Source of the DNA: Planctomycetota bacterium
Lineage (GTDB): Bacteria; Planctomycetota; Phycisphaerae; Sedimentisphaerales; Anaerobacaceae
NCBI GenBank assembly: GCA_022563885.1
Contig: JADFMM010000018.1
Coordinates: forward strand, 1 to 41,468
Length of the DNA stretch: 41,468 bases
Direction: 5' to 3'
This document shows, in pieces, positions 1 to 41,468 of the stretch. The position numbers and the translations under genes are program-made. Each line of letters opens with the position of its first letter. The stretch's first letter is position 1. The notes under the pieces are model-generated. The model was not told where the DNA came from. It saw nothing but the letters and a program-made list of their open reading frames with translations, and searched no databases.

Positions 1-553
1 AGGACCAATGATTGCGAAAACAGAAGATCAAATCGTCAATGTCACCGTTCATCTCCTCTTTGGTCAGAAAATCGTCACTTTTGATATCTCGATTCATGAA
101 ACCGCGGTACATACTGTTTAGGAATTCCCGCTTAGTCCTATCTAGCAGCGTATGCCTAGTAATCAGCTCTCCCGAGTTCGCTACCAAAAGCTGCAGTTTG
201 ACCCGCCTTGAGGTAGGGGCATGCCCCATTCGTGACATTATTTCAACTAAATCACCCGCCAAACGGAATCGCCACTCAGTACCAAAAAACGTCCGCGCCG
301 CGTGAATAAGATCCCTGCTCGGGACCTCATTAATAGCCACAAGATCGAAGTCGTTTCCGTCGATTGTCACGGATATTCTATCTCCTCCAGGAAACTCGAT
401 CATTTCAAAAGGGGACAAGGTAGCGTATGCTTCACCAGGGTCGGGCCTGAGGGAAAGGTCCTCTGAACCGGATTCCTGACGCATGCATCCAAATAGCATA
501 ACGAACAACATCGCAAATCCAGCAAGTTTCTTATATCTTACTGTGTTACACAT
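1..553 (-). CDS. Putative lipoprotein of unknown function, truncated by the window edge
   Basis: Reading the minus strand from ATG at 553, the frame stays open for 184 codons to the left edge, so the C-terminus is missing. The N-terminus is a lipoprotein-type signal: basic residues (VRYKK), a hydrophobic run (LAGFAMLFVML) and a lipobox LFGC with the acceptor cysteine near residue 23. The mature part is mixed alpha/beta in character and rich in charge, and I recognise no domain. I chose this start because it places the signal peptide correctly, although no strong ribosome binding site precedes it. The gene follows ureD after 117 bases on the same strand. It uses AGA, AGG and ATA codons freely and is visibly more AT-rich than the urease genes, so it is probably not part of the urea system and may have been acquired separately. 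Confidence 0.6.
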   Translation of the reverse strand, partial: MCNTVRYKKLAGFAMLFVMLFGCMRQESGSEDLSLRPDPGEAYATLSPFEMIEFPGGDRISVTIDGNDFDLVAINEVPSRDLIHAARTFFGTEWRFRLAGDLVEIMSRMGHAPTSRRVKLQLLVANSGELITRHTLLDRTKREFLNSMYRGFMNRDIKSDDFLTKEEMNGDIDDLIFCFRNHWS

Positions 554-566
554 ATTCAGATGCGCC

Positions 567-649
567 CGACAAAAGTCGAGATCGGCGGAATTGATCCTCG
601 ATATTGGCCTAGGAACACTATTCAGAATCCAAATCTGGGACTTTTGTCG
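567..649. repeat. 11-bp inverted repeat between ureD and the lipoprotein gene
   Basis: The arm at 567-577 (cgacaaaagtc) is exactly complementary to the arm at 639-649 (gacttttgtcg), with 61 bases between them. The pair occupies the gap between the end of ureD and the lipoprotein start. It has no T-run, so it is not an obvious intrinsic terminator. It could be an operator or the remains of a small repeat element. Confidence 0.4.
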
Positions 650-670
650 TAGGCGTCTAGAGTCCGTCTT

Positions 671-1486
671 TCACAGAAGGTCTCGCACCAAGGCGACCAC
701 CGGTTCAAGATCTATACGTCTGCTCGCGAGCGCCCTAAAGAGAGTGCCCTCCGCAAAGGGCAGGGGGCTCAAACTGTAGAATGGCCCCTGCAAGGGAAGG
801 GAGTGAAGCGCGGGAAGCAGGGGGACGACGTGTTTCTGCCTGTTGGTAAAGGGTTTGAGCTGCCGGACCAGTTCCCGGACCTGAGGGCCGATGAGATGGA
901 TCGTCATGGTGACATCGAAGCCGCCAAAACGAGCTGGATTGTGGGGAGAGTCTTCCTTCGGTCGGCAGCGGAACGTCTCCCGCAAGAGCGTTTGCTTTTT
1001 ACGCGTGATGTGGACATTTGACACGTACTCACGGAATTGAAACTGTTCTCCACTTTCACTGCGACCCGATTGAAACGAGTCGAGTAGCACTAGGGAGGCA
1101 TCGTCGGCCAGGTCCCAATGTTGGTCTAGATGAAACATCGCCTCTCTGTGCATGACCACGGGATCCGGCGCAATCACCAGCAGACTCTCTTCTTGGAGGG
1201 TCCCCGCAATGGACTGGATCGAGGGTATTCCCATAGGGTTCTTGTAGACCTGTGTATTGGCTTGAGAACGTATGACGGTCTGGGTGCGGGCGCCGCAGCC
1301 TATCTTTAGGTGGGTGCGATCGCCTTGCAGAATGCCACCTCCAAAGGTCGAGGTGAAGATTTCGGCCGTCTGGCGACCGCACTGTGTCTGAAACAGGCGT
1401 AGGGGCGCGCGATGGAGCATCCGCACCACCTGAGTTCGGTTTCGTACGCTTTTCAGTTCTAGGTGGCTGGTGCTGAAATTTGGCAT
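671..1486 (-). CDS. ureD: Urease accessory protein UreD
   Basis: This 271-residue protein matches the UreD (UreH) family in length and pattern, with the early Thr-x-Phe-Gly-Gly-Gly-Ile-Leu-Gln-Gly-Asp segment (residues 47-56) and the following basic stretch. UreD binds apo-urease in the cytoplasm and forms the UreD-UreF-UreG complex that delivers nickel and carbon dioxide to the active-site lysine. It is the last recognisable gene of the urea locus. It is separated from ureG by 175 bases containing a palindromic repeat, a wider gap than elsewhere in the cluster, so its translation is not coupled to ureG. No strong ribosome binding site precedes the ATG. The family is secure; the start is less so. 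Confidence 0.9.
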   Translation of the reverse strand: MPNFSTSHLELKSVRNRTQVVRMLHRAPLRLFQTQCGRQTAEIFTSTFGGGILQGDRTHLKIGCGARTQTVIRSQANTQVYKNPMGIPSIQSIAGTLQEESLLVIAPDPVVMHREAMFHLDQHWDLADDASLVLLDSFQSGRSESGEQFQFREYVSNVHITRKKQTLLRETFRCRPKEDSPHNPARFGGFDVTMTIHLIGPQVRELVRQLKPFTNRQKHVVPLLPALHSLPLQGPFYSLSPLPFAEGTLFRALASRRIDLEPVVALVRDLL

Positions 1487-1535
1487 GGTTTAAGACGATG
1501 TCTGCATAGATACCAGTCTGGCTATCTACCCTCGT

Positions 1536-1615
1536 AATCGTTGTCGTAGTCGTAATGGACGATCCGACCGAGCCGATTCACTGGTTCGATTACGATCACG
1601 ATTACGACAACGATT
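1536..1615. repeat. Imperfect palindromic intergenic element between ureG and ureD
   Basis: The arm 1536-1548 (aatcgttgtcgta) is exactly complementary to 1603-1615 (tacgacaacgatt). Pairing continues inward with mismatches: 1550-1553 with 1598-1601, and 1555-1556 with 1595-1596. The right arm is built of degenerate gattac/gac units which, read as protein, give an Asp-Tyr-Asp-His-Asp-Tyr-Asp-Asn pattern. Low-complexity arms of this kind look like a dispersed intergenic repeat. It lies inside the transcribed region, so it could form a hairpin in the mRNA. Confidence 0.55.
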
Positions 1616-1661
1616 TACCGTTTATTACATTCACAAAACCACGTCCTCTGGGCGTGGATTC

Positions 1662-2408
1662 TTATCCCTGCGATGTGGTGGGTGCGTCGATCCCCCGCCT
1701 CGCCTTGAATGCCGCTTCAATGTGTTTGATGACTTCGTCGATGCCCAGATTGTGGCGGGCCTGCGTGAAGAGGAAGGGACCGCCATCGCGCATCGTCTCG
1801 GCATCTCGTGCCATGACATCCAGATTGGCGCCCACCTGTTCGGCAATGTCCGTCTTGTTGATGATGAGAAGATCCGACTGAGTGATGCCGGGTCCTCCCT
1901 TACGCGGTATCTTGTCACCGCCGGAGACGTCGATGACGTAGAGGATGTAATCGGCAAGCTCGCGACTGAAGGTGGCGGCCAGGTTGTCACCGCCACTTTC
2001 AACGAAGAGAAGGTCCAAACGGTTCTCAAATCGAGTCATCAAGCTTTCCAGCGCATTTAAATTGAGCGAGATGTCCTCGCGAATAGCGGCATGGGGGCAG
2101 CCTCCTGTGACCACCGCGGTAATTCGGTCGGCGGCGAGGACTTGGTGTCGTGTCAAAAATTGGGCATCCTCCTCGGTGAAGATGTCGTTCGTGACCACCG
2201 CGACTTGATAACGATCGCGAAGCCGCTCACAGAGCGCGCGTAGCAGGGCTGTTTTACCGCTGCCCACCGGTCCCCCGATACCCACGGTGAAGGCGCGGGT
2301 GGCAAAATCGCGTTGGGACAGCGAGACCTCTCTATCCTGAAACTGACCGGCTTGGTCCCAATGCTCGTGAGTATGAGGGTGGGAGTGCGAATGAGATTCG
2401 GTTGCCAT
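1662..2408 (-). CDS. ureG: Urease accessory GTPase UreG with histidine-rich N-terminus
   Basis: UreG is a SIMIBI-class GTPase whose GTP hydrolysis drives nickel insertion into urease. The 248-residue protein shows the P-loop [12 protein letters not shown] (about residues 45-56), the [12 protein letters not shown] segment, the [16 protein letters not shown] motif and NKTD for guanine recognition. The first 17 residues contain six histidines in a His-Ser/His-Pro pattern, a likely metal-binding tail. That matters because no ureE, the usual histidine-rich nickel chaperone, is in the cluster. A ribosome binding site (aagga) lies about eight bases before the ATG. It sits 12 bases after ureF, consistent with one operon. 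The C-terminal residues past the core (THPPHR-like in other frames) are ordinary for the family. Confidence 0.96.
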
Positions 2409-2420
2409 GGTTTTGTTTCC

Positions 2421-3086
2421 TTAGTTCTGAAAGAGTTTTGTGTAGAGGTGGGCATGATCCGCCTGCGTAAGTTCCAGGAGCGGCGAGGTCCTGCACGCCT
2501 GGGAGGCCCGTTTGCGCCCGGCGCGCCGCAACAGGGTGGGTATCTTGTTCTCCAACTGACTTTGAATCTCCTGGGCGCGCGAAGGACCGAGGACTCCGAG
2601 GCGAACGGCGGCGCTCATCTGGTCTCTGATCTGCAAAAACAGATAGAGGGTCGCCATCTCATCCCAAAGGCCGCCGGCGTCCTTTAAGGTCAGCACGAAG
2701 ACCACCAGGAAGTGCGGTGGGCAGTGTTGATCTTCTAGCTGCCTGAGCAAACGAGCCGAGTTGGTTTGTGGGAACAGATGGGGAATGACCCGTAGCCAAG
2801 CACGGCCCTGGTGCACAGACGCGTCGCGGGTCAGGGGAATCAGCAACCTCACGTCGTAATCGTGCACCGTCGCCCAGGGAGAGGCCTCCTCGAAGAGGGA
2901 TCGCATGATGGGAAGATCAAAGTCGGCGATTTGTTCCAGGTTCGCCGTGACGAAGTCCACCAGTTCGCGCTGAGAGCGAATGATACCGATCTTGACCCCA
3001 CACTCCAAGCCATTGGAAAAAGCAAACCCGCCGATAGGCAGGCCAGAGTCGGCCAGATGCATCAGTTGAATAGGCGTTAGCCCCAT
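2421..3086 (-). CDS. ureF: Urease accessory protein UreF
   Basis: This 221-residue all-helical protein is recognised by its N-terminal segment QLMHLADSGLPIGGFAFSNG, which is typical of UreF. UreF bridges UreD and the UreG dimer during nickel delivery and is thought to gate UreG GTPase activity. The ATG is preceded by a good ribosome binding site (agaagggg, about two to five bases upstream). The gene lies 42 bases after ureC and 12 before ureG, in the order ureC-ureF-ureG-ureD, with ureE missing from its usual place between ureC and ureF. Confidence 0.94.
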   Translation of the reverse strand: MGLTPIQLMHLADSGLPIGGFAFSNGLECGVKIGIIRSQRELVDFVTANLEQIADFDLPIMRSLFEEASPWATVHDYDVRLLIPLTRDASVHQGRAWLRVIPHLFPQTNSARLLRQLEDQHCPPHFLVVFVLTLKDAGGLWDEMATLYLFLQIRDQMSAAVRLGVLGPSRAQEIQSQLENKIPTLLRRAGRKRASQACRTSPLLELTQADHAHLYTKLFQN

Positions 3087-3128
3087 ATCCCCTTCTCACG
3101 GGCCGGCGACGGAGTTCTCGGAAAGAAC

Positions 3129-4847
3129 CTAAAACAGTCGGTATAGCTGCGCTAGCGGCAATTTCCGAGCCGGTTCGCAGGTGATGTGCTCCCCGTCAAC
3201 GGTGACCCGATAGGTTTCAGGATCAATTTCAATCTTAGGGAGACAGTCATTCAGACGCATGTCCTTCTTGCCGATGTTGCGGCAGCCACGCACAGCCACT
3301 GCCGCTTTTGAGAGGCCATAGCGTTCTACCGAGGCCAGTGAGGCCATGGAGACGAAGACACGCGAGTGTTGCCGCGGACTGGACCCAAAGGCGCCGAACA
3401 TGGGGCGAGAGAAAGAGGGTTGAGGCGTGGGAATAGAGGCATTGGGATCCCCCATTTGCGCTTGGGCGATCACTCCCCCTTTGACCACGATCTCAGGTGT
3501 CACGCCAAAGAAGTCGGGTCGCCATAGGACCAAGTCTGCTAGTTTGCCAACTTCGACCGAGCCGATCTCATGCGACAATCCATGGGCAATAGCGGGGTTG
3601 ATGGTATATTTTGCCACGTAGCGGCGCACGCGAAAGTTGTCGCTGCCCTGACCCGCTTGCTTATCCTCGGGAAGTTGTCCCCGTTGCTGCCTCATCTTGT
3701 GGGCTGTCTGCCAGGTACGGGTGATGACCTCCCCGACCCGTCCCATGGCCTGGGCATCGGAGGCGATCATGGAGAGGGCGCCCAGGTCGTGGAGAATGTC
3801 TTCGGCGGCGATGGTCTCGCCGCGAATACGACTCTCGGCAAAGGCCACATCCTCGGGAATGTTCTTGTCGAGGTGGTGACAGACCATCAGCATATCCAGA
3901 TGTTCATCGAGGGTATTGGCGGTGAAAGGGCGGGTCGGATTGGTGGAAGAGGGTAAGACATTGGGCTCGCCACAGAGTTTCAAGATGTCCGGGGCATGGC
4001 CACCTCCGGCCCCTTCGGTGTGATAGGTGTGGATGGTCCTGCCCTTGAAGGCGGCACAGCTGTTCTCGACGAAACCGGATTCGTTCAGGGTGTCGGTGTG
4101 AATGGCGACCTGTACATCATACTGTTCGGCGATGCTCAGGCAGCAGTCGATGGTGGCTGGGGTGGTTCCCCAGTCTTCATGCAATTTGAGACCGGCAGCC
4201 CCGGCTTTAATCTGCTCTGCCAATCCTTCCGGCTTCGAACTATTTCCCTTGCCGAGAAACCCGAAATTGAGCGGATAGGCATCCGTGCTGCGCAACATCA
4301 TTTCGATATTCCAAGCCCCGGGCGTGCAGGTGGTGGCCTTGGTGCCGGTGGCGGGACCCGTGCCGCCGCCCAGCAGGGTGGTCAGACCCGAGGCGATGGC
4401 CTCGTCGATCTGTTGGGGACAGATGAAGTGCACATGGGCGTCTATGCCGCCTGCCGTGAGGAGGAGCTTCTCGCCGGCAATGACTTCGGTCGTGGGGCCA
4501 CAGATCATACCGGGTGTGACGTGTGACATGATGTGGGGATTTCCGGCCTTGCCGATGCCGGCAATGCGTCCATCCTTGACCCCCACGTCCGCCTTGAGGA
4601 TGCCGGTGACATCTACAATCAGGGCGTTGGTTATCAAGAGATCCAAGGCGTCGGCCTGCGAAACGCCCGCACACTGCCCCATGCCGTCGCGCAGCACCTT
4701 GCCTCCGCCGAACTTGCACTCATCCCCATAGACAGTATGGTCCTTTTCGACATGGATGATCAGGTCGGTGTCACCCAGGCGAACTCTGTCCCCCGTGGTC
4801 GGGCCATACATGGCGGCGTAGGCGTCACGAGAGATGCTATGAGCCAT
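3129..4847 (-). CDS. ureC: Urease alpha (catalytic) subunit UreC
   Basis: UreC is the nickel-dependent amidohydrolase subunit that hydrolyses urea to ammonia and carbamate in the cytoplasm. Counting from ATG at 4847, the protein is 572 residues, normal for the family. All metal ligands and catalytic residues are visible: H138 and H140 in AHVHF, the carbamylated lysine K221 and H223 in LKLHEDW, H250 in AIHTDT, H276 in [13 protein letters not shown] or its neighbour, the catalytic histidine in CHHLDKN (near 324) and aspartate in ASDAQAMGR (near 364). I chose the inner start over one 15 bases upstream because [11 protein letters not shown] matches the family N-terminus and a ggag site lies seven bases before it. 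The start overlaps the last codons of ureAB, indicating translational coupling. Confidence 0.98.
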
Positions 4848-5607
4848 GGTCCTGCTCCACATGACTGAAGTGTTGCTGCTGGGCGCGGTCTAGTGCCGAA
4901 GCCAGGCGATCTGTCTCCGCCGGGCCGTCAATGAGTGCGTTGGCCCCATGGACAATGCGCTGCCCGGCAATCTCCACCAGTTCGACCTCCTTGGTCTCAC
5001 CGGGTTCGAAACGAACGGCGGTGCCGGCGGGAATGTCGAGGCGTCGGCCGAAGGCCAAGCGTCGGTCAAAGGACAGGGCCGCGTTGACTTCAAAGAAGGG
5101 ATAGTGGGAACCCACCTGAACGGGACGGTCTCCGTGGTTGAGGACCTTTAGCGCGACCATAGACCGTCCCTCGTTGAGGACGATCGGGTCGCTGCCGCAC
5201 TCGACGGCCCCCGGCTGGGACGATGATGCGTTGTCGATCGTCGTCACGCTGTCTTGACGTGTGAGACCCGAACCATGCAGGGCCAGGGCCGGGTCCCCTT
5301 TTTCACGACAGATAGGCTGATGGACCGTCACGAGTTTGGTGCCGTCGACGAAGGTGCCTTCCACTTGCACCTCGTTCAACATGTCCGCGACGCCGGGCAT
5401 GACATCGTCATGGCCCAACAGTCCCTTGCCCTTGTCCATCAGGTCTGAGACGGAATCCCCTTCGCGAATGAACTCGAGCAGTTGTGCGGACAGGAGGGCC
5501 ACGGCTTCCACATAGTTGAGGGCGATGCCGCGGGCGTAGCGTTTTTGGGCCAGGCACCCGGCATTGTGCAGCATCAGTTTCTCGATGTCTCTGGGTGTCA
5601 GATGCAC
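4837..5607 (-). CDS. ureAB: Fused urease gamma-beta subunit (UreA-UreB)
   Basis: One 256-residue frame carries the whole gamma subunit (about residues 1-100, from [16 protein letters not shown] to the [11 protein letters not shown] end) and then the beta subunit (about 135-240, including [19 protein letters not shown]). A linker of about 35 residues with no similarity I recognise joins them. Gamma-beta fusions are known, for example in Helicobacter UreA. The start is set at the GTG at 5607 because the gamma family begins at this residue and a strong ribosome binding site (agaggtga) lies four bases upstream. The frame extends 18 codons further through a hairpin, which I exclude. In the usual HYHF motif of the beta part, proline replaces the second histidine. 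The stop overlaps ureC. Confidence 0.93.
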
Positions 5608-5635
5608 GGGCTCACCTCTACATCCACAAACAGGC

Positions 5636-5673
5636 GGGCAGCCAACCTCAAGCTGAGGCAAGCTGCCCTTTTT
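5636..5673. promoter_or_regulatory. Strong hairpin in the ureAB leader; terminator-like on the plus strand
   Basis: The arm 5636-5642 (gggcagc) pairs with 5662-5668 (gctgccc), and within it 5646-5650 (cctca) pairs with 5654-5658 (tgagg); the two stems are separated by a symmetric three-base internal loop. On the plus strand it is followed at once by five T residues, the form of an intrinsic terminator, but no plus-strand gene ends here. On the minus strand it lies about 30 bases upstream of the ureAB start, inside the leader, where it could protect or insulate the urease mRNA. It may also stop antisense transcription. Confidence 0.55.
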
Positions 5674-5756
5674 CCCGAATGTTCGTCTCGCGACCGAGAC
5701 AGAGGATAGGCACTGACCAGGGAACGAGGTCGGTGCCTGGTTAAAGCCTGAGTAGC

Positions 5757-6578
5757 CTACTTCAACATGATGTTGAGAGAGGCGCTTACGACGACGGTGT
5801 CGTCTTTAGATTCAATACCGGCGGCCTCCCATGCTGCATGCGTCCGGCCTAGGACCCCATCATCGTTAGCAAATGTCCAATAGGCGACACCGATGGAGGC
5901 AGAGACCGCATCACAGAGCGGCATGGAGGTGCTGGCGCCGACAGCATAGGCCTGGAATCCACTGTCACTCAACCCGTCGTGACTAAAATAGTAGGCGCCG
6001 TAGTCTCCACCGCTCCAGACGGCCTTGGCCCATAGATCAATGGCATTGTCCTCGGTGACATCCAGGGAGTGCGAGACGGCAAAGTTTCCCCACACACCTT
6101 CGTTGGCGCTGTCGATGTCGTACAGCACGGTCGCACTTGGACTCAAGGGCAGGTTCTTGAGGGTAACACCTGCGTAGACATCTTCCGTATTGCCATTGCC
6201 ACCGCGGGGCATCTGCACGAAATCATAGTAGATGTAACCGAGGGAGACATCCGCGCTGTCACAGCCACTATAGGTGTAGTCGAAAATGAAGTCCCGCTCC
6301 GTCACGTCGCCTGAGGCATCCGCAGGGTTGTCATAGCCACGGGAATCGTCCAGATTGAGGACTTGCCAATAGATGCCGCTGAAGGCGTGATCGCCGCGGG
6401 TGATGGTGGTGCCGACATCGGTCATCAGGACCGGTCCGTTGACCCAGTTAATGCCTGTGGCGGCGACAAAGGCACTGGCGATAGTGTTGTTCACACGGAC
6501 GGTGATGTCGTCTTCCGCGGACACTGCGCAAGCGAGCAACAGCACCATCACAGTCACTTTTAGTTTCGTCACTTTCAT
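5757..6578 (-). CDS. Small outer-membrane beta-barrel (TorF/Gcw_chp-like putative porin) inside the urea locus
   Basis: The 273-residue product has a clear signal peptide (MKVTKLKV, a hydrophobic run, then VSA before EDD). The mature part is made of alternating aromatic and polar beta-strand segments and ends in a hydrophobic strand. The pattern [26 protein letters not shown] resembles the TorF/Gcw_chp family of putative porins; I judge this by pattern, not by alignment. The ATG at 6578 is chosen over one 39 bases upstream because it gives a proper signal and has a taggag site about ten bases before it. It stands between urtE and ureAB, which suggests that it passes urea through the outer membrane. 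A weak four-bp hairpin (6620-6631) followed by eight T residues on the minus strand lies just upstream and could act as a leaky terminator after urtE. Confidence 0.7.
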
Positions 6579-6684
6579 AATACTCAGACTCCTAAATATA
6601 AGAGTTAAAAAAAACACATCGTGGAAGCACGTACTTGACCATATTCATTCTTCTTCTCTGTCTCTTTTCTTGGATTCCACCCTC

Positions 6685-7371
6685 CTACACATGAAGATAA
6701 TCAGAAACCAGACCATCTGTCAAGCCATCAATGGTGTCGGCCGCCACGACACGACCACGGTTCATCAAGACGAACCGGTCGCAGAACGTCTTGACGAAGG
6801 CCAAATACTGCTCGACGATCAGGATCGTCTTTCCCTCCTCTGCGGAGAGGCGGTTGAGTACTTCTCCGATACGTTGAATGATGTTGGGCTGGATGCCTTC
6901 GGTGGGTTCGTCCAGGATTAAAAACTCCGGGTCGGTCACCAACGCCCGGGCGATGGACAGTTGTTGTTGCTGCCCGCCGGAGAGATCGCCGCCGAAACGT
7001 GATTTCATGTCCCCGAGCACCGGGAAGTAGTCAAAGACGCTCTCCGGTACCGCCGATTGCCCTCGAGGCAGACCGGTCTGGAGGTTCTCCTCAACCGTTA
7101 ATCTGGGGAAAATATGTCGGCCCTGGGGGGCATAACCCATCCCCAACCGGGCCCGTTGATAGGTGGATTTCGCGGTGACATCCTGGTCTTGGAAGCAGAT
7201 CTGGCCGGAGGTGGGGCGACAGAGACCCATGATGGTGCGTACCAAGGTCGTCTTGCCGACGCCGTTTCGACCCATCAAACACACCATGGTGTTGCGCGGG
7301 ACCTCTAATGAGACCTCGAACAGGGCCTGGACATTGCCATAAGAGAAATTGATATTCTCTACCGTCAACAT
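6685..7371 (-). CDS. urtE: Urea ABC transporter ATP-binding subunit UrtE
   Basis: This 228-residue ATPase belongs to the LivF-like branch used by urea transporters. The Walker A motif is GRNGVGKTT (about residues 34-42), the signature is LSGGQQQQLSIARAL and the Walker B is FLILDEPTEGIQP, followed by the H-loop-equivalent region IVEQYL, typical of this branch. It would pair with UrtD as the nucleotide-binding dimer on the cytoplasmic face of UrtB-UrtC. It starts one base after the urtD stop codon, so the two are very likely co-translated. It is the last gene of the transporter block; the porin-like gene follows after 106 bases. Confidence 0.95.
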   Translation of the reverse strand: MLTVENINFSYGNVQALFEVSLEVPRNTMVCLMGRNGVGKTTLVRTIMGLCRPTSGQICFQDQDVTAKSTYQRARLGMGYAPQGRHIFPRLTVEENLQTGLPRGQSAVPESVFDYFPVLGDMKSRFGGDLSGGQQQQLSIARALVTDPEFLILDEPTEGIQPNIIQRIGEVLNRLSAEEGKTILIVEQYLAFVKTFCDRFVLMNRGRVVAADTIDGLTDGLVSDYLHV

Positions 7372-7372
7372 C

Positions 7373-8182
7373 TTATCTGCCCAAATAGGCCTCGATCACT
7401 TCCTCGTTGCGCCTGACTTCATCCATGGTGCCCTCGGTCATGACCTTGCCGTCACAGAGGACGGTGACGGGCGAGTCCAGTTGCCGAACAAAATCCATGT
7501 CGTGTTCGATGACGATGAGCGTGTGCTTGTCTCTCAACTCCAGCAGCAGTTCCGCTGTCAGCTCGGTTTCGGCGTCGGTCAGTCCGGCGGCGGGCTCGTC
7601 GATCAGCAACAGACGCGGATCGGAGAGGATGAGCGTGCTGATCGCCAGCCACTGGCGCTGGCCATGGCTGAGAAATCGGGCCTCGGTGTTGACGTTGTCC
7701 GCGAGCTTGACCCGTTCCAGCAGAGCCATAATGCGGTCCTGTTCCACCTTGCGCCGCGTGGCAAAGAGGGCCGAGAAGATGCCCTTCGGTCCCGGCAATG
7801 ACAGTTCCATGTTTTCGTAGACCGTCAGGCTGTCGAAGAGCGCGGGCGTCTGAAACTTGCGGCCGATGCCCCGCCTGACAATCTCGGCGTCCGAGAGACG
7901 GGTAATCTCCTCGCCGTCGAAATAGACCGACCCGGTCGTCGGGCGGGTCTTTCCCGTGATGACATCACACAGGGTCGATTTTCCGGCGCCATTGGGACCG
8001 ATCACCACCCGCAGTTCGTTGTGTCGAATGCCAATGTCATCGATGTCGAGCGCCGTGAAGCCGTCGAAGACCGCCGTCACGTTGTGCAGGAACAGCAGGT
8101 ACTTGCGGCTCCAGAGGGCGTTGACCGTCGGGGACTCGAGGCTATATCCTCCTGTCGCCTGTTCGCTCGTCTGGGTCATCAT
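7373..8182 (-). CDS. urtD: Urea ABC transporter ATP-binding subunit UrtD
   Basis: The protein has 269 residues and is LivG-like. It carries Walker A GPNGAGKST, the signature LSHGQRQWLAI (with His in place of the usual Gly, common in UrtD proteins) and Walker B LLLIDEPAAGL, then the switch region VIEHDMDFV. It supplies one of the two ATPase sites for urea import. The N-terminal 35 residues before the ABC fold are polar and variable. The start ATG overlaps the urtC stop by four bases (ATGA), indicating translational coupling. The next codon is also ATG, so the true start may be three bases later. Confidence 0.95.
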   Translation of the reverse strand: MMTQTSEQATGGYSLESPTVNALWSRKYLLFLHNVTAVFDGFTALDIDDIGIRHNELRVVIGPNGAGKSTLCDVITGKTRPTTGSVYFDGEEITRLSDAEIVRRGIGRKFQTPALFDSLTVYENMELSLPGPKGIFSALFATRRKVEQDRIMALLERVKLADNVNTEARFLSHGQRQWLAISTLILSDPRLLLIDEPAAGLTDAETELTAELLLELRDKHTLIVIEHDMDFVRQLDSPVTVLCDGKVMTEGTMDEVRRNEEVIEAYLGR

Positions 8183-9342
8183 GTTTCCACCGCAATGCGC
8201 TCCGTGTATTTTTTCCAGAGACTGACCAGCCCGCCGGGCAGGACCAGAACCACGAACACAAACAAGAGACCCACGACGAATTGCCAGTAGTCCGGTTTCC
8301 AGGTGACTCCCAGGACCGTGTGCTGAGACGTCAAGGTGTTATACAGCAGATTGACGAGCAGGGCGCCGAGCACGGCCCCTCCCAGGGAGCCCCGGCCCCC
8401 GACGGCCACCCACACTACCATGAGGATGGACCAGCGGGCCTCCATGTAGGAGGGTGTCACGATGCTGGCTTGGGGTGTATACAACAAGCCGGCCAAACCG
8501 GCGATGGCCCCGGAAAGAGCGAAGATGGCTGTCTTGTAGGCGAAGGGTTGATACCCGGTGAAACGCAGCGTCACTTCCGAATCGCGAATGGCGACCAAGA
8601 CGCGACCGAACCGGGATCGAACCAGCAGGCTGCAGAGGACATAGACGCCTACCAGGCTCGCCAGCGTGGCACCGTACAGCGCGAGTTTGACAGGGTCCTC
8701 CCGCAGTGAATGTCCCGCAATCGTCTTGAAATGGGTGAGTCCATTTGTCCCGCAGAATTTCATATTGTTCTGACTAAAGAACATCCAGGCCGCCACGGTC
8801 AGGGCCTGTGTGAGGATCGCAAAGTAGACGCCTCGGACCCGACTGATGAAACCGAAGAATCCAATCACACCGGCCAATAGGCCGGGAATCAGCATGCCCA
8901 GGAGAAGGGTGAGATTGAAAGACTTGAAGGGCATCCAGAACCAGGGGAGTACCTCCATCCCTTTTGACTCGCCGATCGCATAGGGATAGACCACATAGAG
9001 GGCCTCGGGAATGCCGTTAGGGCCAAAGAGATTCCCGTGATGGGCCAGGTACATGCCCATGGCATAGCCTCCCAGGGCGAAAAAGAGGGATTGGCAGAGG
9101 CTCAGGATCCCGGTATATCCCCAGATCAGATCGAGTCCCATGGCGACGATGCCAAAGGCCAGGTAGCGACCGGCCATGTTCACGGTTTCGATCGGGACGA
9201 GCCCGTAGAAGGCCAAGAGGGGGAGCATCAGTGCGAAGACCAAAAACAGGGCGGCGACGCAGCCGTTTAACAGCCCCACCGTTGACTTCGTGCGGTAGCC
9301 TCTCTTGATCAAGGCGTCGACTGTGTAGACCCGGTTACTCAT
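8179..9342 (-). CDS. urtC: Urea ABC transporter permease UrtC
   Basis: A 387-residue LivM-type permease with about ten hydrophobic segments. It contains the WGYTGILSLCQSLFFALGGYAMG segment typical of UrtC/LivM and the GAIAGLAGLLY and GGRGSLGGAVLGAL loops that contact the ATPases. It forms the inner-membrane channel with UrtB. I chose the ATG at 9342 rather than the upstream start at 9399 because it gives a normal N-terminus and overlaps the urtB stop by only eight bases. The additional 19 residues of the longer version lie within urtB and look unrelated to the family. Confidence 0.94.
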   Translation of the reverse strand: MSNRVYTVDALIKRGYRTKSTVGLLNGCVAALFLVFALMLPLLAFYGLVPIETVNMAGRYLAFGIVAMGLDLIWGYTGILSLCQSLFFALGGYAMGMYLAHHGNLFGPNGIPEALYVVYPYAIGESKGMEVLPWFWMPFKSFNLTLLLGMLIPGLLAGVIGFFGFISRVRGVYFAILTQALTVAAWMFFSQNNMKFCGTNGLTHFKTIAGHSLREDPVKLALYGATLASLVGVYVLCSLLVRSRFGRVLVAIRDSEVTLRFTGYQPFAYKTAIFALSGAIAGLAGLLYTPQASIVTPSYMEARWSILMVVWVAVGGRGSLGGAVLGALLVNLLYNTLTSQHTVLGVTWKPDYWQFVVGLLFVFVVLVLPGGLVSLWKKYTERIAVET

Positions 9343-10978
9343 CGGCCAGCCTACCCTTGGGTGCGAAGAGTCCCGATGGCTTGTATTGAATAAAGGCAAT
9401 CACGATCAGCAGCATGATGATCTTGGCCCAGACCGCGCCGAAGAGCGTGCCTTCCAGCACCTTGTTCAGAAGGCCCAGCCCGAATCCGCTGCAGACCACG
9501 CCGGCGATGTTTCCCACCCCGCCCGTCACCACCACGAGAAAGGAATCGACGATGTAGTTCTGGCCCATGTCCGGCGTAATGCCACCGATAGTGGTCAAGG
9601 CATAGCCCGCGACACCGGCGAGGCCGCCGCCGGTCATGAAGGTGACACTATCGACCATCCGCGTGTTGATGCCCATGGCGGCGGCCATGTCACGATTTTG
9701 CAGAGTCGCCCGCATCTTGAGACCCAGCGAGGTGTAGCGAAACAGCGCCGACACACCCAGCACGCAGGCGAAACAGAGCATCAGGATAAACAGACGGTTG
9801 TAGGGCAAGGTCAGACCGGGCAGAAACTCCAGCGCCCCCTGCAACCAGGAAGGAGAGTTGGAGGGACGGTTGTCTCCAAAGATCGAGCGAATCGTCTGAA
9901 TCATGATCAGGCCGATGCCATAGGTGGCCAGGAGTGACTCCAGGGGTCGCTTGTAGAGACGGCGAACCACCAGATATTCGATCAGACCGGCCACCAGGGC
10001 CGAGGCACAGAAGGCCAGGGGCAGGGCGAAGATATAATAACTGTTCACCGGGTGCTCCGGCGTGTGCTTGAAAAGCAATTGGGTCGCGTAGGTGGCGTAG
10101 GAGCCGATCATCATCATCTCGCCGTGGGCCATGTTGATGACGCCCATCATGCCGAAGATGATCGCCAGTCCCAGGGCCATGAGGACCAGGACGGAACCGC
10201 TGGAGATTCCCGATTTGACAATGTCATAGGTGGCGATTAGCCGTTCACGGCCGCGGATTCGAGCCAGCGCCGTTTCAATGGAATCTCTCAAGGGTGCGGT
10301 GACGTCCTCTCGACGGACAGCCTCCTCCAATAGACTCCGGGCGCGTACGCTGCGAAGGCGGCCCAAGGCCTCTGCTGCCTCCCGTTGGACCGTCTCGTCC
10401 TGCGAACGAAACTTAATCATGGCACTGCTCTCGGCGGCGGCAAAACGGACGATACGATCCCCATCGGTCTCGGCCAGATGTTGCAGTTTTTCCAAGGCGG
10501 CCGTCCTATTGGTCTGCGTCCCGATCTTGCGAACGGCGGCGCGTCGGCGGATCTTTTGACGGGCCGACAGGCCCAGGAGAGTCTTGGCGCGTGTCACCCG
10601 TCGGCGCTCGGCCCCATTAGGTTCCAGTACTAGGATGTCCTCGAGGGGTATCGCGGCATCCAGCAGCGGTTCATGGGAAAACACATCGCCGATGCGGACA
10701 AACTCATTTAAATCGTCGTCCTCGATCAGGTCAATGCCGAACACGATCTGGTCGTTCCAGGAATAGAGGCTACCGCGCCGGTAGTCCTCCAAGATCGTCT
10801 CCAAACGTTCATCGCCCGTTGCCACCAGGCTCTGGAGCGTCGCGGCCCGTGCCTCGCCGTCTTCCTGGGCCAAGCCCCGCAAGAGCTCAGCAAGGGGGTC
10901 ACCCAATGATGCAGTGGCAGCGAGCATGAAAAAGACACTGGCCGCTGCCACGCACCTGCTGATTTGCCTGATGCACAT
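9335..10978 (-). CDS. urtB: Urea ABC transporter permease UrtB with N-terminal exported helical extension
   Basis: The C-terminal 290 residues are a LivH-type permease: MALGLAIIFGMMGVINMAHGEMMMIG, then the GGLAGVAGYALTTIGGI and VTGGVGNIAGVV loops. The N-terminal part has a signal peptide (ending near ATASLGD) and about 230 residues of alpha-helical, HEAT-like repeats (RVTRAKTLLGLSA, IVRFAAAESSAMI, REAAEALGRLRS). Long N-terminal extensions of this sort are usual in UrtB. The start is taken as ATG 10978. A longer frame beginning with GTG at 11011 would start inside the terminator stem and lose the signal peptide. With UrtC it forms the channel for urea across the inner membrane. Confidence 0.94.
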   Translation of the reverse strand: MCIRQISRCVAAASVFFMLAATASLGDPLAELLRGLAQEDGEARAATLQSLVATGDERLETILEDYRRGSLYSWNDQIVFGIDLIEDDDLNEFVRIGDVFSHEPLLDAAIPLEDILVLEPNGAERRRVTRAKTLLGLSARQKIRRRAAVRKIGTQTNRTAALEKLQHLAETDGDRIVRFAAAESSAMIKFRSQDETVQREAAEALGRLRSVRARSLLEEAVRREDVTAPLRDSIETALARIRGRERLIATYDIVKSGISSGSVLVLMALGLAIIFGMMGVINMAHGEMMMIGSYATYATQLLFKHTPEHPVNSYYIFALPLAFCASALVAGLIEYLVVRRLYKRPLESLLATYGIGLIMIQTIRSIFGDNRPSNSPSWLQGALEFLPGLTLPYNRLFILMLCFACVLGVSALFRYTSLGLKMRATLQNRDMAAAMGINTRMVDSVTFMTGGGLAGVAGYALTTIGGITPDMGQNYIVDSFLVVVTGGVGNIAGVVCSGFGLGLLNKVLEGTLFGAVWAKIIMLLIVIAFIQYKPSGLFAPKGRLADE

Positions 10979-10992
10979 CGGGTCTCTGGGAA

Positions 10993-11030
10993 GGAAAAAA
11001 TACCGGGGCACGCGTCTGCGCGTGCCCCGG
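10993..11030 (-). terminator. Intrinsic terminator/attenuator between urtA and urtB
   Basis: On the minus strand a perfect 12-bp GC-rich stem (arms 11019-11030 and 11003-11014) with a four-base loop is followed by TATTTTTT (10995-11002). It lies 43 bases after the urtA stop and directly before urtB. Partial termination here would give more urtA than urtBCDE mRNA, which is normal for a binding protein that must exceed its permease. Confidence 0.9.
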
Positions 11031-11073
11031 ACAAGACAAAATTGTTTCTATTCTTTAAGTGTCTCTTCTTTAA

Positions 11074-12327
11074 TTACCTGGGGCCACCGGTTGGGGCAGG
11101 ATAATTGCCATCCGGCCAGAGCAACTTGCTGTAAGAGTCGGGCTCGACCAGGCCATCCGTCTGATAGACGATCTTGAATTGACCGTTCTTCCTGATCTCA
11201 CCCACCAGCACCGGCTTATAGGTGTGCTGATTGCTCTTGTGGAACTTCTTCCGGCCACCCGGGGCGTCGAACTCCAGACCATAGATGGCCTGCCTGACCT
11301 TGTCAACGTCAAAAGACTTGGCCTTCTCACAGGCCTGGGCCCAGGCCTTCACACCGAAATAGGCGGCTTCGATGGGATCGTCGGTGACCCGCGATTTCCC
11401 CAGCGGCAGGCCCTTCTCCTGGCAGAATTGCTTGAATCTTTTTACGAAGGCCCTGTTTTCCCGGGTCTTGATGCTTTGGAAATAGTTCCAGGCCGCCAGG
11501 TGTCCCACCAGGGGCTGGACGTCCATGGCCAGCAATTCATCCTCGGCCACGGAGAATGCCATGATGGGGCAGTCATCGGCGGTCAAGCCCTGATTGGCAA
11601 ACTCTTTGTAGAAGGGGACATTGCTGTCGCCGTTGATGGTCGAGAGAATACAGGCGTTGCCGCCGGCAGCAAAGGATTTGATCTTGGCCACCAGGCTCTG
11701 GTAGTCCTGATGATGGAAGGGCGTGTATTCTTCCTTGATGTTCCGATCCGGGATACCCATCTTCTTCAGGTAGGCCTTGAGGATCTTGTTGGCGGTACGG
11801 GGAAAGACATAGTCCGTTCCCAGCAGGTAGAACTTCGTGCAACCAAGTTCATTCATCATGTACTCGGCGCCCGGAATCAGTTGCTGATTGGGGGTTGCGC
11901 CGGTGTAAAAGACGTTGAGTGACTGTTCTTCCCCTTCATACTGAACGGGATAGAACAACAGGGCATTGTATTCTTCGAAGGCAGGCAAGACTGATTTTCG
12001 GCTCACCGACGTCCAGCACCCGAAGGTGACGGCGACTTTTTCCGTAAGGATCAGTTCTTTGGCCTTCTCGTAGAAGAGTGGCCAATCCGAGGCGGGATCG
12101 ACCACGACCGTCTTGATGGTGTGGTCCAGCACCCCTCCCTTGGCGTTGAGTTCCTCAACTGCCATCAAAACCACATCGCGAAGCGACGTCTCGGAGATGG
12201 CCATGGTCCCACTGAGCGAGTGCAGGACGCCGACCTTCACTTCAGCGGCCGAAAGGACCGAGCTACCCAGACCGACCGTCAGGCAGAGGATAGCGACGAA
12301 CAGTTTTTGACACCATGCATGCTTCAT
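11074..12327 (-). CDS. urtA: Urea ABC transporter substrate-binding protein UrtA
   Basis: A 417-residue periplasmic binding protein of the type I, leucine-binding-like fold. The signal peptide runs from MKHAWCQKLF through a hydrophobic stretch to VLSAAEVKVG. Mature-region motifs VGVLHSLSGTMAISE, KTVVVDPASDWPLF and TFGCWTSVSRKSVLPAFEE are hallmarks of UrtA, the last including residues around the urea site. It captures urea in the periplasm and passes it to UrtBC. A strong ribosome binding site (aaaggag) lies seven bases before the ATG. It is the first gene of the locus, has a candidate sigma-54 promoter 70-90 bases upstream and is followed by an intrinsic terminator. Confidence 0.97.
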   Translation of the reverse strand: MKHAWCQKLFVAILCLTVGLGSSVLSAAEVKVGVLHSLSGTMAISETSLRDVVLMAVEELNAKGGVLDHTIKTVVVDPASDWPLFYEKAKELILTEKVAVTFGCWTSVSRKSVLPAFEEYNALLFYPVQYEGEEQSLNVFYTGATPNQQLIPGAEYMMNELGCTKFYLLGTDYVFPRTANKILKAYLKKMGIPDRNIKEEYTPFHHQDYQSLVAKIKSFAAGGNACILSTINGDSNVPFYKEFANQGLTADDCPIMAFSVAEDELLAMDVQPLVGHLAAWNYFQSIKTRENRAFVKRFKQFCQEKGLPLGKSRVTDDPIEAAYFGVKAWAQACEKAKSFDVDKVRQAIYGLEFDAPGGRKKFHKSNQHTYKPVLVGEIRKNGQFKIVYQTDGLVEPDSYSKLLWPDGNYPAPTGGPR

Positions 12328-12398
12328 AAGAGAGCTCCTTTAGAAAAACAGACTGCGAAAAAAATGATTTCAGAACACGTTACGACGATTGTCTGAAA

Positions 12399-12413
12399 GC
12401 AAAAGTCATGCCA
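12399..12413 (-). promoter_or_regulatory. Candidate sigma-54 (RpoN) promoter for urtA
   Basis: The minus strand reads TGGCATGACTTTTGC, followed by T. This matches the sigma-54 consensus TGGCACG-N4-TTGCW at all but one position and keeps the exact ten-base spacing between the GG and GC dinucleotides. The predicted transcription start is near 12388, giving a leader of about 60 bases before urtA. Sigma-54 control by NtrC is established for many urea and nitrogen genes. I did not find a clear NtrC palindrome upstream. Confidence 0.7.
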
Positions 12414-12919
12414 CACGGAAAGAGCGAGCCGCAAGCGGGGCGTGAGCACCTGTAACTATCTGAAAACAAATAAGATAGGAAAGATCGGAAGGTGAGTCGG
12501 AGAAACGACCCTAGCGTCGACTTGGTCGACATAGGTACATTTTTGTCTCGAATACTTTCATTTTTCACATTTGTGTCTGATGACAGGTCGCGCAAGGTCC
12601 TGAGCTTAGCGACCGCTTGCGCCATGGTATCCATCTTCGTCGCTCACCACGCCGTTGTGCCGCATCCGGTTTGCCCTTTCATTATTAAAAATCTACGGAA
12701 TGCATGATGGTACCCAGGAGAAGGCATTGCGAGCGATTTATTTGTATAGAACAGCTTCGCCTCGGGTGTTCAGCACGGAAGACGACACCCTGTTTTTTGA
12801 CTGCGTTGTCCAGGATGGGCCCTGCGGGAAGGGCTAAGGAGAAGGGTTTCTCGCTGGATCTGCCACCCCTCGGAGGGTAGTATACCTCGTAAGATGAGAA
12901 TCACAGTTCCTATCACTGA
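12414..12919. other. Intergenic region between urtA and the symporter gene
   Basis: This stretch separates two divergent genes. Short frames exist on both strands, but none has a ribosome binding site together with a convincing composition, so I call no gene. It is AT-richer near 12540-12570 and 12680-12760, where a promoter for the symporter may lie, but no clean -35/-10 pair is visible. The region upstream of 12420 should hold activator sites for the urtA promoter; a single GCACC half-site near 12448 is all I see. Confidence 0.4.
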
Positions 12920-13041
12920 GGGGCGGGGCGAGCAGGGGCATCCGACGGTCACCCGGGATATGGTATGGGGACGGCCGTGCTTCCGTACGGCAGGCCTAGG
13001 GAAAACCTGCTGGCCGTGAAGCAAGCGTGCCTCGACGCCCC
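12920..13041 (+). ncRNA. Candidate structured RNA leader upstream of the sodium:solute symporter
   Basis: A long-range stem can form between 12920-12925 (ggggcg) and 13036-13041 (cgcccc), extended by 12929-12932 (cgag) with 13031-13034 (ctcg). Inside it a neat three-way junction is possible: 12971-12976 (acggcc) with 13012-13017 (ggccgt) encloses a four-bp hairpin (12977-12988, loop ttcc) and a five-bp hairpin (12990-12994 with 13006-13010). The segment gcttc at 12979-12983 could also pair with gaagc at 13018-13022. The outer stem ends 11 bases before the symporter ATG, which has no strong ribosome binding site. It matches no riboswitch class that I recognise. A GC-rich region can fold by chance, so this is a hypothesis. 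Confidence 0.35.
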
Positions 13042-13052
13042 GGATTAGATCC

Positions 13053-14750
13053 ATGCATATCCTCAGCTTACATTATCAGATCTGGATCGTGCTGATCGTC
13101 TACTTTGCCGGCATGTTGGTGTTGGGCTGGAGGAGCAAAAGCCGGGCGGCGAGTCACGAAGGCTATCTGCTGGGGAACCGGAAGTTCGGCACGTGGTGGC
13201 TCGTCATGCACGCCTTCGGCGCCGGCACCAGCCCGGCCGATGTCTCCGGCTCGTTCAGCAAGACGGTCACGGGCGGAGCATCGGGCATCTGGGTGTCCTG
13301 GATGTGGCTGTTCGGTACCCCCTTCTACTGGGTCATCGCCCCGATCATCCGGCGTATGCGCTGTCAGACGATGGCCGACATGTTCTTCGAACGCTTCGGC
13401 AAGTCGGCGGCCATGCTCTATACGATTATTGCCGCGCTGGGGATGACCATGTACCTGTGTAGCGTCCAACTCGCTACGGTACGCACGATACAGGGCATGA
13501 TGGGACAAAGCACCCTCGCGGCGACGGGCCAGACCGATTGGTGGTTCTACGGCATCCTGATTTCCTCGACGCTCATCTTTGCCCTGTACGGGTACTGGGG
13601 AGGCATCGTCGCGGCCGTACGCACCGATATGGTGCAGGGCCTGATGATTATCGTTCTCTCTGTTTTGTGTATCCTTCCGGCCCTTCATTATGATGGAATG
13701 GGCGGATGGTCTGAAGTGCGCCAGATCCTGGGCGATGCGCAGACGGGGGGCAAATCGTATCTCAGCCTGTTCGATGCGAGTATGTTCAGTTTGAAAAACG
13801 TGATCGTGCTCTGTCTGTACGCTCCCCTGGTCGCTCTCTCTTTTCCCCATCTAATGCCCATCTGCGGCGGCGGTCGCACCGAGTGGGAAGGACGCATGGG
13901 CTTCGCGGGCGGAAACTTTCTCAAGCGGGTCTGCACGATCGGCTGGTCCGTATTGGCGCTGGCTTGGCTCGCCTATCTTATCAAAAGCGGTTCCGACATT
14001 CACCCGGATGCGGCCTTCGGCGACTCCATACGCGCCCTCTTGCCTCCCTTCCTGCAGGGCGTCATACTTGCCTGCGTGATGGCCGCGGCCATGTCTTCCG
14101 GCGATTCTTTTCAGGTCACCGTCGCGAGTCTTTTTACCCACACGTTTTACGCCGCATACAAACCGGACGCATCCGACGAAGAGAAACTTCGATTCACGAA
14201 GCGCATGGGCTTGGTACTTGTCGTAGCGGTGTTGTGTCTGGCGATCTACATGCAGGAAAGCCTGGTCAAGGCCATTCTGGCCTACTTCGGGATTCTCGGC
14301 ATCATAGGCATCGCCAATGGCATGGGCATTCTGTGGCGACGCATGAACACCGCCGGCGTGTTCGGCACCGTGACCCTCGGCGCCACCGCCATGATACTGA
14401 CCAAAACGGCGGGAGAGGCAGCCTGGCTGAAACCGCTACTAGAATTCATCCCGGGAACCGGATGGGTGATCATCCTCAGCATACTGGGCGGCATCCTCGG
14501 CAGCCTGGGCACGGCCCCGCCGTCTCCCGAAACCATCGAGCGCGTCTTCTCCAAAATGCATACGCCGATCGGACGGGACGACATGCTCCCATGCCGTCTG
14601 GATCAGGCGGTGCCTCCGGAAGCACGGCTCTTCACGAAATGGGGATTGTTCATCGTGAAACCCGACAGGCAGACGGTCATCGGGTTCCTAGTCTTTTCCG
14701 TTCTCTGTCTTGCCTGCATCGGCGTCATGCTTCTTTTACTGATAGGCTAA
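13053..14750 (+). CDS. Sodium:solute symporter (SSS family)
   Basis: This 565-residue protein has about 13 hydrophobic segments and the SSS-family pattern: the N-terminal LIVYFAGMLVLGWRSK, the GNRKFGTWWLVMHAFGAGTSPADVSG region corresponding to the TM2 sodium-site area, and GYWGGIVAAVRTDMVQGL, the typical family signature around TM6. It would use the sodium gradient to bring in a small organic solute at the inner membrane. The substrate is not evident from sequence. The minus-strand neighbour is a sugar isomerase-like protein that overlaps its last four bases, so a sugar or related compound is possible, but the genes are convergent and the link is weak. The ATG has no strong ribosome binding site. 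Confidence 0.9.
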   Translation: MHILSLHYQIWIVLIVYFAGMLVLGWRSKSRAASHEGYLLGNRKFGTWWLVMHAFGAGTSPADVSGSFSKTVTGGASGIWVSWMWLFGTPFYWVIAPIIRRMRCQTMADMFFERFGKSAAMLYTIIAALGMTMYLCSVQLATVRTIQGMMGQSTLAATGQTDWWFYGILISSTLIFALYGYWGGIVAAVRTDMVQGLMIIVLSVLCILPALHYDGMGGWSEVRQILGDAQTGGKSYLSLFDASMFSLKNVIVLCLYAPLVALSFPHLMPICGGGRTEWEGRMGFAGGNFLKRVCTIGWSVLALAWLAYLIKSGSDIHPDAAFGDSIRALLPPFLQGVILACVMAAAMSSGDSFQVTVASLFTHTFYAAYKPDASDEEKLRFTKRMGLVLVVAVLCLAIYMQESLVKAILAYFGILGIIGIANGMGILWRRMNTAGVFGTVTLGATAMILTKTAGEAAWLKPLLEFIPGTGWVIILSILGGILGSLGTAPPSPETIERVFSKMHTPIGRDDMLPCRLDQAVPPEARLFTKWGLFIVKPDRQTVIGFLVFSVLCLACIGVMLLLLIG

Positions 14751-15736
14751 TCCGTGCATTCAGTCACGATGCTCTTCATATAATCGAGGCTTTCTTTGAA
14801 AGCGGTATAGGGTGTTATGGCTGGATGGTTGTCAAAGAATGGCTTGAAGGGTTCCATGGAGACACAGACGTAGCCCCCCATGCCGGCGATTTCAGCGAGC
14901 CTTCGTAAGAGTCGCGTCACATCGTAATGCCCTTCTCCGAGAAATTCTCCCTTGGTGTTCCATCCTGGAGGACCCAGCGAATGGGGATCTTGAACATGAA
15001 CGTGATAGATCAGATTCTTATTCTTTAAAACATCCAGAGGATCATCCTTCATGCCGACAGCAGCCTTCACGTCGAGCATTGAACGCATGTCTGATTGCTT
15101 CGTCCCGGGCAGTTGCTCTCTGGTCAGATCAATGACTCGGTCGACCTGTTCCATGGTATAACAGAAATTCGTATCTCCATTGCTGTCCAGGCGTACCAGT
15201 CGTTCCAGTGCAAGGGTGACACCATGATCTTGATTCTTCAGGATCCTGGCAAACACGTCCGCTGCGTATCGCTCTGCATCGATATGCTCGACACCCTGGC
15301 TCAGGTTCCTCTGACCGGGAGACCCCCAGACAGCAACCAAAGGATTATCAGGCAGGAATGCCTTTCCCCCTCTTAGGTCCGTAGCATATCTGAATACTTC
15401 GATGGCATAATCTGCGGTTTTATTGCGTTGCGTGGAACTGGACTGAGTTATATGTGGTCCTCCTGGAATGGCCCATTCGTCTCTGAAGATGTCTTCTCCT
15501 CCCGCGAGTATCCAGTGCAGTCCCGAGACCCGCACACCCTTGTCCTCAAGGTATTGCCTTCGTCGTGTTCTCGTTGGGTCGTCTACTCGCGTAATGGGTC
15601 TGCCTTCGGTGAACGTCGCGATTTCCATGTCAGCCCCAAGATCCATTATTGCATCTACTGTCTCATAAAAATCCTTACCTGAAACGATAGAAAAAAGCTC
15701 ACTGCAGATGCTGAATCGTATTGAGGTCATAGGCAT
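14747..15736 (-). CDS. Sugar phosphate isomerase/epimerase-like TIM-barrel protein (xylose-isomerase-like)
   Basis: The 329-residue protein fits the AP-endonuclease-2/xylose-isomerase-like TIM barrel. Likely divalent-metal ligands stand at strand ends: Glu in LALERL, Asp in MLDVKA, His in HVHVQD, and Glu in SMEPFKPF. The segment GPPGWNTKGEFLGEGHYD lies before the last helices, as in related proteins. The reaction and substrate cannot be told. The start is uncertain: ATG at 15736 lies within the preceding remnant frame and a second ATG stands six bases later. It has AT-richer codon use than the urease genes. Its end overlaps the convergent symporter gene by four bases. Confidence 0.82.
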   Translation of the reverse strand: MPMTSIRFSICSELFSIVSGKDFYETVDAIMDLGADMEIATFTEGRPITRVDDPTRTRRRQYLEDKGVRVSGLHWILAGGEDIFRDEWAIPGGPHITQSSSTQRNKTADYAIEVFRYATDLRGGKAFLPDNPLVAVWGSPGQRNLSQGVEHIDAERYAADVFARILKNQDHGVTLALERLVRLDSNGDTNFCYTMEQVDRVIDLTREQLPGTKQSDMRSMLDVKAAVGMKDDPLDVLKNKNLIYHVHVQDPHSLGPPGWNTKGEFLGEGHYDVTRLLRRLAEIAGMGGYVCVSMEPFKPFFDNHPAITPYTAFKESLDYMKSIVTECTD

Positions 15737-16002
15737 CGGCGAAAACTGTCTCCATCGTCATCGCTATGGAAGAGGCCGCCCGGCTCGGTGCCGATGGTGA
15801 TGCGGCCCTGGGGATCGGAGGCGAAGGCCCAGAGGTATTTGAGGGTGGCCTCCTGATCCTCTCGATCAATATAGCCTCTCACGCCGGGAAAGTGTCTATC
15901 AATCTCGCAAATGACCTCATATGCGGTGTCCCCGGAAATCTCGATCGGTTCGAGGCTCGGTACAAATCGCTCCAAGGCCGTGGTGAAGTGTACGGTTGCC
16001 AT
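15727..16002 (-). pseudogene. Chimeric remnant: MoaD/ThiS-like N-terminus fused to a BNR-repeat fragment
   Basis: Starting at ATG 16002 (aaggga a few bases upstream), the first 45 or so residues (MATVHFTTALERFV..GDTAYEVICEIDRHFPGVRGYID) look like the beta-grasp sulfur-carrier family MoaD/ThiS. The second half of that domain and its essential C-terminal Gly-Gly are absent. The frame then continues with LKYLWAFASDPQGRITIGTEPGGLFHSDDDGDSF, which is typical of BNR/Asp-box (exo-sialidase or YCF48-like) beta-propellers, and stops abruptly. In other genomes these two genes are often neighbours, so an internal deletion that joined the two and a second truncation would explain this 91-residue frame. 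It is unlikely to work as a sulfur carrier. The assignment of both halves is by pattern recognition. Confidence 0.6.
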
Positions 16003-16237
16003 TCGTCCCTTCGCCCCGTGGTCGGCCACGCGGTTCCTAGGGGCTTCCCAGTACATATCAAGCATTCAATACAGGGCCGTTCATACCAAAAAGAGACGAA
16101 TGAATCAATCACTCGCTGGGCTGGGACGGGTTGCCTTTTTCCCCATCAGAACAACGCGGCGCACGCCACCGTAGTAACCAAACCGGTCTCGATTACACCT
16201 CTATGAAAACGGAATAAATCCTCTAGGAGACACAACG

Positions 16238-17545
16238 ATGAAAACGAAGGGTCAAAAGTGGACGATTGCAGTAAGCCTTAGCCTGTTCTACCTCTTTCCC
16301 TCCCTTTTGCAGGCCGAGTGGCAACGATTTCGCGGGGAGAACGGCGCGGCGATCAGCATCCACGCGAAACTGCCACACACCTGGACTGACACCGAGAACA
16401 TCCAGTGGAAACTGAAGCTGCCCGGCCCCGGGTCATCCAGTCCCGTGATCAGCGGCGACAAGGTCTTCGTGACCGCCTATTCCGGCTATGGCCTCCCCTC
16501 CGGCGGCGGTGGCGAAAAAGCCGACCTGAAACGGCATCTGCTCTGCATCGATCGTCAATCGGGCAAAGTACGCTGGTCGCGGGAAGTCGACAGTGTGCCC
16601 GAAGAGGATCGCTATAGTCGCCAGCTCGGAGAGCATGGCTACGCCTCACACACGCCGGTCACGGATGGAAAAACAATATATGCCTTTTTCGGTAAGTCCG
16701 GCGTATTCGCCTATGACCTGGAGGGGAATCAGAAGTGGCAGACCGACGTGGGACGTGAATCGGGCCCCCGCGGATGGGGTTCCGCTAGCAGTCCCATTTT
16801 GCACGGCGACAAGGTGATCGTGACACCGTCCGATGAAGGCCTGGCGATTGTGGCCTTAGACGCGAAAACCGGCAAAGAGGTCTGGAAAGTCGAGTCGGAC
16901 AAACTCGAAAACACCTACTGTACGCCTGTTCTGGCCGAGGTCGATGCGGGCCGCGAACTGATCATCGTGGTGCCCAACGAGATTTGGGGATTCGATCCCG
17001 CGACCGGAGAGTGCACCTGGTGGGCCCAGATCAATTTAACGAGGATGGCGTCGTCGTCGGTCCTCACCCGCGACGGGATCGTCTACATCACGGGCGGCGA
17101 TAGTCTCGCCATCAGGGCAGGGGGCAAGGGGGACGTGTCGGACTCCCACATCCTCTGGACCAGTCGCGACCGTTCAGGCATCCCCTCTCCCGTCCTATTT
17201 GCAGATCATCTGTATTATGTGACGCAACAGGGAGATGCGTGCTGCGTTGACGCACGGACCGGCAAGCGAGTCTACAGGGAGCAGCTGGATGTGGGTCGAT
17301 CCGGGTTTTATGCGTCCTTGGTCTTGGGAGGAGACAAGCTCTACGGATTCAGTCGCGAAAGCGGTTGCTTTGTATTTGAAGTCGGACCGACGTTCAAGCT
17401 TCTAGCACACAATGTCTTCTCGGCCGACGGGAGCCAGTTCAACAGTTCTCCAGCCATCGCCGGCAACCAGATGTTTGTCCGATCGAATAAATACCTGTAC
17501 TGTATCGCCTTACCCAATCAAACGGTCGCGAAGGCCACATATTGA
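16238..17545 (+). CDS. Exported PQQ-like/BamB-like beta-propeller protein
   Basis: The 435-residue protein begins with a signal peptide (MKTKGQKW, hydrophobic core, LLQAEW) and continues WQRFRGENGAAIS..LPHTWTDTENIQWKLKLPGPGSSSPVISGDKVFVTA, the opening typical of the PQQ-binding-like beta-propeller proteins that abound in Planctomycetota and Verrucomicrobiota. At least five propeller blades with the pattern D..TGK.VW are visible (LCIDRQSGKVRW, FAYDLEGNQKW, VALDAKTGKEVW, WGFDPATGECTW, CCVDARTGKRVY). No dehydrogenase active-site residues are evident, so a structural or binding role in the periplasm is more likely than enzymatic activity. The start has a good ribosome binding site (taggag, ten bases upstream). 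It is a single plus-strand gene flanked by minus-strand genes. Confidence 0.9.
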   Translation: MKTKGQKWTIAVSLSLFYLFPSLLQAEWQRFRGENGAAISIHAKLPHTWTDTENIQWKLKLPGPGSSSPVISGDKVFVTAYSGYGLPSGGGGEKADLKRHLLCIDRQSGKVRWSREVDSVPEEDRYSRQLGEHGYASHTPVTDGKTIYAFFGKSGVFAYDLEGNQKWQTDVGRESGPRGWGSASSPILHGDKVIVTPSDEGLAIVALDAKTGKEVWKVESDKLENTYCTPVLAEVDAGRELIIVVPNEIWGFDPATGECTWWAQINLTRMASSSVLTRDGIVYITGGDSLAIRAGGKGDVSDSHILWTSRDRSGIPSPVLFADHLYYVTQQGDACCVDARTGKRVYREQLDVGRSGFYASLVLGGDKLYGFSRESGCFVFEVGPTFKLLAHNVFSADGSQFNSSPAIAGNQMFVRSNKYLYCIALPNQTVAKATY

Positions 17546-17617
17546 CGCATTGTCATTGCAGGCAATTGGCGAGGTCGGTAGACAAGTGATTCGTTTAGAG
17601 GCGAAGCAGAACGGTTA

Positions 17618-17833
17618 TCATTTCTGTTTATCGAGGCGTCGCTGAATCTTTTGCTGGATCTGCCCCTCGCTTAAACCTTGCACGATCTGCCGCATGGCCC
17701 AGAAGCGCGGGCTCTGAAACCCATGGCTCTGAGCCTTTGACAGTGTCTGCTCAAAGAGGCGTTTCTTGGCCTCCTGCTCTTCGATAGGCAGGCTGTTGAC
17801 GTATTTTAGCAGTTTGCTTGGATAGGAGGGCAT
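17618..17833 (-). CDS. Small hypothetical protein
   Basis: A 71-residue frame that is basic and predicted largely helical (LLKYVNSLPIEEQEAKKRLFEQTL, EGQIQQKIQRRLDKQK), with no signal peptide or membrane segment. I recognise no family. It lies 75 bases downstream of the esterase gene on the same strand. It has no ribosome binding site that I can see, which lowers confidence; the composition nevertheless looks like a protein rather than a random frame. Confidence 0.35.
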   Translation of the reverse strand: MPSYPSKLLKYVNSLPIEEQEAKKRLFEQTLSKAQSHGFQSPRFWAMRQIVQGLSEGQIQQKIQRRLDKQK

Positions 17834-17908
17834 TCAGTTGAGTTTTTCCCAAGACTTACTGGCCGGGCGGACCAGAAATCTGGCGTTTGTTAAGTCTGAT
17901 TTTATGAC

Positions 17909-18682
17909 TTAGTCTCGCCTCTTCGAGAACATCCACTCGTAAAACTCAGCAGTCGCATAGACGACTCGCCCCACGGCATGTCCCTCATCTGGGTAAATCT
18001 TGAGTTTCGCCTGCTTGCCCCCTGCTTTCTGAATGGCCGCGATCATACGTTCCGATCGTTCCGCCGGGACGACTTTGTCCTTGGCACCTGCAAAGGCATA
18101 GACAGGAACTTTTGCCAGATTTTCGGCCCATTTTTCCAGATCCGGCGTCACAGCCTTCGGCCCTTCCCGGCCGATTCCCCCAACGACCGGTGCGATGGCC
18201 GCGAAATGTTCCGGATTATGGGCACCCCAAACCCACGAGCCATAGCCTCCCATGCTGTTGCCTGTCAGATAGACTCTCTTTGAATCAACCGGAAGGGTCG
18301 CCTTCAGGTGCTGTAGAAGAGTATTGAGATCTTCCGGAATCCAAACGCCACGTTGTCCTTCCTTCGTTTCTTTCAGGCACTGAGGCGCGACAACGATGCA
18401 AGGGCCCTTACCAAACTTCGCTATCCCCCTCCAAGCCCTCATCGGCTGACCCTTGATCTTATTGATGTCGTTCCCCACACCACCGCCACCGTGAAGGTAA
18501 ATCAACAGAGGTAACTCTGCGTCTGAATTCTCTTCCGGCAAAAAGACCAGATATTCAGGATTCAAAAAATGGGTCTTATCCCGAAGCGTCTGATCGAGGA
18601 CATGCACCCTTGGAACTTTATCCTGTGCAGAAGCCGAAGAGAGAAAAGTGAGTAATGAGGCAACTAGTACAAAAGTCTTCAT
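17909..18682 (-). CDS. Exported alpha/beta-hydrolase esterase (feruloyl-esterase/PHB-depolymerase-like)
   Basis: The 257-residue protein has a signal peptide (MKTFVLVASLLTFLSSASA before QDK). The alpha/beta-hydrolase features are the oxyanion-hole segment LIYLHGGGGVG, the nucleophile elbow GNSMGGYGSW, an acidic residue in FAGAKDKVV and the histidine in YPDEGHAVG, giving a complete Ser-Asp-His triad. Proteins of this type act on ester-linked polysaccharide or polyester substrates in the periplasm or outside the cell; the substrate here is unknown. The start at 18682 is chosen because it gives a clean signal peptide and has gaggaa six bases upstream; a longer start at 18703 is possible. Confidence 0.85.
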   Translation of the reverse strand: MKTFVLVASLLTFLSSASAQDKVPRVHVLDQTLRDKTHFLNPEYLVFLPEENSDAELPLLIYLHGGGGVGNDINKIKGQPMRAWRGIAKFGKGPCIVVAPQCLKETKEGQRGVWIPEDLNTLLQHLKATLPVDSKRVYLTGNSMGGYGSWVWGAHNPEHFAAIAPVVGGIGREGPKAVTPDLEKWAENLAKVPVYAFAGAKDKVVPAERSERMIAAIQKAGGKQAKLKIYPDEGHAVGRVVYATAEFYEWMFSKRRD

Positions 18683-18802
18683 TGAAAGTTCCTCTTGGCC
18701 CAACGACAGGGCTCAGGGGCCACAAGGCTGGTTTCGGGGCGGCTTCTGGGGCCAACGCTTGCCACTTGATTCTGCGGAGACACCGTTGTTATCAGAGCGT
18801 CC

Positions 18803-19612
18803 CTAAGAAGATATTACGGGAACCGTGCAGCCCGGTCGCGCATCAATATAGTCTTTATTGTTGGCGCCCCCTTTGCCTCCAACGAGATAAACGGGAACCC
18901 AGTGTTCTTGGGTGTCAATGGTCACGGTATTGGCGTTGGCGTAGCGCATCGTGTAAGCGGCGCGACGACGGCCGCTGGTGTTTGCTTCACTGCCGTGCAA
19001 CACGAAGGAGTCATGGATCGACAAACACCCTGCTTTCATCTCAAGAGGAATCGCACTGGCGAGCATCTCCTCTGTTACCTCCACCGTCAGGCCGAGCAGA
19101 TCATCTTTGCCGGTCTTAACCTTTTTCATTTCAGGATACCCCTCATGGGTGCATGGGATGACCTGCATACAGCCGTTGGCCACATCGGTGTCGTCTATCG
19201 CCAACCATACGGTCACCACATCCGTGCCATTAACCGAGTGCCAGTAGGTGTTGTCCTGATGCCAGGCGACTGGCAGCCCATCTTCCGGCAATTTCACGAT
19301 AAGGTGTGACATGATGAGAATCAAGTCTGGTCCCAGCAGCGACTCAACGGTGTCTAGGATGCGAGAGTGCCGACAGACATCAAGCCAGAATGCACTCTTG
19401 GGATGCGGCTCAGTCATATACTCCGGCCGCGCATCTACTTCCTGGTTTTTGCCGTCCCTATAGATTATTTGTTTTTCGGGCAGGGTCGCAATCGCCCTGT
19501 CGACTTCATGTCGGATCGTTTCGATTTCCTTGGACGTTAAGACTTCCTCGAACAGACAGTATCCCTCTTTTGCGAAGTTTATTGCTTGAGTGTTGAGCCC
19601 TTCCCCCGTCAT
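18803..19612 (-). CDS. Phytanoyl-CoA dioxygenase family protein
   Basis: A 269-residue Fe(II)/2-oxoglutarate-dependent oxygenase of the PhyH family. The metal-binding His and Asp are in AWHQDNTYWHS, the distal His is in DSFVLHGSEANTSG and the 2-oxoglutarate-binding Arg in SGRRRAAYTMRY. Family members hydroxylate many small molecules, so the substrate is not predictable. Residues after MQVIPCTHEGYPE form the usual loop before the second half of the jelly roll. Its ATG overlaps the stop of the prepilin-like gene by four bases (ATGA), so the two are probably translated together, an odd pairing. No signal peptide, so it acts in the cytoplasm. Confidence 0.9.
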   Translation of the reverse strand: MTGEGLNTQAINFAKEGYCLFEEVLTSKEIETIRHEVDRAIATLPEKQIIYRDGKNQEVDARPEYMTEPHPKSAFWLDVCRHSRILDTVESLLGPDLILIMSHLIVKLPEDGLPVAWHQDNTYWHSVNGTDVVTVWLAIDDTDVANGCMQVIPCTHEGYPEMKKVKTGKDDLLGLTVEVTEEMLASAIPLEMKAGCLSIHDSFVLHGSEANTSGRRRAAYTMRYANANTVTIDTQEHWVPVYLVGGKGGANNKDYIDARPGCTVPVISS

Positions 19613-20487
19613 CGGGGCCAGGCCAAGGGGAAGGTCTCGGAACGCGGATGCGCCGCCACGTGACCGTCCACGAAGGCGCAGGTGCCTCGACCACCCGTGG
19701 GGTCACCGCTAGGGGCGTGATGGAAACCGGCGATGACATTCCAAAACGGGCCGACGCCGTCCGGTCCGGGCCGGATGTCCCACATATTGGTGCTCACTTG
19801 TCTCTGCCACCGCTCCACCATGGCGCCGCTGCCCGGTATCATGAAGGTGTTGTTCAATCCATATTGATTGTATTGAGTGTCCACCAGCGGGCTTTCCTCG
19901 GCAAAGACGAATGTCTCTGACGCGCGCTTAACGCGGGTCAGTTTACCCACGCGGATGTTCGTCAGGCCGCCGATCAGATTGCTGCGACCTTCGTTCGCTG
20001 GACCCAAATAGGCATTCATACTGTAGTTGTACCAGGGATCGAAGTTCGTGATGCTGCTGCCGAGGTTCCGAAAGAAGGGGTCTTGCGAACTATTCATGCT
20101 CCTGGCCATGCGCCGAAAGGTCGGGCAGATGAAAGCACGCGCATCGGTCATATAGGGAAAGAGCGTGCCACGGTATTGCGGATAGTTTTTCAAGTTTACA
20201 TCGCCGTTGCACCAGCGCAGCTCCAAGTGATTGCTCAGTCCGGCCTCCACGGGGTAGGGTAACGAGGAGGAAAAATAACACTCATCCGGATTGCAGAACT
20301 TGTCATCGTTGTCACCTGCATACATCTGTACGGCCAGTGTGTAGCCCTTGAGATTACCCCGGCAGGCCGCTCCTTGGGCCAGGTTCTTGGCTTTACTGAG
20401 TGCCGGCATCAGAACCGCCATCAACAGGGCAATAATGGCAATGACCACCAAAAGTTCGATCAGGGTGAAAGCTCTTAACGCACGCAT
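19609..20487 (-). CDS. Type II secretion/pseudopilin-like protein with H-x-DG C-terminal motif
   Basis: The 292-residue protein starts with the prepilin leader MRALRA, then FTLIELLVVIAIIALLMAVLMPAL, the cleavage/methylation helix. The C-terminal part has the sequence GGRGTCAFVDGHVAAHP, the form of the H-X9-DG domain of the DUF1559/xxxH group, which is very abundant in PVC-phylum genomes. Such proteins are processed by prepilin peptidase and sit in the inner membrane or periplasm, but no function is established for most. The start at 20487 is preferred over one 75 bases upstream because it gives a short leader and has gggagg nine bases before it. Confidence 0.88.
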   Translation of the reverse strand: MRALRAFTLIELLVVIAIIALLMAVLMPALSKAKNLAQGAACRGNLKGYTLAVQMYAGDNDDKFCNPDECYFSSSLPYPVEAGLSNHLELRWCNGDVNLKNYPQYRGTLFPYMTDARAFICPTFRRMARSMNSSQDPFFRNLGSSITNFDPWYNYSMNAYLGPANEGRSNLIGGLTNIRVGKLTRVKRASETFVFAEESPLVDTQYNQYGLNNTFMIPGSGAMVERWQRQVSTNMWDIRPGPDGVGPFWNVIAGFHHAPSGDPTGGRGTCAFVDGHVAAHPRSETFPLAWPR

Positions 20488-20872
20488 CGTCTGTGACCTC
20501 CCATACAGAGCCCCTAACAAAATGATCGTCGCACCGAGAGCGAGCGTTTTTTCCTCTGGCAAGGAAGGCGAAGCAGGCCATCCGAGGATGGTCGATGGAG
20601 CCTGACGCCGTCCAGAGGGAAAATAAGCCGCTCGAATGCAGGTTCATTTTTTTAGGTGCTCTTACATACCGTCGGCACTTCCGGAGCCTAAGGGCTCACT
20701 CAACAACATGGGCACACCCTGCATACAACGACAGGATTTTCACGAATCCCGACTCTGCCGTCAATGATGAAATGGTTTGGTCGCAATTCGCCGGAAATCA
20801 TATTTCTTCTATAAGATCGTAATCATTGGACGCAAGGTCCACTTTTTTGTCGACTAAGGGATCAGTGAGCCC
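20488..20872. other. Intergenic region between the prepilin-like gene and the VWA gene
   Basis: This gap should hold the end of the long Bat-like transcript and the promoter of the prepilin-like gene. I see a 10-bp inverted repeat (20691-20700 with 20864-20873, agggctcact and its complement) spanning most of the gap. There is also a five-bp hairpin followed by six T residues at 20827-20848, oriented as a terminator for the plus strand although no plus-strand gene precedes it. No convincing gene or promoter is visible. Confidence 0.35.
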
Positions 20873-23380
20873 TCATATCCGCCTAAACAGCAACCCGAGC
20901 ACCATCGCCAGCAGTGCGAGCAGATAACAGATATGACTCACAGGCTTGCGGGTGGTGACGGGGGTGATGTTGTCACGAAGTGTCGCTACCGTCAGCCTGG
21001 GAAGACCACGCAGGTGTTCGTCCATGTGACCGGCGAGGTTGTACTCGGCCGGGTAGGGCCGATGCGTGTGGAGGATGGCCATCTGGTCGTCGTCACTGTC
21101 GAAGAGCCGCAGGGAGAGCGTCTTCTGGTCTGCGAGCGGCAGGGTGACACGGTAGCGACCGATACCCGTCTCCTCGACGGTGTGTCGCCGCGTGACATCA
21201 TCCGAATCGACACTCTGGGCATCCCATTGGATGCCGTTGACCGGTCGGTTGGCCTGGTCGCGGCGGGTGATGTCGATGACCCAACGGTCTTGTTGCCGGC
21301 TCTGTTCCAGGTGGAGCCCGGGGTTGGTGTCACGTCTGATGATGCCGCGGATGGCCTGGGCCCAGAAACGTCCGCATTGGTCCCAGACCAGCCATTCACT
21401 GCCCCAGTTCTCGGTGATGTCACTGGTGTAGGCCATGCCGACACCCAGACCGTAGCGTGAGATGGCCAGCAGCGGATCTCCGGAGTCGGCCGCCAGCAGC
21501 AATTGGGTGGCCGGTTTGACATGGGTCATGACATAGCCCAGGATCATGGGCAGTTCCCCTTCATCGAATCCCGCCAGCAGCGGGTGGTCGGCGATCTGCA
21601 CTATGCTGAACAGATCCTCTTTCACGGCCGATCGAGAGGTCTCGACGGTTTCCTTGGTAAAGATCTGGGGGATGGTGCTGGGATCCATGGTTTCGTAATA
21701 GCGGCCCCGGCCAATCTCCGCCAAGGCCTGCAGGAGTTCTCGGTCGGCCTGACCCAGGGCAACGGTTGAGAGGGTGATACCGGCATCGGTCATCTCCGAT
21801 GCCAATCCCTCATGGTCCGCCTGCTGGCTACGACCGTCACTGAGCAGGATGATGTGTTTGATCTTGGCGGAGGCCTCGTCCAGCATCTGATAGGCGGCGT
21901 CCATGCCCGGATACATCGCCGTGCCTCCGCCCGCGTCCAGGGTGTTGATGGCATCCTTGATGGCTTCGGCGTCCAGGGCGCTGCGCAGCTCGCAGGCGAT
22001 GAAGGCGCGACTGTCAAAGCCGATCACGCCAATCTGGTCGCGCGGCCCCAGCAATTCGACCGTGGCCATGGCCGCCTGGCGGGCCAAGTGGATCGGGTCT
22101 CCCTGCATGCTGCCCGATTTGTCGATCAGGAGGACCATGGCCATCGAAGGTTGCTCCTTCTCCTTTTCGTAGCGACTGGTCAGGGGCAGGACCTCCTCGA
22201 TGGGGGTCTTATAGTAGCCCCCCAGCCCGAAGCTGTTGTTCGAGCCGAACATGGCCAGGCCGCCGCCGAAATCCGTCACGTAGCGCTGCACCATCTCCAT
22301 CTGGCCGGTGGACAGATCGGTCGCCGGGATGTTGGCGAGGATCAGCGCGTCGAAGGCCAGCAGGGCCTCCAGGCTGTCGGGCATGCCATGGGTGCCGCGA
22401 ACATCCACTACCAGGCCCTGCTCTTCCAGGGCCCTGCGGAAGGGGCGGAGTTGTCGCGGCTTTTCGTGCAGGATGAGAATACGGGCCTTGCCGCCGACCG
22501 TGACGGTACAGTCGAGGCGGTTGTTGATGGGAAAGCGGTCTCGAGCGGGGATCAATTCGGCACGCCAGTGGGTGGCCCCGGGCGTCGTCATCTCCACGTC
22601 CAATGAGACCGTGTTGTCGGTGTTGGGGTCCAGGATGATCGCCTTCTGACCGACCACCACGGCTCGATGAAGGAGACGCAGGGTGGCGGGCATCCGGGTG
22701 TTGGTGGCCAGCTTGGCGGTAAATCGAACGATTTCACCTTCAAAGGCGTGGGTGGTGTTGGGTCGGATGGATTCGATGCAGGCCTCGGCATCGCGCAGAC
22801 CGTCCAGCTCGGCCAGGTGTACGTCGATCTGCTCCTTTTTCAATGCGGCCAAGGATTCTGGAATTGCGCCGACGGTCTCGCGCCCGTCCGTAAACAGGCA
22901 GATGCGTCGCGCCTTGGTCGCCGGAAAACAGAGTCGCACCGATAGCAGGGCCTCGGCCAGACGACTGGCCTTGCGAAAGTTATCGTCGGCGATGCCCTCG
23001 CGCCACTGATCGAGTAGCTTCGTCGCCTCCGCGGGGTTTTCCATGGGCCGCAACCCATTGGCGACCAGGAAGAGCGACCAGCTATCGGAACGGTCGAGTG
23101 TGTCTATGCAGGCCTGAACGGTATCGACCGCGTCACGGGCCGCGTCGAGGGCCACCGACTCCGAGACGTCAATCAAGAACACCAGGTGCAGGTCGTCGGA
23201 CTGAGTCCCCACGAAGGGCCGACAGATGGCCAGGATCAGCAAGAGGATGGCCAGCACCCTCAGCGCCAGCGCGATCCACTTGAGAAGGGCGGGTCGGTCC
23301 ACCATGCTGAAGCGCAGCACGACCGACAGCGGTATCAGGCAGAGCAGCCAGAACAGGGGTTGAAAACTGACGAGGTCCAT
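20873..23380 (-). CDS. Membrane protein with two VWA domains and a glutamine amidotransferase-like domain
   Basis: An 835-residue protein. The N-terminus has two membrane segments (FWLLCLIPLSVVLRF and IALALRVLAILLLILAI), then a VWA domain with the MIDAS pattern FLIDVSESVALD (about residues 65-210), a GATase-like central part (SLEALLAFDALILANIPATDL, YVTDFGGGLAMFGSNNSFGLGGYY, about 290-380) and a second VWA domain with VLLIDKSGSMQGDP (about 400-570). A C-terminal membrane helix (CYLLALLAMVLGLLF) closes it. The arrangement is common in Planctomycetota and Verrucomicrobiota Bat-like loci, where the VWA domains probably bind partner proteins in a metal-dependent way. It is the last gene of the cluster, 61 bases after the BatA-like gene. 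The ribosome binding site is weak because a tandem repeat lies just upstream. Confidence 0.88.
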   Translation of the reverse strand: MDLVSFQPLFWLLCLIPLSVVLRFSMVDRPALLKWIALALRVLAILLLILAICRPFVGTQSDDLHLVFLIDVSESVALDAARDAVDTVQACIDTLDRSDSWSLFLVANGLRPMENPAEATKLLDQWREGIADDNFRKASRLAEALLSVRLCFPATKARRICLFTDGRETVGAIPESLAALKKEQIDVHLAELDGLRDAEACIESIRPNTTHAFEGEIVRFTAKLATNTRMPATLRLLHRAVVVGQKAIILDPNTDNTVSLDVEMTTPGATHWRAELIPARDRFPINNRLDCTVTVGGKARILILHEKPRQLRPFRRALEEQGLVVDVRGTHGMPDSLEALLAFDALILANIPATDLSTGQMEMVQRYVTDFGGGLAMFGSNNSFGLGGYYKTPIEEVLPLTSRYEKEKEQPSMAMVLLIDKSGSMQGDPIHLARQAAMATVELLGPRDQIGVIGFDSRAFIACELRSALDAEAIKDAINTLDAGGGTAMYPGMDAAYQMLDEASAKIKHIILLSDGRSQQADHEGLASEMTDAGITLSTVALGQADRELLQALAEIGRGRYYETMDPSTIPQIFTKETVETSRSAVKEDLFSIVQIADHPLLAGFDEGELPMILGYVMTHVKPATQLLLAADSGDPLLAISRYGLGVGMAYTSDITENWGSEWLVWDQCGRFWAQAIRGIIRRDTNPGLHLEQSRQQDRWVIDITRRDQANRPVNGIQWDAQSVDSDDVTRRHTVEETGIGRYRVTLPLADQKTLSLRLFDSDDDQMAILHTHRPYPAEYNLAGHMDEHLRGLPRLTVATLRDNITPVTTRKPVSHICYLLALLAMVLGLLFRRI

Positions 23381-23390
23381 AAGGTAATGG

Positions 23391-23414
23391 TCTGTGGGTC
23401 TATGGGTCTATGGG
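23391..23414. repeat. Octamer tandem repeat upstream of the VWA gene
   Basis: Three copies of an eight-base unit (tctgtggg, tctatggg, tctatggg) are followed by degenerate copies to about 23428. The block fills most of the 61-base gap and begins ten bases before the VWA start codon, so it occupies the ribosome binding region. Copy-number change could alter translation, but three units is too few to argue for phase variation. Confidence 0.5.
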
Positions 23415-23441
23415 TTCAGGGTTCATGGTGGGTAGGGGCCG

Positions 23442-25211
23442 TCATCCTACTTTGCGTCGATGGTAGAGCATGCATTCTGCCAACAGGATCAGCAGGGCCA
23501 GTACGGCCAGTATCACCGAGATGGGCCATCCGCGATTGAGGGGCCGACTGGTGTCCGAGACAGCGTCGTTGTTCAGCAGGGTCTCCGCTCGGGCAAAGAG
23601 GTCCACCGCCAGCGGCCAGCGGCCCGAGCTATTGGACATCTCATAAAAACCGAGCTTGCGTACCGGCCCGAAGCTGGCCGCGGTGATTTCTATGGCTTTC
23701 TCATCGGCGTGGTGACTGATCCGGGTGGGCTCCTCTTCCTTCGCCTTGGGGATGGGGATGACCGAGCCCACGGCATAGGCGGCCGGCATGTCACCCTGTC
23801 GGCCCATCAGGTCGCGGGCGGCGTTGTAGACCAACACCGGAAACCAGGCGCTGTAGTAGAACTCCGATTCGCCGGGATCCATGTTGACCACGACGACGCT
23901 CCGATCGCCGCGCCTCAGCTTGTATATCAGGGGCACGCCGTCGGAGGTCTCCAGCAGCAGCACGCTCTCCGCCGGTCGCTCTAGGCGTCGGGCGCCGACG
24001 AAGGGCAGAGACTCGAAGTCACAGTGCTTGAGAATGGGATGATCGTCGATCACGTATTGGGGCATCACATCGTCCAATTCCTCGCCGAGTTCTGTCCACC
24101 AGGGACTCGAGCCCTGCGGTGCAAAGAGCACCACCCGCGCGGCGTCGGGCATCTCGCCCTTGGCCAGGACGACGTCGGCATTGCCGTCTACCAGGGCCAG
24201 GTCGCCACTGGTCTGGGCGAAGGCAAAGACGCTGTGTTCCAGGAAGAAGGCGTCCCGGGCCTGGACCTCGACCGTCACCGGCCGTTTCGGCGCGACGACC
24301 AGATAGGCGAGGTTGTCCTCCGCCAGGGCATCCTCCAGATCGATTTCCACCCGCCACTGTCCCTCTCCTCCGGCTTCAATCGTATAGAGTTCGGGTTTAT
24401 TGATGCCGGGTTGTATCGTCACCGGGATGACCTTGACGGTCTGCCCCTGGGGTCCATACTTGACCAGAATATCGGTCTCTACCGGGGCCTGGTAAGAGGA
24501 GGCCAGTCGGAAGTAGAGGGACAGACGATAGGGCTGTGTTGCAAGCGCTTGGATGTCACAGGCCACCAGGCCCACATTGTCCTGCCGCGTGCCCACCTTG
24601 AGCAACTCGATGCGTCCCGGAACGGCTTCCCCCAAGCCCGCCCCGTCACTGATGAGAATGATGCGATACCGGTCCGTGCCACCTTGTTCCAGAGACAGCG
24701 CGGTCAGGGCCCTTTCCTGCAGCGGACAGGCAGACGCTTCGACGCGATCCAGGGCCTCCATGAGCGTACGTGGATTGGTGGTGAAGTGACTGTGGAACTG
24801 GACATCCCAGGCCACGGCGGCAATCGCCGCCTGCTGATTGGCGCCGAGACTCCGCACGATTTGGGTGGCCACTCCTTTGGCCAAGGCCAGTCGTGTCTGC
24901 CCCTGATCCCGCGCATTCATGGACGCGCTGTTGTCCACCAGCAGCAGGAGATCTTTGCGTTCGTCCCCCGCGAATTCCGGGGCGCAGAGGGCGAAGACGA
25001 CGGCGAGAAAGGCCAACAGCATGAGCAAGAGACTGAGCAGGTCCCGCAGTTTTTGGAAGAGACTGCTGCTCCGTTTCTGGTCGAACAGGGCTTGCCACAG
25101 GAAATAGGCCGTGGTGGGCTTGCGTCGAGGACGCAGCTTCAGGAAATAGACCGCGACCAGGGGCATCAACCCCAGCAGGGTCCAGAAGAAAATCGGAAAG
25201 AGGAATGTCAC
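23442..25211 (-). CDS. BatA-like VWA-domain membrane protein
   Basis: The 589-residue protein begins with the BatA N-terminal domain: a membrane segment (FFWTLLGLMPLVAVYFL), KLRPRRK, then a second membrane segment (LLSLLLMLLAFLAVVFAL) and APEF. A VWA domain follows with a MIDAS motif LLLVDNSASMNARD (about residue 90). The long middle region is beta-rich, and a last membrane helix (VILAVLALLILLAECML) with a basic tail ends it. BatA-family proteins act with MoxR ATPases and DUF58 proteins at the inner membrane. It starts with GTG at 25211, overlapping the DUF58 stop by four bases (GTGA), so translation is coupled. Confidence 0.88.
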   Translation of the reverse strand: MTFLFPIFFWTLLGLMPLVAVYFLKLRPRRKPTTAYFLWQALFDQKRSSSLFQKLRDLLSLLLMLLAFLAVVFALCAPEFAGDERKDLLLLVDNSASMNARDQGQTRLALAKGVATQIVRSLGANQQAAIAAVAWDVQFHSHFTTNPRTLMEALDRVEASACPLQERALTALSLEQGGTDRYRIILISDGAGLGEAVPGRIELLKVGTRQDNVGLVACDIQALATQPYRLSLYFRLASSYQAPVETDILVKYGPQGQTVKVIPVTIQPGINKPELYTIEAGGEGQWRVEIDLEDALAEDNLAYLVVAPKRPVTVEVQARDAFFLEHSVFAFAQTSGDLALVDGNADVVLAKGEMPDAARVVLFAPQGSSPWWTELGEELDDVMPQYVIDDHPILKHCDFESLPFVGARRLERPAESVLLLETSDGVPLIYKLRRGDRSVVVVNMDPGESEFYYSAWFPVLVYNAARDLMGRQGDMPAAYAVGSVIPIPKAKEEEPTRISHHADEKAIEITAASFGPVRKLGFYEMSNSSGRWPLAVDLFARAETLLNNDAVSDTSRPLNRGWPISVILAVLALLILLAECMLYHRRKVG

Positions 25212-26074
25212 GCAACCAGCCCCCCTCGTCGTAGGATGCCCTGTATCACCTCCTCGAAGGGGACCTCGGTCGTCGTCGAGACCAGGCCGATGCCCTGTTT
25301 GGCGCAGAACTGCTGCAGGCCCGCGTTCCAGTCCGCCACGGCCTTCTCATAGGCGGCGGCCTCGCGGCTGGTCACCGTGATCCGACGGCGCTGGCCCGTT
25401 TCGACACACTCCAATTCCACATCACCCTTCAAGTGACAGCGCCGATCCTGCTCATCCTGGAGCTGGAGGCAGAAGACATCGTGCTTGTGCCATTTGAGAA
25501 ACTGAAGACCCTCCGCGAAGCCGCCGGGACAGAAGAAATCGGAGATCAGCAAGACCATGCCGCGCTTAGGGTGCCACTGCGCCAGGGACCGCGTGGCCTG
25601 TGTCAGGTCGGTGTCTTGGCCGAAGGTGTCCGCAGCCTCCAAGGCCCGTAGGACCTCCAAGGTCTTACCCCGGCCCAGGGTCGGGCGGGCGATGGATTTC
25701 AACTCGTGGGCCATGCCATAGATCACGACCTTGTCCATGCTGTGCAGGGCAATATAGGCCAAGGCGGCCGCCAACTGCTGGGCATAGGAGAACTTGCTGG
25801 CCATGGAGGGGCTGGCGTCCAGGAGGATATAGATGGTGACATCTTCCTCCAATTCGAACAGCTTGATCATCAGCTGCTCCAGACGCGCGTACACCCGCCA
25901 GTCGATGGCACGGTGGTCGTCTCCGATCGAATACTCACGGTAGTCGGCGAAGGTCACGCCGACGCCCTTCTTGGTGCTCTTGCGATCGGCCTGCAGCGTC
26001 CCTCCCAGGACCTTGCGGGCCAGCAGGTAGAGCGATTCCAGGCGGCGGATGAAAGCTGGGTCGGTTAGGAGCAT
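25208..26074 (-). CDS. DUF58 protein (VWA-like)
   Basis: A 288-residue cytoplasmic protein with the DUF58 signature: GDDHRAIDWRVYARLEQLMIKLFELEEDVTIYILLDASPSM, in which the DASPS segment is a MIDAS-like motif. The N-terminus LESLYLLARKVLGGTLQADRKS is also typical. DUF58 proteins are almost always encoded between a MoxR-type ATPase and VWA proteins; they are probably adaptor or substrate proteins of the ATPase, but the molecular role is not settled. It is separated from moxR by 120 bases that contain a nested palindromic repeat, unlike the tight junctions elsewhere in this cluster. Confidence 0.92.
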   Translation of the reverse strand: MLLTDPAFIRRLESLYLLARKVLGGTLQADRKSTKKGVGVTFADYREYSIGDDHRAIDWRVYARLEQLMIKLFELEEDVTIYILLDASPSMASKFSYAQQLAAALAYIALHSMDKVVIYGMAHELKSIARPTLGRGKTLEVLRALEAADTFGQDTDLTQATRSLAQWHPKRGMVLLISDFFCPGGFAEGLQFLKWHKHDVFCLQLQDEQDRRCHLKGDVELECVETGQRRRITVTSREAAAYEKAVADWNAGLQQFCAKQGIGLVSTTTEVPFEEVIQGILRRGGLVA

Positions 26075-26088
26075 GGACGGACGATCCT

Positions 26089-26199
26089 CATGGCCGGTCG
26101 CTTAAGGGACCGGCCATGAATAAGTTGGACAATTTGGAGTCCAAGATGGGGTGCAATTGGGCATTCAAAAGTCCAAGTTATTCCTTGCCGGTCCCTAAG
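26089..26199. repeat. Nested palindromic repeat between the MoxR and DUF58 genes
   Basis: Two inverted repeats overlap. The first is a perfect 11-bp palindrome, 26089-26099 (catggccggtc) with 26108-26118, loop of eight bases. The second has long imperfect arms, 26101-26128 and 26173-26199, agreeing at about 23 of 28 positions; both carry the gggaccggc core. The whole can fold into alternative hairpins within the polycistronic mRNA. It does not have a T-run, so it is not a simple terminator. It resembles a REP/MITE-like intergenic element inserted in an operon. Confidence 0.7.
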
Positions 26200-27199
26200 C
26201 CCCCATGGCCAGTCGTTGGCGGTTCATGATGGTGCGAATCAACTGGTCGGCCGTGATGCCTTCGGCCTCTCCTTCGAAACTCAACACCAGCCGGTGTCGC
26301 ATGGCCGGCACGGCCACGGAATCGATGTCTTCGGTGGAGACATGGAAACGGTCCGCCAACAGGGCGCGTACGCGGGCGGCGCCCAGCACCGTCTGGGCCG
26401 CTCGGGGTGAGGCCCCATGCCGAACGTACTTCTTGATGTCCTCCGAGGCGCCGGGGTCGTTGGAATGTGTCCCTCTCACCAGGCGCACCAGGTAGTCTTG
26501 AATGGAGTCGTCAATCGGGACCTCACGGACGGTCCGGCCCATGCGGAGGATGTCCTCTCCGGTCGCCACGGGCTCGATGGCCGGTTCGCTCGTTCCGCCG
26601 GTGCGACGCAGGATCTCGATGAATTCGTCGTGCGAAGGCATCTCGACGTGGAGCTTGAAGAAGAAACGGTCCAACTGCGCTTCGGGTAAGGGATAGGTGC
26701 CGTCCTGTTCGATGGGATTCTGCGTGGCCAGGACGAAGAAGGGTTTGTCTAAGGCACGTGTGGTCCCGGCGACGGTCACCGACTTCTCCTGCATGGTCTC
26801 CAGCAGGGCGGACTGTGTCTTGGGTGTGGCGCGATTGATCTCATCCGCCAGCAAGATGTTGCAGAAGACCGGCCCCGCTTCGAATTGAAAGACCTTCTCG
26901 CCGCCACGTTCCACCAGGATGTTCGACCCGACCACATCGGCGGGCAGCAAATCGGGCGTGAATTGGATCCGCTTGAACTGCAGATGAAGTGCATTGGCAA
27001 AGCTGTGCACGAGACTCGTCTTGCCCAGGCCGGGCACGCCTTCCAGCAGCACGTGTCCCCCACAGACGATGGCGCAGAGGACGTCCTCCACCACGGTCTC
27101 CTGTCCCACCATGAATTTCTGCACTTCGCCCTTAATAGCGTCGAAAGTAGCCCTGAAATGCTCGACCGACTGGCGGGCGGACTGCTCATTCATCGTCAT
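26195..27199 (-). CDS. MoxR-family AAA+ ATPase
   Basis: A 334-residue AAA+ ATPase. Walker A is GVPGLGKTSL (about residues 54-63), Walker B is ILLADEINRATPKTQSALLETMQE, sensor 1 is VLATQNPIEQDGTYPLPEAQLDRF, and the C-terminal lid contains GASPRAAQTVLGAARVRAL. MoxR ATPases are chaperone-like proteins that act with VWA and DUF58 partners on membrane or periplasmic complexes. The start overlaps the end of the preceding gene by 14 bases; a second ATG six bases later is equally possible. The gene is followed by the nested palindromic repeat. Confidence 0.95.
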   Translation of the reverse strand: MTMNEQSARQSVEHFRATFDAIKGEVQKFMVGQETVVEDVLCAIVCGGHVLLEGVPGLGKTSLVHSFANALHLQFKRIQFTPDLLPADVVGSNILVERGGEKVFQFEAGPVFCNILLADEINRATPKTQSALLETMQEKSVTVAGTTRALDKPFFVLATQNPIEQDGTYPLPEAQLDRFFFKLHVEMPSHDEFIEILRRTGGTSEPAIEPVATGEDILRMGRTVREVPIDDSIQDYLVRLVRGTHSNDPGASEDIKKYVRHGASPRAAQTVLGAARVRALLADRFHVSTEDIDSVAVPAMRHRLVLSFEGEAEGITADQLIRTIMNRQRLAMGA

Positions 27200-28823
27200 T
27201 CCGGGTGTACTCTCCGATCTGGTGAATGTTCTCGAAGTAGGCCTTGACGCCCGACTTCACCGCCTGGGGCACATCTTCACGCCGCACGAAGGATTCGACG
27301 CTCCGCCGAAAAGACTGCGGAGTACGTCCTGAAACGGTGGTCGATGTGCCGGCGCCATCCGATGCCGTTTCGGTGGTCTTGGAGGATGGGCCCCTACCCT
27401 TGATGCCCTTGAGTTGGGTACGGTATCCGTCCAGGGTATCCGCGGCGGGCTCGTTATTGATGCTGTCGCTGGCGCCGTTGCCGGCATCCAGGCCACCGGC
27501 ATTGGGGGAAGAGCCCAAGCAAGTGCCGGGCTTGCCCAAACAGCCCTGGCATTGGGACAGGGCCTGAAGGAGTTTTTCGATTTCGGACTGCGCTTGACGT
27601 TTGGCGCCCATCTTCTTGAGGTACTGACCCAGATTCGCCAGGCTTTGATTGGCTGCCTGGCTGAAGGACTGAGCGTCACCTTCGTTGCCCTGCTGGGCCT
27701 GCCGCTCGGCCTCACTCAGGGCCTTGTCGTAGTCTCGGGCCGATTGATCCAAGGCCTGGGCCAATGCCCCCGCTTCACTGGACCCGTCACCCTCGGCGCC
27801 CGCTTGGCCCGAAGACCCGGAGCTACCACTGGAAGCACCGGACTGGCCGGACCTGCGGCCCGCGGCACTGCGCCTCGCCTCGCTGCTCATCCGACCCGAC
27901 ATCTCCTTGAGCCGGTTCAGTTGCTCTCGCTGTTCCCTCAATGAGGCCCGTGGATCCATCTTGAATGCGTCCAGCTCCGCGGCGGCCTGCTTGTACTCGC
28001 GCTCCACCAACCGATTCCCCAGCGCTTTCGCTCGGTCCTCTTTCCGGAGTTCTCGGCCCATGCGATCCAGGAGCTGCTGCTCCTGGCGCTGGCGGAGCTT
28101 GGCGCTGGCACTGTTGAGCTTTCGCTCCAGGCGGGCGTATTGCCGCATGGCCTCCTTCAGATCGGGCGTCTTTTCCAACTGAGCCATCATCTCGCGGATA
28201 CCCTCTAACTCCATCAGCCTTGCCAGCTCTTCTGAATCCACATCTCGGGTAAGCTCTTCGAGAAGATCCTTCAGCACCTTGTTGATGGCCTCGGTGTCTA
28301 GCAGCGTCTCCTGCGCCAACTCGGCTGCCGCGACCACCTTCGGGCTGTCCGCCTTGAGGGAAAGGAGTCCCGAAGACAGCAGCATCACCAGCCCGAGCGT
28401 CAGGGTGCGTTTGGGCCAGGCAAAGGGGATGTCTTTGACAGAGACGCGTTGCAATTGTGTCTGTGCATGATGGGCCTGCAGGTCGTAAAAACCCTCACGA
28501 TGACCCGCGCGCCGAAAGCCGTGATAGGAGCGCAGCGTGTCCTTCAGATCGAAATGCCCATCCGCCCGGCGGGCCGCCTCGGCCAGACTGTGCCGGATCA
28601 GCCCCCAAACGCCCGATCCCACCAGGAGGGCCCCCACCAGGACGACGGGATACCACAAGGGCGGCACATGGTGACCGCGGAGCACATAGGTCAGGGCCAC
28701 GACCAGCAGGACGCAGCCCGCGCAGGTCATGCTCCTGATCAGCAGCGTCAGCCAGAGGTGGTGATTGAAACGCCGACGCACATCACGGAGGAACTGATCT
28801 ATCTTATCCGAACGCTGTTGCAT
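27186..28823 (-). CDS. Membrane protein with long coiled-coil region (DUF4175-like)
   Basis: The 545-residue protein begins with a short cytoplasmic head and two membrane segments (LWLTLLIRSMTCAGCVLLVVALTYVL, then WYPVVLVGALLVGSGVWGLI). A third hydrophobic segment (LTLGLVMLLSSGLLSL) precedes about 200 residues of charged, Gln/Glu/Arg-rich helix, likely coiled coil. A Gly/Ser-rich linker (GASSGSSGSSGQAGAEGDGSS) and another Gln-rich helix follow, then a C-terminal domain ending near RREDVPQAVKSGVKAYFENI. I associate it with DUF4175-like proteins found beside MoxR loci, with moderate confidence. The ATG at 28823, seven bases after the giant TPR stop and preceded by taggt, is preferred to an upstream start inside that gene. 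It probably anchors or organises partners at the membrane. Confidence 0.75.
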   Translation of the reverse strand: MQQRSDKIDQFLRDVRRRFNHHLWLTLLIRSMTCAGCVLLVVALTYVLRGHHVPPLWYPVVLVGALLVGSGVWGLIRHSLAEAARRADGHFDLKDTLRSYHGFRRAGHREGFYDLQAHHAQTQLQRVSVKDIPFAWPKRTLTLGLVMLLSSGLLSLKADSPKVVAAAELAQETLLDTEAINKVLKDLLEELTRDVDSEELARLMELEGIREMMAQLEKTPDLKEAMRQYARLERKLNSASAKLRQRQEQQLLDRMGRELRKEDRAKALGNRLVEREYKQAAAELDAFKMDPRASLREQREQLNRLKEMSGRMSSEARRSAAGRRSGQSGASSGSSGSSGQAGAEGDGSSEAGALAQALDQSARDYDKALSEAERQAQQGNEGDAQSFSQAANQSLANLGQYLKKMGAKRQAQSEIEKLLQALSQCQGCLGKPGTCLGSSPNAGGLDAGNGASDSINNEPAADTLDGYRTQLKGIKGRGPSSKTTETASDGAGTSTTVSGRTPQSFRRSVESFVRREDVPQAVKSGVKAYFENIHQIGEYTRNDDE

Positions 28824-28830
28824 TGAGCAC

Positions 28831-31800
28831 CTACTTCCCTTTCTTCGCGGACGCATCTGCTTGGGTCTTTGCCAGCCACGCCCGCCGCTCGTCTTTCATC
28901 TTGGCCGGCCAATCTTCCGTTTCGATGCCTTGCACGTAGCGCAGCGCCTGCTCGGCACGGCCCTGTTCTTTTAGGAAGGCACAGTAACCCAAACTCTGAG
29001 GCCAAACTTGACTCTTCTTGGTGCAGCCCTCGATGCTACGCAGCCAGGAGGCCTCGGCTTCTTCGATTAGATCATGCTTTGCCTGAATCTTTGCGATGTT
29101 TTCCCAATTCCTGTGAACTGGCTTCGCCAACCCCACCAGTTTAGCGCCCTGGGCCAAGATTTCTTTCTCGGTCAAGACACCATACTCCCAGAGACAGAAG
29201 ATGGGGCCTTCTCTGGTGTTGTGTTGGTTGAATCGCTTCTTGACCTGGCCCAGGGCGAAGTACCGTCTGACTGTGGCGATCTTCTGCTTTCGCTTCTGGT
29301 GGCCGGTCAAGCTGGCGAAGGCCTTGAAGGTCGCCTCGACGTCCCTATAGTATCGGAATTGACGCTCGAGATCATCTGAAATCTGTGCAGACGCCGAGTC
29401 GAGCTGGTCCTCCCTGCCGGCGAGCACATGAAACAGCACGCAATAGTCCCAGAGACGTGCACGCTCCTGTTGAGTATAGTAGCGTGAAGAAGTCCCCACC
29501 AGACGTGCGGAGAGACTGGCCATTGCCTCCATCAGTTCCGGAGTCCAGTCGGATTCTAGCGTATCACCGAATTGCCGCAGGTGTTTGGCCATCTTTTCCA
29601 GCATCTTTTCGTGCTCGTAGCCCCGGCGGCTGGACGCCTTCTCCCGAAGCGCGACCACGCTCTCGATCCCGCTCAGAAACACGCTGGCGTCGCCTCGCTT
29701 TAGGGCCTCGGCAGCGTAGGCAAGGACCAGGCTAGACTTGACCTCCCGTTCTGACTCCAGGGACAGACTGCAGACTGCCCCCAAGTCGATCCCCTGGGCC
29801 GCCACGGCCAGCGCGTCGCCAACCTGGGCCAGAGCCTGATCCGAACCGGCCAGGACGAGCAGGGCCCTCTGCTTGACACCCTCGTTCGAGAATGAAACTT
29901 CCGCAAACCGCTCTGCAAGGTCGACCAATCGCTCCTCACGCGTTCTACTGGGTGGATCCTCTGCCGGCCCATCCGCCAAGGCGGACAGGAGCAGCTCGCC
30001 GTAGTAACGCAGATCGGCCTCGGTGATCTCCGCCAGGCATGCGGACAGTTTGGCCTCGAAGGCGGCCGTGTAGGGATGGGAGCTGCTGCGATCCACCTCT
30101 TGCCAGCCCGTCCGCATGAATGTTCTCGCGTGGTCCGACTGGCCATGTTCTACTAGCAGCGCCCAGGCATCGAGGTCGGTGGCAAGACCCTGTTCTCCAA
30201 CTAGTTGTTTGATCGAGTCCGTGTCATCACACCTGAGATTCATCTCCAGCAGTGCCAGTTGCACGCGCTGATCGTATGTCTTTGAGGGGGTCGGGTAGGG
30301 GGATCTGGAGCGGATCCGCCGCGAACGCGCCACGCGGCGCAGATAGGCGTGATACGCCTCGGTGACCTTGGCGACCTCTTGTCGCCACGCCGATGTGTCC
30401 GCGAGGCGGGCTGCCTGCGACAAGAGTTTGTGGAGATAGTCTTCAGGCAGTGAGGTCTCTTTTTGCCAACCTCGGGCCAGCAGAGACATTCCCTGCAATA
30501 GCATGGCGTCGTTCCATAGCCGCTTGTCCCAGTCCAGTAAATTGTGCAAGGTCAACAGACGCCAAGGTACCGACAGGCTCTCGTCGGCGAGGACATGTTG
30601 ATAGTGGGCGACCAGGGGAGCCAGACTGTCTACCACATCCTCTCGAGGGTCTCCCGGCTCGCGTTCATCGGCGGATTCATCGCCGAGCCGTCTCAGCCTG
30701 GCATGCACCTCGATCTCCTTGGCGAGCCCCGGGTAGGCACCCGTGGAGGATTCCGCTTCGGCCCAGCGTGTGATCGCATCCAGCTCCTCGGCCGTGAGGT
30801 CCGACTGGAAGACTTTCTTAAAGCAGGGCGTCACGCCCGAGAGGTTCCCTGGGCCGAAGGTCCCTCCCAGACGCTGATATAGCTTTTGCATTTGCTTGAG
30901 TCGATCGGGCTGTTTGGAATCTTCAAGTTCTCTGTACAGTCTGGAGACGGCGTCCTGGTGGCGACGTAGCGTGTATGTCCGCAGTGGGGCAACGGGGGAG
31001 TTCACATCGCGCACCAGGTCCGCTGCCAGCGCCAATAGACCCAAACTTGAAGACCCGCGTCTGAAGACGTTGTCCACGAACCCTGATGGGGGCGTGTAGT
31101 ACCACTGTCCCTGTTGAGCCGCGCGCTCCACCAGGTCCAATGCCTTCAGTAGAACCTCCTTCGCCCGCTTTGGGTCCGACTCTGAGACCGCATCGATCGT
31201 CTTGGCCACATAACGATCGAACTCATACTCCTCTATCTGGAGAGACCGAATATTCTTGGCCTTCATTATTCTGGCCACATCGCCTCGGTCATTGCCGGCC
31301 CGGAGTGCCGTCAGCCAGGCGTGAGCCGCCCGGTTCTGCTCGCTCCAGGCCTCCACTCGATCGGGCTTCATATTGCCTAGCGTATCCGCAACCATGAAGG
31401 CCAGCTCTCTCTGCCGCTTTTCGTCGCCTGCCTCGATGCCTTGCCTCGCCGCAGCGAGGGTCTCGTAAATGGCCAGGGCCGGGTCCTCCGAGAGATGGGC
31501 GCGGAGCAGTCGGACACCCAGGGTTTGCGGTTCATCGCGTAGTCGCATCGAGAGTGCCGCCTGCAAGGCGCGGCGTTGATCGTCACCCGTCCCTGTTAAC
31601 TGGCGAATGAAATAGGCGTAGACGCTATTGTATTTCATCCCGGCATAGGGAAGCGTGGCAAAGCCATCGGCCTCGGCCAGAAAGGGGGAGGCCCGCAGGA
31701 AGCCCATCACCTCGTTGGGATCGGTCTGCCGCGTGACACTCCGCATGACGCTCTCGATACCGGAGCGAATCTCCCGCGCCAGGGCCGGCACCTCCTCGGC

Positions 31801-34800
31801 ATAGCCGGCCATCAAGAAAAAGAGGTCCCTGTTCTTGGCCACGCCTCGTAGTAATTGGAAGCATTGATGAATGCGCTCGTTGGGGGTATTCGACGACATG
31901 CGGCGACGGTCATAGTGTTGCTCAATATGCCGCGCTCGCTGACCCTTGGGTCCGATGTACAGGGTGATAATCGCCTCCAGGAAACGCTCGGTGGCCGCGC
32001 CGTCCTGTTCGGCAAGCCGTGTCAGGCAGTGTTGGATGTGCCACTGCGGCGCCGACCGTGGCTGCCTCGGGTTCGGTTTCAAACCTCTCTCAATCTGATC
32101 CAATAGAAAGGTCACCACGTCAACGCTCAAGTCCCGCTCGACATGGGCATCGACCACCCAGACGAGGACATCCTCACCGCTCAACATCGAATCCGCCGCT
32201 CTGTTCGACTTGGGCACGGCTTCCAACAGCCCCTGCGCGGCCTCCAAGAACTCATCCGCGGGCACGGTGTAGAGGGCGGCCATCTGTTCGAGCTGCGTCG
32301 CCTGATCTTGCTGGCTATTCTGCCGCAGTCTCGCTGCAAACTGGGGCACGAAGGTCTCGAAGTTTTCCTTCTCCAAACTGTCCCGCAGGAGAAACGCGAT
32401 GGGGTCTACCGGTCTACCTATCTGGTTGCTGGAGGAAGAGGAGTAGAAGAACGTCTGTCGGAAGCCTTGGGCGGCGCGCCCGCGATAGGGCCGCGCCCGT
32501 AGCAGGGCCTCCTTGGCCAGTGCGGGGAACTCATCGGTGATCGCCTGGCGGGCCTCGGCTTCCGCCGCCAGACGGGCGAAGCCCTGGATGGACAGTTGGG
32601 GGATGTGCAACATGGTCCGGCAGAGGTCGTTGTGAATCGCGCGACGTCGTTCGCCCATCTCTCTGTCGTTGCGGCTGTTTTCCGATTCGGCTTGAAAGAG
32701 GTGGCCTAGCTGCATAGCTCGACCATAGCTGGGCTGCTCGATCGTCTCCAAGGCCCTGGTCACCCACTGCAGGGAGGTGCGATTGGGATCCTCGATGGTT
32801 TTGACGTAGGCAGCCAAGACCTCCACAATGTCCAAGGCCTCTTTGGTCCCCTCTCGTCGAAAACGACCCTGAATAAGATTGGCCAGGGTGGGGGCCACCT
32901 GGTCCATGGTCCGCTGGTCAAGGAATCCGAGCTGGGTGGCGCCGGCCTGGGGATCCTCGGCCCCGAGCAATAGGGCCAGTTGCACCCGGGCCGTCACATC
33001 CTTGGGCCGTTTGGAGAGGACCGTTTCGTAGGCCTCCCGGGCCTGCTCCCGTTTGTCCAGTATCTCACAGATGCGGGCGAATTGATTGAGTTTTCGGACA
33101 CTGTTGGTGTCGCCGGGATCGGCCAGCGACAGGAAGGCATCCATCGCCTTGTGGACGCTGATGAGTCCCACCAACGCCTCCGGGTCCGTCTGGCCCCCGA
33201 AGATATAGTTCTGTTGCTGCGGATAGAGGCTGCTGAGGGCCAGGTTGCGGAGATCGGTGAGAATCAGACGCAGGGCCGCATCGCGCTTGCCTTTTTCAAA
33301 CAGGTCCTGGATACGCTGATGGGGGGCGCTGCGGGGGGTGCCACGCACTATCCTCGTCGGACCCCGGCGAGCGGCCGTGATTGGGGCGGCCTGTTTCGCC
33401 AATTTGGCGGCCTCCTGGGTCAAGCCCAGGGTCTCCATCGCCTCCGCCAATTCGGTCCGCTGGTCCTGAGACATGCGATTGCGACGCAGGCGCAGGGCCG
33501 CCTTTTGGCCCACACTCACCTCCGTTGTAGACTCGTTGGGATCCAGCTCGATCGCGTAGGCCACGATGGCCGCATCCAGGGTCCGCCGGTGATTGGAGTC
33601 CATGGGTAGGAAACGGGCCTTTTCCAGTAGTGCCAGCGCCGTTTGAGGGTCTTCCAGCTCCGTGGCCACAGTCGCGGACAAGACGAAGGCCGTCAGTGAG
33701 GGTGACTCCGCCGCCACCAGCGCATCGAGTCGTTCCTTTGCCCTCTTTAATTCGCCGGCGGCCAAGAGCATCACGATTCTGAGCGTGGGGTCCATTGCCG
33801 TGTCGATGTGCTTGAGGAGGCGTTCGGGGTCGAGCCCCAGGCCCTCGGGATTGGGCAGATAGGGATTGCGTTGCCCGGGAAAGATCAGTTGGAGCACGCT
33901 GCTCGGGAACTTGGGCAGTTGTTGTGGGGGAAAGGGCAGCGGCTTGATCAAGGCATTGCTAGAGGAGCGCCCGAAGGACATGGCCTGCCTGGCTAGATTG
34001 GAACCCATCGGATCGCTCCGAACCTCCTCGTCCAGGAACTGCACGAATTCGGTGAGGTCCTCATTCTGGGCCAGACTGGCAGCGACGCGGGGAAACAGGA
34101 ACTGACGGTAATTGCCCTTGGCTTTCACCGCAGGATACCAGCTCAGCAGTTTCTCACTCAGAACTGCACGAATCTCGGGTGATAACCCGGCGCTTGTCGT
34201 GGGCCCCTGCAAGACGGATGTCACGCCGAGCAGTTCATAGATGCCCGGATCGGAAACCAGATCCAGCACCTCTAGGGATCTCTTCAGGACATTGGGATCG
34301 GATCCCTCAATGGCTCCATAGTGGAGTCCCGCCAGGTAGGCCAAGCGGGGCCGATCCTCCGCGAATAGCGTGAAGACGCCTTTGTACCGTTCTTCGTCGG
34401 TCCCCGGAACACTCATGCGGTGGATCATCCACACGGCCTGGACCGCTTCGTTGCTGGGGTAGTCCGCCGCTATCGTGTCGATGGATTGGTGGAGATTCTG
34501 CAGGCCCGCCGCACTTAGAGCCATGAGGACCTGCGGGTTGCTGACGCCTGCCAGTTCCAGACTCGACTGAACACGGCTCTGCTCTTGCTCATCCATGAGG
34601 TTGCCCAACGCCAGGATGTGACACACTGAGAAGCCGGAGAGGTCATCGATGGTCGGCGGCAGCGGGACGGTGGTCCCCGTTCCCGGGCGACCGGTCATTA
34701 CGTACGACACGCGTCGCCCGGTCTGTCGGTATTGAAACACACGGTGATGGAGATACTGCGTCTCCATCAGTTCCATGGCCTCCGCCGGCAGCAACTCCGT

Positions 34801-37671
34801 CAGACTGAAGCCCGACTGTGCCCAGGGCGAGGGGATGGGTTTTTCGGTGTTGCCGGGAATCTCTTCGGTCATGGACAGCAGCGCAAGAAAGGCCTCCAGG
34901 GCCTGCGTGTCTCGCCCATCCTCTTCCAGGGCCACGGCATGGAGATAGTGGAGTTTGTAGTCCGAAGGGTGTTGATCCAGGACGCCTTCCAGGAAACTGA
35001 TCACCATGGACCAGTTCTGGCCGGACGCCATGGCATCGGCTATCGCCGCGGCGTCACGGGGCGTCATGGCCGCGCCCCCGGCCAGGTCGAAGAGCAGGCG
35101 GTAGCCCGCTTCTTCGTCGCCATACTGAATGTGGATTTTGGCCATCTTCTGGCGTGTCTTCTGCGTGTTGTCGAGAGGGAGGGCCCGTGTCAGGGTTTCC
35201 AGCGCCTGCTCCCAGTCTCCCTCCTGCTCTTCGATGCGGGCAATTTCGTAGAGGAGGCCCAGGTCTTTGGATTGAATGCGGGTCGCTTCGAAGAGGGCCT
35301 GGCGACGTTCCTCGTACTGATCCGTCTGGCGATACATCTCCGCCAGGGCCAGACAGGGTACGATTGAGGAAGGATTGTCGCGCTTGCGTTCCTTCAGTTT
35401 CTCTATCACGGTCTCACGCGACCCATCCGCCTGGGCGGCATAGCCCATGTCTCGTATCCAGCGAATCTTGTCGCTCATCTCGCCGGCATTCTCATAGAGA
35501 CGCCAGTAGATGCGTCGGGCATCGCCGGAGCGATTGGCACGGGTATAGAGCGTGGCCAGACGCGAGAGGATCTCCGCGCGTCCCTCAAACTCCTGATCGG
35601 CCCGGCGCAGTACGCCAACGGCGTCGCTTTCTCGGCCCAAATCGGCGAGCAATAGCGACTCCGTCAACCAGGCCTGGGCATTGCCCGGCGAATTCCTCTT
35701 CCAGGTCGGGATCCAGGCCAGGGCTTTCTCGGGGTCGTTGGCCTTGCGGTAGAGTTCGACCAGCTCACGGACATAGAGAGAATCGCGGCCGCCGGTCTGA
35801 GCCAGCAGCGCTTGGGTTTTTTCGGCGGCTAGGGACCAGTCCCGCCGCAGGCGACAGAGGCGAATCTGTTGTTTGAGTGCCGTTTCCCGATGCGGCTCGC
35901 TCACTTGGTCCAGGAGGACATCCGCTTCGGTGCTCATGAACACCGAGTCATAGAGTTCCGACAACAGACAAACCTGCTGGATGGAGCGAGCCTCTCTGGC
36001 GGCCAGCTCATCGATCAGCGTGTTTGTCGTGTTGCCGCGCTTGGCGACGGCGACTACCTGGGCGACTGCCGTTCTGATCTGGGAAAAACGCTCGGCGATC
36101 TCCAACTGACGGCGCGCCCAAGTCAGGGTCCTGTCGTAGTGCTTCAGGCGCAGGCCGGTCTGACAGAGGGTCGCCAGATAGGTCACGTCATCGGAGTAGT
36201 CGTCATACTGGGACTCGAGCCACTGCAAGGCCAGTTCTCTTTGCTCACGCCGGCTGACTGCCTGGGCCGCCCGGACCAGCATTGCAACGTCCCCCGAGTG
36301 GGCGATCTCCCGCCACAGTGCCAGGGCCTCTTCTTGCTTCTCGATGCGAAAGAGGAATTGGGCGTAGGCCTCCTTGGCACTCAGACTATCGGGCCAGGTC
36401 TCGGTGAGTTGTTGGTAGACCCGGGCCGCCTGATCGTTGAGTTTGTAGCGCTCGAGGATCCGTCCGGCGCGTAGAAAGAGATACTCGGTTTTCTGCGACT
36501 GCGAAACAAAGGTCTGCAGCGCCTCGCCTGCCTGATCGTCTTGCCTGTTCTGATGGTGCAACTCCGCCAATTGGACCAGCAACTCCCGATCTTCGGGGTG
36601 CTGGGTACTCATTTGGGTCAGGAGATCGATCGCCTTGCCCAATTGCTTGGCCTGTGCCAATGCCGCCACATAGGCCTGCTGATGGGCCTTGTCTCCCGGT
36701 GTTACGCTGAGGATTTCCTGATAGAGCGTCAAGGCCTCCTCATGCCGGTTCATCTGCAACAAGAGGCGAGCCAGGCGTTTTTTCAATCCCACCCGCTGTG
36801 CATCCGTTTTAATGAGCTTGGCGTAAAAGTCGCGTAGGCCGGAGAGGTTGTCCTCGCGTAGAAAGACCCGTTCGATTTGGGCCGTGATCTGATCCTCAAG
36901 CCAAGTGCCATGGCCTACCAGGCTCAGACAAGCCGCATAAGCGTCTAAGGCCTCTTCGTTCTTGCCGCTGTATTGGAGGATGTCACCCCGGCGAAGTCGC
37001 CGCATGACCGTTTCGTAGCTGTCTTTGGTGATCGCCAGGAGTTGATCGCTAGTGGCGACGGCGGCCTGGTAGAGTCCCTCGGCCAGTTGCAATTCGATCA
37101 AATCCTCGTAGAGGTCCTCATCCTGTGGGTTGTCTTGCAGCAACTGCTGCCAGACGGCTTGGGCCTTTTCCGTCTGTGTGGTGCGGACATAGAGCTTGCC
37201 CAGAAGTTTGGCGCATTTCTCCGACAGATTGCCACTCATCTGCAGCGTGCGGGCCCTTTCCAAGTCGGAGATGGCGCTGTCGAAATCCAGCGTGCGCAAC
37301 TCGGCCTGGGCCTTGAGGTAGAGCACCTCTCCATTCTCAGGGTCGCGCTCGGCCGCTTCCCGGTAGAGCCGCAGGGACTCTACGTGTTTTCCCTGGCGCT
37401 CAAAAAAGGAGGCCAACACCAGGTGATGGGTCACATTGGGGTTGGCAGCGAGCTGGCTATTTAGATACTCCTCCAAGGCCTCCAGGGTGCCGGTGTCCAA
37501 CCAGGCATCGTAGAAACGATCGAAGAGTTGCACACTTCCGGGGCGTTTGCTCAACAGCGTGTAATATCGCTTCGCCCGGACATCGATCTCCTGGTCCTGG
37601 CAGAGACCGATTCCCACCGAAATCATGACTAGGAGACAACAACTCGCACAGAAAGAACCACGTTTGACCAT
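28831..37671 (-). CDS. Giant exported TPR/helical-repeat protein
   Basis: At 2,946 residues this is the largest gene in the window. It has a signal peptide (MVKRGSFCASCCLLVMISVGIGLC before QDQEID). About residues 30-1000 contain many TPR-type repeats (for example EEALTLYQEILSVTPGDKAHQQAYVAALAQ, and EKAQAVWQQLLQDNPQDEDLY). The rest is helical and repeat-like without clear TPR signatures. Residues 1699-2946 are clearly paralogous to the visible part of the neighbouring gene (37734-41468). A strong ribosome binding site (aaaggag) lies seven bases before the ATG. No enzymatic motif is seen, so it is probably a scaffold or a large interaction surface outside the cytoplasm. In classic Bat loci small TPR proteins (BatB, BatC, BatE) occur; this may be their enlarged counterpart, which is inference from context. 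Confidence 0.88.
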   Translation of the reverse strand: MVKRGSFCASCCLLVMISVGIGLCQDQEIDVRAKRYYTLLSKRPGSVQLFDRFYDAWLDTGTLEALEEYLNSQLAANPNVTHHLVLASFFERQGKHVESLRLYREAAERDPENGEVLYLKAQAELRTLDFDSAISDLERARTLQMSGNLSEKCAKLLGKLYVRTTQTEKAQAVWQQLLQDNPQDEDLYEDLIELQLAEGLYQAAVATSDQLLAITKDSYETVMRRLRRGDILQYSGKNEEALDAYAACLSLVGHGTWLEDQITAQIERVFLREDNLSGLRDFYAKLIKTDAQRVGLKKRLARLLLQMNRHEEALTLYQEILSVTPGDKAHQQAYVAALAQAKQLGKAIDLLTQMSTQHPEDRELLVQLAELHHQNRQDDQAGEALQTFVSQSQKTEYLFLRAGRILERYKLNDQAARVYQQLTETWPDSLSAKEAYAQFLFRIEKQEEALALWREIAHSGDVAMLVRAAQAVSRREQRELALQWLESQYDDYSDDVTYLATLCQTGLRLKHYDRTLTWARRQLEIAERFSQIRTAVAQVVAVAKRGNTTNTLIDELAAREARSIQQVCLLSELYDSVFMSTEADVLLDQVSEPHRETALKQQIRLCRLRRDWSLAAEKTQALLAQTGGRDSLYVRELVELYRKANDPEKALAWIPTWKRNSPGNAQAWLTESLLLADLGRESDAVGVLRRADQEFEGRAEILSRLATLYTRANRSGDARRIYWRLYENAGEMSDKIRWIRDMGYAAQADGSRETVIEKLKERKRDNPSSIVPCLALAEMYRQTDQYEERRQALFEATRIQSKDLGLLYEIARIEEQEGDWEQALETLTRALPLDNTQKTRQKMAKIHIQYGDEEAGYRLLFDLAGGAAMTPRDAAAIADAMASGQNWSMVISFLEGVLDQHPSDYKLHYLHAVALEEDGRDTQALEAFLALLSMTEEIPGNTEKPIPSPWAQSGFSLTELLPAEAMELMETQYLHHRVFQYRQTGRRVSYVMTGRPGTGTTVPLPPTIDDLSGFSVCHILALGNLMDEQEQSRVQSSLELAGVSNPQVLMALSAAGLQNLHQSIDTIAADYPSNEAVQAVWMIHRMSVPGTDEERYKGVFTLFAEDRPRLAYLAGLHYGAIEGSDPNVLKRSLEVLDLVSDPGIYELLGVTSVLQGPTTSAGLSPEIRAVLSEKLLSWYPAVKAKGNYRQFLFPRVAASLAQNEDLTEFVQFLDEEVRSDPMGSNLARQAMSFGRSSSNALIKPLPFPPQQLPKFPSSVLQLIFPGQRNPYLPNPEGLGLDPERLLKHIDTAMDPTLRIVMLLAAGELKRAKERLDALVAAESPSLTAFVLSATVATELEDPQTALALLEKARFLPMDSNHRRTLDAAIVAYAIELDPNESTTEVSVGQKAALRLRRNRMSQDQRTELAEAMETLGLTQEAAKLAKQAAPITAARRGPTRIVRGTPRSAPHQRIQDLFEKGKRDAALRLILTDLRNLALSSLYPQQQNYIFGGQTDPEALVGLISVHKAMDAFLSLADPGDTNSVRKLNQFARICEILDKREQAREAYETVLSKRPKDVTARVQLALLLGAEDPQAGATQLGFLDQRTMDQVAPTLANLIQGRFRREGTKEALDIVEVLAAYVKTIEDPNRTSLQWVTRALETIEQPSYGRAMQLGHLFQAESENSRNDREMGERRRAIHNDLCRTMLHIPQLSIQGFARLAAEAEARQAITDEFPALAKEALLRARPYRGRAAQGFRQTFFYSSSSSNQIGRPVDPIAFLLRDSLEKENFETFVPQFAARLRQNSQQDQATQLEQMAALYTVPADEFLEAAQGLLEAVPKSNRAADSMLSGEDVLVWVVDAHVERDLSVDVVTFLLDQIERGLKPNPRQPRSAPQWHIQHCLTRLAEQDGAATERFLEAIITLYIGPKGQRARHIEQHYDRRRMSSNTPNERIHQCFQLLRGVAKNRDLFFLMAGYAEEVPALAREIRSGIESVMRSVTRQTDPNEVMGFLRASPFLAEADGFATLPYAGMKYNSVYAYFIRQLTGTGDDQRRALQAALSMRLRDEPQTLGVRLLRAHLSEDPALAIYETLAAARQGIEAGDEKRQRELAFMVADTLGNMKPDRVEAWSEQNRAAHAWLTALRAGNDRGDVARIMKAKNIRSLQIEEYEFDRYVAKTIDAVSESDPKRAKEVLLKALDLVERAAQQGQWYYTPPSGFVDNVFRRGSSSLGLLALAADLVRDVNSPVAPLRTYTLRRHQDAVSRLYRELEDSKQPDRLKQMQKLYQRLGGTFGPGNLSGVTPCFKKVFQSDLTAEELDAITRWAEAESSTGAYPGLAKEIEVHARLRRLGDESADEREPGDPREDVVDSLAPLVAHYQHVLADESLSVPWRLLTLHNLLDWDKRLWNDAMLLQGMSLLARGWQKETSLPEDYLHKLLSQAARLADTSAWRQEVAKVTEAYHAYLRRVARSRRIRSRSPYPTPSKTYDQRVQLALLEMNLRCDDTDSIKQLVGEQGLATDLDAWALLVEHGQSDHARTFMRTGWQEVDRSSSHPYTAAFEAKLSACLAEITEADLRYYGELLLSALADGPAEDPPSRTREERLVDLAERFAEVSFSNEGVKQRALLVLAGSDQALAQVGDALAVAAQGIDLGAVCSLSLESEREVKSSLVLAYAAEALKRGDASVFLSGIESVVALREKASSRRGYEHEKMLEKMAKHLRQFGDTLESDWTPELMEAMASLSARLVGTSSRYYTQQERARLWDYCVLFHVLAGREDQLDSASAQISDDLERQFRYYRDVEATFKAFASLTGHQKRKQKIATVRRYFALGQVKKRFNQHNTREGPIFCLWEYGVLTEKEILAQGAKLVGLAKPVHRNWENIAKIQAKHDLIEEAEASWLRSIEGCTKKSQVWPQSLGYCAFLKEQGRAEQALRYVQGIETEDWPAKMKDERRAWLAKTQADASAKKGK

Positions 37672-37733
37672 CTAGATGCTCCTTTGCCTCTAACTGTAAG
37701 ATTCACTATCTTCTCACAGGGATGACGCTTGGG

Positions 37734-40700
37734 TCAAGGATTTGTCACATTGTTTTTGGAGGCGGGTGGGGTGTCTGCCAGCTTTGTTACCCACTCATGC
37801 CGCTGGTCCCTGTACTTCTTAGACAATCGTCTTGGATCAACTTTCTGAACGTACAGAAGCGCCATATCCGATTGGCCGTGCTCTCGAAGAAACCGCGCAT
37901 AGGCCAGGGTCTGCCGCCAGAGCTGGTCAGGTATACGACAGGCTTCGATGCTTCTCCGCCAGGAGGCGTTTGCCTCATCCAATCGACCATGTTTTGCCTG
38001 AATCGTGGCCAACCTCCCCCAATTCCTGTCGGGGTGTATCCCGAGGTTGATCAACTCGGCGCCTTCCTTCAAGATCTCCTCCTCGGTCAAGACGCCATGT
38101 TTCAATAGGCTGTACAGAGGACCAAAACTTGACTTTGATCGCCTAAGCCCAAGCTTGACAAAATCCAATGCAAAGTACCGCTCGATGGCATGAGTCTTGC
38201 GCTTGAGATCCATGTCACTAGATAACTTGGCGAGCGCTAGGAAGGTATCAGTCCGGTCCTTGTGGTAACCGAATTCATTCCAACGACTGCGTGGAACACG
38301 AGCGCGTGCCGAGGCGAGCAGGTCTTCATCGCCGGCCAGGACATACATGGCCACACAATGGCCCCAGAGACGAGTGCGTTCCTGATTGGGGGTGTGCCGC
38401 GCCGGGCTCCCGGAAAGTCGTCCGCAGAGAAGAGCGAGGTCTTCCAATTGTGCGGGCGCACAGCGAAAACCGGGCGCCGCAATGATAACGCGCAGACGCC
38501 TTGCCATCTGCTCCAGCACCCTCTCGTACTGGCTGCTACGCCCTCGTTTTTGCTTCTCGCTCTCGGCGATGACACTCTCAACGGCGCGCAGGAACGCGTC
38601 TGGATCCCCCTGAATGAGAGTCGCCCTGGCGTACGCCAGGGCCAACTCCGACTGGCTCACCCGTTCGGGCCCATTGGCCGGGTTTACGGCGGCGCCTAAA
38701 TCGATCCCCTTCGCCTCCTCGGCCAGTGAGTCAGCGACATGCGGAAGCGCACGATCCGACTGAGACAGAACGAGCAGCGCCGTCTGCCTCAGCGTACTGT
38801 CCGGAAATGAGACATCTCTATAGCGCTGGGCGAGCCCCTCCAGTCTGGCGTCACGCGAGTGGATGGGTGCATCTCCCTCGGCGCCATCCTTTAGAGCAGA
38901 CAGCAGTAGTTCACAATAGTAACGCACATCCGTCTCACCCATACTGGCTAAGCATGGCTTCAGATGGCGCTCGAACTCTAGCGTGTAGAGACGGGAGCTG
39001 ACTCGGTCGACATTCCGCCACCCTCTGCGCATGAGTTTGCGCGCCTCGTCTGTTTTTCCGTATTTGATGAGAAGGGCCCAAGCGTCGAGATTCGTAGCGA
39101 GCTCATCTTGTTCGATGAACCGGTTGAGCGAATCGGCGCGAGCGCTCCTGATACTCATCTCCAACAGGGCCAACTGCACCATTGGACTGTAGTTCCCATG
39201 CCCGGAAGCGTCATGGCTCGAGCCCGAGCGTTGCGTGCGTGACAAATCTGGCTGAAAGGCGTGATAGGCTGCTATGATCTGTCCGGCCCGCTGCTGCCAC
39301 GGGGCTGCATCGGGCAGACTGGCCGCGTGGGATAGGAACTCCCTAAAATAGTCGTCTGGCAACGCCATCTTGCTCTCCCAAGCCCTGGCCAGGAGGGACA
39401 TTCCCTGCAAGATCATCTCATCGGACCAAATCCGTTTGTCCCATCCCAGCAGATTCTCCAAGGTCAAGAGACGCCAAGGCAAAGAGAGGCCGTCGTCGGC
39501 TAGAACCTTGGAATAGTGAGTGGCAATAGGCCTCGCAAGCTCGCTCTCGTCTTCCAAGATTTGCTGATGGCGTTTCGCCCTGGCTAGGTGAAGGTTGGCA
39601 TGCACCAGGATCTCTCTCGCCAGCTCGGGATAGGTCCCAGTTGATGTTTCGGTTTCGAACCAACTGCTGATCGCCTCAAGCTCCTCGGCCGTCAAGCTCG
39701 TTGGTACTACTTCCCTTAGGCATAGCGTCACGCCGGAGAGATCTCCCTGACCCAGAGTCGGCCCCAGCCGGTGATAGAACGTTTGCAGTTGCTTGAGCCG
39801 ATCAGGTGATTGCGGATCCCTACACTTTCGATGCAGTTGATGGACGGCGTAGTAATGTTGCCGTAGTATTTGGGAACGGATGGGCGCGATGGGTGCGTTA
39901 ACATCACGAATGAGATCCACCGCAAGCGCCAATCGACTCAGATTAGACCTTCGTACGGAGAGCAAATTGTTTACCAGGTCGGAGGGTGAAACATGGCTCC
40001 ATTGCCCCAGCCGTCGCGCATCTTCGATCAACTCCACCGATTTCAAGAGAACGTCCTTGGCGCGATTGGGATCCGACTCCAAGAGGAACTCCATCATTTT
40101 TGTGACATGTCGCTCAAACTCACGCTCTTCGACTTGCATGGACTTCAGGGTCTTCGCCTTCAACAGCTCTGCGACGTCGCTTCGATCGTGGCCCTGGCGC
40201 AGCGCTTGCAGCCAAGCATAGCCATCCTTGGCATGCGCACTCCAGGCCGGCACTCGGTCGGCTCTTACCTTGCCCATGGTGTCGACCACCATAAAGGCCA
40301 ACTCACGCCTCAGCCCTTTGTGGGCCCTCTCAATGGCATCCTCGCTCACCGAGATGACTTCATGAACGGCTTGCGCTCGATCCTCCGAGAGATAGGCCAG
40401 CAGAAGTCGGACGCCGAGCGTGTTGGGTTCTTCGGCGAGTCTCTGTGACAGCGATGCCTGCAGGGCAGCACGTTGAGCGTCTCCGGTCTCAATCACCTGC
40501 CGAACGAAGCTGGCGTAGACACTCTTGTGAGGCAAGCCCGCTAGGGGCAGCGTCGTAAAGTCCTCCGCATCCTCTAGGAATGGCGATTGCCTCAGGAAGG
40601 CCATGATCTGGTTGGGATCGTTCCCTGCAGTCACAGTTTTCAGTGCCCGCTCGACTTCGGGCCGAAGTGTTTGAGACAATGCGGGCATCTGCTGGATATA

Positions 40701-41468
40701 GCCGACCATGACGAAGACCAAAGCCTCGTTGTCAGCGACAGTCTGCAAAAAGCTAAAACAACGCTGTATGCGGTCATTGGGCGTATTCGACGACCGTCGG
40801 CGACTGTCATAGTGGGTTTCCACGAATCGCGTTCGTTGGTCTGGAGGGCCGATGTAGAATGTGACGACGGCATCCAGCAAGAGACGGGCGCCGGCCACAT
40901 TGAGTTCTGCGAGTCGCCCGAGCGCATGTTGGATGTAGGACGGGGGCCGAGACCTCCTTTGCATTTGGTTGGGCCCAAAGTCCTTTCCTATCTCGTCTAG
41001 CAGAAGAGGAACCAGATCAACGGACCGATGACGATCAACATGGGCGTCCACTATCCAGGTCAAAAGATCTGCCCTCGTCATGAGGGATTCGGCGTATTTG
41101 TTCTGCTTGGAGCTGAATGTCATGAGACCACGAGCAGCCTTTACAAAGGCTTCGTCCGACACCTGGCGGAGCGCGGCCATGCGTTCGAACCGCAGCGCTA
41201 ATCCTTCTTGCGTGTTTTCCCGAAGGGACACGGAAAACTCGGGAACGAAGTCCGAAAAATCGCCCTTTTCTAAGCTGTCGCGCAAGAGAAACTCGATTGG
41301 ATCGACGGGCTGGTGAGTCTGACTTGTGCTGGAGTACCTAATAGTGCGCGTTGTCATAGGGCGGATCGTTCCGCGGTAGGGGCGCGCGTGCAGCAGGGCG
41401 CGCCTTGCCAGGTCGGGAAATTCATCGGTGAGCGCCCCGCGGGCCTTGGCCTCGGCGGCCAAACGAGC
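37734..41468 (-). CDS. Second giant TPR/helical-repeat paralogue, truncated by the window edge
   Basis: The frame is open from the right edge to the stop at 37734 (1,244 residues). The first in-window codons read Ala-Arg-Leu-Ala-Ala-Glu-Ala, matching residue 1699 onward of the next gene, so the true start lies outside. Strong identity runs throughout, for instance PVDPIEFLLRDSLEKGDFSDFVPEF against PVDPIAFLLRDSLEKENFETFVPQF, RRSSNTPNDRI against RRMSSNTPNERI, and LGVRLLLAYLSEDRA against LGVRLLRAHLSEDPA. The two genes are 62 bases apart on the same strand, so this is a tandem duplication that has diverged. It probably shares the export signal and TPR N-terminus of its partner, which cannot be seen here. 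Confidence 0.9.
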   Translation of the reverse strand, partial: ARLAAEAKARGALTDEFPDLARRALLHARPYRGTIRPMTTRTIRYSSTSQTHQPVDPIEFLLRDSLEKGDFSDFVPEFSVSLRENTQEGLALRFERMAALRQVSDEAFVKAARGLMTFSSKQNKYAESLMTRADLLTWIVDAHVDRHRSVDLVPLLLDEIGKDFGPNQMQRRSRPPSYIQHALGRLAELNVAGARLLLDAVVTFYIGPPDQRTRFVETHYDSRRRSSNTPNDRIQRCFSFLQTVADNEALVFVMVGYIQQMPALSQTLRPEVERALKTVTAGNDPNQIMAFLRQSPFLEDAEDFTTLPLAGLPHKSVYASFVRQVIETGDAQRAALQASLSQRLAEEPNTLGVRLLLAYLSEDRAQAVHEVISVSEDAIERAHKGLRRELAFMVVDTMGKVRADRVPAWSAHAKDGYAWLQALRQGHDRSDVAELLKAKTLKSMQVEEREFERHVTKMMEFLLESDPNRAKDVLLKSVELIEDARRLGQWSHVSPSDLVNNLLSVRRSNLSRLALAVDLIRDVNAPIAPIRSQILRQHYYAVHQLHRKCRDPQSPDRLKQLQTFYHRLGPTLGQGDLSGVTLCLREVVPTSLTAEELEAISSWFETETSTGTYPELAREILVHANLHLARAKRHQQILEDESELARPIATHYSKVLADDGLSLPWRLLTLENLLGWDKRIWSDEMILQGMSLLARAWESKMALPDDYFREFLSHAASLPDAAPWQQRAGQIIAAYHAFQPDLSRTQRSGSSHDASGHGNYSPMVQLALLEMSIRSARADSLNRFIEQDELATNLDAWALLIKYGKTDEARKLMRRGWRNVDRVSSRLYTLEFERHLKPCLASMGETDVRYYCELLLSALKDGAEGDAPIHSRDARLEGLAQRYRDVSFPDSTLRQTALLVLSQSDRALPHVADSLAEEAKGIDLGAAVNPANGPERVSQSELALAYARATLIQGDPDAFLRAVESVIAESEKQKRGRSSQYERVLEQMARRLRVIIAAPGFRCAPAQLEDLALLCGRLSGSPARHTPNQERTRLWGHCVAMYVLAGDEDLLASARARVPRSRWNEFGYHKDRTDTFLALAKLSSDMDLKRKTHAIERYFALDFVKLGLRRSKSSFGPLYSLLKHGVLTEEEILKEGAELINLGIHPDRNWGRLATIQAKHGRLDEANASWRRSIEACRIPDQLWRQTLAYARFLREHGQSDMALLYVQKVDPRRLSKKYRDQRHEWVTKLADTPPASKNNVTNP

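Follow-up and report, generated by a model that had tools for sequence, protein, structure and literature searches.

The gene cluster described here appears to be a variant of the bacterial Bat loci in which the TPR partner has become a giant protein. Our preferred reading, to which we give a probability of roughly 0.55, is that the genes specify a Bat-like MoxR-VWA envelope machine, one of whose dedicated subunits is a giant TPR protein. To judge from its sequence, this giant probably acts as the scaffold of the machine outside the inner membrane. Bat/MoxR clusters are widespread, yet Leptospira with bat genes deleted showed no phenotype as regards growth, morphology or oxidative stress (PMC3557215). 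In Planctomycetota, a very large partner seems to have been retained, bound to the cluster by both gene order and co-occurrence. This provides a large, taggable and presumably periplasmic handle on what Bat/MoxR machines act on, and related genomes offer a clean presence/absence contrast for giant and cluster. No account of the pairing of giants with MoxR/DUF58/VWA genes was found in the open-access literature, to which our survey, DUF1583/DUF1581 included, was confined. The pairing appears to be previously undescribed, while its parts are of known kinds.

The locus and its giant proteins

The window (the whole stretch of DNA analysed, 41,468 nucleotides) is an entire contig (G000:C288) and all seven genes are on its minus strand (Table 1). 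Downstream of Giant A, the memCC, MoxR, DUF58, BatA-like and two-VWA genes form an intact cluster on the same strand. The last four are supported by Pfam, and the Walker A/B and MIDAS (DxSxS) motifs of the cluster proteins are intact. The memCC protein matches no family in a Pfam search and carries a C-terminal motif conserved in the alignment (REDVP..VK.GVK.YFE.IH). The BatA-like protein has the MIDAS sequence DNSAS and hydrophobic, TM-like segments at residues 3-21, 58-76 and 564-582. This layout matches that of Borrelia BB0173, whose VWA domain has been shown to face the periplasm (PMC5700661). Hydrophobic segments of the two-VWA protein lie at residues 9-27, 35-53 and 814-832, and its second VWA is followed by a GATase1-like stretch.

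Table 1. Coordinates of the cluster genes and of the parts of Giant A in the window
Feature	Position	Strand	Remarks
Giant B, C-terminal 1,244 residues	37734..41468	-	ORF 5' end open, running off the contig
Giant A, TPR/alpha-solenoid, putatively exported, 2,946 aa	28831..37671	-	start ATG
Putative signal peptide, Giant A residues 1-24	37600..37671	-	hydrophobic N-terminus
N-terminal TPR platform, Giant A residues about 40-950	34822..37554	-	Pfam TPR matches
Middle alpha-solenoid, Giant A residues about 951-1746	32434..34821	-	AlphaFold2
C-terminal extension module, Giant A residues 1754-2937	28861..32412	-	also in Giant B
memCC membrane protein: three hydrophobic segments, coiled-coil and Gly/Ser-rich part	27186..28856	-	
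MoxR AAA+ ATPase	26195..27199	-	PF07726 209 bits, PF17863; Walker A and B intact
DUF58 protein (MIDAS motif DASPS)	25208..26074	-	PF01882 138 bits
BatA-like VWA protein	23442..25211	-	PF07584 36.8 bits, PF13519
Two-VWA membrane protein	20873..23380	-	PF00092 (2 stretches), PF07090

Pfam recognises TPRs in residues 1-950 of Giant A, and the N-terminal platform is the part common to giants across the phylum. Two more specific TPR models score below their cut-offs: that of the XrtA/PEP-CTERM TPR protein PrsT (TIGR02917; 118 bits, curated cut-off 312) and the NCBIfam model TPR_BatC_Lepto (27 bits, cut-off 175). An AlphaFold2 model of residues 740-1660 (pLDDT 79) is entirely helical and matches solenoids only. 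Comparison with the orthologue in the near relative G001 indicates purifying selection (dN/dS 0.25-0.35).

Giant B matches residues 1699-2946 of Giant A far beyond chance (BLASTP, 48% identity, 66% similarity, 1,163 bits). With the Pfam matches and motifs, this bears out the earlier note on this DNA, which described two adjacent paralogues and a same-strand MoxR/DUF58/BatA-like/two-VWA cluster. That note took both giants to be exported. The terms 'giant' and 'exported' are established for Giant A only, which has the putative signal peptide and whose relatives begin with a similar hydrophobic N-terminus. Giant B is known from its C-terminal part (at least 1,244 aa), the contig ending inside the gene with the N-terminus beyond it, and its remaining part was sought and not found across the rest of this assembly. 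The dN/dS of Giant B against Giant A is about 0.24 and it is therefore not a decaying copy. A third paralogue, a complete open frame of 3,007 aa on contig C392, has no MoxR/VWA gene beside it. Giant B was not found in G001, where the contig opens with a transposase-like ORF at the expected end of the gene, so that loss, IS insertion and an assembly gap are indistinguishable there.

The tandem pair is not peculiar to this genome. Pairs are also present in G206 (2,910 and 2,935 aa, 40% identical) and in G252 (2,355 and at least 707 aa, 37% identical). The duplication of the TPR part at the cluster, proposed from the window, thus recurs in two distant lineages, and giants have been duplicated beside the cluster more than once.

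The C-terminal half had been singled out as a source of undescribed biology, a suggestion that our results do not favour. Pfam gave nothing above cut-off for this half in 13 homologues, and a sequence comparison with the PDB gave no match. AlphaFold2 models residues 1747-2946 as an irregular all-alpha solenoid (pLDDT 83). Foldseek returned generic solenoids (HEAT/TPR) only, with TM-scores of at most 0.26 when normalised by query, and the VIA-align Z, at most 10.4, is under the level that the tool considers informative for helical repeats. We therefore reject a new domain here: the model is all-helical with only generic solenoid likeness, and the half is predicted to be an ordinary though divergent alpha-solenoid, not a new fold.

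The C-terminal module is also the most dispensable part of the giant. Its length varies in relatives, which have its first ~150 residues only, a single module or repeated modules. In other lineages the C-terminal solenoid is replaced by DUF1581/DUF1583 or, in smaller proteins, by a PQQ propeller. The cluster-linked giants of G350, G398 and G247 have DUF1581, DUF1583_N and DUF1583 as their C-terminal part; DUF1583_N was also located in G422. No DUF1583_N match was obtained in G000, and the giants of the window carry more alpha-solenoid in place of DUF1581/DUF1583.

Conservation and co-occurrence in Planctomycetota

Lineages of at least nine Planctomycetota families share the order giant-memCC-MoxR-DUF58-BatA-2VWA. 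This order is complete in the window and in G020, G037, G002, G093:C99, L017, G441, G115, G118, G109, G206 and G301, partial in G001:C228, and rearranged yet linked in G350, G398, G422, G247, G252 and G466:C306. One or two giants, mostly of 2,000-4,700 residues, repeatedly accompany the cluster. The view of the locus as a Bat-like cluster whose TPR partner has grown giant is upheld, and the association holds in a phylum-wide test.

Giants also occur away from MoxR/VWA loci, at five sites (G000:C392, G001:C669, G093:C137, G450 and G358:C6), and a strict linkage of giant and MoxR is rejected on these grounds. Nearly all of the genomes concerned hold the cluster too; G450 and G358, for example, retain a giant far from it. 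The special link claimed in the earlier note is therefore weakened as strict adjacency and stands as co-occurrence. The unlinked copies on C392, C669 and G093:C137 may have other roles.

Co-occurrence was assessed with two profiles. With that of the N-terminal TPR platform (A6), giants score at least 149 bits (clear ones at least 235) and generic TPR proteins at most 108 bits. The two-VWA subtype was detected with a profile from alignment A5, and about 25 of the 392 sampled genomes carry it with a high score (at least 628 bits). With comparison genomes and score cut-offs picked after the data were seen, this high-scoring subtype is present in 14 of the 15 genomes with a giant of at least 235 bits (279-genome sample; binomial 3e-16), and a giant is present in 13 of the 14 genomes with a two-VWA protein of at least 740 bits, whereas none of the 18 comparison genomes has a clear one (Fisher 4e-8). 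One genome (G104, 66% complete) has a giant and no two-VWA match at E <= 1e-60. Giants were sought in about ten genomes with lower-scoring two-VWA proteins and none was detectable, and in one lineage (G283, G338) the cluster-linked TPR gene encodes only about 1,460-1,480 aa. Not every relative of the machine, therefore, needs a giant.

Two candidate giants were rejected. A 2,118-aa protein beside the comparison MoxR cluster of G441 is an alpha-2-macroglobulin, and a 3,008-aa ORF of G192, a genome with no clear giant, is separated from its cluster by some 13 kb or more. Distances among the giants track those of the two-VWA protein and of MoxR (r 0.92, 18 loci), which is expected of any co-inherited genes and is not evidence of contact. 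The dN/dS of the giants is 0.2-0.35.

Comparison with Bat loci

Bat loci of Bacteroides, Leptospira and Borrelia include MoxR, DUF58, BatA, BatB and TPR, BatD or SH3 partners (PMC3557215, PMC5700661). In common with the present locus, they have MoxR beside DUF58, VWA membrane proteins of the BatA type, and TPR proteins for which a role as scaffold of a membrane/periplasmic complex is proposed. Here, MoxR is followed by an adjacent DUF58 gene, the BatA-type protein has the N-terminal double-TM and MIDAS arrangement and exceeds the PF07584 cut-off (25.9 bits), and the TPR partner is Giant A, though giant-sized. MoxR passes the bpMoxR cut-off (43.5 versus 27 bits), although AAA_3 fits far better (209 bits). 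The NCBIfam BatA and BatB models (Leptospira) score far under their cut-offs, and neither BatD nor SH3/BatE is among the Pfam and NCBIfam matches of the seven proteins. The two arrangements differ in three further respects. The TPR partner is a giant in its own right that starts with a signal-like sequence, whereas Bat loci have a small TPR protein or TPRs inside BatB; an extra gene, memCC, separates the giant from MoxR; and the second of the VWA proteins is larger and includes the GATase1-like stretch.

Possible roles of the giant

The reading that we prefer, a machine with the giant as a subunit, is based on the sequences of the MoxR ATPase, the DUF58/VWA protein, memCC, the two VWA proteins anchored in the membrane and one or two giants with hydrophobic, signal-like N-termini, and also on the conserved gene order, the co-occurrence of giant and cluster subtype, and the purifying selection that acts on the giants. 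The giant would be located in the periplasm, which, as the earlier note suggested, it may span, perhaps selecting substrates. Its conserved N-terminal TPR superhelix (residues about 40-950) would dock on memCC, on the VWA domains in the periplasm, or on both. The variable C-terminal part would reach out and hold or recruit an envelope client, and MoxR and DUF58 would use ATP to remodel or load the complex from the cytoplasmic side. Duplicated giants could supply a second arm or client specificity. Only tentatively do we extend this to an undescribed, phylum-wide Planctomycetota envelope machine, in which a MoxR/DUF58/VWA motor would drive a giant periplasmic solenoid with interchangeable C-terminal modules toward the outer membrane or surface, duplicated giants being heteromeric arms.

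MoxR proteins are generally regarded as chaperones. The giant might be a client that works elsewhere, with MoxR/DUF58/VWA as a chaperone dedicated to its folding, export or assembly. We consider this doubtful. Co-occurrence without adjacency (G450, G358, C392) fits a client equally well as a subunit, and in the bifidobacterial PFNA cluster (pkb2, fn3, aaa-atp/MoxR, duf58, tgm), where the gene of a large secreted modular protein also adjoins MoxR and DUF58, MoxR is proposed to aid FN3 folding (PMC8430577). PFNA has FN3 (beta) repeats instead of TPRs, includes a kinase and a transglutaminase, and is without a described membrane VWA pair (PMC8430577). The conserved N-terminal platform with variable C-termini is more adaptor-like. 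Moreover, MoxR and DUF58 are without an export signal, so that contact with a periplasmic client would need to go via the membrane VWA proteins.

MoxR-vWA pairs are the core of described conflict systems, planctomycetes included, and the ternary systems, like our locus, add a variable third component to a MoxR-VWA core (PMC7159879). A variable giant that intercepts a signal from outside or a product of an attacker, with MoxR-VWA setting the response threshold, would agree with the patchy distribution and variable C-terminal modules, but seems improbable to us. The third component here is a putatively exported solenoid; VMAP, inactive STAND, FtsH and a vWA-fused propeller are all absent from the Pfam/NCBIfam results of the cluster. 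PADLOC gave no match in any of six proteins, for which reason an anti-phage system is rejected, and evolution is slow (dN/dS 0.09-0.35), not diversifying.

Least credible, and already disfavoured, is mere neighbourhood, in which an ordinary, if giant, TPR protein would accompany the cluster without a part in its function: paralogues away from the cluster would fit, but the order is kept in at least nine families and recurs after rearrangement, and giant and cluster co-occur even when unlinked.

Gene run in the window

The window, which is all of contig C288, belongs to a 6.5-Mb planctomycete MAG, of which MAG B36T1B5 is a very close relative. Two genes for giants (large TPR/alpha-solenoid proteins, Giant A with a signal-like N-terminus and Giant B a cut, putatively giant paralogue) head a run of genes that continues with a membrane coiled-coil protein (memCC) and a MoxR/VWA cluster. 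Giants B and A are separated by 62 bases and MoxR and DUF58 by about 120; the pairs A-memCC, memCC-MoxR and DUF58-BatA overlap. Such short or negative gaps are as in an operon.

Genes of the run, in their order on the minus strand
Gene	Position	Strand	Remark
Giant B	37734-41468	minus	5'-most gene of the run, truncated where the contig stops
Giant A	28831-37671	minus	2,946 aa
memCC	27186-28856	minus	
MoxR	26195-27199	minus	
DUF58	25208-26074	minus	
BatA-like VWA protein	23442-25211	minus	
Two-VWA protein	20873-23380	minus	

The two giants are 48% identical across A residues 1699-2946. The missing part of Giant B has no match elsewhere in the assembly, and a third, complete paralogue lies on contig C392 with no cluster genes adjoining. 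The genes of the run are real and maintained. Compared with the near relative G001, Giant A has a dN/dS of 0.25 over its N-terminal 1,960 residues and 0.35 over its C-terminal 955, the C392 paralogue 0.28, memCC 0.13 and MoxR 0.09; the value is 0.24 between Giants B and A, where dS is near-saturated. MoxR has both Walker A and Walker B, and DxSxS MIDAS motifs occur in DUF58, in the BatA-like protein and in each of the two VWA domains of the two-VWA protein. The N-terminus of Giant A is hydrophobic, and N-termini of relatives are putatively signal-peptide-like.

In G001, a transposase-like ORF (L046:1-711, contig C190) lies at the expected end of Giant B, 16 bases beyond the matching stop position. 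Directly downstream of the cluster (window 18803-20562) are a prepilin-like protein, with a methylation motif at its N-terminus, and a phytanoyl-CoA-dioxygenase-like one; G020 and L017 also have similar prepilin-like genes close to their clusters. Window 671-12327, with urease genes (alpha subunit, UreD, UreG-like) next to a urea/branched-chain-type ABC transporter whose permease ORF includes a HEAT-repeat match, is an ordinary urea-use locus.

Giants and MoxR/VWA clusters across Planctomycetota

The link between giant and cluster proposed in the earlier note is borne out, and is a stronger finding than the C-terminal half of the giants. The order giant-memCC-MoxR-DUF58-BatA-two-VWA spans at least nine families (the window, G020, G037, G002, G093:C99, L017, G441, G115, G118, G109, G206 and G301; in part G001:C228). 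Rearranged clusters with the giant adjoining or divergent occur in G350, G398, G422, G247, G252 and G466.

A profile (A6) built from the first ~760 residues of the giants scores these at 149 bits or more (clear ones at least 235), against at most 108 for generic TPR proteins. Giants of at least 235 bits were found in 15 of 279 sampled genomes, 14 of which have a two-VWA protein of at least 628 bits (the exception, G104, is 66% complete); such a protein occurs in only about 25 of 392 sampled genomes. Conversely, a giant is present in 13 of 14 genomes with a two-VWA protein of at least 740 bits (the one without, G134, is 69% complete), compared with none of 18 comparison genomes with generic MoxR clusters or none. 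With cut-offs and comparison genomes fixed post hoc and genomes that are non-independent samples, the probabilities are 3e-16 (binomial, co-occurrence) and 4e-8 (Fisher, 13/14 versus 0/18). About ten genomes with a lower-scoring two-VWA protein are without a giant. Two telling genomes are G450 and G358, which have no intact giant beside the cluster, yet have one elsewhere. In G450 the two-VWA gene has, some 2.5 kb away, a giant-like N-terminal stretch with one internal TAG stop (C1:2901284-2903575), perhaps what is left of a linked giant in decay; a 4,266-aa giant is 1.5 Mb away.

Tandem giants are not confined to the window. Two complete copies (2,910 and 2,935 aa, 40% identical) stand immediately upstream of memCC in G206; in G252 a 2,355-aa giant is accompanied by a cut copy of at least 707 aa (37% identical), with a third 30 kb off. 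Since identity is 37-48% within pairs but about 20% to giants of distant lineages, duplication beside the cluster was probably independent between lineages.

Fold and variable C-terminus of the giant

TPRs are recognisable in Giant A from about residue 40 to 950, and TPR-like sequence reappears near 1520-1590; the structure model is an all-helical solenoid over 740-1660 (pLDDT 79). In residues 1747-2946, the half common to A and B, the earlier note recognised no domain, and it ranked this half highest as a candidate for undescribed biology. This is not supported: the model (pLDDT 83) has about 60 helices and almost no strand, Foldseek returns HEAT/TPR solenoids of many unrelated machines (TM 0.1-0.26), and the best VIA-align Z of 10.4 is inside the tool's stated helical-repeat background. 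As far as prediction goes, this half is therefore a divergent alpha-solenoid, no new domain type, and by fold the least remarkable part.

It is also the variable part. In G037 and G002 the giants stop near 2,000 aa, with no more than the first ~150 residues of this half; C392, L017 and G441 have one copy. An 800-aa distal part is present three times in G020 (4,663 aa), and in G093 a stretch of ~620 aa is repeated about four times, the final copy being incomplete. Giants of G350, G398 and G247 (3,637-4,226 aa) end in DUF1581/DUF1583_N, with DUF1583 too in the first two, and DUF1583_N is found within that of G422. In G283 a smaller, putatively exported TPR protein ending in a PQQ propeller follows MoxR (L136:9230-13609); the G338 cluster (L140), of the same family, probably has such a TPR protein too, its N-terminus being very similar. 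These proteins (1,459-1,481 aa) may be giants in a short form. That the N-terminal TPR platform stays constant while the C-terminal modules change is suggestive of an adaptor. Separately, five consecutive same-strand ORFs in L178 (G382:C1:3170001-3190000; about 900-1,944 aa), all with DUF1583_N hits, are apparently a tandem paralogue array without a TPR giant.

Relation to known systems

The locus would work much as Bat loci do but is without recognised BatD and SH3 partners, and has memCC and the giant as additions; it is better named a Bat-like variant. None of its seven proteins reaches an NCBIfam cut-off, none of six has a match in PADLOC, the third component of MoxR-vWA conflict systems is not recognised, and no description of the pairing was found in the open-access literature searched. 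Parts, motifs, order, co-occurrence, selection and predicted fold are shown for the locus, which is a real, conserved and apparently undescribed form of a known kind of system.

For the giant machine we infer a location, docking, a motor role and a client. The simplest location for the giant, given its signal-like N-terminus, is the periplasm. The BatA-like protein shares its three-segment layout with Borrelia BatA (BB0173), in which the VWA domain is on the periplasmic side (PMC5700661), and Bat-locus TPR domains are proposed scaffolds of a membrane/periplasmic complex (PMC3557215). The giant might dock on the VWA domains of the BatA-like and two-VWA proteins and/or on memCC, and MoxR and DUF58 would act as a motor from the cytoplasm. 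The main rival to this reading is that the giant is itself the client of a MoxR chaperone, a role suggested for MoxR with a bifidobacterial FN3 protein (PMC8430577).

Generic MoxR clusters of G275 (L158-L159), G233 (L156-L157) and G441 (L162-L163) seem, on a sequence reading, to carry a substrate-binding protein/permease/ABC ATPase-like set between a memCC-like gene (sometimes weakly recognisable) and a large VWA protein. Near that of G441, a 2,118-aa alpha-2-macroglobulin with a TPR-like N-terminal part (L163:4178-10534) adjoins a memCC-like gene.
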